Source: an uncultured Prevotella sp. (GTDB lineage Bacteria; Bacteroidota; Bacteroidia; Bacteroidales; Bacteroidaceae). Taken from it: a DNA stretch of 64,000 nt. The translations under genes were made by a program, and so were the position numbers. Shown piece by piece: positions 1 through 64,000 of the stretch. The notes under the pieces are model-generated. The model did not search any database. It had not been told where the DNA came from and saw only the letters and a program-made list of their open reading frames with translations. Where the stretch lies: assembly GCA_946188165.1 (NCBI GenBank), contig CAMHTW010000010.1, forward strand, positions 1 to 64,000, written 5' to 3'. Positions within the stretch are counted from its first letter, which is position 1; each line of letters begins with the position of its first letter.

Positions 1-1037
1 TGGTACGCTCCTGGTTGAACCACTTCATAAAACGCTTCTGCAACCAAGAGAGACCATCCCAATCGGGCTGAGAGCCATCGGGGAAATAGAACTCACCGAA
101 GATGCTCTGGAAATAGTACTTGTCGTAGTAGGCTACATTCCAGAACACAGCCTGGTAGTTACGGGCACCCGTAGGCTGGTTGAGGGTATAGACAATCTGC
201 TCGAAGTAGTCGGTAATGACCTTGTCAATGGTGCGCTTCTTCAACGAGAGGTCAGCCTGCTGGTCGGGATGTTGCCAGTAGTCCTTACCATATTCCTTGC
301 CAATGAAGTAGTTCATATACATCAGGAACTCAGGCGTGGCACAGGCACCAGACAACATGGAGCTGACCATGAACACCATGTTGACGAAGCCACCGGCAAA
401 CGACTTCAAGTTTGTGGGGGCAGTAGAGTTGCCGCCAATGGCCGTCGTACCATTAATAAGCCAAGGATACATCGTGATAGAGGCACAGTAGTTGGCCAGC
501 GATGTCTCGTCGTTCTTATATATAAAATGGTGGGTCAGCTTGTCAATGTACTCGTTAGCCAACTCCTTGCCGTACATCTTCTTAATGCGGTCCACCAACA
601 AACGACGGTTCAGGCGGATGAAGTTCGATTTGGGCAACTCGCCAATCAGTGTGGCAATATTCTTGTGCTCCACATTGGCATTAGCATCGTACTTCGAACC
701 CGTAGCAGCGTTGACGGATTCGGTGTACTCAGAGAGGAACATCATCTTCTCCAGTGTGTCACGGTCTTCAGAGTGTTCCTGACGATAAAGGATAAACGAC
801 TTAGCCACCTTGTAGAAACCTTCGCGCATCAGCGCCTCTTCCACCTGGTTCTGAATGTCTTCCACCTTGATGTCGTCGTGCATGTCCAGATGACTCAGAA
901 TCTTCGAGACCGTTCCGAGGTCAGCCGGTTCGTCAACACTCTCGAATGCCTTCACTATAGCATTCATGATTTTGTCTAAAGAGAAGCGATCCTTGGAGCC
1001 GTCACGCTTCGTAATGGTAAAATTTTTAATTTCCATT
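1..1037 (-). CDS. nrdD: Anaerobic ribonucleoside-triphosphate reductase, N-terminal part (cut by window edge)
   Basis: The frame is open from the ATG at 1037 to the window edge, so it is missing from the ORF track. The 345 visible residues start MEIKNFTITKRDGSKDRF, an ATP-cone (allosteric nucleotide-binding domain, roughly residues 3-95). This is followed by the start of the glycyl-radical reductase domain, with the stretches GTTAIGGNSTAPTNLKSFAGG and NQPTGARNYQAVFWN. The enzyme reduces NTPs to dNTPs under anaerobic conditions and is activated by the radical-SAM protein NrdG, which would lie off the window to the left if adjacent. The start is fixed by the beginning of the ATP-cone and by a promoter and 190-nt leader upstream. 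Family assignment is from recognised sequence; the C-terminal glycyl-radical loop is not visible here. Confidence 0.95.
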
Positions 1038-1233
1038 GTATGTATTTCTCTATCTTATTGGTTTTAATTAAGCTTTCTCGTTTGACTAAGGTTACCTTTG
1101 GCAACCACCCTGTCGCGTGGCCAATCAAGCAAACTTGATGGCGTTCGTCTTTCGGGAAGGTTTTCCGTTTTGGACAACTTTTCGTCTTCGGATTTCCAAA
1201 AAGTTTTCCGTTTTGGAAAATCCGATTCGGTTG
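1038..1233 (-). promoter_or_regulatory. Structured 5' leader of nrdD
   Basis: The leader holds three pieces of symmetry. An inverted repeat TTTCCAAAA / TTTTGGAAA lies at 1193-1219, and part of it (TTTTCCGTTTTGGA) recurs directly at 1161-1174. A hairpin of about 9 bp with one bulge lies at 1120-1142 (GCCAATCAAG / CTTGATGGC on the plus strand). A 7-bp hairpin with one G-U pair lies at 1090-1106 (GGTTACC / GGCAACC). I do not recognise a known riboswitch class. The repeats could be binding sites of an anaerobiosis or dNTP-responsive regulator; they do not fit the NrdR box I know. The rest of the 352-bp gap to the next gene (1267-1389) shows no clear plus-strand promoter. Confidence 0.45.
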
Positions 1234-1266
1234 CAAAGATACGAATAATAACTAAAATATCCTAAA
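1234..1266 (-). promoter_or_regulatory. Bacteroidetes-type promoter of nrdD
   Basis: On the minus strand TATCTTTG (1241-1234) matches the -7 consensus TAnnTTTG, and TTTAG (1266-1262) lies 20 nt upstream as a -33 box. Transcription would start near 1227, leaving a leader of about 190 nt before the nrdD ATG at 1037. Confidence 0.7.
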
Positions 1267-1389
1267 GTTTTTGACGAGATTTTTTGCAAAAAATAGTTAA
1301 TAAAAGACAATTCGTCGATAGTGATTACTAAACCTAAGCTCGTACGTCTTTAATATATAAGCAGATAACGACAAACTATTAAAGTGTAT

Positions 1390-2286
1390 ATGAACAACAG
1401 CAAGTATCACGGCGTGGTGGTGCCAATGGTCACCCCCGTCACTCAGGACGGACAACTCGACGTGGAAGCCATTAAGAGAATCATCAACTTCTTTGCAGAC
1501 AATAAGGTATCGCCTCTGCTCATGGGAACCACGGGTGAAGGCAATAGTGTCAGTCAGGCAGATGGACAGCTGTTCGTTGACACAGCGGTAAAGGCCGCCA
1601 ACGAACGTATCTTGATTTATGCCGGCCTCACAGGCAACTGCTTTGCCGAGCAGGTACAGCAAGCCGAGATCTACTCAGCCTTGGGAGCCGACGTCATTGT
1701 AGCCACGCTGCCTACCTATTATACGCTGACCCCAGAGCAGATGTACGAATACTACAAAACGCTGGCCGACTGCATCACAGGACCGCTGATGCTCTATAAT
1801 ATTCTGGCCACGACACACATGAGTATTCCCGTAGATGTCATTCGCCGACTGGCCGACCATCCGAACATCGTTGGCTTGAAGGACTCGGAGCGCGACTTGG
1901 AGCGTATGGCACAGTGTATCGAGATTGCCCAGGGACGCGACGACTTCGCCTACTTCTGCGGTTGGGCTGCACAATCGGCACACTCATTGGAACTGGGTGG
2001 TAACGGCATCGTACCCTCGACGGGTAACTTCGTGCCAGAGATGTTCCAGCAACTCTACGATGCTGCCGTGGCTGGCGATATGGCTACTGCCAACCGCTTG
2101 CAGGATGAAACCAACGAGATTGCCAAAATCTACCAAAAGGACCGCACGCTTGGGCAAAGTCTGACAGCCCTGAAAGTGATGATGCAGACCAAGGGTCTCT
2201 GCGAACCGTGGATGCTCATGCCACTGACTCGCCTTTCCGCCAATGAAGAACAAACTATAATAGATAAGGTAAATGCATTGGGTTGA
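1390..2286 (+). CDS. DapA/N-acetylneuraminate lyase family aldolase
   Basis: Class I (Schiff-base) aldolase of the dihydrodipicolinate synthase superfamily, about 299 residues, the usual length. The GTTGEG substrate-carboxylate loop is near residue 47, the catalytic Tyr in LYN is Y136, and the Schiff-base Lys in GLKDS is K164. These spacings match E. coli DapA closely. The ORF track begins at a GTG (1384), but the ATG at 1390 (MNNSKYHG) is the more natural start. The gene overlaps the next one, a sodium symporter, by 14 nt, so the two are translationally linked. With a C4-acid kinase and a PdxA homologue nearby, it more likely cleaves or forms a 2-keto-3-deoxy sugar acid than makes lysine. 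Sialate lyase is another option. The substrate is inference. Confidence 0.88.
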   Translation: MNNSKYHGVVVPMVTPVTQDGQLDVEAIKRIINFFADNKVSPLLMGTTGEGNSVSQADGQLFVDTAVKAANERILIYAGLTGNCFAEQVQQAEIYSALGADVIVATLPTYYTLTPEQMYEYYKTLADCITGPLMLYNILATTHMSIPVDVIRRLADHPNIVGLKDSERDLERMAQCIEIAQGRDDFAYFCGWAAQSAHSLELGGNGIVPSTGNFVPEMFQQLYDAAVAGDMATANRLQDETNEIAKIYQKDRTLGQSLTALKVMMQTKGLCEPWMLMPLTRLSANEEQTIIDKVNALG

Positions 2287-3838
2287 CTATATCATCGTAC
2301 TGCTGTCCATTTTGGCAGCTATCGGCACAGGCGTCTATTTTGCCCATAAGCAGAAGGACACCTCACAGTACTTTGCAGGCGGTGGCAAGATTCCTGCATG
2401 GGCTGTGGGCATCTCCATCTTTGCCACACTGATTTCGAGCGTCACGTTTCTCGCCTACCCCGGCGCTGCGTATGCCGGCAACTGGATATTACTGGTACAG
2501 GGCCTCATGGTACCCATCGTGCTGGTAGCCCTCATTGGCGTCATTGTACCGCTGTTCCGTAAAGTCATACGTTTGTCGACCTACGAATACTTCGAGCGTC
2601 GCTTTGGACTGTTTGCCCGTTTGTACTCATCGTTTGCCTTTACGTTAGGGCACTTCTCGAAGGCTGGCACAGTCTTCTTCCTCGTCTCGATGGCCCTGGC
2701 CACCTTCCTGAATATCAATATCTATACCATTGTACTGGTGCTGGGCATTACCATCATTATCCTGACACTGTTTGGTGGCATGGAGGCCATCGTCTGGATG
2801 GACGTCGCTCAAGGCTTCCTGCTCATCGGTGGCGGCATCATCTGTATCGCCATCCTGCTGTTCGGTATTGAGGGCGGTCCTGCTGAAACGTTCCGTATAG
2901 CCTCGGAATACAACAAGATAGATTTTGGGCCATACGACTGGAGCCTCTCAGAGCTTTGCTTCCTGGTGATGGTGCTCAACGGCATCTTCTATGCCTTGCA
3001 GAAGTATGGCACCGATCAGACTATCGTACAGCGCTATCTGGCAGCAAAGAACGACCACGAGGCCAAGAAGGCGGCATACATCGGTGTACTGATGTCTGTA
3101 CCCATCTGGGCCCTGTTTATGTTCATCGGTACAGCACTCTTTGCCTATTACCATGCGCAGGGTGCTCCCCTCTTGCCCGAAGGCATCAAGGCCGACGAGG
3201 TCTTCCCCTACTTTATCGCCCATGAACTGCCCGTCGGCATTCGCGGCCTTATCATTGCCGCCCTTGCCGCAGCCGCTATCTCGTCACTCGACTCTGACCT
3301 GAACTGTCTATCGGCTATTGCCGTACAGGACTACTACAAACGTTTCTGTAAGGATGCCACAGACCAACAGCAGCTACGATTTGGCAAATGGATGGTCGTG
3401 GTTTCGGGTGCAGGTGCCATCGGTGTGGCCAGCCTATATATTTTCTGGGGTGGAGAGGGCGTGTTGGGTGCACTGTTCTCCCTTTATGCTATCTTCTCGG
3501 CAGGTATCGTAGGCATCTTTATCCTCGGACTGTTCAGTCGTCGGGCCAACAAGCAAGGTCTGTATATCGGTATTGCTGCAGCTGTGCTGTTTACGGCCTA
3601 TGCCGTGCTGACGTCAACGAAGGTGGACATGGACGGCGACGGCGTGAAGCAGACACTACTCGACCTGGGTGACTGGAACTTCAGTCATCATAAATATATG
3701 TTAGGCGTGTATAGCCATCTCATCGTTCTTGTTGTTGGCTATGTAGCCAGCTATTGTTTCAAGACACCGCTGGCCGACAAGGAACTCACGATTTGGGGCT
3801 ATTTGGAAGATAAGGAGACACAACGCGCTGCTTCCTAA
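2273..3838 (+). CDS. Sodium/solute symporter (SSS/SLC5 family)
   Basis: 521 residues with about 13 hydrophobic segments. The N-terminus has the SSS-type stretch SQYFAGGGKIPAWAVGIS followed by FATLISSVTFLAYPG, and the conserved AALAAAAISSLDSDLN region is near residue 330. Members import a small solute (sugar, sugar acid, sialic acid, iodide and others) with Na+. The start codon lies inside the end of the DapA-family gene (14-nt overlap), so this is very probably the importer of that enzyme's substrate or its precursor. The C-terminal coding region overlaps the tail of the convergent acyltransferase gene by 53 nt. The exact substrate cannot be read from the sequence. Confidence 0.92.
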   Translation: MHWVDYIIVLLSILAAIGTGVYFAHKQKDTSQYFAGGGKIPAWAVGISIFATLISSVTFLAYPGAAYAGNWILLVQGLMVPIVLVALIGVIVPLFRKVIRLSTYEYFERRFGLFARLYSSFAFTLGHFSKAGTVFFLVSMALATFLNINIYTIVLVLGITIIILTLFGGMEAIVWMDVAQGFLLIGGGIICIAILLFGIEGGPAETFRIASEYNKIDFGPYDWSLSELCFLVMVLNGIFYALQKYGTDQTIVQRYLAAKNDHEAKKAAYIGVLMSVPIWALFMFIGTALFAYYHAQGAPLLPEGIKADEVFPYFIAHELPVGIRGLIIAALAAAAISSLDSDLNCLSAIAVQDYYKRFCKDATDQQQLRFGKWMVVVSGAGAIGVASLYIFWGGEGVLGALFSLYAIFSAGIVGIFILGLFSRRANKQGLYIGIAAAVLFTAYAVLTSTKVDMDGDGVKQTLLDLGDWNFSHHKYMLGVYSHLIVLVVGYVASYCFKTPLADKELTIWGYLEDKETQRAAS

Positions 3839-4736
3839 AGAACAAAGGCGATATTCTTAAGACATCCATCAGATAGCCAATAGCCAAACTGCCACTGATG
3901 CAGACCACGAGCGAGGCTATCAGGAACAGTATGCCCGTTTTGTCAAACGCTAAATAAGGCACCAGCTGTTTGCATAGAATCGTGAATATCGGCGAGAAGA
4001 CGTAGAGCAACAGGCTATTTCTGCCCAAGAAACCCATGACGTTTAAGACCGTCCGGTGGGAATATCTGAATAAGAAAAGGCAACCACTGATGACGAGATA
4101 GACGATGAAGAGTCCACCCAACGTTGCCGTACTCAGATATGCTGGTTCACAGATGAGCAGCGCAAAAGCCAGTATGGCGAATGCTGACGGAAGAAAAAAA
4201 CGCGTGAACGCCGTCTGACTTTGGCGCAGGACAGCCCCTATCAGGAAATACATAGCCAACGGAAACGAGAGGATGCCCAACACATAAGAGCAGAAATAGT
4301 AGACAAGTCCCATCAGTATCATGCGTGAGATGATGGGGATAGTCGTCCCTACGACCAAACGATAGGTCAAGCCACAGAGTATCAGCGTATGCAGATACCA
4401 GTAAGGCCCTAAGGGATGGAGCAGCAGCTTGTCGAAGAAAACACCAGCGGTCAGATGATCGATATGTTCATTGATAGGCAACAACGAGGCCATGACGGTA
4501 TAGCTACTCTCCATGACCAGATAGGGTATGACCAGTCCGACTATTGTGAGCATAAAAGCACCCCACTTCTTACTGATGTTCATCAGATAGCCCGAAATAA
4601 CCAGGAATACTGGCATGTGGAAGGTATATACCACTTGCTTGGCATAGGGATAGAGATGCTCGAAATACACCAAGTGGAAGGTAATGACCAGAATGATCAT
4701 CACACCCTTCAAATAATCCAGTTCCTTTATACGCAT
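3786..4736 (-). CDS. Membrane acyltransferase, Acyl_transf_3 family
   Basis: About 316 residues and ten predicted hydrophobic segments. The N-terminus RIKELDYLKGVMIILVITFH is the typical start of acyltransferase family 3 (LDxLKG...FH with the conserved His), and PVFLVISGYL follows. Such proteins O-acylate sugars, glycans or other small acceptors at the inner membrane. The start at 4736 is chosen over the ORF-track Met at 4766 because the latter lies inside a good promoter -7 box (4764-4771) and would be upstream of the transcription start. The gene runs against its neighbours and splits the plus-strand sugar-acid cluster. Its last 53 nt overlap the symporter gene tail to tail, which fits insertion as a single unit. 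The acceptor is unknown. Confidence 0.85.
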   Translation of the reverse strand: MRIKELDYLKGVMIILVITFHLVYFEHLYPYAKQVVYTFHMPVFLVISGYLMNISKKWGAFMLTIVGLVIPYLVMESSYTVMASLLPINEHIDHLTAGVFFDKLLLHPLGPYWYLHTLILCGLTYRLVVGTTIPIISRMILMGLVYYFCSYVLGILSFPLAMYFLIGAVLRQSQTAFTRFFLPSAFAILAFALLICEPAYLSTATLGGLFIVYLVISGCLFLFRYSHRTVLNVMGFLGRNSLLLYVFSPIFTILCKQLVPYLAFDKTGILFLIASLVVCISGSLAIGYLMDVLRISPLFFRKQRVVSPYLPNSPKS

Positions 4737-4763
4737 ACTCTTTTGAATGAGATAAAGTTGGTG

Positions 4764-4795
4764 CAAAGTTACGAATAAGGCGGCAAACAGCCAAA
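4764..4795 (-). promoter_or_regulatory. Promoter of the acyltransferase gene
   Basis: On the minus strand TAACTTTG (4771-4764) is a perfect TAnnTTTG -7 box, and TTTGG (4795-4791) sits about 20 nt upstream as the -33 box. The predicted start near 4757 is about 20 nt before the ATG at 4736, and this decides the start codon. Confidence 0.75.
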
Positions 4796-4874
4796 TTTTG
4801 GCTGGAAAAGTTAATGGGTAAGGATGACATTACACGCGCGTATCCGTCTATTATTTATAACAAAACAACAAGAT

Positions 4875-6029
4875 ATGAAAGCAATCACATTATTGCAGCC
4901 ACAGAAGATCGTATTCGGTACGGGCTGCATCGAGACATTCACAGAAGACTACAAGAAGATGGGCTTGCAGCGCCTGATGGTGCTGACGGCCCCCCCTATC
5001 CTACCCTTCATTGAAGAGCCATTGGTAAACCTCAAGGCGGCAGGTGTCAGCATAGAAATATTCCAGAATATCCTGGCTGAGCCTACCGTCAACGACTTCA
5101 AGAAGATTCTGGAGGTAGCCCGACAGTTCAAGGCCGACAGCGTGGTGGGTATCGGAGGTGGCAGCGTGCTCGACGTGACGAAACTCGTGGCAAACCTCAC
5201 CCACAACCCCTCTCCGATTGGCGAGGGGAGTGACATGTTCCAGCCAGGATTTATCAAGAAACGCGGCCTGTGGTTTGCCTGTCTGCCCACGACGGCGGGA
5301 ACGGGCAGCGAGGTGTCGCCTAATGCCATCCTTCTGGACGAGCGCGACCACCTGAAAAAAGGCATTGTATCGCCCTACCTCATTGCCGATGCCGCTTACG
5401 TGGACCCCAAACTGACGTGGACAGTACCCTCAAAAGTGACTGCCGATACGGGTATGGACGCCCTGACACACTGTATCGAAGCCTACACCAACAAGTTCGC
5501 ACATCCCTCTGTCGATATCTACGCCCTGCAAGGCATTCGTCTGATTGCTGCCAATCTGGAGCGTGCCGTGAAGGATGGCAAGGATGTGGAGGCACGCGAG
5601 GCACTGGCCTTTGGTTCGCTGTATGGCGGACTATGTTTAGGCCCTGTGAATACGGCCGCTGTCCATGCGCTGAGCTACCCACTCGGTGGCGAGTTCCACA
5701 TTCCCCACGGTCTGTCGAATGCCATCCTGCTTCCCAGTGTTTTGAAGTTCAATATGCCTGCCAATATCAAGCGGCACGCAGATGTAGCGATTGCCTTAGG
5801 GTGTGAACCAGGGACTAACGACGAAGAGACGGCCCTGCGTGGTGTTGAGTTCATCTATCGCTTGGCTGAAGCCGTGGGTATTCCCAAGAAACTGACCGAT
5901 CTGGGCATCCCCCAGACAGCTGTACCAGGTATGGCTAAAGCTGCTATGCAGGTACAGCGCCTGCTGAAGAACAATCCAAGAGAAGTAACAGAACAAGACG
6001 CAAGAAATATTTATAATTCCCTATACTAA
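4875..6029 (+). CDS. Iron-containing alcohol dehydrogenase
   Basis: 384 residues of the Fe-ADH (group III) family. Visible motifs are GGGSVLDVTK (nucleotide binding), TTAGTGSEVSP, DTGMDALTHCIEAY (metal-ligand Asp/His region) and GEFHIPHG (metal-ligand His residues). The ORF-track start at 4824 adds 17 residues with no family match, and the ATG at 4875 (MKAITLLQPQKIVFG) is the family-like start. The enzyme oxidises or reduces a small alcohol, aldehyde or hydroxy acid with NAD(P). Its stop overlaps the ATG of the PdxA homologue (TAATG), so the two are coupled. A GC-rich palindromic element encodes residues around HNPSPIGEGSDM in the loop before the TTAGTGSE motif. The substrate is unknown; the context suggests a C4 sugar acid or the derived semialdehyde. 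Confidence 0.92.
   Translation: MKAITLLQPQKIVFGTGCIETFTEDYKKMGLQRLMVLTAPPILPFIEEPLVNLKAAGVSIEIFQNILAEPTVNDFKKILEVARQFKADSVVGIGGGSVLDVTKLVANLTHNPSPIGEGSDMFQPGFIKKRGLWFACLPTTAGTGSEVSPNAILLDERDHLKKGIVSPYLIADAAYVDPKLTWTVPSKVTADTGMDALTHCIEAYTNKFAHPSVDIYALQGIRLIAANLERAVKDGKDVEAREALAFGSLYGGLCLGPVNTAAVHALSYPLGGEFHIPHGLSNAILLPSVLKFNMPANIKRHADVAIALGCEPGTNDEETALRGVEFIYRLAEAVGIPKKLTDLGIPQTAVPGMAKAAMQVQRLLKNNPREVTEQDARNIYNSLY
5200..5232 (+). repeat. GC-rich palindromic element inside the Fe-ADH gene
   Basis: CCCCTC and GAGGGG arms face each other across about 10 nt, preceded by ACCCACAA. This resembles the elements in the PdxA, kinase and RluA genes in reversed orientation. It is read in frame as NPSPIGEGS, in a position where other Fe-ADHs have an unrelated loop. 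Confidence 0.55.
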
Positions 6030-7114
6030 TGAATAACGTAACACCATCTCCCCTCCTGCACGGGAGGGGCCGGGGGTGGGTCTCTCCCATATTGGCCATC
6101 ACGATGGGCGACCCCGCAGGCATAGGTCCTGAGATTACCGTTCGCGCCCTAAACCGCAAAGAGACTTACGAGAAGTGTCGCCCCGTTGTTACTGGCGACG
6201 CTGCCATTATGCAAGAGGCCGTCAAACTGTTGGGCTTCGACCTGCAAGTGAATGCCATCAGCCATGTGAAAGATGCCAAGTTCAAGTACGGCACCATCGA
6301 CGTCATCGACTTGAAGTGTGTCGACCTCGCCACCTTCGAGTTCGGCAAGGTGCAGGCCCAATGCGGCAATGCCGCCTTCCAATATATCAAGAAAGCCATT
6401 GAGTTAGCGATGGCTAATGAGGTGGATGGCACCGTGACAGCTCCACTGAACAAGGAGGCACTGAACTTAGCGGGCCATCACTACGACGGACATACAGAGA
6501 TTTACGCCACGTTTACGAATACAAAGAAATATGCCATGATGCTGGCTGACGAGAACATCCGCGTCATCCACGTCTCGACCCATGTGCCTTTGCGCAAGGC
6601 TTGTGATCTGGTAAAGAAGGCCCGCGTCATTGAGTGCGTAGAACTCATTGACGATGCCTGCCGTCAGTTTGGCATTGAGAAGCCCCACATCGGTGTGGCC
6701 GGCCTCAACCCCCATAGCAGCGAGAATGGCATGTTTGGCTATGAGGAGGCCGAGGAGATTATCCCCGCCATTGAGGAGTTGCGCCAGCGTGGTTTCGACG
6801 TTGACGGCCCCGTACCCCCTGACAGTATCTTTGCCAAGGCTAAATGCGGCCAGTTCGACGGATGTGTGGCCATGTACCACGACCAGGGGCACATCCCCCT
6901 AAAGGTCTGCGCTTTCAACTGGAACAAGGAAACGGGCAAGATGGATTCAGCCAGTGGTGTGAACATCACGCTGGGCCTGCCCATCATCCGCGTCTCTGTG
7001 GATCACGGCACCGCTTTCGACGTGGCCGGCAAAGGCATTGCTAACGATTCAGCTATGACGCTGTCGATAGACTATGCCACACGCATGGCCATCTATCGGA
7101 AAAGGAAGATGTAA
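6029..7114 (+). CDS. pdxA2: PdxA-family 4-phosphate dehydrogenase (PdxA2-like)
   Basis: 361 residues. The family start PILAITMGDPAGIGPEI appears at about residue 20. The TAPLNKEAL motif and the three His metal ligands (HYDGHTEIYA, HDQGHIPLKV, VDHGTAFDVAG) are all present. PdxA itself oxidises 4-phosphohydroxy-L-threonine in B6 synthesis. PdxA2 proteins encoded next to DUF1537 kinases oxidatively decarboxylate D-threonate or related 4-phosphates to dihydroxyacetone phosphate. Because the DUF1537 kinase gene follows after 12 nt, the PdxA2 role is favoured (inference). The N-terminal extension PSPLLHGRGRGWVS is not part of the family. It is encoded by a GC-rich palindromic element inserted right after the start codon, in frame. 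The start overlaps the ADH stop as TAATG. Confidence 0.85.
   Translation: MNNVTPSPLLHGRGRGWVSPILAITMGDPAGIGPEITVRALNRKETYEKCRPVVTGDAAIMQEAVKLLGFDLQVNAISHVKDAKFKYGTIDVIDLKCVDLATFEFGKVQAQCGNAAFQYIKKAIELAMANEVDGTVTAPLNKEALNLAGHHYDGHTEIYATFTNTKKYAMMLADENIRVIHVSTHVPLRKACDLVKKARVIECVELIDDACRQFGIEKPHIGVAGLNPHSSENGMFGYEEAEEIIPAIEELRQRGFDVDGPVPPDSIFAKAKCGQFDGCVAMYHDQGHIPLKVCAFNWNKETGKMDSASGVNITLGLPIIRVSVDHGTAFDVAGKGIANDSAMTLSIDYATRMAIYRKRKM
6048..6083 (+). repeat. GC-rich palindromic element inside pdxA2
   Basis: CTCCCCTCC and GGAGGGG arms are separated by a few bases and followed by GCCGGGGGTGGGTCT. The core GGGAGGGGCYGGGGGTGGGT is shared almost exactly with the element at 26643-26680 in the RluA gene. 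It is translated in frame as part of the PdxA N-terminus. Confidence 0.75.
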
Positions 7115-7126
7115 GAAGGAAGAGGG

Positions 7127-8206
7127 ATGATAGTCATTGCTGACGACATCACAGGTGCTGCAGAGATAGCAGGTATCGCCTTCTCGAAAGGACAGGAGGT
7201 GCGCCTGCTTTGCAGTCATTCTGTAAACTGCGACAGTGTCGCAGTAAACGGGATAACCGTGATTGCCACCGACACCCGTTCCACGTCGGAGGCTGAGGCC
7301 GTTGCAGAAACTCGCCATCTAGTAAGCCCCCTCTTTGGGGAGGGGGATGGGGGGAGGCTCCTCTTCAAAAAGACCGACTCTGCCCTACGTGGTCACGTAG
7401 TAGCAGAGCTTACAGCACTAATGGAATCCACGGGCTATCAAAGGGCCGTCTATCTGCCAGCCAATCCCACCAAGGGACGTGTCATCAAGAATGGCTTATA
7501 TTATATAAATAAGGTACCCATACACGAGACGGCTTTCAGCTATGACCCAGAATTCCCTGCCAAGACCTCCGTGCTGAAGGAACGTTTCCCTGATGCAGAG
7601 GCCAACGGCATCATCATGCCCGACGCTGAAAGCATGGACGACATCCGAACCATCATCGGCTTATATAACGATGGAAAGACGCTCTTTGCCGGTGCAGCCG
7701 ACCTGTTTTCTGCCTTATTGGAAATGACTCCTAATGACACCCCTCATCTCTCATCTCTCAACTCTCATCACTCATCTCTCAACTCCGCCATCATCCTTTG
7801 CGGCTCTACCCAGAGCAAGCCCCTGGACTGGGGCATTCCCATTGCCCCTATGCCTCGCGACATATATGACGGCAACGAAGACATCAGCCTATGGGACACC
7901 AGTGCATACAAAGAAAAACACAGTCTCATCCTGACGATGCCTTATACCCACCGCACAGGCAAGGCTGCTGCCGTCCACCTGCGCACCATGATGGCCCGGA
8001 AGACCAAGGAACTCATTACCTACCACCGTCCTGACCACCTGATTATCGAAGGTGGTGCCACCGCGTGGGCCACCTTACAGACCCTTGGCTGGTCACAATT
8101 TCAGATAGTCAACCAGATTGCTCCCGGCGTGGTTCAGATGCGTGCTGAAAACGGAACATACATCACCCTCAAGCCTGGCAGCTACCCATGGGGGCGAAAG
8201 GTATAA
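7127..8206 (+). CDS. Four-carbon acid sugar kinase (DUF1537 family)
   Basis: 359 residues. The N-terminal domain begins IVIADDITGAAEIAG (substrate-binding DDxTGA motif). LLFKKTDSALRGHVVAE follows (conserved KtDStLRG). The C-terminal domain holds IIEGGATAWA and ends YITLKPGSYPWG, the nucleotide-binding hallmark of this family. Known members phosphorylate threonate, erythronate or related acids at C4, giving the substrate of PdxA2-type dehydrogenases; such a gene lies immediately upstream. Two insertions look recent: SPLFGEGDGGR (palindromic element, 7326-7358) and SSLNSHHSSLNS (TC-rich tandem repeat, 7742-7785). Both are in frame and lie between conserved blocks, so the enzyme may still be active. 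Confidence 0.88.
   Translation: MIVIADDITGAAEIAGIAFSKGQEVRLLCSHSVNCDSVAVNGITVIATDTRSTSEAEAVAETRHLVSPLFGEGDGGRLLFKKTDSALRGHVVAELTALMESTGYQRAVYLPANPTKGRVIKNGLYYINKVPIHETAFSYDPEFPAKTSVLKERFPDAEANGIIMPDAESMDDIRTIIGLYNDGKTLFAGAADLFSALLEMTPNDTPHLSSLNSHHSSLNSAIILCGSTQSKPLDWGIPIAPMPRDIYDGNEDISLWDTSAYKEKHSLILTMPYTHRTGKAAAVHLRTMMARKTKELITYHRPDHLIIEGGATAWATLQTLGWSQFQIVNQIAPGVVQMRAENGTYITLKPGSYPWGRKV
7326..7358 (+). repeat. GC-rich palindromic element inside the DUF1537 kinase gene
   Basis: CCCCCTC-TTTG-GGGAGGGGG arms followed by ATGGGGGGAGG. It encodes an in-frame SPLFGEGDGG segment just before the conserved LLFKKTDSALRG block. Confidence 0.65.
7742..7785 (+). repeat. TC-rich tandem repeat inside the kinase gene
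   Basis: Copies of CTCATCTCTCAACT are repeated about three times and read in frame as a Ser/His/Leu/Asn-rich stretch. It resembles the TTTCTCAATTTCTCAT repeats found between other genes of this window. Confidence 0.6.
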
Positions 8207-8323
8207 AATAAAAGAGACCGTCAAAGAAGTCTAACAACGCTACGAAGGTGTCACATGGTACGTTCAAACCATACTAAACGCCTTGTTTGCAATGACAGAG
8301 CCAGGCAGTAAGTGCTTGCTATT

Positions 8324-9382
8324 TTATTCTATCGTCTTATACAGTGTCTGTCCATTATAGCGATGCGCCAGCACGTCAAGGATTTCCTCTTCTGTCGACA
8401 GGTTGAAGTCGCCCGGGATGGTATTCTTCAGCGATGCGGCAGCCAACGAGTAGTCGAGCTGGCGCTGACGGTCGTCCGGAAAGAGGCTGATGGCATGCAG
8501 GAAACCACCCATGAAGGCATCGCCCACACCCACAGGATCGACCACGTCAGGAATGTCCACAACGGGTGCCTCTAAAAGCTGGCCGTCAGTGAAGAGTAGG
8601 GCCGTCAGCGTGTGGTGGTTGGAATCGACGATGTTACGCATACCCATCAGCCACTGGCGACAGCGCGGATATTGGGCATGCAGTTCGTCGAACCACTCAC
8701 GATATTCGGGAATCTGCATCTTGAAGTTCGAGTCGGTAGCCGTGAAAGGTGGCTGTGGATGCTGGGAAATCCACTCGAACTCGATGGCGTCGCCAAACAT
8801 CATGTCGCAACGGCGAAGCATGCGGCGCAACGTCTCGCGCGGATCGGCACCATACTTCCACAGGTTCTTGCGGTAGTTGATATCGAACGAGATGGTGATA
8901 CCCATTTCCTCAGCGATGTCAAGGGCCTCAAAGGTGGCATCGGCAGCCTGCTGTGAAATGGCTGCCGTGATGCCAGACACCTGGAAGATGTCGGCATCCT
9001 TCAGGACAGTGCGCCAGTCAATCATGCCGGGTGCCAGGTCGTAGTAGGCCGAGTGGTCACGGTCGTACACCACCTTAGCGGCTCGCATGCCGGCAGCAGG
9101 CTCGAAGTAATAGGTGCCAATGCGCTTGCCGCCATAGATGATACGGCTGATATCGACCCCCATCTGTGCCATACACTGAGCACCCGCATGTCCAACGGGC
9201 GTATCGGGCAGGCGAGTGATATAGGTCACTTCCTCGCCCTGAGTAGCCAACGATACAGCCACATTGGCCTCACTACCGCCATACTTGCTGGTAAACATAT
9301 CGCCCTGCGTCAGACGTAGCTGACCGGGTTTCGAGAATCGGAGCAACAGTTCTCCGAATGTTACAATCTTTTGCCTTTTCAT
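8324..9382 (-). CDS. kdgK: PfkB-family sugar kinase, 2-dehydro-3-deoxygluconokinase type
   Basis: 352 residues with the ribokinase fold. The N-terminus VTFGELLLRFSKPG and KYGGSEANVAVSLA is typical of KDG kinases. The C-terminal ATP/catalytic signature reads DPVGVGDAFMGGFLHA near residue 286, where the usual GAGD is GVGD and the catalytic Asp is kept. The enzyme would phosphorylate 2-keto-3-deoxygluconate to KDPG in uronate breakdown. It lies downstream of the MaoC-like gene on the same strand, across a short tandem repeat, and is convergent with the plus-strand kinase gene. No KDPG aldolase is next to it. A general PfkB sugar kinase is the fallback call. Confidence 0.85.
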   Translation of the reverse strand: MKRQKIVTFGELLLRFSKPGQLRLTQGDMFTSKYGGSEANVAVSLATQGEEVTYITRLPDTPVGHAGAQCMAQMGVDISRIIYGGKRIGTYYFEPAAGMRAAKVVYDRDHSAYYDLAPGMIDWRTVLKDADIFQVSGITAAISQQAADATFEALDIAEEMGITISFDINYRKNLWKYGADPRETLRRMLRRCDMMFGDAIEFEWISQHPQPPFTATDSNFKMQIPEYREWFDELHAQYPRCRQWLMGMRNIVDSNHHTLTALLFTDGQLLEAPVVDIPDVVDPVGVGDAFMGGFLHAISLFPDDRQRQLDYSLAAASLKNTIPGDFNLSTEEEILDVLAHRYNGQTLYKTIE

Positions 9383-9400
9383 CGTCAGTCTAGTTTTGTC

Positions 9401-9460
9401 TTCCTTCTTACTTCTTCCTTCTTACTTCTTACCTCTTACCTCTTACTTCTTACCTCTTAC
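9401..9460. repeat. Short tandem repeat (CTTACTTCTTACCT) between maoC-like gene and kdgK
   Basis: A run of about five imperfect 10-11 bp units TTCTTACCTC fills the intergenic space. The TAA stop of the MaoC-like gene (9457-9459) is contributed by the edge of the repeat. Confidence 0.7.
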
Positions 9461-9921
9461 TTAAAATAGTACAGGAAGGCGGCAATACCTTCCAGGGCAG
9501 GCTTGCGCTGCCCTTCAATCTCGATAGCGAACTTGATTTCAGCCTTACAGATGCCACGCAGATTCTGGATGCTATGCAGTTTGGTCACCAGACGAACCCT
9601 TGACCCCGTAATGACAGGCTGTCCGAAGCGCATGTCGTTCATACCATAGTTCACCAACATCTTGATATTATTCACCTCGATAATCTGGTCCCACATGTAA
9701 GGCAGCAAGCTCAACGTCAGATAACCGTGAGCAATGGTAGACTTGTAAGGGCTCTCTTCCTTGGCACGCGCTACGTCAACATGAATCCACTGATGGTCTA
9801 ACGTAGCGTCAGCAAACAGGTTGATACGGTCCTGATCGACCTGAAGCCACTCGCTGGCACCCAACTCCTCGCCCAAGTGGGCAGCAAACTCGTCGTACGA
9901 GTTAATCACTAATTTTCCCAT
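9457..9921 (-). CDS. MaoC-like (R)-specific enoyl-CoA hydratase family protein
   Basis: 154 residues with a single hot-dog fold. The hydratase motif is visible as FADATLDHQWIHVD followed by STIAHGYLTLSLLP, with the Asp and His of the hydratase 2 active site. Such proteins hydrate enoyl-CoA; many small stand-alone members have no known partner. A promoter is seen just upstream (-7 TAATTTTG at 9960-9953), so this is the first gene of a short unit with the KDG-kinase gene. The metabolic link between the two is not obvious. Confidence 0.85.
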   Translation of the reverse strand: MGKLVINSYDEFAAHLGEELGASEWLQVDQDRINLFADATLDHQWIHVDVARAKEESPYKSTIAHGYLTLSLLPYMWDQIIEVNNIKMLVNYGMNDMRFGQPVITGSRVRLVTKLHSIQNLRGICKAEIKFAIEIEGQRKPALEGIAAFLYYFK

Positions 9922-9952
9922 GTTCTCTATACATTTTGTTGCTTATGGGGGG

Positions 9953-9984
9953 CAAAATTACGAAAAAAATGGCAAAGAGCCAAA
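9953..9984 (-). promoter_or_regulatory. Promoter of the MaoC-like gene
   Basis: On the minus strand TAATTTTG (9960-9953) fits TAnnTTTG, with TTTG (9984-9981) 20 nt upstream. The predicted start is about 25 nt before the ATG at 9921. Confidence 0.7.
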
Positions 9985-10033
9985 AGTTCCTTACCATTTT
10001 ATTCACGAGGTTATCCTTACTATCGTATTTCAG

Positions 10034-12919
10034 TTATCGGCCACGCTGGTCACGATTACCCCATTTCTTGTCGTAACGGCCTTCGGTGTCTATCTTGCCA
10101 CCGAACATGTTCAGACGATAGCGGACGTGGAGCATGGCGTACGAGTTGATGCTGTTGTAGCGCGTATCGCTACGACCTGTGGCATTGACCCAGCGTTCGT
10201 AGTTAGACTGCTGTTTCAACACGTCGTAGAAGTTGAGGGCCACAATGAGCGACTTGTTCTTGAGGAAGGGTTTGGAAATCTGACCATTCCAGATCAGTTC
10301 GTTAGTATTCATCGATGCGTCGTTATAGCCTCGACGACTGTGCTCATGAAGATTCATGCTTACCTCGAAGTCCAAAGGCAGACGTACCAGGAACTGGCCA
10401 CCGTAGTTGAACTGCCATGTATCAAGATCGGCACTGGGCTGTAACTCGTTGCGCGAATGCTGATAGTTCAGTTGTCCGTCAAGCGACACCTCGAGCCAGT
10501 TGTTACGATAGCTGGCTGTCAGACGTTCGTTAATATTGGTGGTCTTCGTCGTGTTCTTGGCAGCATCAGCCAGATGCTGTGCCACATAGCTGACGTAATT
10601 ATTATAACGTATTCTGGTATCGGCACCGACGTTCCAGTGAGCCGCTGAATCGAGGGCGGTATTAAAGGTAAAGCCACCATTCACATTCCAGTTACCATTG
10701 ATATTCTCAGGTCGTGAGATGCTACCGCCAGTTACCGGATTATATCGCACCATGTTCGATATGCTGTTCCGTATGTGACGGTAGTTGACATAGAAAACGA
10801 TAGACCGCTTGTACTTCTGGATATAGTTATTGTAATAGACATTCAGCGAATTGGTGAACTGGGGCTTCAAACCCGGATTACCCTGAGTGATATAGAGGGG
10901 ATTGGAGTCATCAGTGATGTCGAGCAACTGGGTCATCTCCGGCTGACGGGTATCGCCACGGTAATGTACCCAGATGTTCTGCTGGTCACTGAATTTATAG
11001 TGGAAATCGAAGGTTGGCGTGAGATTGGTCACGTTACGGACGGTATCGACATACACCCCACGATAGTCCTGAATGAAGTTCGAATGCTGTGGCTGCACCA
11101 AGAATCCCACATTATAATCGTATTCCTCCTGCCAGTGACGCAGGGTCAGACGGATGTTGTGGGTATAGTTCTTGTACTCAGAATAACGGCTGAGGTTACG
11201 GTCAAGATAGTCGTCAAGAGGCGAAATGCCACCAAGCCAGGGATCCCACTCGCGATACTCTGGCACGACAGAGGCAAAGGGGTTGACCGGCATACGACTG
11301 AAATCGTAGGTCTGACGGTCGCTCTTGTTCTGACTGTAACGCAGCTCATAGTTGGCCTGAAGGTGGGCACCCTTCCAAAGCGGTTCGCTATAGAGGACGC
11401 TCAGCACGTAACCCTTGTTATCTGATGGGGTCGTATTGTAGCGGGCCGTAAAGTATGTAGAGTCCTGACCATACTGATTCTTGACACGATGCAGGAACAC
11501 CTCGTTGTTCGAGACGCTACGGTCCTTATTGTCACCCAAATTACCCTCAACACGTAACGTGATATTACGGCCACGGGGATTCAGACGGCGGTAGAACTGC
11601 AACATAGCCCATGTGTTCTTGTTCTCACCATAGGAGAGGTTGGCACTGTTGTTGTGGTTGACCAGATAGGGAGCCAATGGAGCTAATGAATTCAACGGGT
11701 CTTCAACATAGAGATATGGGTCGGCATCGAAGGTAGCACTGGCCGACTTACCAGTACCATCATTGGTACCAATGCTGCCGTTGGCACGCAGCAGGATGTT
11801 GGTCAGCGTGTCGGGCTTCCACTCCACACGTACATTACCCCACCAGTTGTTGCTACGCGAATAACTCTGAGAGTAACTGTTTGAGAACGTACGACTGGTC
11901 TCGCTGTAGAAGTTCTCGCTGGCATTCTCGTTGAGGTTGTCGCCGCCACGGTGGTTCCAACGGACGCTGGCGTCAATCTTCAGCTTATCGCCGTCGTCAT
12001 AGTTCAGGTTGGTACCTAACATCTTACGCGAGTTCAGACCTCGGCGGTTCCACCAACCGGCATTCTCATCCTTATTATTGAAATTGCCCAAGATGACGAA
12101 ACGCGTCTTGTCCGTAAAACTGCTTCCCATACCACGTGAGGCATAGCGATGCTCTGTACCGGCAGCCAGGTCGAGATTGGTCATAAAGCCACGGTTCATA
12201 CCCTTCTTGATGGTAAAATCGATGACCGTCTCCTTCTCGCCATCCTCAATACCCGTGATACGTGCCTGATCGCTCTGCTGGTCGTAGAACTTCATGTTCT
12301 GGATGATATTGACGGGAATATTTTTCAAGGCCGTTTCCACGTCGCCCAGCATAAATTCCTTACCGTCGAGCAGAATCTTCTTCACGGCCTTGCCGTTAAT
12401 CGTGATATTACCATCCTCATCGACCTCGGCACCAGGGATGCGCTTGATGAGTTCCTCGATAGGCGACCCCTCGGGTGTACGGTAGGCGTCAGGGTTATAG
12501 ACCAGTGTGTCCTTCTTGACGATGACCTGTGCGGCACGGCCTGTCACGACAGCTTCTTTCAGCATGACAGACTCGGGCGACATGAGTAGCATACCCATTT
12601 CCTGACTTTGGTTACGACGCAGAGTTACCTCACGCTCGATGGACTGGTAGCCCACCGATGAAATCTTCAGCTTGTAAACGCCGTTGGCTGGCGCTTCCAC
12701 AGAGAAGTTACCACGCAAGTCGGTTACGGTACCACCCACGAATGTTGAATCGCGCTTACGGAACAACTGTACTGTGGCCTGTACCATGGGTTCTTTCAAT
12801 TCTGCATCATGTACGTTTCCACTAACGGTCAGTCCTTGATCTTCTCCTGATTGGGCCTTGATGCTCATGATTGATAGCATCAAAAAGGCCAGTGTTACTA
12901 TGTTTCTTATTATCATCAT
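10034..12919 (-). CDS. Outer-membrane beta-barrel protein with carboxypeptidase-like N-domain
   Basis: About 961 residues. The ORF-track start at 13030 reads back into the upstream gene. The Met at 12919 begins a proper signal peptide (MMIIRNIVTLAFLMLSIMSIKAQ), 16 nt after the Gfo/Idh stop, and is preferred. After it comes a carboxypeptidase-regulatory-like Ig domain (TVSGNVHDAELKEPMVQATV, ending in SVGYQSIEREV). A TonB-plug-like segment (IPGAEVDEDGNITINGKAVKK) is next, then a long aromatic-rich beta-barrel typical of OMP_b-brl_3 proteins. It is likely to sit in the outer membrane as a TonB-linked or related transporter. It is the last gene of a minus-strand run that starts at or before the GH9 gene. 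Substrate unknown. Confidence 0.85.
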   Translation of the reverse strand: MMIIRNIVTLAFLMLSIMSIKAQSGEDQGLTVSGNVHDAELKEPMVQATVQLFRKRDSTFVGGTVTDLRGNFSVEAPANGVYKLKISSVGYQSIEREVTLRRNQSQEMGMLLMSPESVMLKEAVVTGRAAQVIVKKDTLVYNPDAYRTPEGSPIEELIKRIPGAEVDEDGNITINGKAVKKILLDGKEFMLGDVETALKNIPVNIIQNMKFYDQQSDQARITGIEDGEKETVIDFTIKKGMNRGFMTNLDLAAGTEHRYASRGMGSSFTDKTRFVILGNFNNKDENAGWWNRRGLNSRKMLGTNLNYDDGDKLKIDASVRWNHRGGDNLNENASENFYSETSRTFSNSYSQSYSRSNNWWGNVRVEWKPDTLTNILLRANGSIGTNDGTGKSASATFDADPYLYVEDPLNSLAPLAPYLVNHNNSANLSYGENKNTWAMLQFYRRLNPRGRNITLRVEGNLGDNKDRSVSNNEVFLHRVKNQYGQDSTYFTARYNTTPSDNKGYVLSVLYSEPLWKGAHLQANYELRYSQNKSDRQTYDFSRMPVNPFASVVPEYREWDPWLGGISPLDDYLDRNLSRYSEYKNYTHNIRLTLRHWQEEYDYNVGFLVQPQHSNFIQDYRGVYVDTVRNVTNLTPTFDFHYKFSDQQNIWVHYRGDTRQPEMTQLLDITDDSNPLYITQGNPGLKPQFTNSLNVYYNNYIQKYKRSIVFYVNYRHIRNSISNMVRYNPVTGGSISRPENINGNWNVNGGFTFNTALDSAAHWNVGADTRIRYNNYVSYVAQHLADAAKNTTKTTNINERLTASYRNNWLEVSLDGQLNYQHSRNELQPSADLDTWQFNYGGQFLVRLPLDFEVSMNLHEHSRRGYNDASMNTNELIWNGQISKPFLKNKSLIVALNFYDVLKQQSNYERWVNATGRSDTRYNSINSYAMLHVRYRLNMFGGKIDTEGRYDKKWGNRDQRGR

Positions 12920-12935
12920 GTTATCACTATTCACT

Positions 12936-13919
12936 TTATTCCTCATCCATCGGATAGCGGACATCCCATTTCTGACGCAGCCCATCCATGAGCTGCATGA
13001 TGTAAAGGGTTTCGTCGAGCGGCATCTCATGAGGCTCCAGAAGTCCGTCCATCAGTGCCTGGCGACAAGCCAGGAACTGGTACTCATAACCCGTAATCTG
13101 CTGTGGCACATGAATGGTCTCGATATAAGTCCTGTCAGGACCGTTTACGGTAATGGTCTGCGGATTATTGATATTGTCTATGATGAGGTTGCCCTCTGTA
13201 CCGGCAATCACACCGATATTATCGCCCACGCATTGAGCACTCGATTGCAGGTTGCAAAGCATACCGTCTGCCAATACAAGGGTCATCGCATTCGTCAGGT
13301 CCATACCTGTATCACTCTTCACACAGGTACCGTCAATGCTGACAATGTCGGCAGGAAAGAACATGCGGGCGAAGTTCAGCGCATAGACGCCAAGGTCGAG
13401 CAATGCCCCACCACAGAGGTCGGGACGCATGATGCGTTCCTTGTTGCCCATCGAATAGCCCAACGTGGCAGTAACCAGTCTGGGGGTACCGATACGTCCA
13501 CTGGCTATCAGGTCGCGAACCGTCTTCACTACCGGCTGATAGCGAGTCCAGATAGCCTCCGCCAAAAACACCTCACGTTCCCTGGCAATCTTGATGATTT
13601 CCTCCGTCTGTCGGGCGTTGGCCATAAAGGCCTTCTCCACCAGACAGGGTTTGCCTGCCAGCAACGCCTCCTTAGTGACGTCATAATGGTGGGAATGGGG
13701 CGTACCCACATATATCAGGTCTATATCGGGGTCGGCAATGAGTTCACTATACGAGCCGTAGGCCCGTGGGATATTCCATTTCTTGGCAAATGCGTCTGCC
13801 TTATCTTGTGAACGGGAACCTACAGCATAGGCCTCGCATGCCTTCAGTCCGTTCAGTGTGATGGCTGCCTTCTCAGCAATCCATCCTGTACCTATAATAC
13901 CTACTTTCATATTATCCAT
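12936..13919 (-). CDS. Gfo/Idh/MocA-family oxidoreductase
   Basis: About 328 residues. The Rossmann N-terminus VGIIGTGWIAEKAAITL is followed by YVGTPHSHHYDVTKEALLAGKPCLVEKAF, with the conserved EK pair of this family, and by the C-terminal substrate domain with GGALLDLGVYALNFA. Members oxidise or reduce sugars, inositols and trans-dihydrodiols with NAD(P). The ATG at 13919 overlaps the stop of the epimerase gene by 8 nt, and a second in-frame ATG lies at 13910. The overlap shows co-translation with the epimerase. The sugar is not known. Confidence 0.9.
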   Translation of the reverse strand: MDNMKVGIIGTGWIAEKAAITLNGLKACEAYAVGSRSQDKADAFAKKWNIPRAYGSYSELIADPDIDLIYVGTPHSHHYDVTKEALLAGKPCLVEKAFMANARQTEEIIKIAREREVFLAEAIWTRYQPVVKTVRDLIASGRIGTPRLVTATLGYSMGNKERIMRPDLCGGALLDLGVYALNFARMFFPADIVSIDGTCVKSDTGMDLTNAMTLVLADGMLCNLQSSAQCVGDNIGVIAGTEGNLIIDNINNPQTITVNGPDRTYIETIHVPQQITGYEYQFLACRQALMDGLLEPHEMPLDETLYIMQLMDGLRQKWDVRYPMDEE

Positions 13920-14934
13920 TGAATTGTTGTTTAGCAAGTTCTTGTGCCTCAATAACCTTATCACACCACATGTCGAACTCTGGGTCTTCTACTTGCAGTT
14001 CGGTGTGGGACAAGATATGTTCGACGCAACGGCGCACACCTTCGTCAAAGCGGGTGTTAGCCTGGAAACTAGGGACGGCACGCTTTAGCTTCGTACAGTC
14101 GAAGCAGACCGTAACGCTCTTGTCGCCCAAGAGATTACCCTCGAAGTCCCATGCCTTCGGAGCAACGGCAGCCAGAAACTCAGAAGCCACATAGTAAGGC
14201 TTCATTGTAACATGGAGTGCATTGGCAACACACTCGTAAATCTGTGTCCATGTCAGTTGCTCGTCACTCATAATCTGGAATGCCTCGCCAATAGCCTTTG
14301 GATTGCCAAGCAGACCGATAAAGCCACGGGCAAAGTCCTCATTCCATGTCAGTGTCCACAACGACGAACCATCCCCCTGAATGATGACGGGCTTTCCTGC
14401 CATCATACGCTTCAGAACAGACCAGCTGCCCTTCAGTCCATGTACGCTGATAGGCACACCGCGTTCACAATACGTATGACTGGGGCGCACGATGGTAACA
14501 GGGAAGCCGTTCTCTCGGTATTCGCGCATCAACAGCTCCTCGCAGGCAATCTTATTGCGAGAATACTCCCAATGCGAGTTAGCCAATGTCGTACCCTCAG
14601 TAATGACATGACTGGCTGCGGGCTTATGATAGGCTGAAGCCGACGAGATATAGACATACTGGCGTGTACGTCCCTTGAAGAGCCTGATGTCACGCTCCAC
14701 CTGTGCAGGAACAAAACCGATAAACTCACAGACGGCATCGAAGGTTTCGCAGGCTAAACTATCAAGCACACTGCTTTCATCGTCAATATCGACGATGAGT
14801 TGTTTCACGTTTGCAGGCACTTCGTCCTTTCGTGTGCCACGGTTTAGCAGCCACAACTCATGACCACCCTCTGCCAGTTGTCGGGTAATGGCACTGCTGA
14901 TAGTGCCTGTTCCACCTATTAATAATATTTTCAT
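13912..14934 (-). CDS. NAD-dependent epimerase/dehydratase family protein (extended SDR)
   Basis: About 340 residues. The nucleotide-binding motif KILLIGGTGTISS is at the N-terminus and fixes the start at 14934; the ORF-track start at 14976 lies upstream within the preceding gene's stop region. The catalytic YxxxK is seen as EYSRNKIACEE, preceded by ISSASAYHK. Family members act on nucleotide sugars or free sugars. The gene overlaps the Gfo/Idh gene. The leader carries the 14-mer ATTTTGTACACAGA (plus strand, 14949-14962), which also occurs before the Fe-ADH gene at 21166. Confidence 0.88.
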   Translation of the reverse strand: MKILLIGGTGTISSAITRQLAEGGHELWLLNRGTRKDEVPANVKQLIVDIDDESSVLDSLACETFDAVCEFIGFVPAQVERDIRLFKGRTRQYVYISSASAYHKPAASHVITEGTTLANSHWEYSRNKIACEELLMREYRENGFPVTIVRPSHTYCERGVPISVHGLKGSWSVLKRMMAGKPVIIQGDGSSLWTLTWNEDFARGFIGLLGNPKAIGEAFQIMSDEQLTWTQIYECVANALHVTMKPYYVASEFLAAVAPKAWDFEGNLLGDKSVTVCFDCTKLKRAVPSFQANTRFDEGVRRCVEHILSHTELQVEDPEFDMWCDKVIEAQELAKQQFNG

Positions 14935-14972
14935 AACACTTGATTTATATTTTGTACACAGAAACATAGAGT

Positions 14973-16463
14973 TCACTGTTCACTTTTCACTAGCGAAGCG
15001 CTTTCACTTTTCTTCGCCGTTTCCTCTAACTGGCGAGTCAGACGGCTGATGTTGTCGGCACTCTCCAGCATACGAGTAGTGATGTCATCCACTTCGTCAG
15101 ACTCCAGGCTGTGACGATTGGCGGTAAGCACCTGTACAAAGCCACTGATGATGTTGAGTGGCGTACGTATCTCGTGATACATATAATGAATGAAGTCTGC
15201 CTTACGACGGTTGGTTTCCTGCTTCAGTTGGGTGGCATTGGCAAGCTCGTCGTTATGTTGTTCAAGTTCCTCGTTGACACGACGGATATCGTTAACTGTT
15301 GTGGCGAGTGACTGCTGCATGAGGATAAAGCTGTTGGTCAGACGGCCCACGCTGTCGTGACGCGGACTTGGTGGCAGAGGCTCGTCGAACACCCCGTCAG
15401 CTATCCGCCGTGCCTGTTCGTCAAGCAGGTGCAAGGGCTGGATTGCTCGTCGCACAATCTGGTAGCAGACAAGGAGCAGCAGAAGCAAACCAGTCGCGAT
15501 AATCACGATGACGTTGGCGAACAGACGATTGTACCGGGCAAAGATGTCGCTGGCCGGACAAACGATGGCAATGCTCCACCCCGTACGCTCCAATGGGGTA
15601 TAGAAGATGAAGGCGTCACGGTCATCGACAATGGTCATCGTCATACCGCTATGCCCGGCAAGCATGGACTTGCCGAGTCTGTTGATGTCACGCTGCGCCT
15701 CTGGTGCTGCATCGCTGAAAATGGTCTCATGATACAATTTCGCCGTATCGGGATGAACCAGATAGACTCCATTACGTCCCACCATGATAGCTGACGAATT
15801 GGGATAGGGCTTTAAGGCAGAGACGGTCTGTGAGAGCCATTTCAGCGTCAGACTGGCGGTGACAGAGCCAATAAAGCGACCTTCATCGTCACGCATGGGA
15901 CAGCAGTACGAAGTCAGGTAGTCGGGTGAGGAGAGCGTGCCCTCGTTGTAATCGTCATAGGCATCGACCCAGCAGGCCGTACCGAGCGTGTGCGGTGTCT
16001 TATACCAGACAGCCTCAAAATACTCGAAAGGCCCCTCGCGCACGGTGGTAATACTGTCGGAACCTGGTGTCCTGTCACGTAGTGAATAGGCTGAATAGTA
16101 ACGTCCCTTGTCTGGGAAGAAGTTGGGTTCCATCGAGATGGCCATACCTGTAAGGAAGGGATTCTCGACAATGGCACGACGGGTGAAGACAAGCAGGGAG
16201 TCGGGATGCAGGTGATGAGGTGTGGTCTGTGCCAGATGCTTGGTCACCAATTCTGTCTCTTCCATAATACCGTTGATGCGTACCACGGTATTGTCGAGCA
16301 ACTGGGTGGCACGGGCTATGGCCACACGCTGGATATAGCGTTTGCAGCGGTAGAACAGAATACCGAAAATCAAGGCAAATGCCACTGTGATAATCAGCAC
16401 GATGATGATGCCGAGGCGCAGCGAGAGGTGCTCGCGGAAATTGCGGAGTAATCGGAATGTCAT
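14973..16463 (-). CDS. Sensor kinase-like protein with Cache sensor, HAMP and HisKA but no ATPase domain
   Basis: 496 residues. A transmembrane segment at about 18-40 is followed by a large extracytoplasmic double-Cache-like sensor (about 45-310, with VGRNGVYLVHPD), a second transmembrane segment (about 315-340), a HAMP linker and coiled coil, and a HisKA helix with the full phosphoacceptor motif HEIRTPLN (H430). Only 66 residues follow. The HATPase_c domain (N, G1, F and G2 boxes) is absent, so the protein cannot autophosphorylate alone. It overlaps the next sensor-like gene by 4 nt (ATGA). It could be phosphorylated in trans, act as a phosphotransfer or decoy partner, or be a remnant. Confidence 0.82.
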   Translation of the reverse strand: MTFRLLRNFREHLSLRLGIIIVLIITVAFALIFGILFYRCKRYIQRVAIARATQLLDNTVVRINGIMEETELVTKHLAQTTPHHLHPDSLLVFTRRAIVENPFLTGMAISMEPNFFPDKGRYYSAYSLRDRTPGSDSITTVREGPFEYFEAVWYKTPHTLGTACWVDAYDDYNEGTLSSPDYLTSYCCPMRDDEGRFIGSVTASLTLKWLSQTVSALKPYPNSSAIMVGRNGVYLVHPDTAKLYHETIFSDAAPEAQRDINRLGKSMLAGHSGMTMTIVDDRDAFIFYTPLERTGWSIAIVCPASDIFARYNRLFANVIVIIATGLLLLLLVCYQIVRRAIQPLHLLDEQARRIADGVFDEPLPPSPRHDSVGRLTNSFILMQQSLATTVNDIRRVNEELEQHNDELANATQLKQETNRRKADFIHYMYHEIRTPLNIISGFVQVLTANRHSLESDEVDDITTRMLESADNISRLTRQLEETAKKSESASLVKSEQ

Positions 16464-17485
16464 GACTGCGAAGGATTTTCCATGAGTTGATCGAGTAGCT
16501 CGGTAATCGTCTGGGTAGCTTGCATGATGTCGGTCTGAAGGACCGTCATCTCTGCTTTCGAGAGAGAGTTATAGTCACGACAAACTGCTTCTGTACTATC
16601 ACATATCTTTGACACTGGAGCAGCCATACGGTCGGTCATCTTGGAGAGAACTTTTTGGCGTAATGCCTCGTAGGCCTCTGCCTCCGAATAGGCTGTCTGC
16701 AATTCAGCATTCTGTTGACTCAATGCCTCCTTTTTCTGCTGCATCTCTGCTATATAGGCGGCCAAAGAGGTCTGCATCTTCTTCAGACTGTTTTGCAGAC
16801 GTCCTGTCTCGTGTTGGTGGTAAGCTGTTGGAATCGGCGTGTCGAGGTTGCCATTGGCAATGCTCTGTGCTGCGTCTGCCAAACGATGAAGCGGACGCAG
16901 GTGGCTGGCCACAACCAGAAAGAGGATGTAGAGCAGGATGAGCACACCGATACCGCCCCTCAGCAGGATGAACCACTGTACTCCCGGATTATATTCGTAG
17001 ATGTCCTGGGCCGGACAAACCACCGCAAGACTGAAGTCACGTTCGCCAATAGGCTGAGAGAAGATAAATGTCTCGCGCCCCTCGTAGAACATCAGTCGAT
17101 AGCCTTGCTCGTCGCCAGCAATAAAAGAACTCAGCTGACTGCTGTCGCGACGACTGACAAAGAGCTCTGCGTGAGGCAACGACTGCCGTATGATGTTCTC
17201 AAAATTGTTTTCTACAACCAGTCGTTCAATGCTCCCACGTGTCACTCGCAGAGACTGGTGTTCCAGACGTGCCGTCATCTCAGCCTGTGTCAGCATGTTG
17301 TTAATACGCAATGCCGTATTCTCCAAGGCCTGCTGCGTGGTATCGATGGACTCTTGATGAATACTGTCTTGTGAGAATCGTGCCAAAAGGAAGATGACAA
17401 CACCCGAGATGACCAGCACAAAGCCAGCCACCCACAGCGTCAGCTGCCAGGTAAACGAGGTATGTATCTTCTCTATAAACTGCAT
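16460..17485 (-). CDS. Sensor-like membrane protein with HAMP and a degenerate HisKA helix
   Basis: 341 residues. A transmembrane segment (about 14-36), a short extracytoplasmic sensor, a second transmembrane segment (about 178-200), a HAMP domain (PLHRLADAAQSIANGNL) and a coiled coil can be seen. The C-terminal helix resembles a HisKA domain, but the usual HExRTP box reads DRMAAP, so the phosphoacceptor His is replaced by Asp (D285). No ATPase domain follows. The stop overlaps the next sensor gene (ATGA), and only 6 nt separate the start from the GH9 stop. The pair may sense a signal linked to the glycosidase operon, but neither carries a working kinase core. Confidence 0.8.
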   Translation of the reverse strand: MQFIEKIHTSFTWQLTLWVAGFVLVISGVVIFLLARFSQDSIHQESIDTTQQALENTALRINNMLTQAEMTARLEHQSLRVTRGSIERLVVENNFENIIRQSLPHAELFVSRRDSSQLSSFIAGDEQGYRLMFYEGRETFIFSQPIGERDFSLAVVCPAQDIYEYNPGVQWFILLRGGIGVLILLYILFLVVASHLRPLHRLADAAQSIANGNLDTPIPTAYHQHETGRLQNSLKKMQTSLAAYIAEMQQKKEALSQQNAELQTAYSEAEAYEALRQKVLSKMTDRMAAPVSKICDSTEAVCRDYNSLSKAEMTVLQTDIMQATQTITELLDQLMENPSQS

Positions 17486-17491
17486 AATCGA

Positions 17492-19945
17492 CTATTTAGG
17501 TGCGACGATATTCTTCAACGACGAACCAAAGATGACATACTGGGTGTTACCTGCAATAGTTCCTTCATTCTGTCCCCAGAGGAAGGGCCAGTCATCGTAA
17601 TTCTCGAAGTGGTCAGGCTTGCGGAACAACAGACCAGGCGCCACGTTACCTGGGATAGCTGAAAAGTCTGCACGGTTGTTACCATAGAAGACCTGCTTGG
17701 GACGGGCGGCACCCACTACAGCCACAAACGAGTAGTTGTGGTACGGATGACAACCGTATAACCAATTGGCCACACGATAGACCTCGTCCTTGCTGACGAT
17801 GTCGGGATAGTAGATATGGGCATAGTTGACGGTAATGCCGAAATTCAGCACGGCATTGACACCTGCCCAGTTGCCCAAACCAATGGGTACACCGTATGGG
17901 TTCTGCGTGTCGAAACTATGGATATATTCATTGTACTTTTCTACAGCAGGACGTAGCTTCTGCTTATAGGCCTCGTCCTTCATAGGTATGGAGTCAAGAG
18001 CCGTTTGCAAATTACGGGCTACATTGCCAAGACCTGTCAACCAGTCGTTGTCAGCCTCAGCTTGACGGTCTCGACGGAATCGCGGCCCACGCTGAAGGGC
18101 TGTTGCCTCTTGGCGCAAGCGGTCTGCCTGCTTTTGTGCTCTGTCAGCCAGCTCGTCGTTAAAACCCTTGAGCACACGGGCTGCTGAGGTAAAGACACCC
18201 GCTGCCTGCAGGTCGAGACGGGGATTACGGTTCGTGAAAGCCCACATATCGTCGGGCGTACCACTACGCTTGCCGTCAGCACTAACCTCGTAAGGTTTCA
18301 GCGAAGGGTCGTAGTGCAGTCCATCTGTAATAGATGCTGCATCGCCCAAGTGATGATAGTTATCGAGTACGGAATTGGAGAGTGTCGATGACATGTGACC
18401 TATCTGCTCAGCCTGAGCCACGAGGTTCAGCACGCCATGTTCGATAAACTGCAGGATATCGGGTTTACCATCTGGACGATGCAGTTCTACGTAGCGCTGT
18501 TCCTGCGAGACAAAGGTCTCATCACGCTGGGGATGGAACAATTCCCATGTGCGGATGAAGTTCTGTACCACATTGATGTTCGAACCTGTCTCGATGTCGA
18601 AGTCGCCCGCATCGAAGAAGCCACCAACATTCAGACCAGGAATCAATTCGTAGGGCTTGTATTTTGTATCGGTGTTCTTTCCCTGACGGTGCAGATCGAA
18701 GTGGTCACTCTCCGGTGCCTGCAGATAACCCTCCTTGAAAGGTTCTCCATGCCACGTACGGTAGCCCTCCGTCACGTACATGTGGTTCATGTGGATTGGA
18801 ACCCACACATCTGTCGTAGCATCGGTAATCTTGTCGTACACGTGTTCGTCAATCAAGAAATCGTTCGTCTTGGTCTTGCCGTACTGGATGTAATAGACGC
18901 CAGGCTGACGGACACTTGAGAAGTCGAACTTCACATAATTATATTTATAATAAGGACCCCAGGTTTTGACGCCACTCCTGTAAGCCTCGGTAATGGTACC
19001 ATCAGGATTGAGGCGCATCAGACTGGCAGAACCATTCTGCATGGGGTCGTTCTTATCCAGTTCGATGACAGCTACCTTGGGCTGCTCAGGAGTGTAGCCA
19101 ACCTGTGAGAACCCGATGTTAGGTTCACGAATCCAACCTGGGATGGCGTAGGGCTCTACTGTCCATGTGACAACCTTACCCGTCTTACCTGCTGGTAATA
19201 CGCTACGCAACACGAACCAACCATTCTGTGCCAGCATACGTCCATCGTACAGTTTCAACTCAGCATCGTCACTCGAGATGCTGATCATGCGCTCAGGGGC
19301 ATCCGTAGCTACCGTAATGCGATGACCAGTCTCTAATGGCAGGGGGTCCACAAAGCGGTTGGTACCACGATCGTCGTAGGTCTTAAAGCCTTTGAACTGA
19401 CGGGGCTTCTCGCTATTGGGACGTGTGATGGTCTGACTGGTGGCATAACGAGGGAAGCGACCCAGACGGTTGTCCATCTGATAGGTCTTCAACCAATACT
19501 GTGAGGGCAAGAACTCAATATTCAGTCCTGCCTCACCAGCCAGCTTGGCTGGTACGGGCTTGTCCAACCAGACAGCAATCTCTACTGCCTTGCCTTTGGC
19601 TGTCACCACGATACGACTGTCGAAGTCGTAGTCATCATAGCGCAGAGCCACCTCGATGCTACCATTCTCTTTATCGACCTTACGACTGGTCATCTTTGGC
19701 ACCAGGTCCCACTGTTCTGGGGTGTTGTTCAGACGGATGGCTCCACCCTGTACGGTACGAACCCCGTGGTGGATAACCTCGATACCTGAGTTCTTTTCGT
19801 CGTTGAAGCCGCCGTTGAAACTATTGCTGAACACCAGCACGTTCACGCCCTGGCGTTCGAAATACTCAAGGTCGTTAAGTGTTAAGTCTTGTGCATAGCC
19901 GGTAACGACTGAAGCCAGTACCAGCATGAAGAGGTGTTGTCTCAT
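17492..19945 (-). CDS. Glycoside hydrolase family 9 protein (endoglucanase type) with N-terminal extension
   Basis: 817 residues with a signal peptide (MRQHLFMLVLASVVTGYAQ). Residues of about 20-270 form a beta-rich region with no family I can name. An Ig-like CelD_N-type domain begins near IREPNIGFSQVGY. The (alpha/alpha)6 GH9 domain follows. GGFFDAGDFD near residue 440 holds the catalytic base Asp pair, and GQNEGTIAGNTQY near residue 790 holds the catalytic acid Glu. GH9 enzymes cut beta-1,4-glucans. The protein would act in the periplasm or at the cell surface. The sensor-like genes follow directly and the Fe-ADH gene precedes by 33 nt. Exact glucan specificity cannot be read. Confidence 0.88.
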   Translation of the reverse strand: MRQHLFMLVLASVVTGYAQDLTLNDLEYFERQGVNVLVFSNSFNGGFNDEKNSGIEVIHHGVRTVQGGAIRLNNTPEQWDLVPKMTSRKVDKENGSIEVALRYDDYDFDSRIVVTAKGKAVEIAVWLDKPVPAKLAGEAGLNIEFLPSQYWLKTYQMDNRLGRFPRYATSQTITRPNSEKPRQFKGFKTYDDRGTNRFVDPLPLETGHRITVATDAPERMISISSDDAELKLYDGRMLAQNGWFVLRSVLPAGKTGKVVTWTVEPYAIPGWIREPNIGFSQVGYTPEQPKVAVIELDKNDPMQNGSASLMRLNPDGTITEAYRSGVKTWGPYYKYNYVKFDFSSVRQPGVYYIQYGKTKTNDFLIDEHVYDKITDATTDVWVPIHMNHMYVTEGYRTWHGEPFKEGYLQAPESDHFDLHRQGKNTDTKYKPYELIPGLNVGGFFDAGDFDIETGSNINVVQNFIRTWELFHPQRDETFVSQEQRYVELHRPDGKPDILQFIEHGVLNLVAQAEQIGHMSSTLSNSVLDNYHHLGDAASITDGLHYDPSLKPYEVSADGKRSGTPDDMWAFTNRNPRLDLQAAGVFTSAARVLKGFNDELADRAQKQADRLRQEATALQRGPRFRRDRQAEADNDWLTGLGNVARNLQTALDSIPMKDEAYKQKLRPAVEKYNEYIHSFDTQNPYGVPIGLGNWAGVNAVLNFGITVNYAHIYYPDIVSKDEVYRVANWLYGCHPYHNYSFVAVVGAARPKQVFYGNNRADFSAIPGNVAPGLLFRKPDHFENYDDWPFLWGQNEGTIAGNTQYVIFGSSLKNIVAPK

Positions 19946-19978
19946 ATTTAAATAGTTTCTTGTGTTATAGCGTATGGC

Positions 19979-21166
19979 TTAGCCTCTTGCCATTTGATAG
20001 ATAGCTTCCATATCCTCAGCCTTCAGCACCTTCAGACCTCCACAAGTGGCAGTATAGTTACGGCTACACTTACGCGTCATCTCCTTGATTTCGTCATCGG
20101 TGATGTCACGGCCTATCAGTTCCTTGATATTAATAGGCATGCCAATGGCATGGTAGAAGCGCTCGACAGCCTCGATACCTTTCAGTGCCGTGCCTTCAGG
20201 GTCGGTAAAGTCGTTGGGCACATCCATCACGTTGACGGCAAAGCGTACGAAGCGACTCAGGTTCTCATGCATCGTATAGCGCGCCCAACTGGGCCAGATG
20301 GCAGCGAGTCCTGCACCATGCGTCACGTCGAACATACCACTGAGCTCGTGCTCCAGCTGGTGGGTGGCCCAGTCCTCCTGTACGCCCTTGCCCAACAGTC
20401 CCCAGTGGGCCACACTGCCGCCCCACATAATCTGCGCACGCTGGCGATAGTCCTCGGGATTCTTCAGCACATCGAACACGGCAGTCTTGATGCGACGCAG
20501 CGTAGCCTCAGCCAAATCGGTGGTCAGGTCCATGTCGTCATCCTTGGTGAAGTAGCGCTCAAAGATGTGCATCATCATATCGGTCACACCAGCTGCCGTC
20601 TGATAAGGAGGCAGGGTAAAGGTGCGACAGGGGTTCATGATGGCAAACTTGGGACGCGACATATTGTTGCCGTAACCCAACTTCACGTCACCATCCTCAT
20701 TGGTAATCACGGAGGCCTCACTCATCTCACTGCCAGCAGCAGGGATGGTCAGCACCGAGGCAACGGGCAGCATGGTCTTGGGAGCTTCGACCTTACCGAG
20801 ATACAAGTCCCACACGTCATCCTCCATGCACACACCGTATGCGATGCACTTCGCTGAATCGATGACGGAACCGCCACCCACGGCAAGAATGAAATCGACA
20901 CCCTCCTGGCGACACAGTTCAATACCTTTCTTTGCTAATGACAGACGCGGATTGGGTACCACACCACCCAACTTGACATAGGCTACCCCACCCTCGTCAA
21001 GCAGACCACAAATCTTGTCGAGCAGGCCCGAGCGCTCAGCACTCTTGCCACCATAGTGTACCAGCACCTTCGTACCACCATATTTCTTGACTAGAGCAGC
21101 CACCTGCTCCTCTGACTCTTTTCCAAACACCACCTCAGTCGGTGCATAATAATTAAAATCTCTCAT
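19979..21166 (-). CDS. Iron-containing alcohol dehydrogenase, butanol dehydrogenase/YqhD type
   Basis: About 395 residues. The start at 21166 (MRDFNYYAPTEVVFG) is the family-like one, 7 residues inside the ORF-track frame. Motifs are AVGGGSVIDSAK, PAAGSEMSEASV (the usual GTGSE loop), GVTDMMMHIFERY (metal ligands Asp and His) and HQLEHELSGMFDVTHGAGLA (further His ligands). The enzyme reduces aldehydes with NAD(P)H or does the reverse. It is unlike the Fe-ADH at 4875 in detail and belongs to another subgroup. Upstream lies a TC-rich tandem repeat and the ATTTTGTACACAGA motif shared with the epimerase leader. Confidence 0.92.
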   Translation of the reverse strand: MRDFNYYAPTEVVFGKESEEQVAALVKKYGGTKVLVHYGGKSAERSGLLDKICGLLDEGGVAYVKLGGVVPNPRLSLAKKGIELCRQEGVDFILAVGGGSVIDSAKCIAYGVCMEDDVWDLYLGKVEAPKTMLPVASVLTIPAAGSEMSEASVITNEDGDVKLGYGNNMSRPKFAIMNPCRTFTLPPYQTAAGVTDMMMHIFERYFTKDDDMDLTTDLAEATLRRIKTAVFDVLKNPEDYRQRAQIMWGGSVAHWGLLGKGVQEDWATHQLEHELSGMFDVTHGAGLAAIWPSWARYTMHENLSRFVRFAVNVMDVPNDFTDPEGTALKGIEAVERFYHAIGMPINIKELIGRDITDDEIKEMTRKCSRNYTATCGGLKVLKAEDMEAIYQMARG

Positions 21167-21192
21167 TTTCTTATAAATTTTGTACACAGAGA

Positions 21193-21248
21193 CTCAATTT
21201 CTCATTTTCTCAATTTCTCATTTTCTCAATTTCTCAATTTCTCAATTG
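21193..21248. repeat. TTTCTCAATTTCTCAT tandem repeat
   Basis: About five imperfect copies of a 9-10 bp unit (CTCAATTT / CTCATTTT). The last codons and the stop of the ECF-like gene (…QLRN-stop) are read from the repeat on the minus strand. Confidence 0.8.
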
Positions 21249-21743
21249 AACAATCCCCCATGTTCCGAACAACATGAGAAGCAATCCAGGCCAACCAATG
21301 GTAAAGTCGGCTATCGTAGCAGCAATTCCACCAGTCAGGATGAACTCACCCAGACAACCAATAGCCATGCTGACAAGGATGACACCAATCAACAGAGACA
21401 GGCTGACGGTCTTGAAATGCTGGGCAACGAGTCCTGCGACAAGGGCCAGAGTGACCAGCTTGAAGGTCATGACGGGCATAACCTCCCAAGCGGGCATACC
21501 AGTAACGGCATGATTGACCAACGGTGAGGCAAGGGCTGCCAACAACCCCGTCTTCCATCCAAACTTATAGGATCCGGCAAGGATGACCAGCGACAGCGGT
21601 GCAAAGATGATGCCTCCCTGCGGAATAAGGTGGAACAACTGAGGCAGTATCAAGTTGCAAGCCACGAACACCGTTGCCCACAGATACGTCTTTGCCTCGT
21701 CATAATCGAGTGAATAAAGTCTTACATTTGCTTCCATAATCAT
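21234..21743 (-). CDS. Small integral membrane protein, putative ECF transporter S component
   Basis: 169 residues with five or six hydrophobic segments (for example YLWATVFVACNLILPQLFHL and APLSLVILAGSYKFGW). Size, topology and the small-residue-rich helices suggest a substrate-binding S component of an energy-coupling-factor vitamin transporter. No ECF ATPase or T component is nearby. Position right after a CirA/BtuB-like TonB-dependent receptor would fit uptake of one micronutrient across both membranes (inference). The start may be the Met at 21743 or at 21737. I am not certain of the family. Confidence 0.5.
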   Translation of the reverse strand: MIMEANVRLYSLDYDEAKTYLWATVFVACNLILPQLFHLIPQGGIIFAPLSLVILAGSYKFGWKTGLLAALASPLVNHAVTGMPAWEVMPVMTFKLVTLALVAGLVAQHFKTVSLSLLIGVILVSMAIGCLGEFILTGGIAATIADFTIGWPGLLLMLFGTWGIVQLRN

Positions 21744-21752
21744 TTTTTTATT

Positions 21753-21803
21753 AATTTCTCATTATCTCATTTTCTCAATTTCTCATTTTCTCAATTTCTC
21801 ATT
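21753..21803. repeat. TTTCTCATTTTCTCAA tandem repeat
   Basis: The same unit as at 21193-21248, here between the TonB-receptor stop and the ECF-like start. A shorter run occurs again after the LacI gene at 23703-23733. Confidence 0.8.
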
Positions 21804-23680
21804 TAGAATTCAAAGCTCACGCCTCCCATGAACGTAGCCCGCGGCATGGGGTAGCCGAGATTGATCTCGTACTTCTGTGCCAACAGGTTTTCGCCACGTA
21901 CCCAGAGGCTTAGGGCTTTCGTAGCAGCGTAGGTAACGCTGGCATCCAGCAGGCAGAAGTTCTCTTTCGTCTCGTTGTCGCCAACCGCCGTATAGAGATG
22001 GTTCACATACTGAGCGCCCAACGTAGCCAACCACTTGTCGTGATGATAGTCGATACCCAGATAACATGTGGCCTCAGGAGCTGCCACAATCTTGTTCTTC
22101 ATGTGCAGGTACGAGGCGTTACCCTTAATCGTGAAACTGGGACAAATAGGATATTTTACTTCTAGTTCTGCACCATAATTTTCGATTTCACCCGTATTCA
22201 CGTTCTTCATATTGATGGTCTGAATCATGTTGTCGCCCTTGATATAAAAGAGGTTCACACCATAGTTCAGGCCTCCGTCCAGACGATGACGCCACGACAG
22301 TTCGTAGTTCCACAGACGTTCTGGCTCCAGCTCTTCGTTGGCTGACTTATACAGATACATCTCCTTAGGATTGGCACGACGGAAACCCTTGCTGGCCATA
22401 GCCTTTATCTCGCCTGTAGCGATGGGACGGACAACGATACCACCCTGGGGAATCCACTCACTGCCAGCCACAGAGTGGTGGTCGTAGCGCAGACCTGCAT
22501 CAATGGTCAGCCATTCTGTCAGGTCCTGACGGAAATCTACATAACCAGCGATATCATTGGCATGCGAATGACAGCTCTGCATCTGACGCTGCTGGGTGTT
22601 GACCACATCGCCCGTCTCACGATTGGTATAGTAGGCACGTCCATAGATGTGCTGATAGTCAACACCAACGGTAGTGCGGTTGCCTTCAAACAACTGGGCT
22701 GACTGGTACAAAGAAACGCCAGACACGGCATCCTTCGAACGGAACAGGTCTGTCTGGGGAGTACCACCTTCAGCATTATAGCCGTCATTAATCTTATGGC
22801 GTCCAAAGTTCGAATAGACGCTCAGTGCACCACTGGTACAACCATAGTTGTTGCTCAGCGTGGCTGATACCTCACCACGGGTAATCCACTGGTCGTTCTC
22901 CAGTTTCAACTGACTTTCAGCACCAGGGTTCGAAGCATTCCAATGTGTCACATTACCACTCAGCGAAGCCTTCCAATTCTCGTTCAGGTCATAGCCCAAA
23001 TTCAGGTAGCCGCCATACTGCTCGAAACCCATATTGGGACGATGGTTGTCTGTACGTCCATACTGTGCAGCAATGGTACTGCTGAACTTACCGCTGCGCA
23101 CCTGGTTCGAGGCCTCAGCCTGTACGGTACCCCAGCTGCCTGCAGCAATGGTTGCGTTTGTCGCGATATGATCGCCACCTAACGGACGACGCGTCACGAT
23201 ATTGATGACACCACCCATGGCATTCGAGCCATAGAGCACAGAGGCAGGACCACGCAACACCTCTACCCGCTCTGCCATCAGGGTCTGATAGCTGTCGCTG
23301 AGAGGGTGACCATAGATGCCCTGATACTGCGGATGCCCGTCGATGAGTACCATCAACTGACCCGTTCCACCAGAAATACCACGCAGGCTGATACCACCTG
23401 CTGCACCCGTCGAGACACCATAGCCCATCATCGAGCGTGAGGTGACAAAGAGTCCCGGCACCTGTTGCATCACCGTTGGCAGGATGCTCGTCTGGTGTTG
23501 CTTCGTCAAGGCTTCACGACTGATAACGGTGACTGTCATAGGCAGGTGACGCACATCAACAGCGTTACGCGTACCAGTTACCACTACTTCTTGCAAGGCC
23601 AGCGAGTCAGCTGTCGACTGCGCCCTTACAGGGCTAAATAAAAAAGAACAAATAATAAATAAAAAATAATGTCGTTTCAT
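21803..23680 (-). CDS. TonB-dependent receptor (CirA/BtuB-like)
   Basis: 625 residues. A signal peptide (MKRHYFLFIICSFLFSPVRAQ) is followed by a TonB-box-like QEVVVTGTRNAVDVRHLP, a plug domain (VLIDGHPQYQGIYGHPLSD, RVEVLRGPASVLYGSNAMGGVINIVTRR) and a 22-strand-type barrel ending in an aromatic residue (GGVSFEF). It lacks the carboxypeptidase-like N-domain of SusC proteins, so it is more like siderophore, haem or cobalamin receptors. The downstream small membrane protein may handle the same ligand. The LacI gene lies just upstream on the same strand, with only a TC-rich repeat between. Confidence 0.92.
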   Translation of the reverse strand: MKRHYFLFIICSFLFSPVRAQSTADSLALQEVVVTGTRNAVDVRHLPMTVTVISREALTKQHQTSILPTVMQQVPGLFVTSRSMMGYGVSTGAAGGISLRGISGGTGQLMVLIDGHPQYQGIYGHPLSDSYQTLMAERVEVLRGPASVLYGSNAMGGVINIVTRRPLGGDHIATNATIAAGSWGTVQAEASNQVRSGKFSSTIAAQYGRTDNHRPNMGFEQYGGYLNLGYDLNENWKASLSGNVTHWNASNPGAESQLKLENDQWITRGEVSATLSNNYGCTSGALSVYSNFGRHKINDGYNAEGGTPQTDLFRSKDAVSGVSLYQSAQLFEGNRTTVGVDYQHIYGRAYYTNRETGDVVNTQQRQMQSCHSHANDIAGYVDFRQDLTEWLTIDAGLRYDHHSVAGSEWIPQGGIVVRPIATGEIKAMASKGFRRANPKEMYLYKSANEELEPERLWNYELSWRHRLDGGLNYGVNLFYIKGDNMIQTINMKNVNTGEIENYGAELEVKYPICPSFTIKGNASYLHMKNKIVAAPEATCYLGIDYHHDKWLATLGAQYVNHLYTAVGDNETKENFCLLDASVTYAATKALSLWVRGENLLAQKYEINLGYPMPRATFMGGVSFEF

Positions 23681-23702
23681 TTCTACTTTAGTCTTTTGTA
23701 TT

Positions 23703-23733
23703 TCTTAATTTCTCATTTATTTCATTTCTCATT
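23703..23733. repeat. TTTCTCATTTATTTCATT repeat
   Basis: Short run of the same TC/AT unit that flanks the ECF-like gene. It reaches into the last codons region of the LacI gene. Confidence 0.65.
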
Positions 23734-24742
23734 TGGCGCGAAGCGCCTTAGTACTGTCTCTCAGTTCCAGCCGTGCCTTTACCACGACATGCTGCACACT
23801 GTCGTCCCCATTCATTTGGTCTAACAACAGACGGAAAGCCTTACAGCCTATTTCCCTCAGGTTCTGACGGACGAACGATATACGCGGATGCGACATTTCT
23901 GACACCCAGTCACTCATATAGCCTACTACTGCCACTTCATCAGGAATACGTTTTCCACTATTGGTCAACGCCTGCAGGGCTGAGATAGCCAATAACCCAT
24001 GGGCAGCAAGGATAGCATCCGGGGGCTCTGGCAGTCGCAGCAGGTCGAGTGTATCGCTCAACCCTGAATTAAAACTGATATGATGACTCTTCACCAGTTC
24101 TGTACGGATAGGTATTCCCCGTTCGCGCAACGCCTCCAGATAGCCGTGCTTACGATCTATCATCTGTTTCTGCTGGTTAGGGCCACCCAGGAAAGCAATG
24201 CGGCGTGCCCCACCATCGATGAGGCAGTTGGTAGCCTCACGTGCTGAAGCAGCATCGTTGATGATGACTGACGAGATGTCCAAATCTGGAGCCCTGTCGA
24301 ACAGCACCACAGGCATGTGGGCCTTCTTCAGCTGTCTCAGGTGACGGAAATCTACCGTGTCCTGCGACAAACAGATGATGATACCTTCTACATGCATGTT
24401 CACCAACATCTCTAAACAGTTCGCCTCATTCTCGTAGGTGTCGTCCGTGTCCGTAATGATGCACATATACCCTGCATTACGCGCCTCCGCCTCAATACTC
24501 TTCACGATATGGGCATACTGGTTGTACGACACGTCAGGCACCACGATGCCTATGATTCGTGTTGTGTCATAACGCAGACTCAGGGCAAAGGGGTTGGGAC
24601 GGTAGCCCGACTCCTCAGCCAACTTCTCAATTTGCTGCTTCAGTTCAGGGCTCACACCATCCAATCCGCGCAGTGCTCGCGACACTGTGCTGACGTTGAC
24701 ACCTAACTGACGGGCTATATCTCGCTGCGATATCCGTTTCAT
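23729..24742 (-). CDS. LacI-family transcriptional regulator
   Basis: 337 residues from the Met at 24742, which begins the helix-turn-helix: ISQRDIARQLGVNVSTVSRALRG (DNA-reading helix VSTVSRAL). A periplasmic-binding-protein-like effector domain follows, with IIGIVVPDVSYNQYAHIVKSI and the C-terminal VVGYMSDWVSEMSHPRISFVRQ. It would bind a palindromic operator and release it, or change affinity, with a sugar-type effector. Several CGCAA/TTGCG boxes that look like LacI-family operators lie just upstream (24844-24863 and 25021-25047). The ORF-track start (24769) adds nine unrelated residues. Likely targets are its own gene and the neighbouring receptor or GH9 run (inference). Confidence 0.93.
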   Translation of the reverse strand: MKRISQRDIARQLGVNVSTVSRALRGLDGVSPELKQQIEKLAEESGYRPNPFALSLRYDTTRIIGIVVPDVSYNQYAHIVKSIEAEARNAGYMCIITDTDDTYENEANCLEMLVNMHVEGIIICLSQDTVDFRHLRQLKKAHMPVVLFDRAPDLDISSVIINDAASAREATNCLIDGGARRIAFLGGPNQQKQMIDRKHGYLEALRERGIPIRTELVKSHHISFNSGLSDTLDLLRLPEPPDAILAAHGLLAISALQALTNSGKRIPDEVAVVGYMSDWVSEMSHPRISFVRQNLREIGCKAFRLLLDQMNGDDSVQHVVVKARLELRDSTKALRAK

Positions 24743-24768
24743 CGTTCTATTAATAGTGCAAAGCCACA

Positions 24769-24803
24769 CTCTGACATAGTCAGAGATTGACCCTACAAAG
24801 ATA
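24769..24803 (-). promoter_or_regulatory. Promoter and leader palindrome of the LacI gene
   Basis: TATCTTTG on the minus strand (24803-24796) is a -7 box. A perfect 7-bp inverted repeat CTCTGAC-ATA-GTCAGAG (24769-24785) follows between the predicted start and the ATG. The palindrome could be an operator or an RNA hairpin. Confidence 0.6.
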
Positions 24804-24843
24804 CGACTATCTTTTTAAATATAACGCAACTACAAGTCAAAAT

Positions 24844-24863
24844 GTTGCGCAATGCGTTGCGTA
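24844..24863. promoter_or_regulatory. LacI-type operator-like box 1
   Basis: TTGCGCAATGCGTTGCGTAA combines a perfect TTGCGCAA palindrome with CGCAA/TTGCG half-sites, the pattern common in LacI-family operators. It lies about 40 nt upstream of the LacI -7 box. A single half-site AACGCAAC also occurs near 24823. Confidence 0.5.
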
Positions 24864-25020
24864 AATTAAATGCCACTTACTTTTTTCAAGCAAGTGACAC
24901 CTCGTGTTTGTCCATTAGATTATATCATGTGGAACTAATATATTTCATCATTTGTGCTGGTTCCTGTTGCAAAAATATGGAATATCCCATAATCTGCAAA
25001 AAGAAACTGTCACAAATCCT

Positions 25021-25047
25021 ACGCAATGCGTTGCGCTGTTACGCAAC
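25021..25047. promoter_or_regulatory. LacI-type operator-like box 2
   Basis: ACGCAATGCGTTGCGC repeats the core of box 1 (GCAATGCGTTGCG) about 175 bp away and is followed by a further half-site GTTACGCAAC. Apart from these boxes and the LacI promoter, the 317-bp gap 24743-25059 shows no gene. Confidence 0.5.
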
Positions 25048-25059
25048 ATTCGCCTGCCA

Positions 25060-25365
25060 CTATATTTCAAAGTCGAGACAAGAACGTTGTACAGTATAAG
25101 GACGTACTTTACCGTTTGCCACAGCCACATGTTCAGGATGCACGGCATAGCCCTTCAGTGCCGCTTCGTTCTCTAATGTGCTGTCGAGCATCACGTCAGC
25201 ATTCGACGAGGCCAAACGTCCGTCGATATGTACTTTTACATCGATGAGTCCAGGTACTTTGCCTACTAAAGCTTCCAAACCTGCCTTAATACCTGCCTTA
25301 ACGGCCTTCTTCTCTTCTTCTGAGAGTTCTGGATTCAGTTTCCAGAGAATTACATGTTTTACCAT
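25060..25365 (-). CDS. Dabb (stress-responsive alpha/beta-barrel) domain protein
   Basis: About 101 residues, the standard size. The Dabb pattern is clear: MVKHVILWKLNPELSEEEK at the N-terminus (VxHxVxxxxK), a middle helix LEALVGKVPGL, and ending HPEHVAVANGKVRPYT. These small dimeric ferredoxin-like proteins have few known functions; some relatives are cyclases or oxygenases. The start is placed at 25365 where the motif begins. It follows the RluA-type gene on the same strand after 36 nt and probably shares its promoter. Confidence 0.85.
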   Translation of the reverse strand: MVKHVILWKLNPELSEEEKKAVKAGIKAGLEALVGKVPGLIDVKVHIDGRLASSNADVMLDSTLENEAALKGYAVHPEHVAVANGKVRPYTVQRSCLDFEI

Positions 25366-25401
25366 AATATACATTAAAAATTATACATTAAACATTAAAT
25401 T

Positions 25402-26877
25402 TCAGAAGGGTGGCGGTGAGACGAGGTGCATCTCCCGACCTGTGATGGAGTGATGAAACCATATTTCTGCGGCATGTAGCATGAGTCGCTCGCCCTTGGT
25501 GCCATAGAGTTCGTCGCCCACGATGGGGCGTCCCAATCCGTCTGGATGTGCACAGTGGATGCGCAACTGGTGGGTACGCCCCGTCTGCGGATAGAGAGCT
25601 ACCATATTAGGACTGATAAACTCGTAATCTGTCACCGCTCGCTTTCCATGTTCCATATCCACAACTTGTCGAGGACGGTTCATGGGGTCAGGCCGCAAAG
25701 GCAACTCAATCCGCCCCTTTCCCCCTTCCATCTTACATCTTCCATCATCCATCTTACATCTTCCCTCTAACCTCGCTATATACTTCTTTTTTACCTGATG
25801 TTTAATGAACTGCTCCTGCAGCGCACGATACACTTCTGGCGTCTTGGCAACAATCAGCAGTCCGCTGGTTCCCATATCCAAACGGTGAGCCACCTTGCTA
25901 TCAGGATAACGTTCCTGCATCACCGTCTCGACGGAGTATTGCTCGATGCGTCCTGGCACAGACAACAAGCCACTGGGTTTATCGACCACCAACAGCCAGT
26001 CGTCCTCATAAACGATAGGGATGTCCATTTTCTGAAAACCTAACAATTCTGGGTCAGGATCAACTTCCAACCCCTGCAACATCCACGTCAAAATAGGTTT
26101 ACATTTTCCGCGACAAGCAGGATAGTAATTCAAGTGCTGGCGCAACTCCGTCTTTGTCGATTGCCCCCACCAGAATTCTGCCATACAAACAGGCTTCAAT
26201 CCGTTCTGATAGGCATATTGCAACAGTTTTGGCGCACAGCAGTCGCCCGTACCACCAGGGGGCATTGGAAACTTCTTCCTCAACTTGGGCTTGTCGTAGT
26301 ACGACTGCCAAATATCTACCAAATCTTTTACCTCTCCTCGCGCATTCAGCAGCTGGTATTGATGGAACAACCAATCTTGTAAATTTTGTGACAATTCTTT
26401 AGAAGTCTGAGGGCTGATGGCTGAAGTCTGAGAGATAATCCGTTCCTGGGTTTTGAAGTAGCCATCAGGTTGCTGGGCATCATACACAGGAGGCACGAAA
26501 TAATCCCAGTCGTTCCTGCCAGCCAACAAACCGCTATAAGCCGCCAAGAAACCAAAACCCACCCCCAGCCCCTCCCGAACGGGAGTGGAGACACCGCATA
26601 GGGAACCCGTCTCGCTGTGCTGTGCAGCCATAGAGTAATTTGACTCCCCTCCCGCTCGGGAGGGGCTGGGGGTGGGTTCTGCGCTGGGGGTGGGTTCTAC
26701 CACCAGCACGCCAAACATCTTGCCACAGTCCGCATCCGTCCTAATGATTTCGTGTTCAGCAATATACTGCTGCACCTCCTTAGCCGCCAATTGGCACAAA
26801 GGATGGGGCTCGTAGCAGAAAGGGTACGTAAACCGTTCTGGCTTCGGAATGTCTGTATGTAGTGGATGAACAACCAT
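25402..26877 (-). CDS. RluA-family pseudouridine synthase with several repeat-derived insertions
   Basis: 491 residues from the Met at 26877. The C-terminal catalytic domain shows VAHRLDMGTSGLLIVAK with the catalytic Asp (D334) and LYPQTGRTHQLRIHCAHPDG. It would isomerise specific uridines in rRNA or tRNA to pseudouridine. The N-terminal 200 or so residues resemble the extended RluA proteins of Bacteroidetes. At least four pieces look foreign and are made by repeat DNA: two GC-rich palindromic elements near residues 66-106, an SQTSAISPQTSK segment, and an RCKMDDGRCKMEGG segment between ARLEG and IELPLRPD. All keep the frame and avoid the catalytic motifs. The promoter position suggests a leaderless or nearly leaderless mRNA. 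Confidence 0.85.
   Translation of the reverse strand: MVVHPLHTDIPKPERFTYPFCYEPHPLCQLAAKEVQQYIAEHEIIRTDADCGKMFGVLVVEPTPSAEPTPSPSRAGGESNYSMAAQHSETGSLCGVSTPVREGLGVGFGFLAAYSGLLAGRNDWDYFVPPVYDAQQPDGYFKTQERIISQTSAISPQTSKELSQNLQDWLFHQYQLLNARGEVKDLVDIWQSYYDKPKLRKKFPMPPGGTGDCCAPKLLQYAYQNGLKPVCMAEFWWGQSTKTELRQHLNYYPACRGKCKPILTWMLQGLEVDPDPELLGFQKMDIPIVYEDDWLLVVDKPSGLLSVPGRIEQYSVETVMQERYPDSKVAHRLDMGTSGLLIVAKTPEVYRALQEQFIKHQVKKKYIARLEGRCKMDDGRCKMEGGKGRIELPLRPDPMNRPRQVVDMEHGKRAVTDYEFISPNMVALYPQTGRTHQLRIHCAHPDGLGRPIVGDELYGTKGERLMLHAAEIWFHHSITGREMHLVSPPPF
25727..25764. repeat. TCCATCTTACATCT tandem repeat inside the RluA gene
   Basis: Two to three copies of a 14-bp unit read in frame as the KMDDGRCKM-type insertion just after the conserved KKYIARLEG segment. 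Confidence 0.7.
26402..26434. repeat. AAGTCTGAGGGCTGATGGCTG repeat inside the RluA gene
   Basis: GAAGTCTGAG occurs twice around GGCTGATGGCT. The minus strand reads it in frame as SQTSAISPQTSK. Confidence 0.6.
26557..26590. repeat. GC-rich palindromic element A inside the RluA gene
   Basis: ACCCACCCCCAGCCCCTCCC-GAAC-GGGAGTGG, reverse complement of the element seen in pdxA2. Read in frame as VREGLGVGFG on the minus strand. Confidence 0.75.
26643..26680. repeat. GC-rich palindromic element B inside the RluA gene
   Basis: CTCCCCTCCC-GCTC-GGGAGGGGCTGGGGGTGGGTTCT. Its tail GCTGGGGGTGGGTTCT is repeated once more at 26681-26700. Read in frame as TPSPSRAGGES. It lies about 60 bp from element A in opposite orientation. 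Confidence 0.8.
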
Positions 26878-26882
26878 CGATG

Positions 26883-26914
26883 CAAAGGTACGATTAAGCG
26901 AGCAAAAAAACAAA
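26883..26914 (-). promoter_or_regulatory. Promoter of the RluA gene
   Basis: TACCTTTG (26890-26883, minus strand) with TTTG (26914-26911) 20 nt upstream. The -7 box ends six bases before the ATG at 26877, so the transcript would begin at or next to the start codon. Confidence 0.75.
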
Positions 26915-27116
26915 TTTATTTGGATTTTTTTCGAGCGCAGTACCTTCTCGGAACGAATAGATACAAACTTTTTTTGACCAAGCCAACACCTTAACCTTTA
27001 TTAACGAAGCGTCGAAACACACACCACAAAGTTGATAAAAAAGCATAAAAAAACGTTGATAATATTAAGAAAATCAAGAAAAATGGGACTTTTGTAGAAA
27101 AAAACTGCAATTTTTC

Positions 27117-27147
27117 TTGGAAGTTTCAAAAAAAAACTCTATATTTG
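27117..27147 (+). promoter_or_regulatory. Promoter of the fimbrial/giant-protein locus
   Basis: TATATTTG (27140-27147) is a perfect -7 box and TTGG (27117-27120) lies 19 nt upstream. The start would be near 27154, about 80 nt before the ATG at 27234. No other promoter this clear was seen in the 36.7 kb downstream. Confidence 0.7.
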
Positions 27148-27233
27148 CGCTCTATAACAATAACGTACGCGAATTAAACAACCATGCGTATGCAAATATA
27201 GAGGACAGAATTAACGTATTTTATAAGTTTGAA

Positions 27234-28820
27234 ATGATCAACTTTAAAACCACATATCGCCCCAGTTTTTTGTACGACAATCGTCGGGCAAAGAATTGTT
27301 TTGTGTTATTGGTTTTGCTGTTTGGCCTGGTGCAAAACATGGTGGCAAAACAGATGATCATTCCGATATTCAATGAGGACAGCCCCCTTCTTTACAATTG
27401 GTTTGTTGATAGCAAAGACTCCATCAAATTGTCGGACGAGGAGTTTTTTGACCACAGCGCCAAGGTGCTGTTCAAGGTTAACAAATACGGTCTGCCAAGG
27501 AACGACAAGACCTTGGACGAATTGGAGAAGATTGTGTTGCCACGTATCAATCAGGACAGCCTTGAGCTGGTAGCTATCGTCATCCGAGGCGCTGCCTCGC
27601 CTGAAGGTCCTTTATGGCTCAACAAGATATTGAGTGAGAAACGCGCTAAAGCTCTGACAGACTTTGTGACATCGCGCCTGAAGTTTAACGGGCTCAACGA
27701 TTCGACTAACGTAAACAGAAACCTTCGTCAGGACTGTGTCGTTGAGGACTACCGTTCACTCTGCATCCTGATGAAAAAAGCAAACGATCCTGATTACGAT
27801 TACGTAAAGCGCCTATGCGACCAATATCTGCCCGAGGACAATCTGGAGCAGTTAAAGACTGAACTGATGAAGGCCCGCAAAGGACAGCTGTGGAAACACC
27901 TGCTGGGCACATACTTCCCGCAATTACGCAGTGCCCGCATCTTATTGTTCTTCCGCAAGCACCAGCCCAAGCCCGAAACGGTTGTCACACCAGAACCCAT
28001 CATACCCATAGAGGAAATAAAGACGAATGCAGTAGAGCAAAAGCCCGACACCGCCGTTCTGGACACCCTGCATAACGAAGTAACACCATTGGAAGACGAG
28101 ATTCTCCAGCGCAAAAAGCTGCTGGCTGTCAAGACCAACCTGCTATTTTATGGTGCCTACATCCCTGGCTATGATCGTTGGGCTCCCATTCCCAATATCG
28201 CATTGGAATACTATCCTCTGAAAGGCCACTTCACCTTTGGCGCTTCGTTCGACATGCCTTGGTGGCAGGACTACGATGCCCACAAGTACTTCCAGTTCCG
28301 CAACTATCAGGTGGAAGGAAGATGGTATGCCCATGGAGCCAATAAGACGACAGTGACTAATGATGCTAATAAGATCAATGAGGAAAATAGGGCCTATAAC
28401 AAAAAAGCCTATACCGGCTTCTACCTTCAGGGATATGCTCATCTGGCCGTCTTTGGCATCTGCTTCGATGAAAACCGAGGTTGGGTAGGTGAAGGTGCAG
28501 GTGCAGGCATTGGTGCAGGCTATGTGCTGCCGTTGTCACGTGAAGGACACTGGCGACTGGAGTTTGGCCTGCAGGCTGGTTTCTTCCGTTGCAAGTACGA
28601 TCCCTACCAGTTCGAGAACCCTGTGAATCCTGCCTATCGCGACGGACTCTACTACTACAAGTGGACGCAGAGACCCAGCTTGTTTGAGAAGCGTCAGTAT
28701 CGCTGGAACTGGATAGGCCCAACCCGCATAGGTATCACCCTGAGCTACGACCTGTTATATCGCCGTATAGAGAAGAAGGGCGTGAGCTTTAAGAGCACAG
28801 AAAGGAGGGCCCATGAATAA
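27234..28820 (+). CDS. OmpA-like/DUF3575 outer-membrane protein at the head of the fimbrial locus
   Basis: About 528 residues from the ATG at 27234. The ORF-track TTG start (27117) lies in the promoter. A signal peptide (CFVLLVLLFGLVQNMVAKQ core) precedes a periplasmic domain with the OmpA-like segment IRGAASPEGPLWLNKILSEKRAKAL. A Pro/Glu-rich linker and a C-terminal DUF3575-type beta-barrel follow (LAVKTNLLFYGAYIPG ... GIGAGYVLPLSREGHWRLEFG ... RIGITLSYDLLYRR). Such proteins head fimbrillin loci in Bacteroidales and may anchor or assist pilus assembly in the outer membrane (inference). The stop overlaps the next start by 8 nt. Confidence 0.82.
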   Translation: MINFKTTYRPSFLYDNRRAKNCFVLLVLLFGLVQNMVAKQMIIPIFNEDSPLLYNWFVDSKDSIKLSDEEFFDHSAKVLFKVNKYGLPRNDKTLDELEKIVLPRINQDSLELVAIVIRGAASPEGPLWLNKILSEKRAKALTDFVTSRLKFNGLNDSTNVNRNLRQDCVVEDYRSLCILMKKANDPDYDYVKRLCDQYLPEDNLEQLKTELMKARKGQLWKHLLGTYFPQLRSARILLFFRKHQPKPETVVTPEPIIPIEEIKTNAVEQKPDTAVLDTLHNEVTPLEDEILQRKKLLAVKTNLLFYGAYIPGYDRWAPIPNIALEYYPLKGHFTFGASFDMPWWQDYDAHKYFQFRNYQVEGRWYAHGANKTTVTNDANKINEENRAYNKKAYTGFYLQGYAHLAVFGICFDENRGWVGEGAGAGIGAGYVLPLSREGHWRLEFGLQAGFFRCKYDPYQFENPVNPAYRDGLYYYKWTQRPSLFEKRQYRWNWIGPTRIGITLSYDLLYRRIEKKGVSFKSTERRAHE

Positions 28821-30036
28821 GCTATGGGGCATACAGGGCCAAATAGGCTCATGGAAGAAGTCTATGAGACTCATTGGACTTAAAGGACTGATGGGCTTCA
28901 TGGGTCTTTTAGGCCTTTTGGGCATGGGGTTTGGGTCTTGCAGTCCGGAGCCACCACTTCACCTCTATGATGCTCAGGAAGCGATGATAGAGCTGTCTGT
29001 TGTCGACCTGGATTTTGAGAGCTATTGGGGAACCGTGATGGACTTGAATACAAATATGGAAATTGAGAGCAACTGGTACTATGGCTGGGACGCTGTAGAT
29101 GTCGCCACCCATGGCGAGATAGGCTACACCCTACCCACCGTATTTGAAGTGCGCCGTTATTATACTGGCGAGGTACCTTATGTCAAGCATACCGGTGTCA
29201 TCAGAGATACCATTCATGGCAACAGTTTCCAAGGCATGTACGACTGGGGCTTCTGGGACATGATGCTGTGGAACGAAATTGATGCCAAAGACGGTGTGCA
29301 GAGCATCATCATCGACGAAAACAGCACACTCGATTCCGTTTTCGCCTATACCAACGCGACAATGCGTAGCACGCGTTATAATGCTCCTCGCTTCACCCAT
29401 GCCTTCAATGCTCCAGAGCCATTGCTGGTCGTCTATGAGCAGGGCATTGAGATTAACAAGAATCTAGACGGCTTTGTCTTCGACGAAGAACGCAACGCCT
29501 GGGTCAGAACCCTAAAGATGACCCTGAGGCCTGTTACCTATATATACCTGACGCAGGTAATTCTACACAACAACAGGGGACGCATCAGCAGCATTGACGG
29601 CAATGCCGACCTTTCGGGTATGGCTCGCAGCACCAACATGAACACAGGTCGGGCTGGCGACGATGCCATCACAGTATTCTTCAATGTCAACTTCAAGAAA
29701 GACCGTGACAAGGACGGTGAAAAGGTAGATATCATCGGTGGACGTGTGCTGACCTTCGGTATCTGCGGACTGCAAGCCAACAAGATTAGCAGTCCCAGTG
29801 AGGTGAAAGACGCCCATCGCCACTATATGGACTTCACCATGCAGTTCAACAATGGTATGGACTCCACCTTCGTGTTTGACGTGACAGACCAGATTCGTGA
29901 GAAATACAGGGGTGGCATCATCACTATTGAACTCGACGTTGACACCATACCGATACCCACCCGCTCAGGCGGCAGCGGTTTCGATGCGGTGGTAAAAGAA
30001 ACAGAAGATGGTGGCACCTACGAATTTGACATGTAA
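28813..30036 (+). CDS. DUF5119-like lipoprotein, fimbrial accessory/anchor
   Basis: 407 residues with a lipoprotein signal ending in GFGSC (C43 from this start; a second Met at 28864 would give a shorter signal). The mature part begins with LHLYDAQEAMIELSVVDLDF and the ESNWYYGWDAVD...GEIGYTLP pattern that I associate with DUF5119, a family found in Bacteroidales fimbrial loci. It could be the anchor or regulator of pilus length, like Mfa2/FimB (inference). The hydrophobic core of the signal is encoded by a degenerate 9-bp repeat (ATGGGNCTN). It overlaps the upstream gene and is followed by fimbrillin 1 after 35 nt. Confidence 0.75.
   Translation: MNKLWGIQGQIGSWKKSMRLIGLKGLMGFMGLLGLLGMGFGSCSPEPPLHLYDAQEAMIELSVVDLDFESYWGTVMDLNTNMEIESNWYYGWDAVDVATHGEIGYTLPTVFEVRRYYTGEVPYVKHTGVIRDTIHGNSFQGMYDWGFWDMMLWNEIDAKDGVQSIIIDENSTLDSVFAYTNATMRSTRYNAPRFTHAFNAPEPLLVVYEQGIEINKNLDGFVFDEERNAWVRTLKMTLRPVTYIYLTQVILHNNRGRISSIDGNADLSGMARSTNMNTGRAGDDAITVFFNVNFKKDRDKDGEKVDIIGGRVLTFGICGLQANKISSPSEVKDAHRHYMDFTMQFNNGMDSTFVFDVTDQIREKYRGGIITIELDVDTIPIPTRSGGSGFDAVVKETEDGGTYEFDM
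28863..28931 (+). repeat. Degenerate 9-bp repeat encoding a lipoprotein signal peptide
   Basis: Units like ATG-GGN-CTN are repeated with drift and are read as M/L-G-L/F. It is the most diverged member of the repeat set at 35950-39264. Confidence 0.5.
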
Positions 30037-30071
30037 AACGAGAGTATTAACGAGATAAAATAATTAAAAAT

Positions 30072-31949
30072 ATGATGGATATGAAAACATTCTTTTCGAT
30101 TTTATCAGCGCTTGTCCTTGTGACGCTTTTTGGCTGCACAAATGACGAGAATGTGGGAAACAACACTTCCGTAAATCCTAAAGACGCTGGAGCTATTGCC
30201 TTCAGTGGCGGAAGCAGTATGATTACCCGTACCACCTCCTATGGTGCGACGGCAGCAGCTAAATTGGGCAATACTTTCGTTGTATATGGTACGAAGCACG
30301 TTACAGCTGAAGACAAGACTGCCATCAATGATGCTGTTGTCTTTAACAACTTCCAGATTAAATGGACCTCAGCCAGTGCTGGCAGCAATGAGTCAAATGC
30401 CAGTGACTGGGGCTATCTTGGTTTGCAATCCTATGATGCTACGCCAACGTCCCAAGGTATCAAGTACTGGGACTATAGTGCCGCTCAGGGACATACCTTC
30501 TATGCCTTCTCAAGTTCGGATATCAGCTATCCTAAGAATGAGGCTAACGACAAGGTGCTGGTGACCAAGACTACTTCTGACGAGACTTCCCTGTACAACA
30601 AAGGTTATGCAGTAACCATCAAGAATGGTGCCTCACTTAACAACCTGTATTTCTCTGACCGCGTGCCAGTAGCAAAAGCAGACTATGACAAGACTGTCAA
30701 CTTCACCTTCCGCAACGTCGCTACATTGTTGCGTGTTGGTTTCTATGAGACCATTCCCGGCTATAGGGTCCAGATTGACAAGTTCTACATTGATGACGAT
30801 GCAACGGCAGCAGTCACCAGCTTTGCTGCAATGAAAGACGCCAAGACCGATGGTTTCTATGCGTCATTACAAAACGTAAAAGGTTCTACCGACCAGACTG
30901 TGAATGTCACTTATTATGACAATAGCGACCCAACGATTGAGAACAGAGCAAAACTGGCGAATCCCACAGGTGGCTACAACTATGCACTGAAACTGGGTTC
31001 TGGTGCTTCCATCATAGGTACCGATTTGGGCACTTCAGCCTCTTCACCAACGTGGGTCAACAGCGAATATACGTCTGTGTTCCCGTTTGAGGACAACACG
31101 AATCCGCTGCTTCTGAAGCTCGACTTTACGATGTATGCTGAAGACGGTTCACCCGATGTCATCCATGTGCGTGGCGCTCGTGCCGTCGTTCCTGCACAAT
31201 ATATAAAGTGGAAGAGCAACTTCGCCTATACCTACATTTTCAAGATTACTGACAAGACCAACGGTACCACTGGCGATGTGGATGCGAACGATGATCCTAC
31301 AGACCCAGAAGGTCTGATGCCCATCACCTTCGATGCCATCGTTTATGATGTTACCGAGGAACAGCAGCAGACTATCTCTTCCGTATCTTCCAACAGCATT
31401 ACCACCTATGCTGAAGGTGCCCTCGTCAATGAATACACAGCTACCAAGCCCATCTACGTCGTTGTTTCGAATAGCGCTTCTGGTGCAGTTATCGCACCAT
31501 CAGCAATTGGTGACGCAGCAAGTGAGGCTCAGGTCTACAAGCTCAGTAAGGCTGCTACAGAATCAGATGTCGTTGCTCAGCTGATGGGTTCACCTATGGG
31601 CATCACGATGACTGCTGAAACGGCAACACTGGGAACCAGCATTCCTCTCGCTGACGGGTCGACACCCGCTATCAGCAATGTGAAGTTCACACCCTCTGCT
31701 GCTAATACATATTATGCCTACGTATATACGACAGAAAAATATGTCGCTCCCACTTATTTGAACCAGTCTGCTGGCACTTACGACTCTGGCAAGACCTATT
31801 ACATGAAGACTGCCAACGATGTGTACTATGCTGTCACAGTGGCAAATGCAGCTGCCTTCAACGAACACAAGGCCCAGCTGTATATCATTGATTCTACAGC
31901 ACCTGGCACCCCTGGCAAATATGATGTAAAAGTCATAAAGGTACAGTAA
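30072..31949 (+). CDS. Fimbrillin-family lipoprotein 1 (type V pilin candidate)
   Basis: 625 residues. Lipobox LFGC with C22. The first mature strand AIAFSGGSSMITR ends in R53, followed by NTFVVYGTKHV and the Mfa-like motif IKYWDYSAAQGHTFYAFSS. The middle has FRNVATLLRVGFYETIPGYRV, the conserved centre of this family, and the C-terminus ends KYDVKVIKVQ. In the type V pili of Bacteroidales, pilins are lipid-anchored, cut after an Arg by an outer-membrane protease, and polymerise by strand exchange. The ITR site fits that scheme. It is a close paralogue of the next gene and a more distant one of fimbrillin 3. Base use is more GC-rich than in those two. Confidence 0.85.
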   Translation: MMDMKTFFSILSALVLVTLFGCTNDENVGNNTSVNPKDAGAIAFSGGSSMITRTTSYGATAAAKLGNTFVVYGTKHVTAEDKTAINDAVVFNNFQIKWTSASAGSNESNASDWGYLGLQSYDATPTSQGIKYWDYSAAQGHTFYAFSSSDISYPKNEANDKVLVTKTTSDETSLYNKGYAVTIKNGASLNNLYFSDRVPVAKADYDKTVNFTFRNVATLLRVGFYETIPGYRVQIDKFYIDDDATAAVTSFAAMKDAKTDGFYASLQNVKGSTDQTVNVTYYDNSDPTIENRAKLANPTGGYNYALKLGSGASIIGTDLGTSASSPTWVNSEYTSVFPFEDNTNPLLLKLDFTMYAEDGSPDVIHVRGARAVVPAQYIKWKSNFAYTYIFKITDKTNGTTGDVDANDDPTDPEGLMPITFDAIVYDVTEEQQQTISSVSSNSITTYAEGALVNEYTATKPIYVVVSNSASGAVIAPSAIGDAASEAQVYKLSKAATESDVVAQLMGSPMGITMTAETATLGTSIPLADGSTPAISNVKFTPSAANTYYAYVYTTEKYVAPTYLNQSAGTYDSGKTYYMKTANDVYYAVTVANAAAFNEHKAQLYIIDSTAPGTPGKYDVKVIKVQ

Positions 31950-31983
31950 CAACTAACTAGACAAAAAACATAACAATTAAAAG

Positions 31984-33876
31984 ATGAAGACTATGAAAAA
32001 GTATTTATTCCTTGCAGCCGCTGTCACAATGATGGCCAGCTGCTCCGACAACAACTTCGTGGGTGACAACAACCCCGATAATCTGGATGGCTCAGGAGCT
32101 ATTGCCTTCGGCTTCGACGTACAAAACATCACTCGTGGTGGTGACCTTGTTGGTTCTGATGCAGCAGATAAACTGCAGAGCCAATTCGTTGTATTTGGTA
32201 CCAAACATTCTGCTGCAGAATCTGCTGATGCCACAAATGACATGGTAGTATTCCAGAACTACAAAGTAGAATACGCAGCAAATACTGCTGGAACAAAAGC
32301 ATCCAATACTCATAACTGGGATTATGTTGGCCTTACACCGTATGCTAGTACTATTGTGTCACCTGTTGCAACCTCTCAAACAGTAAAGTATTGGGACTAT
32401 AGTGCCGAGCAGGGTTACACTTTCTATGCTTTCGCCTCTAAAGCAGACCTAGAAGGTGATAAGGTTACAGTAACAAAGACCACTACAGGTACTACTGTTT
32501 ATGATAAGGGCTATTCAATTGTAATTAAGAACGGTGCTAATTTGGACAAATTGTATCTCTCTGACCGTACGCCTGTCGCAAAGACAGCCTATAATAAGCC
32601 TGTCACATTGACATTCCGCAACTTTGGTACTCGTGTTCGTGTAGGTTTCTATGAGACCATTCCTGGCTATAAAGTTAAAATTGACCAGTTCTATGTTGAT
32701 GGTGATGCTACAGCTGCAGTGACTACTTTTGGCGCTATGGACGTAACGAATACAACAAACTTTGCTGCTGCTTTACAGAACATTAATTCGACCGCTGAAA
32801 GTAATACGTTGACGGTATCATACTTAAATGGTAGTAATGGTCCTGTAAACCAAGTTAATGTCACACCGACTACCGTTGGTTATAACTACTCATTAGTGCT
32901 TGGAACAGGTGTTATTAGTGCTACAGAATTAGCAACCTCTTCTGCTACTCCAACATGGGATAAGACGGATGGTGCATATACTACTGTTTATCCCTGTTCA
33001 GGTGTCACCAACCCCATGTTAATCAAAGTGGATTATACATTGACTGCTGAAGATGGTGGTGGTGAGGTTATTAAGGTTAAAGGTGCAAATGTTGTCGTCC
33101 CTGCTCAATATGTGCAGTGGAAGAGCAATTTTGCATATACCTACATTTTTAAAATTAGTGATAACACCAATGGTTCTACCGATGGTACTACCCAAGGGCT
33201 TTATCCCATCACTTTCGACGCTGTCGTTGTTGATGTAGCTGATGACAAGACTCAAGAAACCATTACTACCTTTGAGGACTATTCTATTACAACGTATGCG
33301 AATGGCTCTGCTGTTACAAACGACAATGAGTATAAGAAAGGTAAGGATATCTATGTTGTGAAGATTAATAATTCTAATGGAGCAATTATTCCTCAGACAA
33401 TTGGAACAGATGCTGTTAACAAAGCGCAGGTTTATGTAGTAACTCAAGAGACTGGTGCTGATGCCATTTCAGAAGCCACTATCACAGCTAGGCTTAATGG
33501 TGCTCCCAATGGTATTGTCTTGACAGCAGTTAATCCTGCTGCAACCCTCGCCTCGTCTGCGCCAGCTGCTGATGGAACCAACTTCAGTTTTGGTGGAAAT
33601 GGTTCAGTGAAGTTCACTCCAGGAGCTGCAGGCACTTATGCTTACGTTTCAGTTCGCACTGTCAATGTCGCAGCCGCATATACAGCTGTTGGATCTGCTA
33701 CATGGAGTGGAACTACGACGTATTACTTCAAGACAGATAAGAATGTATATTATGCCGCTGCTGGTATTAACGAAGCCAACTTCGACACATACAAGGCAAA
33801 CTTATATACAAGAAATACTACACCTACACCTGTAGATGGTGTCTATGACATCAAGGTCATTAAGGTAGTTGACTAA
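31984..33876 (+). CDS. Fimbrillin-family lipoprotein 2
   Basis: 630 residues. Lipobox MASC (C20) is followed by SDNNFVGDN, a lipoprotein-export-like acidic stretch. The first strand AIAFGFDVQNITR gives a candidate Arg cleavage site at R51. VKYWDYSAEQGYTFYAFAS, FRNFGTRVRVGFYETIPGYKV and the ending YDIKVIKVVD match fimbrillin 1 closely, so the two arose by tandem duplication. The gene is clearly richer in A+T and in T-ending codons than its left neighbour, which may mean high expression, different age or exchange. It lies 34 nt after fimbrillin 1. Confidence 0.85.
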   Translation: MKTMKKYLFLAAAVTMMASCSDNNFVGDNNPDNLDGSGAIAFGFDVQNITRGGDLVGSDAADKLQSQFVVFGTKHSAAESADATNDMVVFQNYKVEYAANTAGTKASNTHNWDYVGLTPYASTIVSPVATSQTVKYWDYSAEQGYTFYAFASKADLEGDKVTVTKTTTGTTVYDKGYSIVIKNGANLDKLYLSDRTPVAKTAYNKPVTLTFRNFGTRVRVGFYETIPGYKVKIDQFYVDGDATAAVTTFGAMDVTNTTNFAAALQNINSTAESNTLTVSYLNGSNGPVNQVNVTPTTVGYNYSLVLGTGVISATELATSSATPTWDKTDGAYTTVYPCSGVTNPMLIKVDYTLTAEDGGGEVIKVKGANVVVPAQYVQWKSNFAYTYIFKISDNTNGSTDGTTQGLYPITFDAVVVDVADDKTQETITTFEDYSITTYANGSAVTNDNEYKKGKDIYVVKINNSNGAIIPQTIGTDAVNKAQVYVVTQETGADAISEATITARLNGAPNGIVLTAVNPAATLASSAPAADGTNFSFGGNGSVKFTPGAAGTYAYVSVRTVNVAAAYTAVGSATWSGTTTYYFKTDKNVYYAAAGINEANFDTYKANLYTRNTTPTPVDGVYDIKVIKVVD

Positions 33877-34150
33877 TCCTATATACCAGGTGGGGTTCGA
33901 CTCCTCGGTGGGTAACTAAGAAAAGAATAAAGTAATAAAGAAGAAAAAATGAAAGAAAATGGACTTCTCTTCCAAGGTCGTTTGGCCGTCGTAGCGCCGT
34001 CGTTGGTATATCGTAGCGATATCGATGGTTCGACGGAGCTTCGGTTATCTTTCGGTAAGGTAAGAAGAGGGTAAGAAGAGGCCAAGAAGAGGGTAAGAAG
34101 AGGCCGGGCCTCGAAATAGTATAAGAAAATAAATTATTAACGAAAACTGA
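33877..34150 (+). promoter_or_regulatory. Unusual 274-nt spacer before fimbrillin 3
   Basis: Much longer than other gaps in this locus. It holds a perfect hairpin ATATCG-TAG-CGATAT (34008-34022), a GC-rich stretch CGTCGTAGCGCCGTCG just before it, four tandem 11-12 bp units GTAAGAAGAGGG (34060-34104) and a GAGGCC-G-GGCCTC palindrome. No TAnnTTTG box was found. It may control fimbrillin 3 separately from fimbrillins 1 and 2. Confidence 0.45.
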
Positions 34151-35914
34151 ATGAATATGAAAAAGAAACTATTCTTCGCAGCAATCGCCATCACAGCATT
34201 GGCAAGCTGCTCAAGCAACGACTTCGTGGGTGATGAGAGCCCACAAGTGACAAGTGAAATCGTTGGAGCTATTAGCTTTGGCTCTAGTACACCAGCTATC
34301 ACGCGTGCTGCCAAATCAGGTGCTGACGCCGCTACTGATTTGAATAACAACTTCGTGGTATTTGGTTATAAGACTGTTAGTGCAGCTACTCAGACGGTGT
34401 TTGATAACTATCAGGTTAATTATGTAACTAATACAGCTAATACGACAGAGTCAAATTCTGTAAATTGGGAGTATGTTAGTTATAAGAACTTGCCTTTTGG
34501 TACTACCACGACATCTGGCGGTACATTAAACACTGATGGCGTTGCCAAAAACGCAAATGCTTCTTCAACTAATATAGAACAGTCAATTAAATACTGGGAT
34601 TTTAATGCAAGTCAGTATGATTTCTTTGCCTATTCATTAGGCGCAGGCGAGGCTGATAATGATGATGAAGGTACTGATCCTCAGTATGCAAAAGCATCAG
34701 CCCTTTCAAATTCAACCTACACATTGGAGGGTAATGCTGCACAACTAGGTACATGCTATATCTCTAATAAGAAAATTGTAGCGCCAGCCACTTCTGCAAC
34801 GGAGGTGGATCTCGAGTTCCGCTCTTTCCTGACTAAAGTTCAGCTGGGATTCTACGAGACTATTCCTGGTTATTCTGTAAAGGAAGTTAAGTTCTATCCT
34901 TCATCTTCAGAGACTTCCACTACAACCCCTAGCCTTTATACAGCAACTGCAGTTATTCCCAATGGTGGTAAGTACACAGTTACTTTTGATGCAAGTGGCA
35001 AAGCACAAGTTGCATTAGCAACAAGTGATCCTGCACCAACAAAAATTTCAAAGATAGATTTCAATACTACTCTGACAGATTATGTTGGAGCTGATTATAA
35101 AGAAGACAATACAAGTACTGTCTATTTGGGTAGAGCATCTAATGCTGCTACCAAGACAAACGTTATAAATGTTCTTCCTAATCCAGCTAATACGAATGCA
35201 TTGAATTTGAAGATGGACTTTACCCTTGTATCACGTGATGGTACTGGTGAAACTATTAACATGACTGGTGCTACCGCAGTTATTCCTGCTGCTTATGCTC
35301 AGTGGAAGCCAAACTACAAGTACACATACCTCTTTAAGATTAGTGATAACACCAATGCACAGTCAGGTACTATCACAGGTCTGTATCCTATTACCCTTGA
35401 TGCTGTCATAACCGACGCTCAAGATGGTAGTCAGGAGACAATTACTACTGTTAGCAATCCTAGCATCACAACCTATGCTAATGCTTCTGCTGTGCTGACT
35501 GATGAAGAGTATAAGTCAGGTGCAAATATCTATGTAGTTGTAAATGATGGTGTAGCTCTTACCGTTGGCACAAATGCAAAGCTCTATACAGCAACAGTTG
35601 AGGCTGGTGCAGCTCAGGGTATTACTGAAGAAACAGTGAAGAATGCATTGGCTAATGGAACTCAGACTCCTACAGGTACTTGGACAGTCACAGACGCTCT
35701 TGGAAAGAAGTTGGTTGTTACCACAGCTAGTGTACCAACTCTCACTGCAACAACAGAGATAGCTGCGGACGACTCTCCTACAGGTGTTGCTATCACTGTA
35801 AATGGTGCTAAGTTTACACCTACTGCAGCTGGCTACTATGTATTTGAGTTTACCGACACATCAGATAGTAACAAGAAGTACTATAAGGTCATCAAAGTCG
35901 TAGCAGGCTCATAA
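34151..35914 (+). CDS. Fimbrillin-family lipoprotein 3
   Basis: 587 residues. Lipobox LASC (C20) followed by SSNDFVGDE. The first strand AISFGSSTPAITR ends at R52, in line with the sites in fimbrillins 1 and 2. IKYWDFNASQYDFFAYS, FRSFLTKVQLGFYETIPGYSV and the terminal KYYKVIKVVAGS keep the family pattern. YKYTYLFKISDNTN and ITTYANASAV are shared with fimbrillin 2. Overall it is a more diverged paralogue. It is A+T-rich like fimbrillin 2. It has its own long leader upstream, and a GC-rich hairpin begins right at its stop codon. It may be an alternative shaft pilin. Confidence 0.85.
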   Translation: MNMKKKLFFAAIAITALASCSSNDFVGDESPQVTSEIVGAISFGSSTPAITRAAKSGADAATDLNNNFVVFGYKTVSAATQTVFDNYQVNYVTNTANTTESNSVNWEYVSYKNLPFGTTTTSGGTLNTDGVAKNANASSTNIEQSIKYWDFNASQYDFFAYSLGAGEADNDDEGTDPQYAKASALSNSTYTLEGNAAQLGTCYISNKKIVAPATSATEVDLEFRSFLTKVQLGFYETIPGYSVKEVKFYPSSSETSTTTPSLYTATAVIPNGGKYTVTFDASGKAQVALATSDPAPTKISKIDFNTTLTDYVGADYKEDNTSTVYLGRASNAATKTNVINVLPNPANTNALNLKMDFTLVSRDGTGETINMTGATAVIPAAYAQWKPNYKYTYLFKISDNTNAQSGTITGLYPITLDAVITDAQDGSQETITTVSNPSITTYANASAVLTDEEYKSGANIYVVVNDGVALTVGTNAKLYTATVEAGAAQGITEETVKNALANGTQTPTGTWTVTDALGKKLVVTTASVPTLTATTEIAADDSPTGVAITVNGAKFTPTAAGYYVFEFTDTSDSNKKYYKVIKVVAGS

Positions 35915-35953
35915 CCCCTCCCCCCTACGGGCTCCCTCGCAAGAGGGGGCCAA
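35913..35953 (+). terminator. GC-rich palindromic element at the end of fimbrillin 3, possible attenuator
   Basis: CCCCTCCCCCCTACGGGCTCCCTCGCAAGAGGGGG begins within two bases of the TAA stop. CCCTC and GAGGG arms can pair. No U-run follows, so it would more likely slow or partly stop transcription, or stabilise the upstream mRNA, than end it. It belongs to the same element family as those in pdxA2 and the RluA gene. Confidence 0.45.
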
Positions 35954-36089
35954 TAGGGCTAATAAGGCTAATAAGATAATAATTAAAAAAACAATGAGCG
36001 AGCAAGAAACGAAGAAGGACGAGGCCATTAAGGCTAATGAGGCTAATGGGGCTTATAAGCCCAATGAAGCTAATGGGCCTGAAGCCAAT
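35950..36089 (+). repeat. 9-bp repeat (AATGGGGCT) block spanning the spacer and start of the four-helix gene
   Basis: CCAATAGGGCTAATAAGGCTAAT in the spacer (35950-35980) and AATGAGGCTAATGGGGCT with further units at 36027-36089 inside the gene. In the gene the frame is AAT-GGG-GCT, giving Asn-Glu/Gly-Ala linkers. Confidence 0.75.
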
Positions 36090-36764
36090 AGCCAGCCCCA
36101 GCGCAAAGCGCTGGAGCCTAAGCCCTTCTTGCCAAAGAAGGGTAACTATCGTGGACTCATCGTCTATCAGAAGGCGGAGTGTATCTACGATATCACCTTC
36201 TATTTTGCTCACCATTACTTCGTGGAGCGCAAGGATCGCACCATCGACCAGGTCGTTCAGGCCGCCCGCTCTGGTAAGCAGAATATCGCAGAGGGCTGTG
36301 CAGCAGCCAGCACCTCTGCTGAGACAGAGTTGAAACTGCTGGGGGTGGCCCGCGCCAGCATGCAAGAGACGCTGTTGGACTACGAGGACTATCTGCGTAC
36401 CCGCCACATGGAACAGTGGCCCTTAGACGATCCTCGTACCCAGCAAATACAGGAATATAGCAAGGTGCACAACCGTCCGGAGGACTACACGAAGGACATC
36501 GACAAGCGCTCACCCGAAGTCCTGTGCAACATTGCTATCACCCTGATCCACCAGTTCGACAACATGATGGGCAGGCTACTGGATCGCCTGCAAAAGGACT
36601 TCGTGGAAGAAGGCGGTATTCGCGAGCGGATGACTGCAGCGCGCCTGGGCTACCGCAATGAGCAGAAAGCCCGCATCGCAGAGCTTGAGGCGGAGAACGC
36701 CAAGTTGAAAGCCCGCATCACCGAACTGGAGGCCGCCCTGCGGCAGAAAGGAGACAAACTATGA
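35994..36764 (+). CDS. Four-helix-bundle protein (S23/IVP-like with suffix domain and coiled coil)
   Basis: 256 residues with no signal peptide. Residues 1-45 are a hydrophilic repeat-made tail (NEANGAYKPNEANGPEANSQ). The core (about 50-140) reads LIVYQKAECIYDITFYFA ... AARSGKQNIAEGCAAAS, the signature of the 23S-rRNA-intervening-sequence-type four-helix bundle. The suffix part has LIHQFDNMMGRLLDRLQKDFVEEGGIRERM. The last 40 residues form a coiled coil (LEAENAKLKARITELEAAL). The function of this family is unknown; related bundles serve as accessory proteins in diversity-generating retroelements. It is the only cytosolic product in the pilus locus and overlaps the next gene by ATGA, so it is made with the pilins. 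Confidence 0.83.
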   Translation: MSEQETKKDEAIKANEANGAYKPNEANGPEANSQPQRKALEPKPFLPKKGNYRGLIVYQKAECIYDITFYFAHHYFVERKDRTIDQVVQAARSGKQNIAEGCAAASTSAETELKLLGVARASMQETLLDYEDYLRTRHMEQWPLDDPRTQQIQEYSKVHNRPEDYTKDIDKRSPEVLCNIAITLIHQFDNMMGRLLDRLQKDFVEEGGIRERMTAARLGYRNEQKARIAELEAENAKLKARITELEAALRQKGDKL

Positions 36765-37996
36765 AAAGACCAATGAGGCTAATGAGGCCAATAAGGCTAA
36801 TGGGGCTAATGGGGCCAATGAGGCTCATGGGACTCATAGGACTCATGGAGCTTATGGGGTGTAGCGGAGGTGAGGACGCCACAGGACAGACTCCAACGAC
36901 ACCGCCTACCCCGACGACACCTACGATAACGGAGACTGCCATCACTTTCAGCGGACAGCAAAGCGAAGAGCAGGCTGTAAGCCGAGGGGCCAATAGGGCT
37001 TATGGGCCTTATAGACGGGCGGCTGGCACCCCGCTGAGCGATGCAGGCGTAAGACAGTTCCACGTCTGGGGCTATAAGAACATGGACTACGAGGCTGATG
37101 CCTATGGCGGCACGCAGACGGTGTTCCCAGGCTATACCGTCAACTGGATTAGCGGCAGCGCCGCCACGACAACTACGAACAGCAACGGCTGGGAGTATGT
37201 GGCTCAGCAGACAACCGACGACGAACAAACCATCAAGTACTGGGACATGGGCGCCAAAGCCTATCGGTACTTTGCGGTAACAGGAGGGCTGAATGGGACC
37301 TATGGGGCCAATGGGGCTTATGGGGCCTATGAGTTCAGCATTGCGGCGGATGCCAGCAGTGAAGGGGCGAGGACGGCTACGCCGTACTTCAGCAAGCTGT
37401 GGTTCTCGACGGGAAATCTGGGCGCTTACCCCGACAAGCAGTTTGGCAAGCCCGTGACGCTGGAGTTCCTGAAGCCCTTCGCGCGCGTGCGATTCCTATA
37501 TAAATATTCCACCCCGCGCGAGGGATTTAAGATGACGGAACAAAAATTCCGTCCCACGGACGATGTGAGTGCCGCAGATGACGCTAAGGCGAAGATAGCC
37601 CGCAAGGGTACGGTGACTGTCCACTACCCCACTGAGGGAACTGCCACTAAGGAGTGGTACACAGTGGTAGTAGATAATGATAAGTCCACAAGGCTGGAGG
37701 CCTTTACTGAGGACTTCGACCCTGATAACGACACCAAAGTATATACCACCTGTGACAACGGCTGGTATTGGGTGTTGCCAATCATTTCGCAAGGCAGCTA
37801 TACGCTGACGGTGAAAGTAAATAACAACGATAGAGCTGTCACTGTGCCTGCGGAATATATGACTTGGCTGCCAGGCTACAGCTACACCTACATCTTCAAA
37901 GTCACCGAAGAAGGCGGTGTGGAGATTGGTTGGGTAGAGTATGCCATGACACCTTGGACTGAAATGACTGCCACCAAAACGGTATATAATTGGTAG
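36761..37996 (+). CDS. Fimbrillin-family lipoprotein 4
   Basis: 411 residues. The signal peptide is built wholly from 9-bp repeats (MRLMRPIRLMGLMGPMRLMG…) and ends in a LMGC lipobox (C34). A Thr/Pro-rich spacer leads to the first strand AITFSGQQSEEQAVSR (R75), then a second repeat-made linker (GANRAYGPYRR). The Mfa-like motifs QFHVWGYKNMDYEADAYGGTQTVFPGY, GWEYVAQQ and IKYWDMGAKAYRYFAV follow. It is shorter than fimbrillins 1-3 and more GC-rich. It may be a minor or tip-proximal subunit. The start overlaps the four-helix gene. Confidence 0.82.
   Translation: MKRPMRLMRPIRLMGLMGPMRLMGLIGLMELMGCSGGEDATGQTPTTPPTPTTPTITETAITFSGQQSEEQAVSRGANRAYGPYRRAAGTPLSDAGVRQFHVWGYKNMDYEADAYGGTQTVFPGYTVNWISGSAATTTTNSNGWEYVAQQTTDDEQTIKYWDMGAKAYRYFAVTGGLNGTYGANGAYGAYEFSIAADASSEGARTATPYFSKLWFSTGNLGAYPDKQFGKPVTLEFLKPFARVRFLYKYSTPREGFKMTEQKFRPTDDVSAADDAKAKIARKGTVTVHYPTEGTATKEWYTVVVDNDKSTRLEAFTEDFDPDNDTKVYTTCDNGWYWVLPIISQGSYTLTVKVNNNDRAVTVPAEYMTWLPGYSYTYIFKVTEEGGVEIGWVEYAMTPWTEMTATKTVYNW
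36771..36861 (+). repeat. 9-bp repeat array encoding the signal peptide of fimbrillin 4
   Basis: About ten consecutive units ATG-RGG-CYN (for example ATGGGGCTA, ATGAGGCCA). The same unit in the frame AAT-GGG-GCT gives the ANGA linkers elsewhere in the locus. Other short blocks in fimbrillin 4 lie at 36986-37018 and 37288-37330. Confidence 0.85.
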
Positions 37997-38008
37997 GGAG
38001 ATAGTGAT

Positions 38009-38040
38009 AATTGATAATTGAAAATTGAGAATTGAAGATT
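38009..38040 (+). repeat. GATAATTGAAAATTGA repeat before fimbrillin 5
   Basis: Seven-base-like units (AATTGATAATTGAAAATTGAGAATTGAAG) fill the gap between fimbrillins 4 and 5 and include the apparent TTG start codon at 38032. A twin run lies at 39141-39166, before giant gene 1. Confidence 0.75.
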
Positions 38041-39153
38041 GAAAAGACCATAGTAAGAATACTGGTACTCATGAGCCTGACGGTGCTCATGGGATGCTCT
38101 GCAGACTCTGAACCAGAGACGTCGGAGATGAAGACGGCTGCGGTGGAGGTGGTAAGCTTTGTCACGGGGTATGATGAGGCCTATGGGGCTAATGGGGCTC
38201 ATCGGGCCTGGGCGATTCCCTCGGGGTATGTGGCCTATGAGGACGGAGAGCAATCTATTGGCATTGCCTTTACGCAGAATGACGTAGAACCAAGGATTGG
38301 CAACTTTTTCAAGAGTGGAGACAAGTGGCGTACAGACTTGGAGAACATTGAAGCAGGAAGCTACCAGCTCTATGGCTATATTCCTCATCAGACAGCGATT
38401 AATTATAGTATTACGGACTATAATGGGGCTAATGGGTCCTATAGCACGGGGGCTATTATGACCCTGCAGAATGTACCCACTGTGATGCCTAACGACCTCT
38501 GCGTGGTCATTGGTGCTAAGCATGGTACAGATAAAGAGCACGATAGCGGGTTGCGGCAGGGTGACTTTAGTTTTACTGCTAAGCAAGGTACCGACAGCAA
38601 AGACTACGTCTTCCTGCTCTTCGACCACCTTTATGCCGCCCTGCGTGTGCAGATGAGGGTACAAGGCGACTATGCTACCCAGCGCACCATTAAGCTGAAG
38701 AAACTCCGCCTGCAGGCCAGTGTCGGTAATACGCCAACGACGAAAAAGACCAGTATCACCATTGCGTTGAATAAGACGACGGATGGTACCAACCCTATCA
38801 CTAATGTCATCTTCACACCTACGGGTACGGAAATTAGTGATGGTGTGATAGTAGAATCGAAAGATGGTATCGAGCTGACAACAGCCTTCCAACCATTCCA
38901 GAGTCATTTCATGCCTGCTGGTGTCACTAAACTGAATCTGATCAGCACGTATGATGTCTATGATAGAAAAGGCAATCTGATACGCCTGAACGATGAGGCT
39001 ATCAATACCATAGATATACAGGAGTTGTTTTCAGGACAGACCCAAGCGTTACGTGGACGTCGGTATACAATCAATATGACGATTAACCCGACGTACCTTT
39101 ATATGCTGTCGGAGCCAGACTTAGACAACCCTACTGTTACAATTGATAATTGA
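38032..39153 (+). CDS. Fimbrillin-like lipoprotein 5 (possible tip or minor subunit)
   Basis: 373 residues if translation begins at TTG 38032 (KIEKTIVRILVLMSLTVLMGC, lipobox cysteine at 22). No ATG is available before the lipobox that would leave a full signal peptide, and an in-frame TGA lies two codons upstream of the TTG. The mature protein has two repeat-made segments (AYGANGAHRAW and YNGANGSYS). Its later part YVFLLFDHLYAALRVQMRV resembles the central strand of fimbrillins, and the end RRYTINMTINPTYLYMLSEPDLDNPTV fits tip-type fimbrillins. It has no clear ITR site. A repeat that holds the start codon could affect expression. The stop is inside the twin repeat. Confidence 0.75.
   Translation: MKIEKTIVRILVLMSLTVLMGCSADSEPETSEMKTAAVEVVSFVTGYDEAYGANGAHRAWAIPSGYVAYEDGEQSIGIAFTQNDVEPRIGNFFKSGDKWRTDLENIEAGSYQLYGYIPHQTAINYSITDYNGANGSYSTGAIMTLQNVPTVMPNDLCVVIGAKHGTDKEHDSGLRQGDFSFTAKQGTDSKDYVFLLFDHLYAALRVQMRVQGDYATQRTIKLKKLRLQASVGNTPTTKKTSITIALNKTTDGTNPITNVIFTPTGTEISDGVIVESKDGIELTTAFQPFQSHFMPAGVTKLNLISTYDVYDRKGNLIRLNDEAINTIDIQELFSGQTQALRGRRYTINMTINPTYLYMLSEPDLDNPTVTIDN
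38171..38212 (+). repeat. 9-bp repeat block inside fimbrillin 5
   Basis: ATGAGGCCTATGGGGCTAATGGGGCTCATCGGGCC read in the hydrophilic frame (AYGANGAHRA). A second block is at 38418-38448. Confidence 0.75.
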
Positions 39154-39166
39154 CAATTGATAATTG
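39141..39166 (+). repeat. AATTGATAATTGACAATTGATAATTGAC repeat before giant gene 1
   Basis: The stop codon of fimbrillin 5 (39151-39153) lies in this repeat, which is nearly the same as the run at 38009-38040. Confidence 0.75.
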
Positions 39167-39171
39167 ACGAT

Positions 39172-42100
39172 ATGAGACGGATTATTACCATATTGAAAAA
39201 GGACATGAGGCCAATGGGGCTGATGAGGTTGATAGGCCTGACAGTGCTTATGAGCCTGATGGGCTTGTCGGTTCATGCCCAGATTAAGATTGGTGGTAAC
39301 GTATATGGTGGCGGAAACCATGCAGAGGTACGAGGAAGCACGAAGGTGACGGTGCTGAAGGGTGACATCGGTGCTGTGATGGATCCTGATGTAACGAAGC
39401 GCCAACTGGCAGATCCCAGCGGTAAGGTGTTCGGTGGTGCCCGTATGGCCAATGTAGGTGGCAGCTCATTCGTTCATATCGATGGTGAGAATGCCACCGG
39501 CTATATCCTTATTAATCAGGTATATGGCGGTAATGATATTGCCGGTACTATCGGCACAGCAGCAGCCGTAGGAGCAGAGATTCCTACGGAGCTGACGGAA
39601 ACCCAACCAGAAAGTGGGACTAATGAAAAGAAGAACAAGGTCGATAACACGTTCAACAGCTATGTGCGCATCAGCACGAAAGCAACTAATGAGCATTATA
39701 CTCAAAGCGAGATTGATGCTGCTTCAACAAACCCTGAGGCTGCTGCTTACGGAAAGACAACCAACGACGTGAAGCCCGATCCTTTGGCAAAGAAGGTTTA
39801 TATCGGACAGCTCTTCGGTGGCGGTAATGGTGACTTCACCTATACCGATGATGAGGGAAATCAGCTGAAAGATGGCGACGATTATATTATCAAACAAGGC
39901 GACACGATTATTGCCAGGAGTGCTACACCTTTCCAACTCCCCGAACTGGACAAGACCTATCTTGAAATCAAGGGCGGTTCTATCGTCTATGGCTATGGAG
40001 GTGGTAACAATGCCACGGTGAAACAGCAGAACATCATCCACATTGACAACCCCAGTGCGGTGGTGAACCATATTCTTGTGGATGCCAATGGCAATGAGGG
40101 TAATGATGAGACCTATACGACCTATGAGACTAATAAGAAAAATGGGGACGAAAATCCGCTTCCTTCGGGCTATACCGACCTGCTGACAACAGAACGTTTC
40201 AAGGAGATGGGTATCAACACCACTTTCTCATTCCCCAGTAGTGGTGCATACCAAATAGGCCGTTTCTTCGGTGGTAACAACAAGGCGGAGATGCATATCC
40301 GTCCTACGTGGAACCTGCTGGCGGGTAAGGTGCGTAACCTGTATAGCGGCGGTAACAAGGGCTCCATGACCTCTCCCGATGGTTTGCTCCTTGAAATCAA
40401 GGACTACTCCAGCCTTATTGTCGATAACCTCTTTGGCGGTTGTCGTATGGCAGATGTCATGCCAACGAACGACGATGGTGTCTATACGCCGTGTTTGAAC
40501 CTGCCGGGCTACCACTTCCCCCATCAGCTGTCTGCCCGTGTATTGGTAAAAGGTGGACATATCAATAATGTCTATGGTGGTAACGACGTGACAGGTACGG
40601 TCTATGGCGGTAATGCTGTCGATATCAATACTACCGTCTATGGCGACGTCTATGGTGGCGGTAATGGTGCTTATCCATACACAGACTCTCCATCACTTAA
40701 AGATGATCCCACCTATGGCGACTTCTGCTACTATGACGAAAACAGTCCCGGTGGTACTGAGGGCCTTAATGCCTTCCGTCCGAACGCCGAGCAGGTGTCT
40801 ATCCATCTGTTAGGTACTGAAGAGCACAAGACAGTCATCAAGGGTTCTGTGTTCGTCGGAGGAAACTGTGCATCGTTGGCTACCAAGATGAGTAATCCAT
40901 TGGTCGAGTTGAAGATAGGCTCATATGTTATTGCCGATAAGGTATTCCTTGGCAACAATGGTGAGAAGATGGTAGATGAGTCTATTCTTCAGCATTATGC
41001 CAATGTATATCCAGGAGCAGAAGGCTTCAGCTCATTTAATTTTAAAGAAGGCCCATCCACGTTTGCAGATTATATGGATGGTGTTGCCATGCCTTTGAAG
41101 CCCAGTCTCGTTTTCGATAATACTGCGAACGGCGATGCGGCCACATACATTGACAACACGAGTATGATAGGCTCGTTCTTCGGTGGTGGTAACAGAGGTA
41201 GTATGACCGTAGGCGGCAAGACGACTCTGAAGTTCGACAAAAAGCTGATTATCTTCGATAAGATTGTTGCCGGCTGTAACAACGCCAATGTAGCAGAAGG
41301 AACGTATAATGCTGCTTATGAAGGTGGTCTGTTAGGCGCTACCGACGAACGTGACAGCTACACCGAGGGTGGCAAGATTAAAGACCGCATAGAGTTGAAC
41401 CTCGACAACGTTCTTATAGAGCCTAAACGCTGGAACGACACCTTTACAGCAGTCCCCAATGGTACGACACTTACGGCAGGCAAGGAGTATTATGAGACCG
41501 ACCTGCACGAGACGAAGTTTATTGCTAACGGTACAGAGGTTTCCACCACAGCTAATCCATACTATGAATTGACGACTGTCGGATTGAGTCTGGAGTGGAA
41601 CACTGCCAAGTGGTCATTAGCCGAGAATGACTTTGTCAGTACCGGAACATCAAAGACCGGAAGCCCAAAGGACTGTGAAGATATCGACCGTCGTCTGCTC
41701 TGTGGTAACGTCTATGGCGGTTGCTACAATAGTGGTCATGTAAATGGTAATGTGGTTATCAACATCAACCAGAACTTGATGGATCGTGATGTCATCTTTG
41801 CCCAGGCTGCTGATAATGATCCATACAAGATCAGCGGTGAGCGCCGTACTGGTGTGCTGAAGGAAGCTCAGGGTGACGACGTGATGGCAACATCCTTGGC
41901 TGTTTACGGTGGCGGATTTGGTGCTGATACTGAGATATGGGGTAGCACCACCATCAACCACAATAATGGCTATGCCTTCCAGATGTATGGAGGTGGCGAG
42001 CAAGGTGTTGTCGGTAAGAAAAACAACGACGGTGAATACACCTATAACGCAGCCTACAGCACTACTGTCAATCTAAAAGGTATCAATGCCGGCTACTCGG

Positions 42101-45100
42101 AGAATGAGAGCGGCCTACCCATTCCTGAGTCAGAGTATATCTATGGTGGCGGTAACGAAGGCGATGTCCTCGGTGATTCTTATGTCTATCTGGGCAATGG
42201 TCGCATCTACGATGCTTTCGGAGGTGCTTCTAACGCCGACATTTATGGTGGTACGGAGGTACATATAGGATATAACGGTGGATTCCCGTGGATTCGTGAT
42301 AATGTCTATGGCGGTAACGACTTCGGTGGAACCGTTAGGGGTAACAGAAACCATTACACGGTAACGACACGAGAAGTCTTCGATCTAGAGTTGAAACGAT
42401 CCAGCACCTATGTGAAGTATATCCAGGGTCGTGTTGATTCTATCTTCGGCGGCAACTATGGTTACTATGACTATGCAGACCGTGTGTTCAAAGATTACAC
42501 AGACGGCAATGGTGCGCCATTGGATGGTTTCACCTTCCCGCATCTGAGCGACAACTCCTTCGTTCATTTCGTGCCAGAAGACCACTCCAGCAATCATGTG
42601 GGTTACATCTTTGGTGGCAGTGTTGGTTTCCCAGGTCATGAAAAGTTGTGTAACTCTATGCAGAAGGAAACCTATGTGCTTCTCGATGACACTAAGACCA
42701 AGAATGCCAACCGCTTTGCCAATGTTGATGTCTATGGTGGTGGTGCCTTCGCAGGTGTAGGAACAACGTTTGAAACCTTAGGTGCCGGACGTACCGCTGT
42801 TGACCTGTTTGCCGGTAGCTACCATAACATCTATGGAGGCTGTAATCAGGAGGGTCTGGTAGGTTACACCCGTGTCAACGTGCCTACAGAATCTACAGCC
42901 AAGGTGAATGCCCTCTTCGGTGGTGGCAAGGGATATGACATTGCACTGTTTAAAAAAGAGGCCACAAAACAGTTGGCAGCACGCTACTGCGACCACTATG
43001 TCACCTGTGTTGACTTTAAGAGTAAGAAAGCTATTGTAGAAGATGGCATCTATGGCGGTAATGAGAATTGTCGTATCGCGTGCGATACCTATATTAATAT
43101 AGAAGCACCTGTCATGCAGAGCAGCGGCTATCAGGCTACTGTCTATGGTGCTGGTTATGGTCGTAAGACGCTCTCTGGTCGCACCAACGTGTTTATGAAC
43201 AACGGTTCGAATGCCTATAAAGTGTTTGGCGGTGGCCGTGATGGTAATGCCTTCAACTTCGCTTCGATGTCAAAATGGCTCGCTAACCAATACGATTTAG
43301 CTGGAACTCCGACAGGAGAAATAGAAGGAAAACTGGTTGCCTATCGTGGCCTTTTGGAAGACTTTGGCACCTATTTGGCAGCAAATCCTCTTAGTCTGCC
43401 GACCAATATTGGTACATACCCCAACGCTGAAGGCGCATACACCGGTACCTATACCAATGATATTCTGACGAACGACAAGTACCACCAGACCAACGTCCAT
43501 ATTATGAATGGTGGTAATGTGAGCGGTTACGCCTACGGTGGTGGATATGGTATCAATGCCGTGGTATCAGGTTCTACCTTTATTGAGCTAAAGGGTGGTA
43601 ACGTGAATAAGGATGTCTATGGCGGTGGTGAAGGAGGTCCGGTATTTGACGAGTTCGGACTGGGAGGCTTTACTGCAACCACCAACGTCAATGTCGAAGG
43701 TGGTATGGCTCGTAACGTCTATGGTGGTGGTTACCTGGGATCAGTGGGTAAGCACCATAACACCGTTGAAGAAGAGCTCGTGGAAGCAGCCATCACCGAT
43801 ACAACGCCGGTTGACATCCCAGGCGTAGCCAACGTGACTATCGGTAAGTTGGATGGCACCAATTTCTATAACGGTGTTCCTGCCATCCAGCGTAATGCCT
43901 ACGGTGGTGGCGAGGGTGGTTCTGTCTATGGCACAAGCAACCTCACCATCAACAATGGTTATATCGGTTACCGCTATAAGAACACCTCAGCAACGGCAGT
44001 TCCTAACTACGAATATGTACCAGAACTGGACGACCAGACTCCTAACGCTATCGAGTTGGCAGGTAATGCCTTTGGTGGCGGTTATGTCATCAACAGCTTC
44101 GTAGACAACACCAATGTCACCATGTATGGCGGCACACTCCGTGGCAGCCTCTATGGTGGCGGTGAGCTCGGTCCTATCGGACGCGGCACGATGAAGTCTG
44201 GTGCCACTGGTGGCTTTACCAATGGTAATGCCCATATCTACAAGGGAGGAACGACTTATGTCAAGTTATATGATGGGCATGTACTTCGTAACGTCTTCGG
44301 AGGCGGTCGCGGTAAGGACAGCTGGGGCGGTGACGGTACGAAATACATGGATGCAGATTTGGTTGCAACGCTTGACCTCAAATCAAAGGGATTTGTCTTC
44401 GGAAAGACCGAGGTTGACATCTATGGCGGTGAGGTTGGTACTTCCGAGGGTGTTGCCCAGGGTTACGGAAACGTCTTTGGTGCCGGTGATGTCGGGTGCG
44501 TCTATAGTGCAACAGGTACCAAGTCCGGAGAAAGATATGTTAATAGCAAAGAAGGCTACTACTATGCTAATAATGAACTTACCGAGGACTGTAAGGTGCT
44601 TGTAGAGCCTTGGTGTAAGGCAAACTCTGACGTTAATATCAATGGTACTGACTATGCCGCAGGCAAATATGTTCCGACAGCTGCATTGAACTATTTGGGT
44701 AATAAGACTGCCAGTGCAGCAGAATGGACAGCTCTTGGTAAGACGGATGTCAACAAGGAAGGCATCATTATCCATAATGCCGTCTTTGCCGGTGGTAACA
44801 CCTCTCCTGGTTCTACCGAGGTGTTTGCCAATACCCCAACGGTATTCGGTAATGCCACAGCATCTATCCACGATGTCTACAACCGTGACCTTATCTCTAT
44901 TGGTAGAGGTCGTGTAGGTGGACTGTATGGTGATGGTAACCTGACGTTGGTCGATGGCTATCGTGAGTTGAACATTACCAACTATGGTACCGACTTCTAC
45001 CATATTAATCCAGAGATTACCTTGGAGCAGTATAATGCACTCCCAGTCCGCGAGGCTGCTTATTATGAAATTCGTTATAAGTGTCTGCAGCAATGTACAG

Positions 45101-48100
45101 ACAAGGATGGCAAGACCTACGCTGTCGGTGCAACTATCACTGCTGATGAGATGCTGACCGTCTTTGAAGGTGTGACAGTGGGAGAACCTGCTGTGCCCAT
45201 GATAGATGCTGATGATAAACCTTTGCCAGCATATTGGGAGGAGAACGGTGTCTGCTCACGCTATGCCGGTCGTCCTATGAATACCGTACAGCGTGCCGAC
45301 TTCTGCGGTGTCTTCGGTAGCCGCATGGTGATGCAGGGTGCACAAGACCGTGTGCCAGAGGTCGTGGACTATACTAACTACACCATCAACCGTGTTCGTG
45401 AGGTGTCACTGAATAAGAAGACATCAGTACGCTCTGATGATGCTAGTGATGCCAAGAACAAGGAACATGGCAACTACTTCGGTATCTACAGTGTCGTGAA
45501 CTACCTCGGTGCCCTCACGAGTGATGTAGACTTCCACACTGCAGTTCGTGTAACAGATAATACAGATGCAACGACCTATCAATGTGAAGCAAATGGGAAT
45601 AACTATGGAGTGGCTACCTATGAGGATTGGAAAAACCAGTTCCACGAGGATCGTAGACGTAATAATGGTACCTCGCACAACAAGGTAGCACTTGCTTCTG
45701 GTGTCTATCTGGAACTGACCTCAGAGAAGAGTACCGGCAAAGGACTCAATGAGAAAGACTGGGGCTATATCACTGGTGTTGTAGAACTCGACCTGATTAA
45801 CGTGCAGCCAGGTATGGGTGGTGGTTACGTCTATGCCAAGAACGAACATGGCGTACGTAGTCCTTCCGGAAAGACAAACACCATACTGACCAGCTTGAAC
45901 ACTGGAGCCGTTACAAACAAGATATTCACATACTCTACCGACGATTCTTCCAAGAAAGAATGGGAGACCTCCGGCAACTTCGTTCATAACACGAAGACCA
46001 TTATTGATGACTGCTATAATATCGGTAACAAGTATAAGGCACCCGATGCTGTTCCTGCGCACTACTGGTATATCAAGGGTGCTGTCTATGTCTATGACCA
46101 GTATATCTCTGCTTATACCGGTTCTCCGAATGCCTTCAGTGAGGAGGTTAGCATTCCATTAACCATCACCTCAGCTTCTCATGGCAAGTTGACTCTGATG
46201 GATGTGATGCCCAACCGCTATGCCTACTATTCTAATGGCGCTACGAAGAATAAACTTGGTGCAAATCAGAAGATAACCATCCGCGACAAGGAATACGGTC
46301 TCAACGACGCTATCACCTACTGGGATTACAGCCAGCTCACCGCAACAGAGAAGGCTATGTTCGTTGAAGAAACCTACACTGTCATTTCCGATTGTACTTA
46401 CGGAGATGGTGCAACGCCTGTCACATATAAGGCAGGAACCGTACTGTCGAAGGAAGAATATGAGACTTTGAGAACATACGCTCCTAAGAAGTATCTGGAA
46501 GAGGGTGATGAGGTACAGACGCCTTATGTACATCTCGTAACGAGAGACGAGGATGTTGACTTTGATTATGCTTTCCGTCCTTCCAACAATGTCAGCCACA
46601 ATACGGGTTATATCCTGACTTACAATATCAACAACCCGAACCAGTGGAACACCTGGTACACACCAAAGAGCGGAAGCTCATTGGAAGGAAAGAACCAAAC
46701 TGGCGGTGCAGACTACGAGGATGGTCCGACCTATACACCAATTGCCCCAGGCATGTATGGTCAGAATGACTATAAGGTTGGTAGCATCATCTCGCATGAA
46801 GACTATACTACATATACTAGTATTCCTGCTGCGTACATACCGAATAATGGAAAGAATCCAGGTGATGAGGGTTATGATGCCAGCAAGAAACAGGCCATCT
46901 TCAAGCCTGCCTATATCGTCACCGCTGAGCTTTTGGAAACCAAGAACAAGGATAATATTGACCAGCGTTTCCATAAAGGAGCTGTATTGGCTAAAGAGAA
47001 TTATACCGATGCTCAATGGTCAAGCATGAGTGGCAGCGTACAACAGGCTTATGTTGCTACAAGCACCGTTCAGATTAGTAACACCGAGGTTATCTATCGC
47101 AATACTTATCTGCCGAAATCTAAGTATGATGAACTCGTGAGTGCTCATTCTGATATAGCGACTACCATTCAACCTGCCTACTACTGTATTGAGGCTGGTA
47201 AGTATGGCGGCAACTACTATCAGACAGGCAATAACTACCGTGCTTTAGCAGCCTTTAGTGCTATGTCAGAAGATGACCGTAAGAAGTTCGATTATAACTA
47301 CGATGCCCTCGACCTGCTCATCGACCCGAACTACAGTAGGTCAGAAGGTGTGAAGTATCAGTATGACGGTAAGAATTATACCACAGAAGATGAGGCTCGC
47401 CAGAACATGGCTACCTACTCACTTCCTACGTCTATCGACTATAGTGCTACGTACAAGGGTTCTACGTCGTTTAAGTACATTGATGACAATAATCAGGAAC
47501 AGACCATCAAGACGGATGGAACCTCAGTACTTACAAGAAGCGAGTTTGAACGCCTGCCTAACGAGCAGTACTACTGGGCTCCGATTTCTGTGGGAGCAGC
47601 AGGTACATACTATGTGGTGAAGGAAACGATTGTGCTTGGCGATACCCCATACGCTGCCGGACAGGTCATCACGAGTGACACTTATAGTGGACTGAGTGAT
47701 ACGGATAAGTTAAAGGTGGAAACGCTGAACTTCGATGCTACAGGTACCTATTATTACTGTCGTGAGGGCTACACCATTAACAGCAGCTACTACACAGACA
47801 CAGAAAAGACTGGTGCTGTAACTGATATCCATAATACGAAACATACAACTGCTGTGCCTGCAGGTACTGTCATTAAGGCAGAGACTGATGATACTGTCTA
47901 TGGTTATGATAATGTCATCAACAAGCAGGCGAACTTCTCTATCCACGGATTGGCACCGACGGAGACCAGTACGCTGTACGTCACTCGTGGTTCAGACATC
48001 TTCGACCTCTCTGCTGAGAAGATTATCACGGTCATCTACCAGTACGACTATGTAGAGAGTGATATGGCTGGTCAGCACATCACACCGGTAAGCGAGCGCC

Positions 48101-51100
48101 ATATCCTGAATATCCACCTGAACTTCAAGAGTGGTGTTCCGACCGTGGAGGATATCCGTCAGCCAGACATCATCCTGCCGGGTACGGCTCTGTCAATGCC
48201 TGAGCCATACGTCACACCGGGTGCATACGAAATCACCGGTGGTGGTTGGAAATTGTTCGAATCAGAGACGGATGCTGAAAGCCATATCAATGGCGTTGAG
48301 TACACGAACTCTGTAGATCCGCTCTACCTCTATCAGAACAAGTATTGGCTGGCTTACTACACCAGAACGTACTTGGGTGAGACCTACTCGAACCATGTAC
48401 CTGTCAGTGTGGCTAACTACCATGACCTGAAGAAGGTGATGGATGCCAAGACGCACCACTACTACATCGACCACAAGGATGTACACGAGCGTCTCGGTGT
48501 TAAGCCCAAGATTTACATCAACGACTATAGCGGAAGTTCGGAGAATGGTCTCGACCTGTTCAAGAACCTGTATGACCTGAGCTTGCTGACAACTCCTGCA
48601 GCGTCTGGCGCTCTCGAAGGACATGCCCTGCTGAATGAACGTATCAAGGGCGGCGAGAACCTTGAGTTCTTCCTGCGTACGGATATCGACCACAGCACTA
48701 CACCTTGGACATCGATTGCATCTGAAGCAAATCAATGCTTCGAGGGTACGCTTCATGGCGATGGTCATACTATCAGTGGTCTGAACAACTCCCTGTTCGG
48801 TCATCTCTGTGGTAATGTCTATAACCTCGGCGTAACAGGTTCGTTCACAGGCGCTGGTGTGGCAGATGAAGGCAAGGGCTATGTGGAAAGCTGCTGGATT
48901 AACACCACGGGTACACCGGCAAGCGGCGTCAGAGCCGTCTTTGGTAAACCGACTGCCACTGATGACATCAAGCAGATTGTCAACAGCTACTACCAGGCCG
49001 GCAAGAGCTATAGTACAACGGACACTGGCAGCCATGGACTTGCAAAAGCTATGAGCGACCAGGCATTCTACAACGGTACAGTGGCCTATGACCTGAACAA
49101 CTTCTACCTGTACAAGCGCTATAACGATGGCACTGGTACAAGCTCTGGCGTTGAATACAAATACTGGATACCGGGCGAGGAAGAACCGCAGACAGGACAC
49201 TACGCTAACAACATCGAACTTTGTTCTTCCGGCTACAACAACATCAAGTATGTCGAGGAACGCTTTAAGGACGGTGACTTCCGTTATGCTGGCGGTACTA
49301 TTCCTGACAGCGAGGACGAACGCTTCTATACCAAGACGCTCAATCTTGGAACAGAGCAGGAAACCGTAGAAAGCGGCTTCTACCCCATCTGGCCGGACGA
49401 CTATCTGTTCTTTGGCCAGAGACTTACCTACGGCTATGCAACAGAAGCCCATCAGGATGTGCCAACAGCTGTGGCGAAGAATAGTGGACGCCTATCGACA
49501 CTTTTGGATGCCAACCGTGTCTATCGTGCACCGGCTTACTACCGTTCGAAGGATATGAGCTTCATACATTTCAACCCGCAAGTCTATCTGGCTCAGAAGT
49601 CTAAGGACGGCTCTAAGGAGGCATATCCTAACCTGACGGCTATTGACTTCAAGGGACACAATGATACCTATGAAGCTAATGGGGCCCATAAGCCTTATGA
49701 GTTGGGCTGGAATAATGGTAAGTTCTATGCGCCACTGCTCGATGACGGCGGTCTGACAAGTATCATCAACTGTGACGAGACCAGAAACCTGCTGGTATAT
49801 GCACCGGCAGAAAGTGCTACCACAGGCTATGCCAACAAGGCGACTTACGATGTGCTGACGGGCTACTTTACGGATCCTGCTTACGGTGACTATTATAATA
49901 TAGAAGGCAAACCCGAAGAGTACCGCACGGTTGCAGATGTCACCTCTACCAATGCGGCTATCTACGGTCACCTTGTGAAGAGCAACCTCAAGGCTACCAA
50001 CGACCATCTGCTGGTAGATAAGGAAGACTTCAACTGTCCGATAGCCTACCAGTTCGACGGCACTCACCGTATGTGGTACCAGCGTAAGCCGGAGGATCAT
50101 GAGTATGTTGACTTCACGAAGGGCTGGCAGGGTATCAGCATCCCGTTCACAGCAGAACTGGTGACTACTGACGATAAGGGTGAGATTACCCACTTCTACA
50201 GCGGTAGTGAAACGAGCAAGAACGGTACGGGTACTAAGATTGGTCATGAGTACTGGCTGCGTGAATTCAAGAGTATTAGTGAAGAAGGAACAGCACCTGA
50301 TGTGGTCGCTAAGGCTTCATTCCTCTATCCTACTGCTACGGTTAATAGTAAGACGGTAGATAATATCTTCCTGTGGGATTACTATTATAAGAATACCGCC
50401 GTTCACAACCAGAAGGATGAGAACAAGGACACGTATCAGACCTATTATGAGAAGAGCCGCAACTATTCGGGCTATCCGCTACTGGCTGCTGCCACACCGT
50501 ATATCCTCGGTCTGCCAGGTGAGACCTACTATGAGTTCGACCTCAGCGGTAACTTCGAGGCTCAGCACACGGCAGTAGCCATTGACAAGTTGGGTAAGCA
50601 AACCATCAGCTTCGTTTCTAATACGGGCATCGATATCGGTGTGAGCGATAAAGAGACAGCAGGCGTTACGCAGGCGTTAGAAGGCACTAACAAGAACTAT
50701 AGTTTAACCTTCAAGCCCAGCTATATGAACGAAAATCTGACAGCAGGTACCAACAACTACACGCTGGATACCGCTGGCGACAGCTATGACAAGGTGCCTA
50801 CTACCGGTGCAGCCACTAAAGTCAGTGCCTTCCGTCCATACTTCACGGCTACTGTCACTACAAACAGTCCTAAGATGATACCTGAGCGTATCATGTTCGG
50901 TAATGACTACAGCGGTTTGGAGGGAGAGCCGATTGCAACCCTTGACGGTAATCTGGAGATAAATGTCGAAGGACATAAGATTGTCGCCACGTCGCACCTC
51001 AAGAATGCTACGACGGTACGTATCATCAACGTCAGCGGCGTTTCCATCGCCAACTATGTCATCCAGCCGGGCGAGACGGTAGAGACCCCGGTAAGCATCG

Positions 51101-51144
51101 AAGGCGTATATATTGCAAACAAGAAGAAACTATTAGTAAAATAG
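39172..51144 (+). CDS. Giant secreted repeat protein 1 (VYGGG beta-repeats, T9SS-like C-terminal tail)
   Basis: 3990 residues from the ATG at 39172; the ORF-track TTG (39157) lies in a repeat. The signal peptide (about 1-36, ending SVHAQ) contains the 9-bp-repeat-made core MRPMGLMRLIGL. Residues of about 40-1940 carry several dozen V/I-Y/F-G-G-G turns spaced roughly 20-60 residues, with alternating hydrophobic residues between them (beta-solenoid-like). Residues of about 1970-2870 have repeated small modules of the form Y-x-x-G-x-x-I/L-S/T-x-x-x-Y/F. A GLUG-like stretch (FEGTLHGDGHTISGLNNSLFG) is near 3190. The last 70 residues (LEINVEGHKIVATSH ... VRIINVSGV ... IEGVYIANKKKLLVK) resemble a type IX secretion C-terminal domain. 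No enzyme motif was recognised. Probably a surface adhesin or matrix protein (inference). Confidence 0.85.
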   Translation: MRRIITILKKDMRPMGLMRLIGLTVLMSLMGLSVHAQIKIGGNVYGGGNHAEVRGSTKVTVLKGDIGAVMDPDVTKRQLADPSGKVFGGARMANVGGSSFVHIDGENATGYILINQVYGGNDIAGTIGTAAAVGAEIPTELTETQPESGTNEKKNKVDNTFNSYVRISTKATNEHYTQSEIDAASTNPEAAAYGKTTNDVKPDPLAKKVYIGQLFGGGNGDFTYTDDEGNQLKDGDDYIIKQGDTIIARSATPFQLPELDKTYLEIKGGSIVYGYGGGNNATVKQQNIIHIDNPSAVVNHILVDANGNEGNDETYTTYETNKKNGDENPLPSGYTDLLTTERFKEMGINTTFSFPSSGAYQIGRFFGGNNKAEMHIRPTWNLLAGKVRNLYSGGNKGSMTSPDGLLLEIKDYSSLIVDNLFGGCRMADVMPTNDDGVYTPCLNLPGYHFPHQLSARVLVKGGHINNVYGGNDVTGTVYGGNAVDINTTVYGDVYGGGNGAYPYTDSPSLKDDPTYGDFCYYDENSPGGTEGLNAFRPNAEQVSIHLLGTEEHKTVIKGSVFVGGNCASLATKMSNPLVELKIGSYVIADKVFLGNNGEKMVDESILQHYANVYPGAEGFSSFNFKEGPSTFADYMDGVAMPLKPSLVFDNTANGDAATYIDNTSMIGSFFGGGNRGSMTVGGKTTLKFDKKLIIFDKIVAGCNNANVAEGTYNAAYEGGLLGATDERDSYTEGGKIKDRIELNLDNVLIEPKRWNDTFTAVPNGTTLTAGKEYYETDLHETKFIANGTEVSTTANPYYELTTVGLSLEWNTAKWSLAENDFVSTGTSKTGSPKDCEDIDRRLLCGNVYGGCYNSGHVNGNVVININQNLMDRDVIFAQAADNDPYKISGERRTGVLKEAQGDDVMATSLAVYGGGFGADTEIWGSTTINHNNGYAFQMYGGGEQGVVGKKNNDGEYTYNAAYSTTVNLKGINAGYSENESGLPIPESEYIYGGGNEGDVLGDSYVYLGNGRIYDAFGGASNADIYGGTEVHIGYNGGFPWIRDNVYGGNDFGGTVRGNRNHYTVTTREVFDLELKRSSTYVKYIQGRVDSIFGGNYGYYDYADRVFKDYTDGNGAPLDGFTFPHLSDNSFVHFVPEDHSSNHVGYIFGGSVGFPGHEKLCNSMQKETYVLLDDTKTKNANRFANVDVYGGGAFAGVGTTFETLGAGRTAVDLFAGSYHNIYGGCNQEGLVGYTRVNVPTESTAKVNALFGGGKGYDIALFKKEATKQLAARYCDHYVTCVDFKSKKAIVEDGIYGGNENCRIACDTYINIEAPVMQSSGYQATVYGAGYGRKTLSGRTNVFMNNGSNAYKVFGGGRDGNAFNFASMSKWLANQYDLAGTPTGEIEGKLVAYRGLLEDFGTYLAANPLSLPTNIGTYPNAEGAYTGTYTNDILTNDKYHQTNVHIMNGGNVSGYAYGGGYGINAVVSGSTFIELKGGNVNKDVYGGGEGGPVFDEFGLGGFTATTNVNVEGGMARNVYGGGYLGSVGKHHNTVEEELVEAAITDTTPVDIPGVANVTIGKLDGTNFYNGVPAIQRNAYGGGEGGSVYGTSNLTINNGYIGYRYKNTSATAVPNYEYVPELDDQTPNAIELAGNAFGGGYVINSFVDNTNVTMYGGTLRGSLYGGGELGPIGRGTMKSGATGGFTNGNAHIYKGGTTYVKLYDGHVLRNVFGGGRGKDSWGGDGTKYMDADLVATLDLKSKGFVFGKTEVDIYGGEVGTSEGVAQGYGNVFGAGDVGCVYSATGTKSGERYVNSKEGYYYANNELTEDCKVLVEPWCKANSDVNINGTDYAAGKYVPTAALNYLGNKTASAAEWTALGKTDVNKEGIIIHNAVFAGGNTSPGSTEVFANTPTVFGNATASIHDVYNRDLISIGRGRVGGLYGDGNLTLVDGYRELNITNYGTDFYHINPEITLEQYNALPVREAAYYEIRYKCLQQCTDKDGKTYAVGATITADEMLTVFEGVTVGEPAVPMIDADDKPLPAYWEENGVCSRYAGRPMNTVQRADFCGVFGSRMVMQGAQDRVPEVVDYTNYTINRVREVSLNKKTSVRSDDASDAKNKEHGNYFGIYSVVNYLGALTSDVDFHTAVRVTDNTDATTYQCEANGNNYGVATYEDWKNQFHEDRRRNNGTSHNKVALASGVYLELTSEKSTGKGLNEKDWGYITGVVELDLINVQPGMGGGYVYAKNEHGVRSPSGKTNTILTSLNTGAVTNKIFTYSTDDSSKKEWETSGNFVHNTKTIIDDCYNIGNKYKAPDAVPAHYWYIKGAVYVYDQYISAYTGSPNAFSEEVSIPLTITSASHGKLTLMDVMPNRYAYYSNGATKNKLGANQKITIRDKEYGLNDAITYWDYSQLTATEKAMFVEETYTVISDCTYGDGATPVTYKAGTVLSKEEYETLRTYAPKKYLEEGDEVQTPYVHLVTRDEDVDFDYAFRPSNNVSHNTGYILTYNINNPNQWNTWYTPKSGSSLEGKNQTGGADYEDGPTYTPIAPGMYGQNDYKVGSIISHEDYTTYTSIPAAYIPNNGKNPGDEGYDASKKQAIFKPAYIVTAELLETKNKDNIDQRFHKGAVLAKENYTDAQWSSMSGSVQQAYVATSTVQISNTEVIYRNTYLPKSKYDELVSAHSDIATTIQPAYYCIEAGKYGGNYYQTGNNYRALAAFSAMSEDDRKKFDYNYDALDLLIDPNYSRSEGVKYQYDGKNYTTEDEARQNMATYSLPTSIDYSATYKGSTSFKYIDDNNQEQTIKTDGTSVLTRSEFERLPNEQYYWAPISVGAAGTYYVVKETIVLGDTPYAAGQVITSDTYSGLSDTDKLKVETLNFDATGTYYYCREGYTINSSYYTDTEKTGAVTDIHNTKHTTAVPAGTVIKAETDDTVYGYDNVINKQANFSIHGLAPTETSTLYVTRGSDIFDLSAEKIITVIYQYDYVESDMAGQHITPVSERHILNIHLNFKSGVPTVEDIRQPDIILPGTALSMPEPYVTPGAYEITGGGWKLFESETDAESHINGVEYTNSVDPLYLYQNKYWLAYYTRTYLGETYSNHVPVSVANYHDLKKVMDAKTHHYYIDHKDVHERLGVKPKIYINDYSGSSENGLDLFKNLYDLSLLTTPAASGALEGHALLNERIKGGENLEFFLRTDIDHSTTPWTSIASEANQCFEGTLHGDGHTISGLNNSLFGHLCGNVYNLGVTGSFTGAGVADEGKGYVESCWINTTGTPASGVRAVFGKPTATDDIKQIVNSYYQAGKSYSTTDTGSHGLAKAMSDQAFYNGTVAYDLNNFYLYKRYNDGTGTSSGVEYKYWIPGEEEPQTGHYANNIELCSSGYNNIKYVEERFKDGDFRYAGGTIPDSEDERFYTKTLNLGTEQETVESGFYPIWPDDYLFFGQRLTYGYATEAHQDVPTAVAKNSGRLSTLLDANRVYRAPAYYRSKDMSFIHFNPQVYLAQKSKDGSKEAYPNLTAIDFKGHNDTYEANGAHKPYELGWNNGKFYAPLLDDGGLTSIINCDETRNLLVYAPAESATTGYANKATYDVLTGYFTDPAYGDYYNIEGKPEEYRTVADVTSTNAAIYGHLVKSNLKATNDHLLVDKEDFNCPIAYQFDGTHRMWYQRKPEDHEYVDFTKGWQGISIPFTAELVTTDDKGEITHFYSGSETSKNGTGTKIGHEYWLREFKSISEEGTAPDVVAKASFLYPTATVNSKTVDNIFLWDYYYKNTAVHNQKDENKDTYQTYYEKSRNYSGYPLLAAATPYILGLPGETYYEFDLSGNFEAQHTAVAIDKLGKQTISFVSNTGIDIGVSDKETAGVTQALEGTNKNYSLTFKPSYMNENLTAGTNNYTLDTAGDSYDKVPTTGAATKVSAFRPYFTATVTTNSPKMIPERIMFGNDYSGLEGEPIATLDGNLEINVEGHKIVATSHLKNATTVRIINVSGVSIANYVIQPGETVETPVSIEGVYIANKKKLLVK
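39205..39264 (+). repeat. 9-bp repeat encoding the signal peptide of giant protein 1
   Basis: ATGAGGCCAATGGGGCTGATG and following units in the hydrophobic frame, as in fimbrillin 4. A further block in the hydrophilic frame lies at 49661-49702 (TYEANGAHKPYE) deep in the same gene. Confidence 0.75.
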
Positions 51145-51152
51145 CACAAGAT

Positions 51153-54100
51153 ATGACACAAGATATGACCGAAATGATTATAACTGAAAGAAACACATAT
51201 TGCGAAACGGAACAGGGGGACAGCCTCTGTTCACATAAGGAGATGTCACCCTACAGGCATACTCTAAGCATACTGTTGGAGCAGCTTAGAAGCAGCCTAG
51301 AAGCAGGCAAGGAGCAGCTTAGGAGCAGCCTAGGAGCAGACAAGAGGCAGTCTGGAGTACGTTTCATTAACGAGATTACGGCTCGTCGTCAACGAGATTA
51401 CGTCTCGTCGTCAACGAGATTACGTCTCGTCATGACCCTGCTTCTGCTGATGACAGTGGGAGTTACGGGAGTATTGGCGCAAATAGACTTTTCTGGAACA
51501 TATTATATCGCCAATGAGACCAATCATGCCAATGGAAATTATGGCACACACTGGTACTTGGTTCCAGGAGCGGATCCGCATCAACCCCACTATGCTGATG
51601 CTTATTTCCATAACCAGTATTGCAATACAGGTGGTAAAGGTGATTATACAGGAACAAACTATGGTGACCCTGAAAAGCCTTTCCTTACCACATACCAGAC
51701 CAATCAGGATCTGAATTCTATCTGGATTATTAGTTCTACGGGAGACGGATATTATAATATCAAACATGCCAAGACAGGCTATTACGTTGTTTATGAACCG
51801 CCTTACAAAGACGCGATACACCGTAAATCAATGCACCTCGAAAGTACAGACAGCCCTGGAGAAAACGCTAAGTTTACTATCACGGGTAGTAGTCTGACTG
51901 GCCCTATCAATATCAACCCCATGAGCGTTACATCCGGTAATATGTACTTCAACCCCGCTGTTGGTGTAGGTAACCGTGCCCAATACTATGGTACTGGAGA
52001 TTACTATCACGAGGGAATGATAGGCCTATATAGTGGATCTGGCGACAAATCCCAATGGTATCTCGAGAAAACCGCCATTCCACCTACCATCACATACGAT
52101 GAAGAAACTGGCAAGGCGACAATAACCTCTGTGACGGGCACGACGATTCGTTATGCTTTTGATGGTACTACACCAACGGGTAGCAGCGCAACATATTCAG
52201 CGCCTGTTTCCATGGCAGGACATACTATCATCAAGGCTATTGCTGTGGATGCTCAAGGTATAACCTCAAATGTCGTTACGCTGACTCTGAAAGAATATAC
52301 CTATCATATCTTGAATAAGGCAGGAACGATAGCTATAGAACATACGTTGAAGCAGCCTGTCGGAAAAACCATAACGGATACTTATACCAGCATCCCTGCT
52401 GCCATCCGTAGCCCGTATTTGGAGGATGAGGAAGTAAAGTTCTTTAATAATTCAGACCATACCGATGAGCATAAGATTTCTGAGACGCCGTCTGCGACAA
52501 CTGATATCTATGTGACCTATACCACGGTTCACTTGGATGATAAGTATCTACATTTGAGAGGTGTTCGTGCTCTGAACATTACGATAAATGGTGACTATAT
52601 TTACGACAGTGGAACGGCAGACGCAGGTACGTTTGCGCAAAAAACTACTCCAAATGAAGAAGAAATAGCGACTAATCCCTATTTCTGGTTCTTTGAAGGT
52701 GAGGACCCGTACGCCATAGACATTAGGAATGCGGCAACGAATAACATTATTGGATATGCCACACCGTCCTCATCGCCAACATCACTCACATTAAATACAT
52801 CACCGGCAAATAGTAAGTTTATCATCATGGCTACCAGTGGTGGAGGAGAGTATCAGCAGATGGAGCTGATGGCCGCTACGGGTGATGGCAACTACTACCG
52901 TGTAGGATATACTGATGACGCTTATAATATCAGTACTACTGCTACAGGTGATGCTTCTCTGCAAATACAGGCTTATCCTAACAGCGCTACGATTACTTAT
53001 AAGCTGATAGACCAGGCTGGTAAGATCATCATGGAGATTTCCAGTAAGTCAGAATCAGCAGAACTACCCAGTGAATGGCAAAGCCCTTTGGTGGGAAAAT
53101 ATAACTACTGGAAAGTCGGGGCATTTGATATCTATGGTACTGGGGATAATACGGTCTATAAACTCAAGGCAGATCCAGAGCTATACCGCATCACCACCCT
53201 TACAGGTCTGGAGAGTGATCAAATCTATGTCACCTATGAAGTGAACGACAGGGTTGTCTTCGACATATCAGATGACGATAAAACCCACAATGCGTTATAT
53301 CCTACCTATATGCTCAAGTTCTATCAGGGCGAGAGTTTCAACCAGGAGAATGGTAAGGACGGTATTGAAGGTTCTGAGCAGCAGGCAGAATATCCATACT
53401 CCAATGGTGATGCCATGCTGTATGTCTATAGTGACACCAAGCGAGAAACTCAATTCGCTTCTGGTGCCAGTACGCGTCCCCGTTGGCTGTGGTATGCAGT
53501 CAGCCCCAAAGCAGCAAAGGTAAACGATACGGAGATAACACCGGGCTATAAGGGTGACCCTTACCATGTGAAGATCATGAGCCACTCGGCCGACGTTAAG
53601 AGTAAGTCTAATTCTGACGTCAAGCATCAGAATTTCTTCCGCACCTACGTAGTGAACTACGGTGGCAGTAACCATGTGGTTACAGGCTTGACGACCAAGC
53701 ATACAGACGTTGTTGATGCTGCTCCCACAGAATACATGGTGCTGAGTGCTCCTAACGACAGATATAAGTTGGTTACACTTAATGAGATTGAAGGTGCTCC
53801 CGAAAATGGGTCTTACGGAAAGCGACAAACGGTGAACACCTTCGAACAATACTGGAAGAACAACCCTACCGTTCAGAACAAGTTGACAAATAAAGTAGAA
53901 AGCTCAGAAAGTGCTACTGACGACATCGAACTTACATCTGACCAGGTATCACAATTGCCAAGCAACTGGCATACCTATCAGAAATGGGCACAAGCTGCAC
54001 CATGGGTGAAATGGACTGAAGACGGAAAAACCGGAAAGAAATATCAGAACAAGCACCACTGGTTCCAGACCATCGACATGGGCTCTACCGGTGAGTTCAC

Positions 54101-57100
54101 CTTCGAGGCCCAGAGTATTGACCCGGAGGTTATCCTGCTTGATCAGCACGGATGGGAAATTATGCGTGCTCCATTGTCTGAGGCAGCAACCTTGCGTAAA
54201 TACGACAGCCCTATGGTGGAGGAGTATCAGTGGTATCCTACTGCTGCGAAGGTTACAGGATATCATAAGTATAAGGTCAACGATCCTAATATTCCGGTAT
54301 ATTACTCATATACGGATGCAAATGGCAAGACTAAGTGGGCATCATCAGGTGAAAGTGTCACGTTTACATCAACGACACTGGGAGCTGATCCATACGCTTA
54401 CATGGTAGAAAAGGGATATGAGGCTCAGGATAAAAGCGTGAAGACCGACTTCTATGTCACCTATACTGTCAAACCTGAGTATGCCGGACTTTATTCTGGT
54501 GCTGCTACGGAGAGCGGAGTAACCCCTTCTGCCTTCATGGTAAAACAGGGTAATGAATATGCTAAGATAAATGACAATAATCAGCTGGATCCAACAACAG
54601 ATAATCCTTATAACTTAGAAAGCATCGGTGATGAATGGCACTGGTATGTGAAGCCAAATTTCAACATTGATGAGGAAATGGGCTACGAGTATGATGTGGA
54701 AGAAGATGATGGAGCGGGCGGCACTTTTACACCGAATAAAAATCAAAAAGAAGCTCTTAACTACGAAGAAGGCAGAAACGGCTTCGACCCATACAACGTA
54801 CAGATTCAGAGTGTAAAAAGTCCCACATATTATTTTAAGACCACCACCACTGCTAATTCTCAACTCAAAAACGGTGCATGGGAAGGTTCATCAACAGACT
54901 TGAGCCTAAAGAACATGTCTGTTGACGGACAGACGAATGTTGAAGGGAACGACCAGACCACGTTGGCAGTCACCAACGCGACTTTTATGGTAGTTAAGGA
55001 TGCCAGTGGTCGCATGTTGCTGATGCCTCGTTTCGACCATACGAAGGTGGTAAACTCCTTTACTGCACCACGACTGTCTGCTGCCAATGCTGCTAGCCAG
55101 TCTTTGGAACTCTTGATGGCTCCTAAGATTATTCATAGCTCAGACGAGTTCCTGTCTATGAATGGTCAATATACCCTTGCAGATGACTTCACATTTGAAA
55201 GTGGCTTTGAGTCATTAGGCTCTGAAACAAATCCGTTTACCGGTTCTATCGATGGTGCTCTTCATACGCTTGCAGGTCTTTCAAAACCTTTGATAGCCTA
55301 TGCTGATGGCGCTATTATCAAGAACGTGATATTTAATAATGTAACCATTGGTAATGCAGAAGATGTGCCCAATGTTGGTGCTGTAGTTGCAAATGCTACT
55401 GGTGAAACCCGTATCTATAACTGCGGTATTTTGAGTGGTAGCGTAAGTGGTACTGGAAATGCTGGTAGTATAGTTGGAAATTTGGATGGTACTTCACGTG
55501 TCATCAACTGTTATAGTTATGCCAATGTGAGTGGTTCCACGAATTCAGGCGGTATCGTCGGCTATAACGCTTATCAATCCACCTCTACTGATATCAAGAC
55601 GATGGTGATGAACTGTATGTTCTATGGTGATGTCACTGGCGGTAAAGTGTCCCCTATTTATGGCGGTGAAATCATAAATAATCTAGGAATAAAAAATAGT
55701 ATAAAACAGGGTTTAAGTAACTTTAACTACTATGCATACGAGAAGGCAACAAACTTCAATTCCTTGAAGGATAATAATTCCAATAAAGTGTATAACAATG
55801 CACTGGCTATAGAGGAAAGGTTCCTGACTCGTTTTGAGATATATCGTCAGTTGCTGAACAGTAATCGCAGGTTAGCAGCATATTATGCTACATCATCAGA
55901 AGCAACGGTGAAAGCTTCAGATATGATGAAATGGGTTCTGGAGACAGCAGACAGAAGTATCGAAAACCCTAAAGAGTATCCGATATTGAAGGCACAGGCC
56001 AAATATCCATCTATCATTAACTACGATATAGACCATGCTCCTGACAGCGCTGCTGTAGGTCGCAATCATGGTGGGAAATTGGGCAAGACGCTGACAGTAA
56101 ATCTTAGTGGTACTGGTATTACTACCTCAAAGCTTTATCTGGAACGCACCGATAAGGATTTTGATCACTTCAACTATAACTACGACAAAGTTCAGTTGCC
56201 TTATTTTAATGATGTTGGCACAGGAAACTATACAAATAACCAAGTTGTAACGGGTTGGAAGATTACAGCCATCACCGCTATTGATGGTGATCCCTATACT
56301 TCAGATAATTATCCAACTACTGGAATCACTGATTACCCGAACCATAACTATGCAGATCGTAAGAGTTCTAACAAAGATTTATATTCCGTCAGTGGTCGCG
56401 TGTTCTCTCAAGGAGCGTACTTCGATGTGCCTTATGGTGTTTCAGAAATTACGATAGAACCTTATTGGGCAACAGCAGCATACGTTGCTGATGATTATAT
56501 GGATGTTGCTTATGAAACAGGTTGGGCAGGGCATGATGTTACTCAGTTAGGCAAACAGTTCCCAACGAGTAAGATTACCATTAACGGTAGTGAGCAAACG
56601 GTTTATAAATCTATCAGTGCTGCTCTTAATGGTAAAAGTTCCTCTTCGGTCTATGACCTTGCTATCGTGCTGGTAGGAAATCTGCATACCAATGATGTAC
56701 CATCGAATGGAAACGTGCCTTTTACTATTATGTCGGTGGATTTGGATAAGGACAATGAACCGGATTACAGTTATATTTATAGCCATGGTAAACGTGCTAA
56801 GGTATCGCCAATACGTTTTGACTTCATAAATGTTCCTGGTACAGCACAGGCTCAGAAACCAAAAGGAGCAACACAGTTGCGTAATGCTGCTATCTTTAAT
56901 ACTATAGGTTGGTTTGAGCTCACCAATACCGCGTTGATGTACTTTAGTCAGATAGAGTATGAGAATAGTGATCAATCTCAAAAAGCTCCGATGATTCTGC
57001 AAGGCGGAGTGGTTGATCAATTCGTATCTACGGTGTCTCATAGAGTTGATGGAGATAACATCTATATCCATGTAGGTGGAAATGTGTGGTTCAAAAGCTT

Positions 57101-60100
57101 CACGATGGGTACCCACGGTGATGGCAGTGAATCAACCCCTCACGTGCCTGTTTCCGTTACGGGAGGCGACTATGAAAGTTTCTATTTGACTGGTATGTAT
57201 AACTCCAATGCGACAGTGCGCGACGATAATGCCGAATGTTATATCAGTGGTGGCCGCTTTGGTGAAGTGGCTGGCGCTGGACAAGAGCAGATAGGAATAA
57301 AAGACGGAGGCAAAGGTAACATCCATTGGCAAATATATAATGCAGACATCAGCGAGTTCTATGGCGGTGGTATCAACGAAGCTAAACCAGCACAGGGTAA
57401 TATCCAGACAGATATCTTCAACAGTTACGTTGATAAGTTCTGCGGTGGACCGAAGTTCGGTAACATGGCTACCGGTAAGACCGTTGTTACCAACGCTACT
57501 GGATGTACATTCGGCAAGTACTTCGGTGCAGGCAATGGTGGTAATTCATATAGCCGCAAGAAGTATTACGACAAAGAAGGCGTCCCTAATGAGAGCACTT
57601 GGAGTACTCTTAATGGCTATTACACGACTGATAGGGGCAAGTTTTTTAATGGAACAACCACTGGCTCGTCCCAGGTTTCTGGAAAAGACTATGGTAAAAA
57701 AGGTTATGGTGTTGCCACAGACTTCGATTATGAGTTCTTTGTATGGACATCTGGTACTGCCGGCGTGCGTATATATTTGAACTTCGCCTCGTTCTCATTG
57801 GCGCAATGTAATGACGTGACTTCCACACTGACAAACTGTACCATCAATCAGGACTTCTACGGTGGTGGTAACTTAGGTAGTGTTATAGGTACAGCAACAT
57901 CTACTCTTAATGGATGTACGGTTCATGGTAATGTGTTCGGTGGTGGTTATTCTGCGGAATTGCCTAAGATACCTGTTAGAGATGCCGGCTTTACAAAATA
58001 TCCTAATTTTAACACCAATTCGGGTATGTTTGAGCCCGGTACTTTCTCTAACACGACTAACTATGATTGGAAACAAGTCGATAACGATCCTGCCAATGGA
58101 GGAGAAGGTACTGAAGAAAGTAAATATGTTAAAACCAAAGCCAACTTGAATGGACTCGGTCAAGTAGCAAATACCGACCTAACTATCGCCAGAAACTGTC
58201 AGATTGACGGCAGCGTCTTCGGTGGCGGTGATATGTCTGCTGTGAATGAAAACACACTGGTAAAGATTGATAATGTAAAAGCTCCAGAAACAGAAGTTGC
58301 TCAAAAAACTATCCTTAATGTCTACGGCGGCGGTAATACGGCAGACGTATTGGGTAATACAGAGGTTGAGATGACCAGCGGTACCGTCAGTCAGGATGTC
58401 TTTGGCGGCGGTAAGGGTCAGAATACTGTTGTTGCCGGTGATGTGACAGTAAATATCGGCACGAAAACCGGAGAAATACCCAGTGCCACATATACTGGCA
58501 ATGGAACCGTTACTCGCAATGTCTATGGCGGTAGTGCTTTCGGTGCTGTGAATGCCTCTGCAACAAAAGATGAAAATGGCGATGTAACAGCATATACACC
58601 AAGCGAGAATAAGACCACCAAAGTTAATATCTACGCTGGTACTGTAAAAGGTAGCGTCTTTGGCGGTGGCTTAGGTCTTGATGATACTGAAGATGACACT
58701 AACGATATTGTGGCACGGAACTTTGGTCATACAACGGTGCTTGTTGAGAACAGCGAAAACTCGAGCGCAAAGGTGGAGACAGCTGTCTTTGGCGGTAGTA
58801 ACGAGAACGGTGTTCTGAAAGGCGATGCGACAGTAATTATTACTGGAGGTACGATAGGTACTTCAGGTGGTGATATTAAGAATGTTGTCTTCGGTGGTGG
58901 TAAGGGTGCTCCTACACTGGTGAATGGAAATGTGACGGTGAATGTGGGAACGAAATCAGATGCAAAACCCCCAGTCTATGCAGGTGCTGCGACTATCCAT
59001 GGTCATGTCTATGGCGGTGGTGAATTGGGTAATACGAATGAAGCATGGGTAACGGATACTTCGACGGAACCCGCTACTACCACACTGCAACCTGTTGCGA
59101 ACACACAAACGCTTGTCAACCTCTATGGCGGTACGATCAACGGCTATGCTTACGGTGGTGCCTTGGGTGATGCTGGGACACCAGCCATTGTTGGTGGTGA
59201 CGTAACGGTCACCCTTGACGGTGCGAAAGTACATCAAGTCTTTGGTGCTAACAATATCAATGGTACGCCAAAGGGACATGTCTTGGTACATGTGAAGCGG
59301 ACAGTGAATAGCGAGAAAGATGATTCCAAGACGCGTGAGCAAAGAAACACCTACGATGTAGAAGCCGTCTATGGTGGTGGTAACATGGCTGACTATGTTC
59401 CAACTAAGGCTACTGGTACTGATGCTGAGAAGGAAGAGGCCTTTACCGAAGTGATTATTGAAGGTTGTGAACTGACGAGTATTGATAAAGTCTATGGCGG
59501 TGGTAATGCAGCTGCCGTTCCTGCAACACAAGTCACTGTAAAGGGTTCATATATCATCAACACTTTGTATGGCGGTGGTAATGGTGCCGGTAATGGTAAT
59601 CTTGGCGCTAATGTCGGTTACAGGTCATACTCAAGTTTAACTCCCACTGAAGAAGAGAAAACCTCAAAGCAGTATGGTACAGGTAAGGCTGAGACCAAAC
59701 TTCTTGGTGGTTACATCAATGAGGTCTATGGTGGTAGTAATACCAGAGGTGATGTTCGTGGCGGAACGGATGTCCGTACAAAGGGAAAGAAAGAAGTCGT
59801 GGCAGACTGCTGCGAGACTTTGAATGTCGGCAATATTTACGGTGCCGGTAGTCATGCTGATGTTGAGGGCGATGCAAATATCATTCTGGAGTGTATGCCA
59901 GAAGATTATGTGGCTGCTGTTTATGGCGGTGCTGAGGAAGCTATCGTTGAAGGTAATGTCACGCTGACCGTGACCAGTGGTAAGTTCGGTCGCGTCTTTG
60001 GTGGTAACAACAAGGGCGGTAGTATTCAAGGTTCTATTACGGTAATTGCCAAAGAAGAAGGATGTAAGCCTTTGGAAATAGGTGAACTCTATGGTGGTGG

Positions 60101-63100
60101 TAATGAAGCCCCTTACTCTCACTTCGGATGTACAAAAGTTGGTGAAACTTGGACTCCCAATACTACGGGCACAGACTATACCGCAGGAAAAGATCATGCC
60201 ATTGAGGTGATAGTTGAATCATGTACTTCTATCGGTAAGGTTTTCGGTGGAGGTAATAAGGCTACAGTTATTGGTAATACACATGTAGATATTAATTTGT
60301 TCCGAGGCTTGGTCGATGGTGATACTGATTTCCGTTCTCTTGGAAAAATTGGACAGGTTTTCGGTGGTGGTAATTTGGCCAAAGTAACAGGTAACACGAC
60401 AGTAGATATTGGTACAGACGGGGAATATGTAAATCCTGAAACAGGTACCGTAGATGAAGGACAGAAGAAAGGTGTCAAAATTGAAAGTGGTGATAACTAT
60501 CTCAAGCCTTTAGTTGATGAAAGACAATCAATCACGGCAGGCATCTATGGCGGTGGTAATGATGCTGACGTAGAAGGCAATACAACTGTAAATATAGGTA
60601 CAGCTCAACAAACGTTGGGTATCAATATCGCCGGTGACATCTTTGGCGGCGGCTTGGGTAAGGACACTCATGTTACTGGTAATGTAACCGTCAATATCGG
60701 TGCTGACATCGGAACATCAACGGCTCACAATTACGTTGGTTATGCCCAAATCACGGGTGATGTCTATGGCGGTAGTGCCAAGGGTAAGGTAAATGCTACA
60801 AAGGGTGGTACAAATGAAAACCCGACATATTCAGCAACAACAGGCAAGACAACTCATGTGAATTTCTATGGAGGTACCATCAAGGGTAACCTCTATGGTG
60901 GTGGTGAAGGACAAATTGCAGCAGCTGGTACTCCAGCAGTGGAAGCAATCGCTGCTGACGTCTATGGTCCTGTTACCGTGACGATGGAAGGTGGTAGCGT
61001 TTATAACGTCTTTGGTTGTAACAACTACAACGGTGCTCCGAAGAATACAGTTACCGTGAATATCAATGGCGGTACTGTGAACTTCAGCGAAGGAGAGGTC
61101 GATGGTAAAGAGGGTAATGTCTATGGCGGTGGTAACCAGGCTGCCTATACAGCCCCCGATGGTAATAAAGACAATCCTGCGGTAAATATCAATAACGGTA
61201 CTGTCACCAGAAATGTCTTTGGTGGTGGTCTCGGTACGACGGCAACGGTTACAGGTAATCCGCACGTCACGATTGGTGACAATGTCGAAGGTCATACAGC
61301 CGCTATTAAGTGGTCTGTTTATGGAGGTGGCTCATTGGCAACTGTAGATGGTAGTACGGATATTGTTGTTAACAAAGGTACTATCGGAACGCCAAAGGAC
61401 GGTGAGACTGTCTATGGCGGTGCTAAGTACGGCAACATCTATGGCGGTGGATTTGGTAGCAGTGATAATGTCAGAATCGGTCTCGTCAAGGGTAACACTA
61501 ATGTCACCGTCAAGGGTGGTAACGTCCTCCATAACATCTATGGTGGCGGTGCATACGGCTCTGTAGGTACTTATAATTACGCCAGCGAATATGCCAATGC
61601 AGCTATCACTGGTCGTCCTGAAGGTGCTGAGAACACCGGTAAGGCAACCATCCATATCGTTGGTGGTACAATTGGTACTGACGGACATGAGAATGGTATG
61701 ATATTCGGAGCCTCACGAGGTGATATCGCAGCACCAGGTGCTATCCAGGACAACATGGCATGGGTCTATGATACGGATGTCATTATTGGAACTGAAGGTC
61801 AGGGAGGAGTTGTCTCTACTCCTTCGATTAGAGGTTCTGTCTATGGAAGTGGTGAGAATGGACATACCTATCACGATGCTTCTGTAACCATCCATAGTGG
61901 TATGGTGGGTATAGCAGAGGGTTCTGCTATTACCGATGATAATGGTACTGAGGATACCTCGGATGATATTACATATTCAGGTGCAGCTTATCCTTATCGT
62001 GGTAACGTCTATGGAGGTGGCTGCGGTACAGATAAATACTATTCTACGGGTACGGAGACTCATGATGGCAATGGTGACAAATATAATAAAACAGCAGGTA
62101 TTGTTGGCGGCGATGCTATGGTAACTATCAGTGGTGGTCACGTAGTCCGCAACGTCTATGGTGCCGGTGCTATGGGTTCCGTAACAGGTAAGGCTACTGT
62201 TAACATCAGTGGAAAGTCTATTATCGGTGCAGACGGCAGCGGTGGCGGTTATATCTATACTGCTGCCCGAGGCAATGAAGGCATGGAAGATGACTGTGCC
62301 ACAGTAGGTAGTACTGAACTGAACATCAGTGGTGGTACTATCTGGGGTAGTGCCTTCGGTGGCGGACAGTTAGGTACCGTTAAGGGTAGCGTTGCTGTCA
62401 ACGTCAGCGGTGGCGTCGTCAAGAACGACGTCTATGGCGGCGGTGCTTTGGCCAATACCAATACGGATAACTGGGATACAACCAACAACACATGGAAAGC
62501 AGAGAGCAGTGAGTCAACGGATTACTATGTCCCTGTTCAGCACCTTACAGCAGGTACCTCAGTAGTAACAGGCTATTATACTGAGTCGGGTGGTAACTAT
62601 ACTGAAATAACAACCGCTGATATTAAGGCAGATGCGAATACCGTTTATTATAAGAAACTGACATATCCAGCAAATATTCATAACATTGCCGCCAACGGCA
62701 CAACCTACAAGACTACCGTCAATTTGACTGGTGGTGTAATCGGTAATGCATACGGCGGTGGTCTGGGACAACTGACGGCAGGAGGCGAAACGACTGGTGA
62801 TGGTGCTGTTCAGGCAATGGTTTATGGTGATGTCAATGTTACCGTCGATGGTGCGGCATTCACTGCCCTCGTGGAGGCATCTGCAAAGAATGCACCTGTT
62901 ACTGGTCGAGTATTTGGCTGTAACAATATCAACGGAACTCCTAAGGGCAAGGTAACGGTAGTCATTAATAAGACCAAGCGAATTGATGGCGGTAACCACA
63001 CCTTAGGTGAATTCGAAATCCAAGGTGTCTATGGCGGTGGCAACCTCGCAGCATACGTTCCTCAAACGTATGATTCTGATACAGAATTCGGCCAAGGAAC

Positions 63101-64000
63101 GAAGGTGATTATTAACGACTGTGAAGCCAGTATATCAAAGGTATATGGCGGAGGTAATGCTGCTGTTGTTCCATATACCGACGTTACTATCAATGGTGCT
63201 TTTGAAATCGGTTATGTCTTCGGTGGTGGTAACGGTGGTGATATGATTAACAAAAACGGCAACTGGATTGATAATACTGGTGCTGACGTAACCCATTACA
63301 CCAACGTCTTACTGAAGGGTGGTACCATTGGTCAGGCCTTTGGCGGCAGTGACTCTCGAGGTACTGTTGGTGGTTCAAATATTAGACAGGCAACAGGAGG
63401 CCTTTGTCCCTTACGCCTTGTAAACCTCTATGGTGCAGGTAATGGTGAAGAGGCATCTTCTGCAGGAGATATCAATATAGAAGTTTCTGGCTGCGGTGAA
63501 AATAATGAAATTCAGAACGTCTTTGGTGGTTCTTATAAGGCAAACATCACGGGAAGCGTAACGCTCACCATCAAGAGTGGTATCTTCACGTCCGTTTATG
63601 GTGGGAATGACCGTATGGGAAGCATCGGTGGTAATATCACCGTTAATATTGAAGAAACAGATAATTGTGATAAACCTATTATTATCCAGAACCTCTATGG
63701 CGGTTGCTATCAAACAGCTTATCCGGGTGCTAATGCGAGAAAATATAGAGGATCCGGTGATGTAAAGGATGACAATAATTACGATCCGTTCACAAGCGGT
63801 AAAATTACTGTCAATGTGAAGTCGGCCACTCGAATAGACAGGATTTTCGGTGGTAGTGAAAGAGGAGATGTGACTGGTGATACGGAAGTCAACATCAATA
63901 TGATCAGAGGATCCATGAGTGGTCATGATCATGTTACGCTTCCGAATTATTATGCAGAGACAGGGGCTTTTGTTCCGAGCAACATCCATATCACTAATAC
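51153..64000 (+). CDS. Giant secreted repeat protein 2 (VYGGG beta-repeats), 5' part, runs off the window
   Basis: The frame is open from 51153 to the right edge (over 4280 codons), so it is absent from the ORF track. A hydrophobic signal (MTLLLLMTVGVTGVLAQ) begins at 51432. Starting there would leave no positive charge before the core, while the upstream frame supplies RRQRD and RLRLV. So ATG 51153, 51165, 51174 or 51243 seems likelier. After the signal come a beta-rich domain, a chitobiase-C-terminal-like Ig module (TIRYAFDGTTPTGSSATYS, about residues 310-380), further beta domains, a GLUG-like region (NCYSYANVSGSTNSGGIVGYN, near 1450), and from about residue 2070 onward dense V-Y/F-G-G-G repeats with GNV/GSV strands. 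It lies 8 nt after giant gene 1 and is its structural relative. Function unknown; surface adhesin or matrix role is inferred. Confidence 0.85.
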   Translation, partial: MTQDMTEMIITERNTYCETEQGDSLCSHKEMSPYRHTLSILLEQLRSSLEAGKEQLRSSLGADKRQSGVRFINEITARRQRDYVSSSTRLRLVMTLLLLMTVGVTGVLAQIDFSGTYYIANETNHANGNYGTHWYLVPGADPHQPHYADAYFHNQYCNTGGKGDYTGTNYGDPEKPFLTTYQTNQDLNSIWIISSTGDGYYNIKHAKTGYYVVYEPPYKDAIHRKSMHLESTDSPGENAKFTITGSSLTGPININPMSVTSGNMYFNPAVGVGNRAQYYGTGDYYHEGMIGLYSGSGDKSQWYLEKTAIPPTITYDEETGKATITSVTGTTIRYAFDGTTPTGSSATYSAPVSMAGHTIIKAIAVDAQGITSNVVTLTLKEYTYHILNKAGTIAIEHTLKQPVGKTITDTYTSIPAAIRSPYLEDEEVKFFNNSDHTDEHKISETPSATTDIYVTYTTVHLDDKYLHLRGVRALNITINGDYIYDSGTADAGTFAQKTTPNEEEIATNPYFWFFEGEDPYAIDIRNAATNNIIGYATPSSSPTSLTLNTSPANSKFIIMATSGGGEYQQMELMAATGDGNYYRVGYTDDAYNISTTATGDASLQIQAYPNSATITYKLIDQAGKIIMEISSKSESAELPSEWQSPLVGKYNYWKVGAFDIYGTGDNTVYKLKADPELYRITTLTGLESDQIYVTYEVNDRVVFDISDDDKTHNALYPTYMLKFYQGESFNQENGKDGIEGSEQQAEYPYSNGDAMLYVYSDTKRETQFASGASTRPRWLWYAVSPKAAKVNDTEITPGYKGDPYHVKIMSHSADVKSKSNSDVKHQNFFRTYVVNYGGSNHVVTGLTTKHTDVVDAAPTEYMVLSAPNDRYKLVTLNEIEGAPENGSYGKRQTVNTFEQYWKNNPTVQNKLTNKVESSESATDDIELTSDQVSQLPSNWHTYQKWAQAAPWVKWTEDGKTGKKYQNKHHWFQTIDMGSTGEFTFEAQSIDPEVILLDQHGWEIMRAPLSEAATLRKYDSPMVEEYQWYPTAAKVTGYHKYKVNDPNIPVYYSYTDANGKTKWASSGESVTFTSTTLGADPYAYMVEKGYEAQDKSVKTDFYVTYTVKPEYAGLYSGAATESGVTPSAFMVKQGNEYAKINDNNQLDPTTDNPYNLESIGDEWHWYVKPNFNIDEEMGYEYDVEEDDGAGGTFTPNKNQKEALNYEEGRNGFDPYNVQIQSVKSPTYYFKTTTTANSQLKNGAWEGSSTDLSLKNMSVDGQTNVEGNDQTTLAVTNATFMVVKDASGRMLLMPRFDHTKVVNSFTAPRLSAANAASQSLELLMAPKIIHSSDEFLSMNGQYTLADDFTFESGFESLGSETNPFTGSIDGALHTLAGLSKPLIAYADGAIIKNVIFNNVTIGNAEDVPNVGAVVANATGETRIYNCGILSGSVSGTGNAGSIVGNLDGTSRVINCYSYANVSGSTNSGGIVGYNAYQSTSTDIKTMVMNCMFYGDVTGGKVSPIYGGEIINNLGIKNSIKQGLSNFNYYAYEKATNFNSLKDNNSNKVYNNALAIEERFLTRFEIYRQLLNSNRRLAAYYATSSEATVKASDMMKWVLETADRSIENPKEYPILKAQAKYPSIINYDIDHAPDSAAVGRNHGGKLGKTLTVNLSGTGITTSKLYLERTDKDFDHFNYNYDKVQLPYFNDVGTGNYTNNQVVTGWKITAITAIDGDPYTSDNYPTTGITDYPNHNYADRKSSNKDLYSVSGRVFSQGAYFDVPYGVSEITIEPYWATAAYVADDYMDVAYETGWAGHDVTQLGKQFPTSKITINGSEQTVYKSISAALNGKSSSSVYDLAIVLVGNLHTNDVPSNGNVPFTIMSVDLDKDNEPDYSYIYSHGKRAKVSPIRFDFINVPGTAQAQKPKGATQLRNAAIFNTIGWFELTNTALMYFSQIEYENSDQSQKAPMILQGGVVDQFVSTVSHRVDGDNIYIHVGGNVWFKSFTMGTHGDGSESTPHVPVSVTGGDYESFYLTGMYNSNATVRDDNAECYISGGRFGEVAGAGQEQIGIKDGGKGNIHWQIYNADISEFYGGGINEAKPAQGNIQTDIFNSYVDKFCGGPKFGNMATGKTVVTNATGCTFGKYFGAGNGGNSYSRKKYYDKEGVPNESTWSTLNGYYTTDRGKFFNGTTTGSSQVSGKDYGKKGYGVATDFDYEFFVWTSGTAGVRIYLNFASFSLAQCNDVTSTLTNCTINQDFYGGGNLGSVIGTATSTLNGCTVHGNVFGGGYSAELPKIPVRDAGFTKYPNFNTNSGMFEPGTFSNTTNYDWKQVDNDPANGGEGTEESKYVKTKANLNGLGQVANTDLTIARNCQIDGSVFGGGDMSAVNENTLVKIDNVKAPETEVAQKTILNVYGGGNTADVLGNTEVEMTSGTVSQDVFGGGKGQNTVVAGDVTVNIGTKTGEIPSATYTGNGTVTRNVYGGSAFGAVNASATKDENGDVTAYTPSENKTTKVNIYAGTVKGSVFGGGLGLDDTEDDTNDIVARNFGHTTVLVENSENSSAKVETAVFGGSNENGVLKGDATVIITGGTIGTSGGDIKNVVFGGGKGAPTLVNGNVTVNVGTKSDAKPPVYAGAATIHGHVYGGGELGNTNEAWVTDTSTEPATTTLQPVANTQTLVNLYGGTINGYAYGGALGDAGTPAIVGGDVTVTLDGAKVHQVFGANNINGTPKGHVLVHVKRTVNSEKDDSKTREQRNTYDVEAVYGGGNMADYVPTKATGTDAEKEEAFTEVIIEGCELTSIDKVYGGGNAAAVPATQVTVKGSYIINTLYGGGNGAGNGNLGANVGYRSYSSLTPTEEEKTSKQYGTGKAETKLLGGYINEVYGGSNTRGDVRGGTDVRTKGKKEVVADCCETLNVGNIYGAGSHADVEGDANIILECMPEDYVAAVYGGAEEAIVEGNVTLTVTSGKFGRVFGGNNKGGSIQGSITVIAKEEGCKPLEIGELYGGGNEAPYSHFGCTKVGETWTPNTTGTDYTAGKDHAIEVIVESCTSIGKVFGGGNKATVIGNTHVDINLFRGLVDGDTDFRSLGKIGQVFGGGNLAKVTGNTTVDIGTDGEYVNPETGTVDEGQKKGVKIESGDNYLKPLVDERQSITAGIYGGGNDADVEGNTTVNIGTAQQTLGINIAGDIFGGGLGKDTHVTGNVTVNIGADIGTSTAHNYVGYAQITGDVYGGSAKGKVNATKGGTNENPTYSATTGKTTHVNFYGGTIKGNLYGGGEGQIAAAGTPAVEAIAADVYGPVTVTMEGGSVYNVFGCNNYNGAPKNTVTVNINGGTVNFSEGEVDGKEGNVYGGGNQAAYTAPDGNKDNPAVNINNGTVTRNVFGGGLGTTATVTGNPHVTIGDNVEGHTAAIKWSVYGGGSLATVDGSTDIVVNKGTIGTPKDGETVYGGAKYGNIYGGGFGSSDNVRIGLVKGNTNVTVKGGNVLHNIYGGGAYGSVGTYNYASEYANAAITGRPEGAENTGKATIHIVGGTIGTDGHENGMIFGASRGDIAAPGAIQDNMAWVYDTDVIIGTEGQGGVVSTPSIRGSVYGSGENGHTYHDASVTIHSGMVGIAEGSAITDDNGTEDTSDDITYSGAAYPYRGNVYGGGCGTDKYYSTGTETHDGNGDKYNKTAGIVGGDAMVTISGGHVVRNVYGAGAMGSVTGKATVNISGKSIIGADGSGGGYIYTAARGNEGMEDDCATVGSTELNISGGTIWGSAFGGGQLGTVKGSVAVNVSGGVVKNDVYGGGALANTNTDNWDTTNNTWKAESSESTDYYVPVQHLTAGTSVVTGYYTESGGNYTEITTADIKADANTVYYKKLTYPANIHNIAANGTTYKTTVNLTGGVIGNAYGGGLGQLTAGGETTGDGAVQAMVYGDVNVTVDGAAFTALVEASAKNAPVTGRVFGCNNINGTPKGKVTVVINKTKRIDGGNHTLGEFEIQGVYGGGNLAAYVPQTYDSDTEFGQGTKVIINDCEASISKVYGGGNAAVVPYTDVTINGAFEIGYVFGGGNGGDMINKNGNWIDNTGADVTHYTNVLLKGGTIGQAFGGSDSRGTVGGSNIRQATGGLCPLRLVNLYGAGNGEEASSAGDINIEVSGCGENNEIQNVFGGSYKANITGSVTLTIKSGIFTSVYGGNDRMGSIGGNITVNIEETDNCDKPIIIQNLYGGCYQTAYPGANARKYRGSGDVKDDNNYDPFTSGKITVNVKSATRIDRIFGGSERGDVTGDTEVNINMIRGSMSGHDHVTLPNYYAETGAFVPSNIHITN
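51278..51343 (+). repeat. Two 33-bp tandem copies near the start of giant gene 2
   Basis: GGAGCAGCTTAGAAGCAGCC… and GGAGCAGCTTAGGAGCAGCC… differ at only a few positions. They encode EQLRSSLEAGK / EQLRSSLGADK if translation begins upstream. Confidence 0.85.
51369..51434 (+). repeat. Three 22-bp tandem palindromic repeats at the start of giant gene 2
   Basis: AACGAGATTACGKCTCGTCRTS units at 51369-51390, 51391-51412 and 51413-51434. Each contains ACGAGA-TTACG-TCTCGT (perfect in copies 2 and 3). The unit is not a multiple of three, so loss or gain of one copy would shift the frame of a protein started upstream. The last copy ends in the ATG at 51432. Confidence 0.85.

Follow-up and report, generated by a model that had tools for sequence, protein, structure and literature searches.

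Precedents exist for sensor-kinase-like proteins whose signalling involves a second polypeptide, namely the FasB/FasC pair and the split kinases. In Streptococcus, FasB and FasC are tandem sensor-kinase-like proteins reported to form a heterodimer, in which FasC can do without its kinase domain but not without the histidine of its DHp domain (PMC12675982). In the split kinases CheA3/CheA4 of Rhodobacter, the phosphoacceptor protein has no ATPase domain of its own (PMC3591291). Moreover, 3.66% of the HisKA proteins in SMART are without an HATPase domain, and the HE/DxxN/T motif found in this context is associated with phosphatase activity (PMC3591291). It is easy to dismiss an ATPase-less HisKA protein as a fragment. 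No paper describing the gene pair reported here was found in the literature searched, whose coverage leaves out most subscription journals.

The window, that is, the whole stretch of 64,000 nucleotides from an uncultured Prevotella sp. analysed in this work, encodes on its minus strand two sensor-kinase-like proteins in tandem, B341 (341 amino acids; 16460-17485) and A496 (496 amino acids; 14973-16463). The two genes overlap by 4 nt (ATGA, 16460-16463, minus strand), the stop of B341 being joined to the start of A496. A GH9-like gene for a protein of 817 amino acids (17492-19945, minus strand) ends 6 nt before B341, and an NAD-dependent epimerase gene (13912-14976, minus strand) lies directly downstream of A496, so that GH9-like gene, B341, A496 and epimerase gene form one collinear series. 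The GH9-like protein is divergent: in Pfam, its CelD_N domain passes with 34.8 bits (cut-off 24.6), and Glyco_hydro_9 stays at 20.6 bits, under the cut-off of 27.7. No HATPase gene or remnant adjoins A496. Elsewhere in the window, a hydrophobic protein of 169 amino acids (21234-21743), encoded beside a TonB receptor gene, resembles by eye the membrane component of a transporter.

A496 has two hydrophobic, putatively membrane-spanning segments (residues 19-37 and 314-332) and the Pfam domains dCache_1, MCP-like_PDC_1, HAMP and HisKA, the last at residues 421-485 with 44.9 bits and an intact HEIRTPLN box. The phosphoacceptor is His430 of 496, and the protein ends 66 residues beyond it with no Pfam match to HATPase_c. 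In other words, A496 carries the HisKA domain and the phosphoacceptor histidine of a HisKA-type sensor histidine kinase, and not the HATPase_c domain that such a kinase has in the same protein. It also contains the HE/DxxN/T motif, in which the codon of residue 431 lies at 15171-15173 of the window. The AlphaFold monomer model of A496 is of low confidence (pLDDT 41). B341 likewise has two hydrophobic segments (17-35 and 173-191), followed by HAMP (192-242) as the sole Pfam domain above cut-off. Its sensor, much shorter than that of A496, cannot be recognised as a double Cache, no dCache domain being above cut-off. The protein ends in a DHp-like hairpin, where the His-box site reads MTDRMAAP, with Asp at the His position and 56 residues to the C-terminus; B341 is thus without the phosphoacceptor histidine of a HisKA-type kinase, and HATPase_c has no Pfam match here either. 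In the AlphaFold monomer model of B341, also of low confidence (pLDDT 58), the usable part is the helical hairpin only, and a Foldseek search of the PDB with the models gave no match at E <= 0.001. The preliminary description of this locus had reported the ORF positions, the 4-nt overlap, two membrane segments and a HAMP in each protein, HEIRTPLN followed by 66 residues, DRMAAP in place of the box and no HATPase_c in either protein, and on all these points the present analysis agrees with it. The outer sensors that it gave to both proteins stand for the dCache of A496 and need rewording for the short sensor of B341; the GH9 gene 6 nt upstream is correctly placed, but its assignment to GH9 is weak.

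Compared with the described systems, the A/B pair resembles FasB/FasC in that two sensor-kinase-like proteins are encoded in tandem. FasB, however, has a functional kinase domain, and a response regulator gene accompanies the FasB and FasC genes, whereas neither A nor B has an ATPase, so that no member of the pair has the active kinase domain expected in a FasB/FasC-like system, and no regulator gene is adjacent. The likeness of A496 to CheA3/CheA4 lies in a phosphoacceptor without its own ATPase, but the latter are CheA-type proteins whose partner ATPase is known, whereas A496 is a HisKA membrane sensor whose partner we infer. Indeed, A496 has the composition of the phosphoacceptor subunit of a split histidine kinase with no cognate ATPase gene adjacent to it, and the HATPases found in its own genome are on contigs other than that of the pair. 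Finally, A496 shares with the SMART proteins a HisKA without HATPase, and in addition carries the HE/DxxN/T motif listed in that study (PMC3591291); the A/B pair differs from that group in being one defined orthologous group, traced through repeated loss and with a conserved pseudo-DHp partner.

The closest relatives of the pair are found within the genus. Tandem pairs of about 500 + 610-640 amino acids are abundant across Prevotella. The protein of the first gene (R) has a sensor, a HAMP and a DHp-like hairpin but neither His nor ATPase, and that of the second (K) is a complete dCache-HAMP-HisKA-HATPase kinase. This family of His-less receptor and dCache kinase was seen genus-wide (L034, L036-L048), and the genome under study holds one such pair (L034, on contig C45; 504 + 633 amino acids). 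In four sampled loci (L036-L038 and L044) a gene of about 320-360 codons precedes the R-K pair, and in both of those tested (L037, L044) it encodes an NMT1-type binding protein. No response regulator is encoded among the neighbours of the full-length pairs tested.

The A/B pair is derived from this R-K family, with A496 on the K side and B341, its sensor shortened, on the R side. A/B and R-K pairs have in common the gene order, the overlap or near-overlap, the sensor, the HAMP and the DHp family, with a homologous dCache-HAMP-HisKA protein encoded immediately after an ATPase-less and His-less receptor. R resembles B341 in having neither the His nor the ATPase, although the typical R sensor is longer; K keeps HATPase_c, whereas A496 is without it, and among A/B pairs the second protein is a complete kinase only in two orthologous loci, L033 (637 amino acids) and L091 (635 amino acids). 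Because these two orthologues are full-length kinases, A496 is a former histidine kinase. B341 is not a degraded kinase, since the ATPase is absent from every member of its class seen.

With regard to the sensor of A, its sensor-HAMP part (residues 8-401) is 41% identical to a dCache-HAMP-SpoIIE-HATPase protein, its closest homologue by identity in the same genome. The gene of this relative stands in a row with genes for an NMT1 binding protein, a STAS protein and a RelA/SpoT-domain protein (L035:4929-9861, contig C73). The ligand loop is almost unchanged among truncated A proteins (VREGPFEYF..WYKTP....W.DA.DDYNEGT). A role for A as a CahR-type AI-2 receptor was considered and rejected: in a comparison by eye with the R-W-Y-D-D motif (PMC9540692), A or K (T in one) stands at the expected Arg (EAVWY), and the Arg two residues before the pocket Trp is absent.

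A search for B341 orthologues in 398 Prevotella genomes, many of which are incomplete metagenome assemblies, gave 29 hits, one of which (G244) was excluded as an R-type paralogue. True orthologues are hence present in 28 of the 398 species-level genomes, a recurrence that puts the pair arrangement far beyond chance. At these loci, A is complete and without HATPase in 20 cases, full-length in two, broken in two and cut by contig ends in four. A separate contig scan, which found only three close relatives, added two complete copies (L074 and L075), so that 22 complete truncated A proteins, including that of the window, are considered below. The B-A junction was measured at 25 loci and is of -4 nt in 22; in the other three the sole difference is an alternative start codon further upstream, which gives a longer ORF. 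Since the pair with its 4-nt overlap recurs in 28 of 398 genomes, this is a conserved truncation and not local decay, and the treatment of the two genes as a unit in the preliminary description is borne out. The search for the pair near GH9 genes that it proposed does find the pair widely, but with no constant GH9 neighbour: the genes directly upstream in relatives include GH3, GH43, GH10-esterase, NAD-epimerase, TonB receptor, nitroreductase and acyl-CoA transferase genes, and a pair specific to GH9 was therefore rejected. The deep loci L033, L091 and L095 are solitary, with 350-600 nt of upstream space, and main-clade pairs lie mostly within longer gene runs. A full-length tandem kinase is also encoded in 24/28 carriers of the pair, against 97/370 non-carriers (Fisher 4e-10, on raw counts that ignore phylogeny).

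The tree of A (from sensor to DHp) and the independent tree of B each need the HATPase state to change three times, on branches with good support. In a tree of HATPase domains alone, those of L033 and L091 group as sisters (98/95), which fits vertical inheritance and, with it, at least three losses. These losses fall in the main clade including the window, in L097 and in L093 + L095. The reverse scenario, a regain of HATPase in L033 and L091, is disfavoured, because sister domains would not come from different paralogues. In all 22 complete truncated A proteins the C-terminus lies 52-84 residues past the His, after the second DHp helix, and R and B proteins naturally stop 51-71 residues past the same position. 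Random truncation would not be expected to strike one domain boundary several times and spare the hairpin. Downstream of the truncated copies tested, up to 1.5 kb, no HATPase remnant was detected (best tblastn E 0.017, short scattered matches), and a hidden downstream HATPase separated by a frameshift was accordingly rejected. The preliminary description had held that full-length kinases among the relatives would reveal a plain truncation. Such relatives do occur, and L033 and L091 establish truncation as the origin of A; the truncation is nevertheless not a plain one, since the shortened form was then conserved and arose three times or more at one and the same boundary.

Genuine decay is seen at two other loci. 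In L084 (6424-7404) only about 80 residues of A remain, joined to an FMN-reductase ORF, and in L092 (9061-9390) it is reduced to 109 amino acids, comprising the N-terminus and, by eye, the HATPase end. One genus thereby offers a natural series, from the full tandem pair through three domain losses to a conserved His-only form and two decaying copies, in which it can be asked which features selection retains after the loss of the kinase.

Selection on the pair was estimated by pairwise dN/dS (Nei-Gojobori), several pairs having saturated dS. Following truncation, values for A are 0.065-0.21 (0.11 between the window and L076). Those for B are mostly 0.06-0.17, the L093-L095 pair reaching 0.28. 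By comparison, close relatives of the C45 pair, whose tandem kinases and receptors are intact, give 0.05-0.10. The dN/dS check advised in the preliminary description thus indicates purifying selection. Within A, the DHp of the window lineage has a dN/dS of 0.18-0.27, against 0.09 in the intact kinase at similar dS, a faster rate from which part of the DHp surface of truncated A appears to be relaxed. The phosphoacceptor region is, by contrast with B, invariant: the His, IRTPLN and GF are each conserved in 22/22 truncated A proteins, whereas B has D, A, T, Q, E, N, S or H at the homologous position across the same genomes. B serves here as an internal control, and its free variation implies that packing of the hairpin needs no His. 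The residue following the His is Gln in 17/17 full-length family members examined; in truncated A it is Glu in 15 of 22, Gln in four and Arg, Lys and Ala in one each. The Glu completes the HE/DxxN/T motif.

The sensors of the pair are probably working proteins that need the help of another kinase, and not dead genes. On balance, we lean towards a conserved B-A sensor heteromer that would signal through the His of A, either with the ATPase of another protein or as a phosphatase or phosphate sink. Against this reading count the absence of response regulator genes near the full-length pairs tested, the relaxed part of the DHp surface and the three of 22 copies in which Arg, Lys or Ala replaces the acid or amide after the His. 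A496 would sense a periplasmic ligand through its dCache-HAMP part, and its DHp hairpin, which is complete, would present the phosphoacceptor His; B341 may pair with A496 through the DHp and HAMP helices. Since the pair has no HATPase of its own, output through the His of A would be achieved jointly with another protein. In a split-kinase mode, an ATPase-bearing kinase encoded elsewhere in the genome would phosphorylate A in trans; otherwise, a response regulator common to the paralogous kinases could be the target of the DHp, which would then serve, under ligand control, as its phosphatase or phosphate sink. This agrees with one of the two readings put forward in the preliminary description, a receptor complex working with a separate kinase, which appears to be the better one. 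Its other reading, decaying copies, finds no support for the copy in the window, although it applies to L084 and L092. That the pair is a sensor-kinase remnant tolerated in a metabolic operon would accord with the descent of A from a full-length kinase and with the true decay of those two copies. It is nonetheless strongly disfavoured and, in our judgement, highly improbable, as comparisons between species give a dN/dS of about 0.1 across hundreds of codons, the ORFs are intact in the 22 complete copies (about 20 species), with neither the broken frames nor the dN/dS near 1 of pseudogenes, the 4-nt overlap is conserved, three independent losses fall at the same boundary and the His does not vary.

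Two further explanations keep the pair functional and leave the His aside. The truncated pair might form heterodimers with the full-length tandem kinases of its family and, as a ligand-gated dominant-negative or decoy, block or tune them, its His being unused; full-length paralogues whose dCache, HAMP and DHp are homologous to its own are available for this in 24 of the 28 carriers, the architecture has come to resemble that of the R and B receptors, which lack the ATPase by nature, and RetS-GacS is a precedent for inhibition through kinase heterodimerisation (PMC12189002). We regard it as rather unlikely, for it leaves unexplained why the His of A is invariant while B varies freely at the same position. 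Conservation of this region also counts against an output outside the phosphorelay, for instance through HAMP or coiled-coil contacts as in the partner-switching proteins that share the sensor, since neither the DHp hairpin nor the H-box would be needed for it; the sensor module is indeed shared with a phosphatase system, as the 41% identity to the SpoIIE-HATPase protein shows, but the explanation seems unlikely. The natural series in this genus offers a clean test of kinase borrowing against phosphatase and decoy activity for a phosphoacceptor-only receptor.

As for the partner of the favoured B-A heteromer, one speculative candidate is a membrane-anchored protein of 308 amino acids encoded in the same genome (C9:29001-29924), with an intact HATPase_c and without HisKA and His, which looks like a structural mirror image of A496. 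A bolder, very unlikely scheme would have repeated ATPase loss selected for, yielding a His-only membrane sensor phosphorylated by a detached ATPase protein, so that A and the 308-aa protein might together make up a sensor kinase split by nature into two. As a dedicated partner, the 308-aa protein was rejected, since it is not enriched among carriers (16/28, against 49/97 other tandem-kinase genomes; p = 0.67). Its gene lies in an operon with SpoIIE, RsbW-like and STAS genes (the STAS gene in relatives). In many species the gene at this place encodes such a membrane-anchored HATPase_c protein without HisKA and His, and in others, including some carriers, a complete soluble kinase with HEIRTPLN. 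An operon of this kind, with SpoIIE phosphatase, RsbW-like, STAS and kinase-like genes, is present in 75 of 398 Prevotella genomes (L106:1502-2428, plus strand; L123-L142).

Follow-up and report, generated by a model that had tools for sequence, protein, structure and literature searches.

Several described systems come close to the locus analysed here. In the REP/RAYT system, RAYT genes are thought to seed REPs (PMC2817692). Intervening sequences (IVS) of 23S rRNA that carry S23p, for instance in Coxiella, are regarded as selfish and sporadic (PMC4990558). For the GGGAATC and GGGGA(C/T)T heptamers of Xanthomonas and Nostoc, dispersal and G-quadruplex formation have been reported (PMC4692102; a text search of that paper returned no mention of the four-helix gene described below). 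TAACTGA direct repeats of Beggiatoaceae, Cyanobacteria and Bacteroidetes have been proposed as post-transcriptional regulatory sites, with no cognate four-helix gene named (PMC4679880). Finally, homology of PF05635 with the DGR accessory protein Avd has been stated (PMC10053308).

We analysed a 64,000-nt stretch of DNA from an uncultured Prevotella sp. (the window), whose genes likewise point to a Prevotella-like Bacteroidota. A first-pass annotation of its pilus locus had reported a 9-bp unit in at least eight places, used as signal peptide in one frame and as linker in another. Our analysis confirmed arrays of the AATGGGGCT type at eight sites of the locus (Table 1), and makes it probable that these 9-bp blocks are the cognate arrays of an insertable four-helix element composed of a gene and arrays of its own unit.

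The AATGGGGCT unit was present in 6 copies in the 64,000 nt against 0.5 expected, a number that 0 of 100 shuffles reached. Tandem Repeats Finder called 9-bp arrays at 35948-35975, 36031-36075, 36772-36848, 37293-37331 and 38183-38207. A two-unit degenerate pattern, ATRRGSCYNATRRGSCY, matched at 8 places in the window (near 35953, 36037, 36773, 36993, 37302, 38174, 39205 and 49679) and at 7 further places outside it in the 3.41-Mb genome, with 0 matches for the reversed pattern used as control; all unit counts per genome are those of pattern searches and not of exhaustive whole-genome counting. The dispersed unit thus stands far above chance genome-wide (15 places), and chance or codon use as the source of the AATGGGGCT copies is excluded by the shuffles and the reversed-pattern control. 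Eight of the 15 places fall in 0.4% of the genome, and 8 of its ~15 arrays lie within 14 kb of the TIGR04258 four-helix gene. A simple VNTR or minisatellite is confined to one locus and arises by local slippage, whereas here the unit recurs at seven other places in the genome and is common to the flanking four-helix gene family.

Table 1. Four-helix gene, 9-bp arrays and array-hosting genes in the window (the fimbrillin names are those of the first-pass annotation).
Feature	Position	Strand	Sequence or remark
Decayed array in DUF3575 gene	28324..28400	+	HGANKTTVTNDANK...
Intergenic 9-bp array, 5' of four-helix gene	35943..35975	+	AATAGGGCT AATAAGGCT AATAAG
Four-helix-bundle gene	35994..36764	+	TIGR04258 suffix domain and divergent TIGR02436/PF05635 (23S rRNA IVS protein, S23 fold)
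Array in N-terminal coding part of four-helix gene	36027..36090	+	EAIKANEANGAYKPNEANGPEANSQ
Fimbrillin-4 lipoprotein gene	36761..37996	+	Hosts three arrays
Array 3' of four-helix gene, forming the fimbrillin 4 signal peptide	36772..36848	+	~9 units
Array inserted in fimbrillin 4	36992..37018	+	GANRAYGPYRRA; G122 orthologue without it
Array in fimbrillin 4	37292..37331	+	NGTYGANGAYGAY; G122 orthologue has the G122 unit there
Fimbrillin-5 lipoprotein gene	38032..39153	+	Hosts two arrays
Array in fimbrillin 5	38173..38207	+	EAYGANGAHRA
Short array in fimbrillin 5	38422..38440	+	NGANGSY
Giant gene 1	39157..51144	+	
Array and decayed units forming the giant gene 1 signal peptide	39204..39264	+	MRPMGLMRLIGL...MSLMGL
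Array in giant gene 1	49660..49698	+	YEANGAHKPYE

The four-helix gene, which we propose as the hub gene of the arrays, encodes a protein matching TIGR04258 with 79 bits (cut-off 40), TIGR02436 with 30.2 bits (above cut-off) and PF05635 with 28.1 bits (under the cut-off of 33.8). Arrays stand on its 5' side, within its N-terminal coding part and directly on its 3' side. The first-pass annotation had made no mention of arrays flanking and entering this gene, nor of the intergenic position of the array at 35943-35975. The AlphaFold model of the protein is confident (pLDDT 88), and the closest solved structures are the S23-family proteins 2GSC (XCC0516) and 2RLD (BT_0352), with high probability and weak E-values. 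No catalytic domain was recognised in it, PF05635, TIGR02436 and TIGR04258 being the only matches. A strong basic charge was sought and not found (core -1, family mean +3; near neutral); since the protein is not basic overall, its charge lends no support to nucleic-acid binding. Avd belongs to the same four-helix superfamily, but in diversity-generating retroelements (DGRs) a reverse transcriptase adjoins the avd-like gene, and a scan of nine ORFs between 27117 and 40500, the surroundings of the window gene, found no such domain. The element sits between protein genes and not within rRNA, and one conserved 23S motif, used as a crude test, had no match in the loci searched.

Translations confirmed the two frames. 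Read as ATG-xxx-xxx, the unit forms MGL/MRL signal peptides, MRLMRPIRLMGLMGPMRLMGLIGLMELMGC in fimbrillin 4 and MRPMGLMRLIGLTVLMSLMGL in giant 1. Read as AAT-GGG-GCT, it forms NGA linkers, EANGAYKPNEANG in the four-helix protein and YGANGAYGAY, YGANGAH, YNGANGSY and YEANGAHKPY elsewhere. The signal peptide of the DUF5119 gene, listed earlier as a more diverged case, bears only a decayed resemblance and is missed by the ATRRGSCYNATRRGSCY pattern. The third coding-strand frame, TGG-GGC-TAA, yields a stop, leaving two open coding-strand frames, hydrophobic M-G-L and hydrophilic N-G-A; dual-frame use is therefore largely automatic and requires no special explanation. Fimbrillins 4 and 5 had no Pfam or NCBIfam match, and a search of plasmids with fimbrillin 4 found nothing. 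The window's genome holds further arrays inside the coding sequence of unrelated genes, one of them at a protein N-terminus; from their motifs we take the host proteins to be glycoside-hydrolase-like, ferredoxin-like and TrpF-like (the N-terminal case). A comparable stretch in genome G006, PISPISPISPI, belongs to an IlvD loop that varies among orthologues.

Gene content and order are conserved in the orthologous pilus locus of genome G122, where identity is 79-85% for the four-helix protein, varying with the stretch aligned, and 76% for giant 1 over the compared part. Arrays occupy matching places in the two loci, but the unit differs: at position 7, 14 of 15 G122 units have A/T and 21 of 28 window units have G (p=2e-5). 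Block length also varies between orthologues, as the fimbrillin-4 signal peptide comprises ~9 units here and two in G122, where the GANRAYGPYRRA insert is absent. The fimbrillin 5 signal peptide of G122 is an unrelated 9-bp repeat (GTAAGCTTC), and its DUF3575 gene carries three clean units of the G122 type (NESNGTNET) at the aligned place. That the unit has changed in concert in separate genes speaks for ongoing exchange among the arrays.

TIGR04258 genes were found in 84 of 150 genomes of the genus, mostly one to five in each. Among 141 such genes, the window's included, an array lay within 400 bp in 132 loci and on both sides in 61, the latter count depending on the thresholds used. Array coverage 0-100 bp from a TIGR04258 gene was 0.31, ~4-fold higher than next to the other genes in those loci (0.08, n=478). 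This comparison with other genes' flanks replaced a distance-decay enrichment (~40-fold), dropped as unfair, flanks being intergenic; the value of 0.08 indicates that other intergenic flanks in the genus are repeat-rich as well, which counts against the explanation we favour. Units vary by locus (CCTAGRNNNN, TCAGARTAN, TGGGAGNNN, CTATAGNNN, NATRRGSCY and others). In the first 27 loci carrying arrays on both sides, the two flanks of one gene shared 0.42 of their 7-mers against 0.06 when permuted (maximum 0.185 in 10,000 permutations). Sharing of units between loci grew with protein identity, from ~0.03 below 40% to 0.28-0.34 above 70%; common descent of flanks accounts for part of this relation. 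Where genes were 75-86% identical, they had kept the same array type although their neighbourhoods were unrelated.

Arrays away from the gene were counted by pattern searches in the 150 genomes, which were compared by the type of array flanking each genome's own gene. Genomes with the cognate gene held more dispersed arrays than those without it for TGGGAG (34.8 vs 0.13 per genome, p=2e-11), TCAGA (4.6 vs 0.2, p=4e-7) and ATRRG (4.5 vs 1.7, p=6e-6), p values that are overstated for close species because genomes were treated as independent. These counts superseded a dispersal test allowing 4/18 mismatches, which was too noisy; p values were weaker in an initial co-occurrence test, in which flanks were typed strictly. 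Eight genomes (G080, G153, G167, G077, G145, G091, G172 and G090) held 14-32 ATRRG arrays with no cognate TIGR04258 gene detected. These drafts are mostly incomplete; G077 is 98% complete. Such exceptions weaken, but do not abolish, the link between gene and array for the window's own unit type.

With these ATRRG exceptions, the pattern resembles REP/RAYT (PMC2817692), in which, likewise, a gene is bordered by repeats that are also dispersed through its genome, repeat and protein vary together, and genomes having the gene contain more copies. RAYTs differ in encoding a Y1 HUH transposase, none being recognised in the four-helix protein, whose nearest folds are S23, and REPs are 20-40-nt palindromes whereas the units here are tandem and 7-10 bp long.

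The junction between lys9 and recA, compared between congeneric genomes, provided empty and filled states of one site. In G124 and G091 it measures 36-45 bp and has no arrays. In G153 it measures 875 bp and consists of a CCTAGG array, a TIGR04258 gene and a further array, the element beginning 3 bp past the lys9 stop. G151 and G006 have a short TIGR02436-like gene there, assigned by reading the gap sequence and not by a separate profile search, with heptamer arrays in inverted orientation on its two sides. Solo arrays, of several different units, occupy the junction in G000, G122, G080 and G129; the window's own genome is one of the solo-array cases, its array being of the heptamer ATTGATA. 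No target duplication was seen among the congeneric genomes compared.

The association extends to short relatives of the protein in other phyla. We collected 90 TIGR02436 loci, 80 from named genomes of many phyla (query, a fragment of XCC0516) and 10 from cyanobacterial plasmids, cyanobacteria being what a plasmid search with the short family returned; phages searched with the short protein gave nothing. A tandem array lay within 150 bp of the gene on at least one side in 84 of the 90. Array coverage of the first 100 bp was 0.27 against 0.06 beside other genes (only 29 control genes), and the enrichments for the short families were ~5- and ~8-fold, with only 29 and 3 control genes respectively. 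Up- and downstream flanks had 535 inverted 7-mers in common against 92 expected by permutation, and the short-family arrays were mostly inverted (62 vs 22; 62/87 loci favour inverted). Direct orientation of the shared units was seen in the window element and prevailed among TIGR04258 loci (70 vs 34). Period likewise follows protein family, being 7-8 bp beside short TIGR02436 genes and 9-10 bp beside TIGR04258 genes. In three Xanthomonas species the XCC0516 orthologue, which the flanking protein ends lead us to place between accB and accC, is flanked by CGGGAAT and CCCATTC, i.e., the GGGAATC heptamer.

This heptamer is the one described as dispersed in Xanthomonas; like the arrays here, the Xanthomonas and Nostoc heptamers lie mostly between genes, with a mean distance of 28 nt to the closer of the adjacent ORFs (PMC4692102). 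The TAACTGA repeats (PMC4679880) are similarly short heptamer arrays, dispersed and sporadic across phyla. With the 23S rRNA intervening sequences (PMC4990558) our loci share the S23/IVP family (PF05635/TIGR02436), and inverted complementary ends like theirs are favoured in most of the short members. Intervening sequences lie inside rRNA, whereas the loci here lie between or within protein genes, have tandem arrays as their ends (mostly direct for TIGR04258) and have copies of their arrays dispersed in the genome.

We propose one element made up of the S23/IVP-type gene (TIGR04258, 35994-36764) and the arrays of its unit, which lie on both sides of the gene and within it. Gene and arrays would insert into intergenic gaps, close behind a stop codon in the best-resolved case, and the element would seed dispersed solo arrays that lack the gene, here mostly within 14 kb. 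Units would be kept alike within one genome or locus and would diverge between lineages along with the protein. Because a 9-bp period keeps the frame, some arrays could persist in genes as three-residue repeats: MGL, a hydrophobic signal-peptide core, in one frame and NGA, a hydrophilic linker, in the other. The four-helix protein may bind the arrays and drive their copying or insertion, the route being DNA, or an RNA stem-loop, to which inverted arrays and the kinship with IVS point (PMC4990558). The association of gene and arrays was observed together with matching of left and right arrays, covariation of unit and protein, enrichment of dispersed arrays, an empty and a filled site and concerted unit change, and is itself near certain. 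That gene and arrays form an insertable unit is likely, and we put protein-driven spread of the arrays at somewhat better than even. Counting against this explanation are the near-neutral protein with no recognised catalytic domain, the ATRRG exceptions, the presence of arrays on both sides in only 61/141 loci and the lack of any target duplication in the genomes compared.

Arrays of other origin might instead have come first, as a target into which four-helix genes insert or in which they persist. Splitting of an array would leave direct flanks on both sides, as most TIGR04258 loci have, and solo arrays outnumber genes. However, splitting cannot produce the inverted arrays of short TIGR02436 genes, the unit type of the filled lys9-recA genome is missing from that junction in the other genomes compared, and period tracks protein subfamily; we judge this order of events unlikely. 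Somewhat less likely again is that the arrays are regulatory or RNA-processing sites of a domesticated four-helix protein, their dispersal reflecting a regulon and not mobility. The many intergenic arrays near gene ends would suit such sites, as would left and right flanks able to pair above the permuted level, but arrays also lie within unrelated coding sequence (the IlvD loop, the presumed glycoside-hydrolase-like protein and TrpF-like N-terminus), and their presence, length and unit vary among relatives.

The first-pass annotation had itself interpreted the unit as a self-spreading minisatellite, retained for its use in signal peptides and linkers, and as a possible source of new exported proteins. 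Its observation holds, and its interpretation in part. The dispersal of the unit far above chance and the varying block length of orthologues agree with it. Two frames are indeed open, and away from the four-helix gene arrays of period 9/12 lay within ORFs more often than those of period 7/8/10/11 (33/64 vs 53/181, p=0.002), being better tolerated there, although dual use is largely automatic. Arrays are nevertheless depleted in ORFs overall (period 9, 26/56 against 0.855 for random positions; the ORFs of this test are mechanical and shadow ORFs contribute noise). The unit does not appear to spread by itself, being tied to the neighbouring four-helix gene, and each gene family has its own; unit identity follows that family and not protein use. 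Nor was the idea of a source of new exported proteins supported: in G122, where fimbrillin 4 has two units and fimbrillin 5 an unrelated 9-bp repeat, both proteins are lipoproteins already. Since lipoprotein signals exist without long blocks, the blocks rewrite signals and do not create exported proteins. We consider the self-spreading minisatellite very improbable. Ordinary replication slippage, independent at each place in repeat-prone, hydrophobic or intergenic sequence, is the least probable reading of all. It would account for length variation in 9-bp steps and for the unrelated repeat in G122 fimbrillin 5, but not for one consensus at 15 genome places, 8 of them so close together, with none for the reversed control. 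It is also at odds with a unit changed in concert across separate genes, and with units across one locus being more alike than those of different species.

S23/IVP proteins, 23S rRNA intervening sequences and dispersed heptamer repeats are already known separately. A search of the open-access literature found no paper linking the four-helix gene to tandem repeats. With no HUH transposase, no palindromic REP and a position outside rRNA, we rate the link between gene and array as new as a system; it may later prove to be the parent class of intervening sequences. More tentatively, and at somewhat less than even confidence, S23/IVP proteins of many phyla might be repeat writers, each recognising its own 7-10-bp tandem array as a pentamer and spreading it. 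In that case the 23S rRNA intervening sequences and many dispersed families of short tandem repeats, such as those of Xanthomonas (GGGAATC), cyanobacteria (heptamers) and Bacteroidota (7-10-mers), would be products of one element class.

Structures of four-helix S23 proteins have been solved (2GSC, 2RLD), but we know of no function for them, and to our knowledge dispersed heptamer-type bacterial repeats have been described without a source. The link reported here supplies a role for the S23 family that can be tested and a candidate for what makes the repeats, and suggests that many short tandem repeats found across bacterial genomes go back to a single gene family. It also means that repeats of triplet period have a route into coding sequence, by which they rewrite signal peptides, linkers and protein termini, even in an adhesion locus.

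Arrays with 7- or 8-bp units occur at five places within intergenic gaps of the window (see table), and a pattern search of the window's genome with the heptamer ATTGAKA returned 31 matches at about two dozen dispersed sites. An 11-bp and a 22-bp array are found immediately ahead of and within the start of giant gene 2; their units are unrelated to AATGGGGCT, the 9-bp unit of the pilus-locus arrays.

Coordinates of short-unit arrays in the window
Array	Unit	Position	Location
7-/8-bp		9399-9462	intergenic gap
7-/8-bp		21193-21254	intergenic gap
7-/8-bp		21746-21804	intergenic gap
7-/8-bp		38005-38045	intergenic gap
7-/8-bp		39139-39168	intergenic gap
11-bp	GGAGCAGCCTA	51278-51344	at giant gene 2 start
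22-bp	AACGAGATTACGTCTCGTCGTC	51369-51431	at giant gene 2 start

The 207-bp lys9-recA gap of the congeneric genome G082 (L331) contains heptamer arrays and no gene, resembling a non-autonomous form of the short element (a TIGR02436-like gene with heptamer arrays). Plasmids of cyanobacteria carry TIGR02436 genes, accompanied by heptamer arrays, in the interval from cas6 to cas4 and also between genes for ribonucleotide reductase (L430, L435, L426). Apparent type I restriction-modification operons are a recurrent site of the four-helix TIGR04258 genes, which lie there between hsdS and hsdR or between hsdM and hsdS, as named by inspection (L060, L068, L069, L105, L115).

In the orthologous pilus locus of G122, the fimbrillin-5 signal peptide is built of a distinct 9-bp repeat, GTAAGCTTC, encoding Val-Ser-Phe (L077, 9515-9565). 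We conclude that signal-peptide cores therefore have more than one source of 9-bp repeats.
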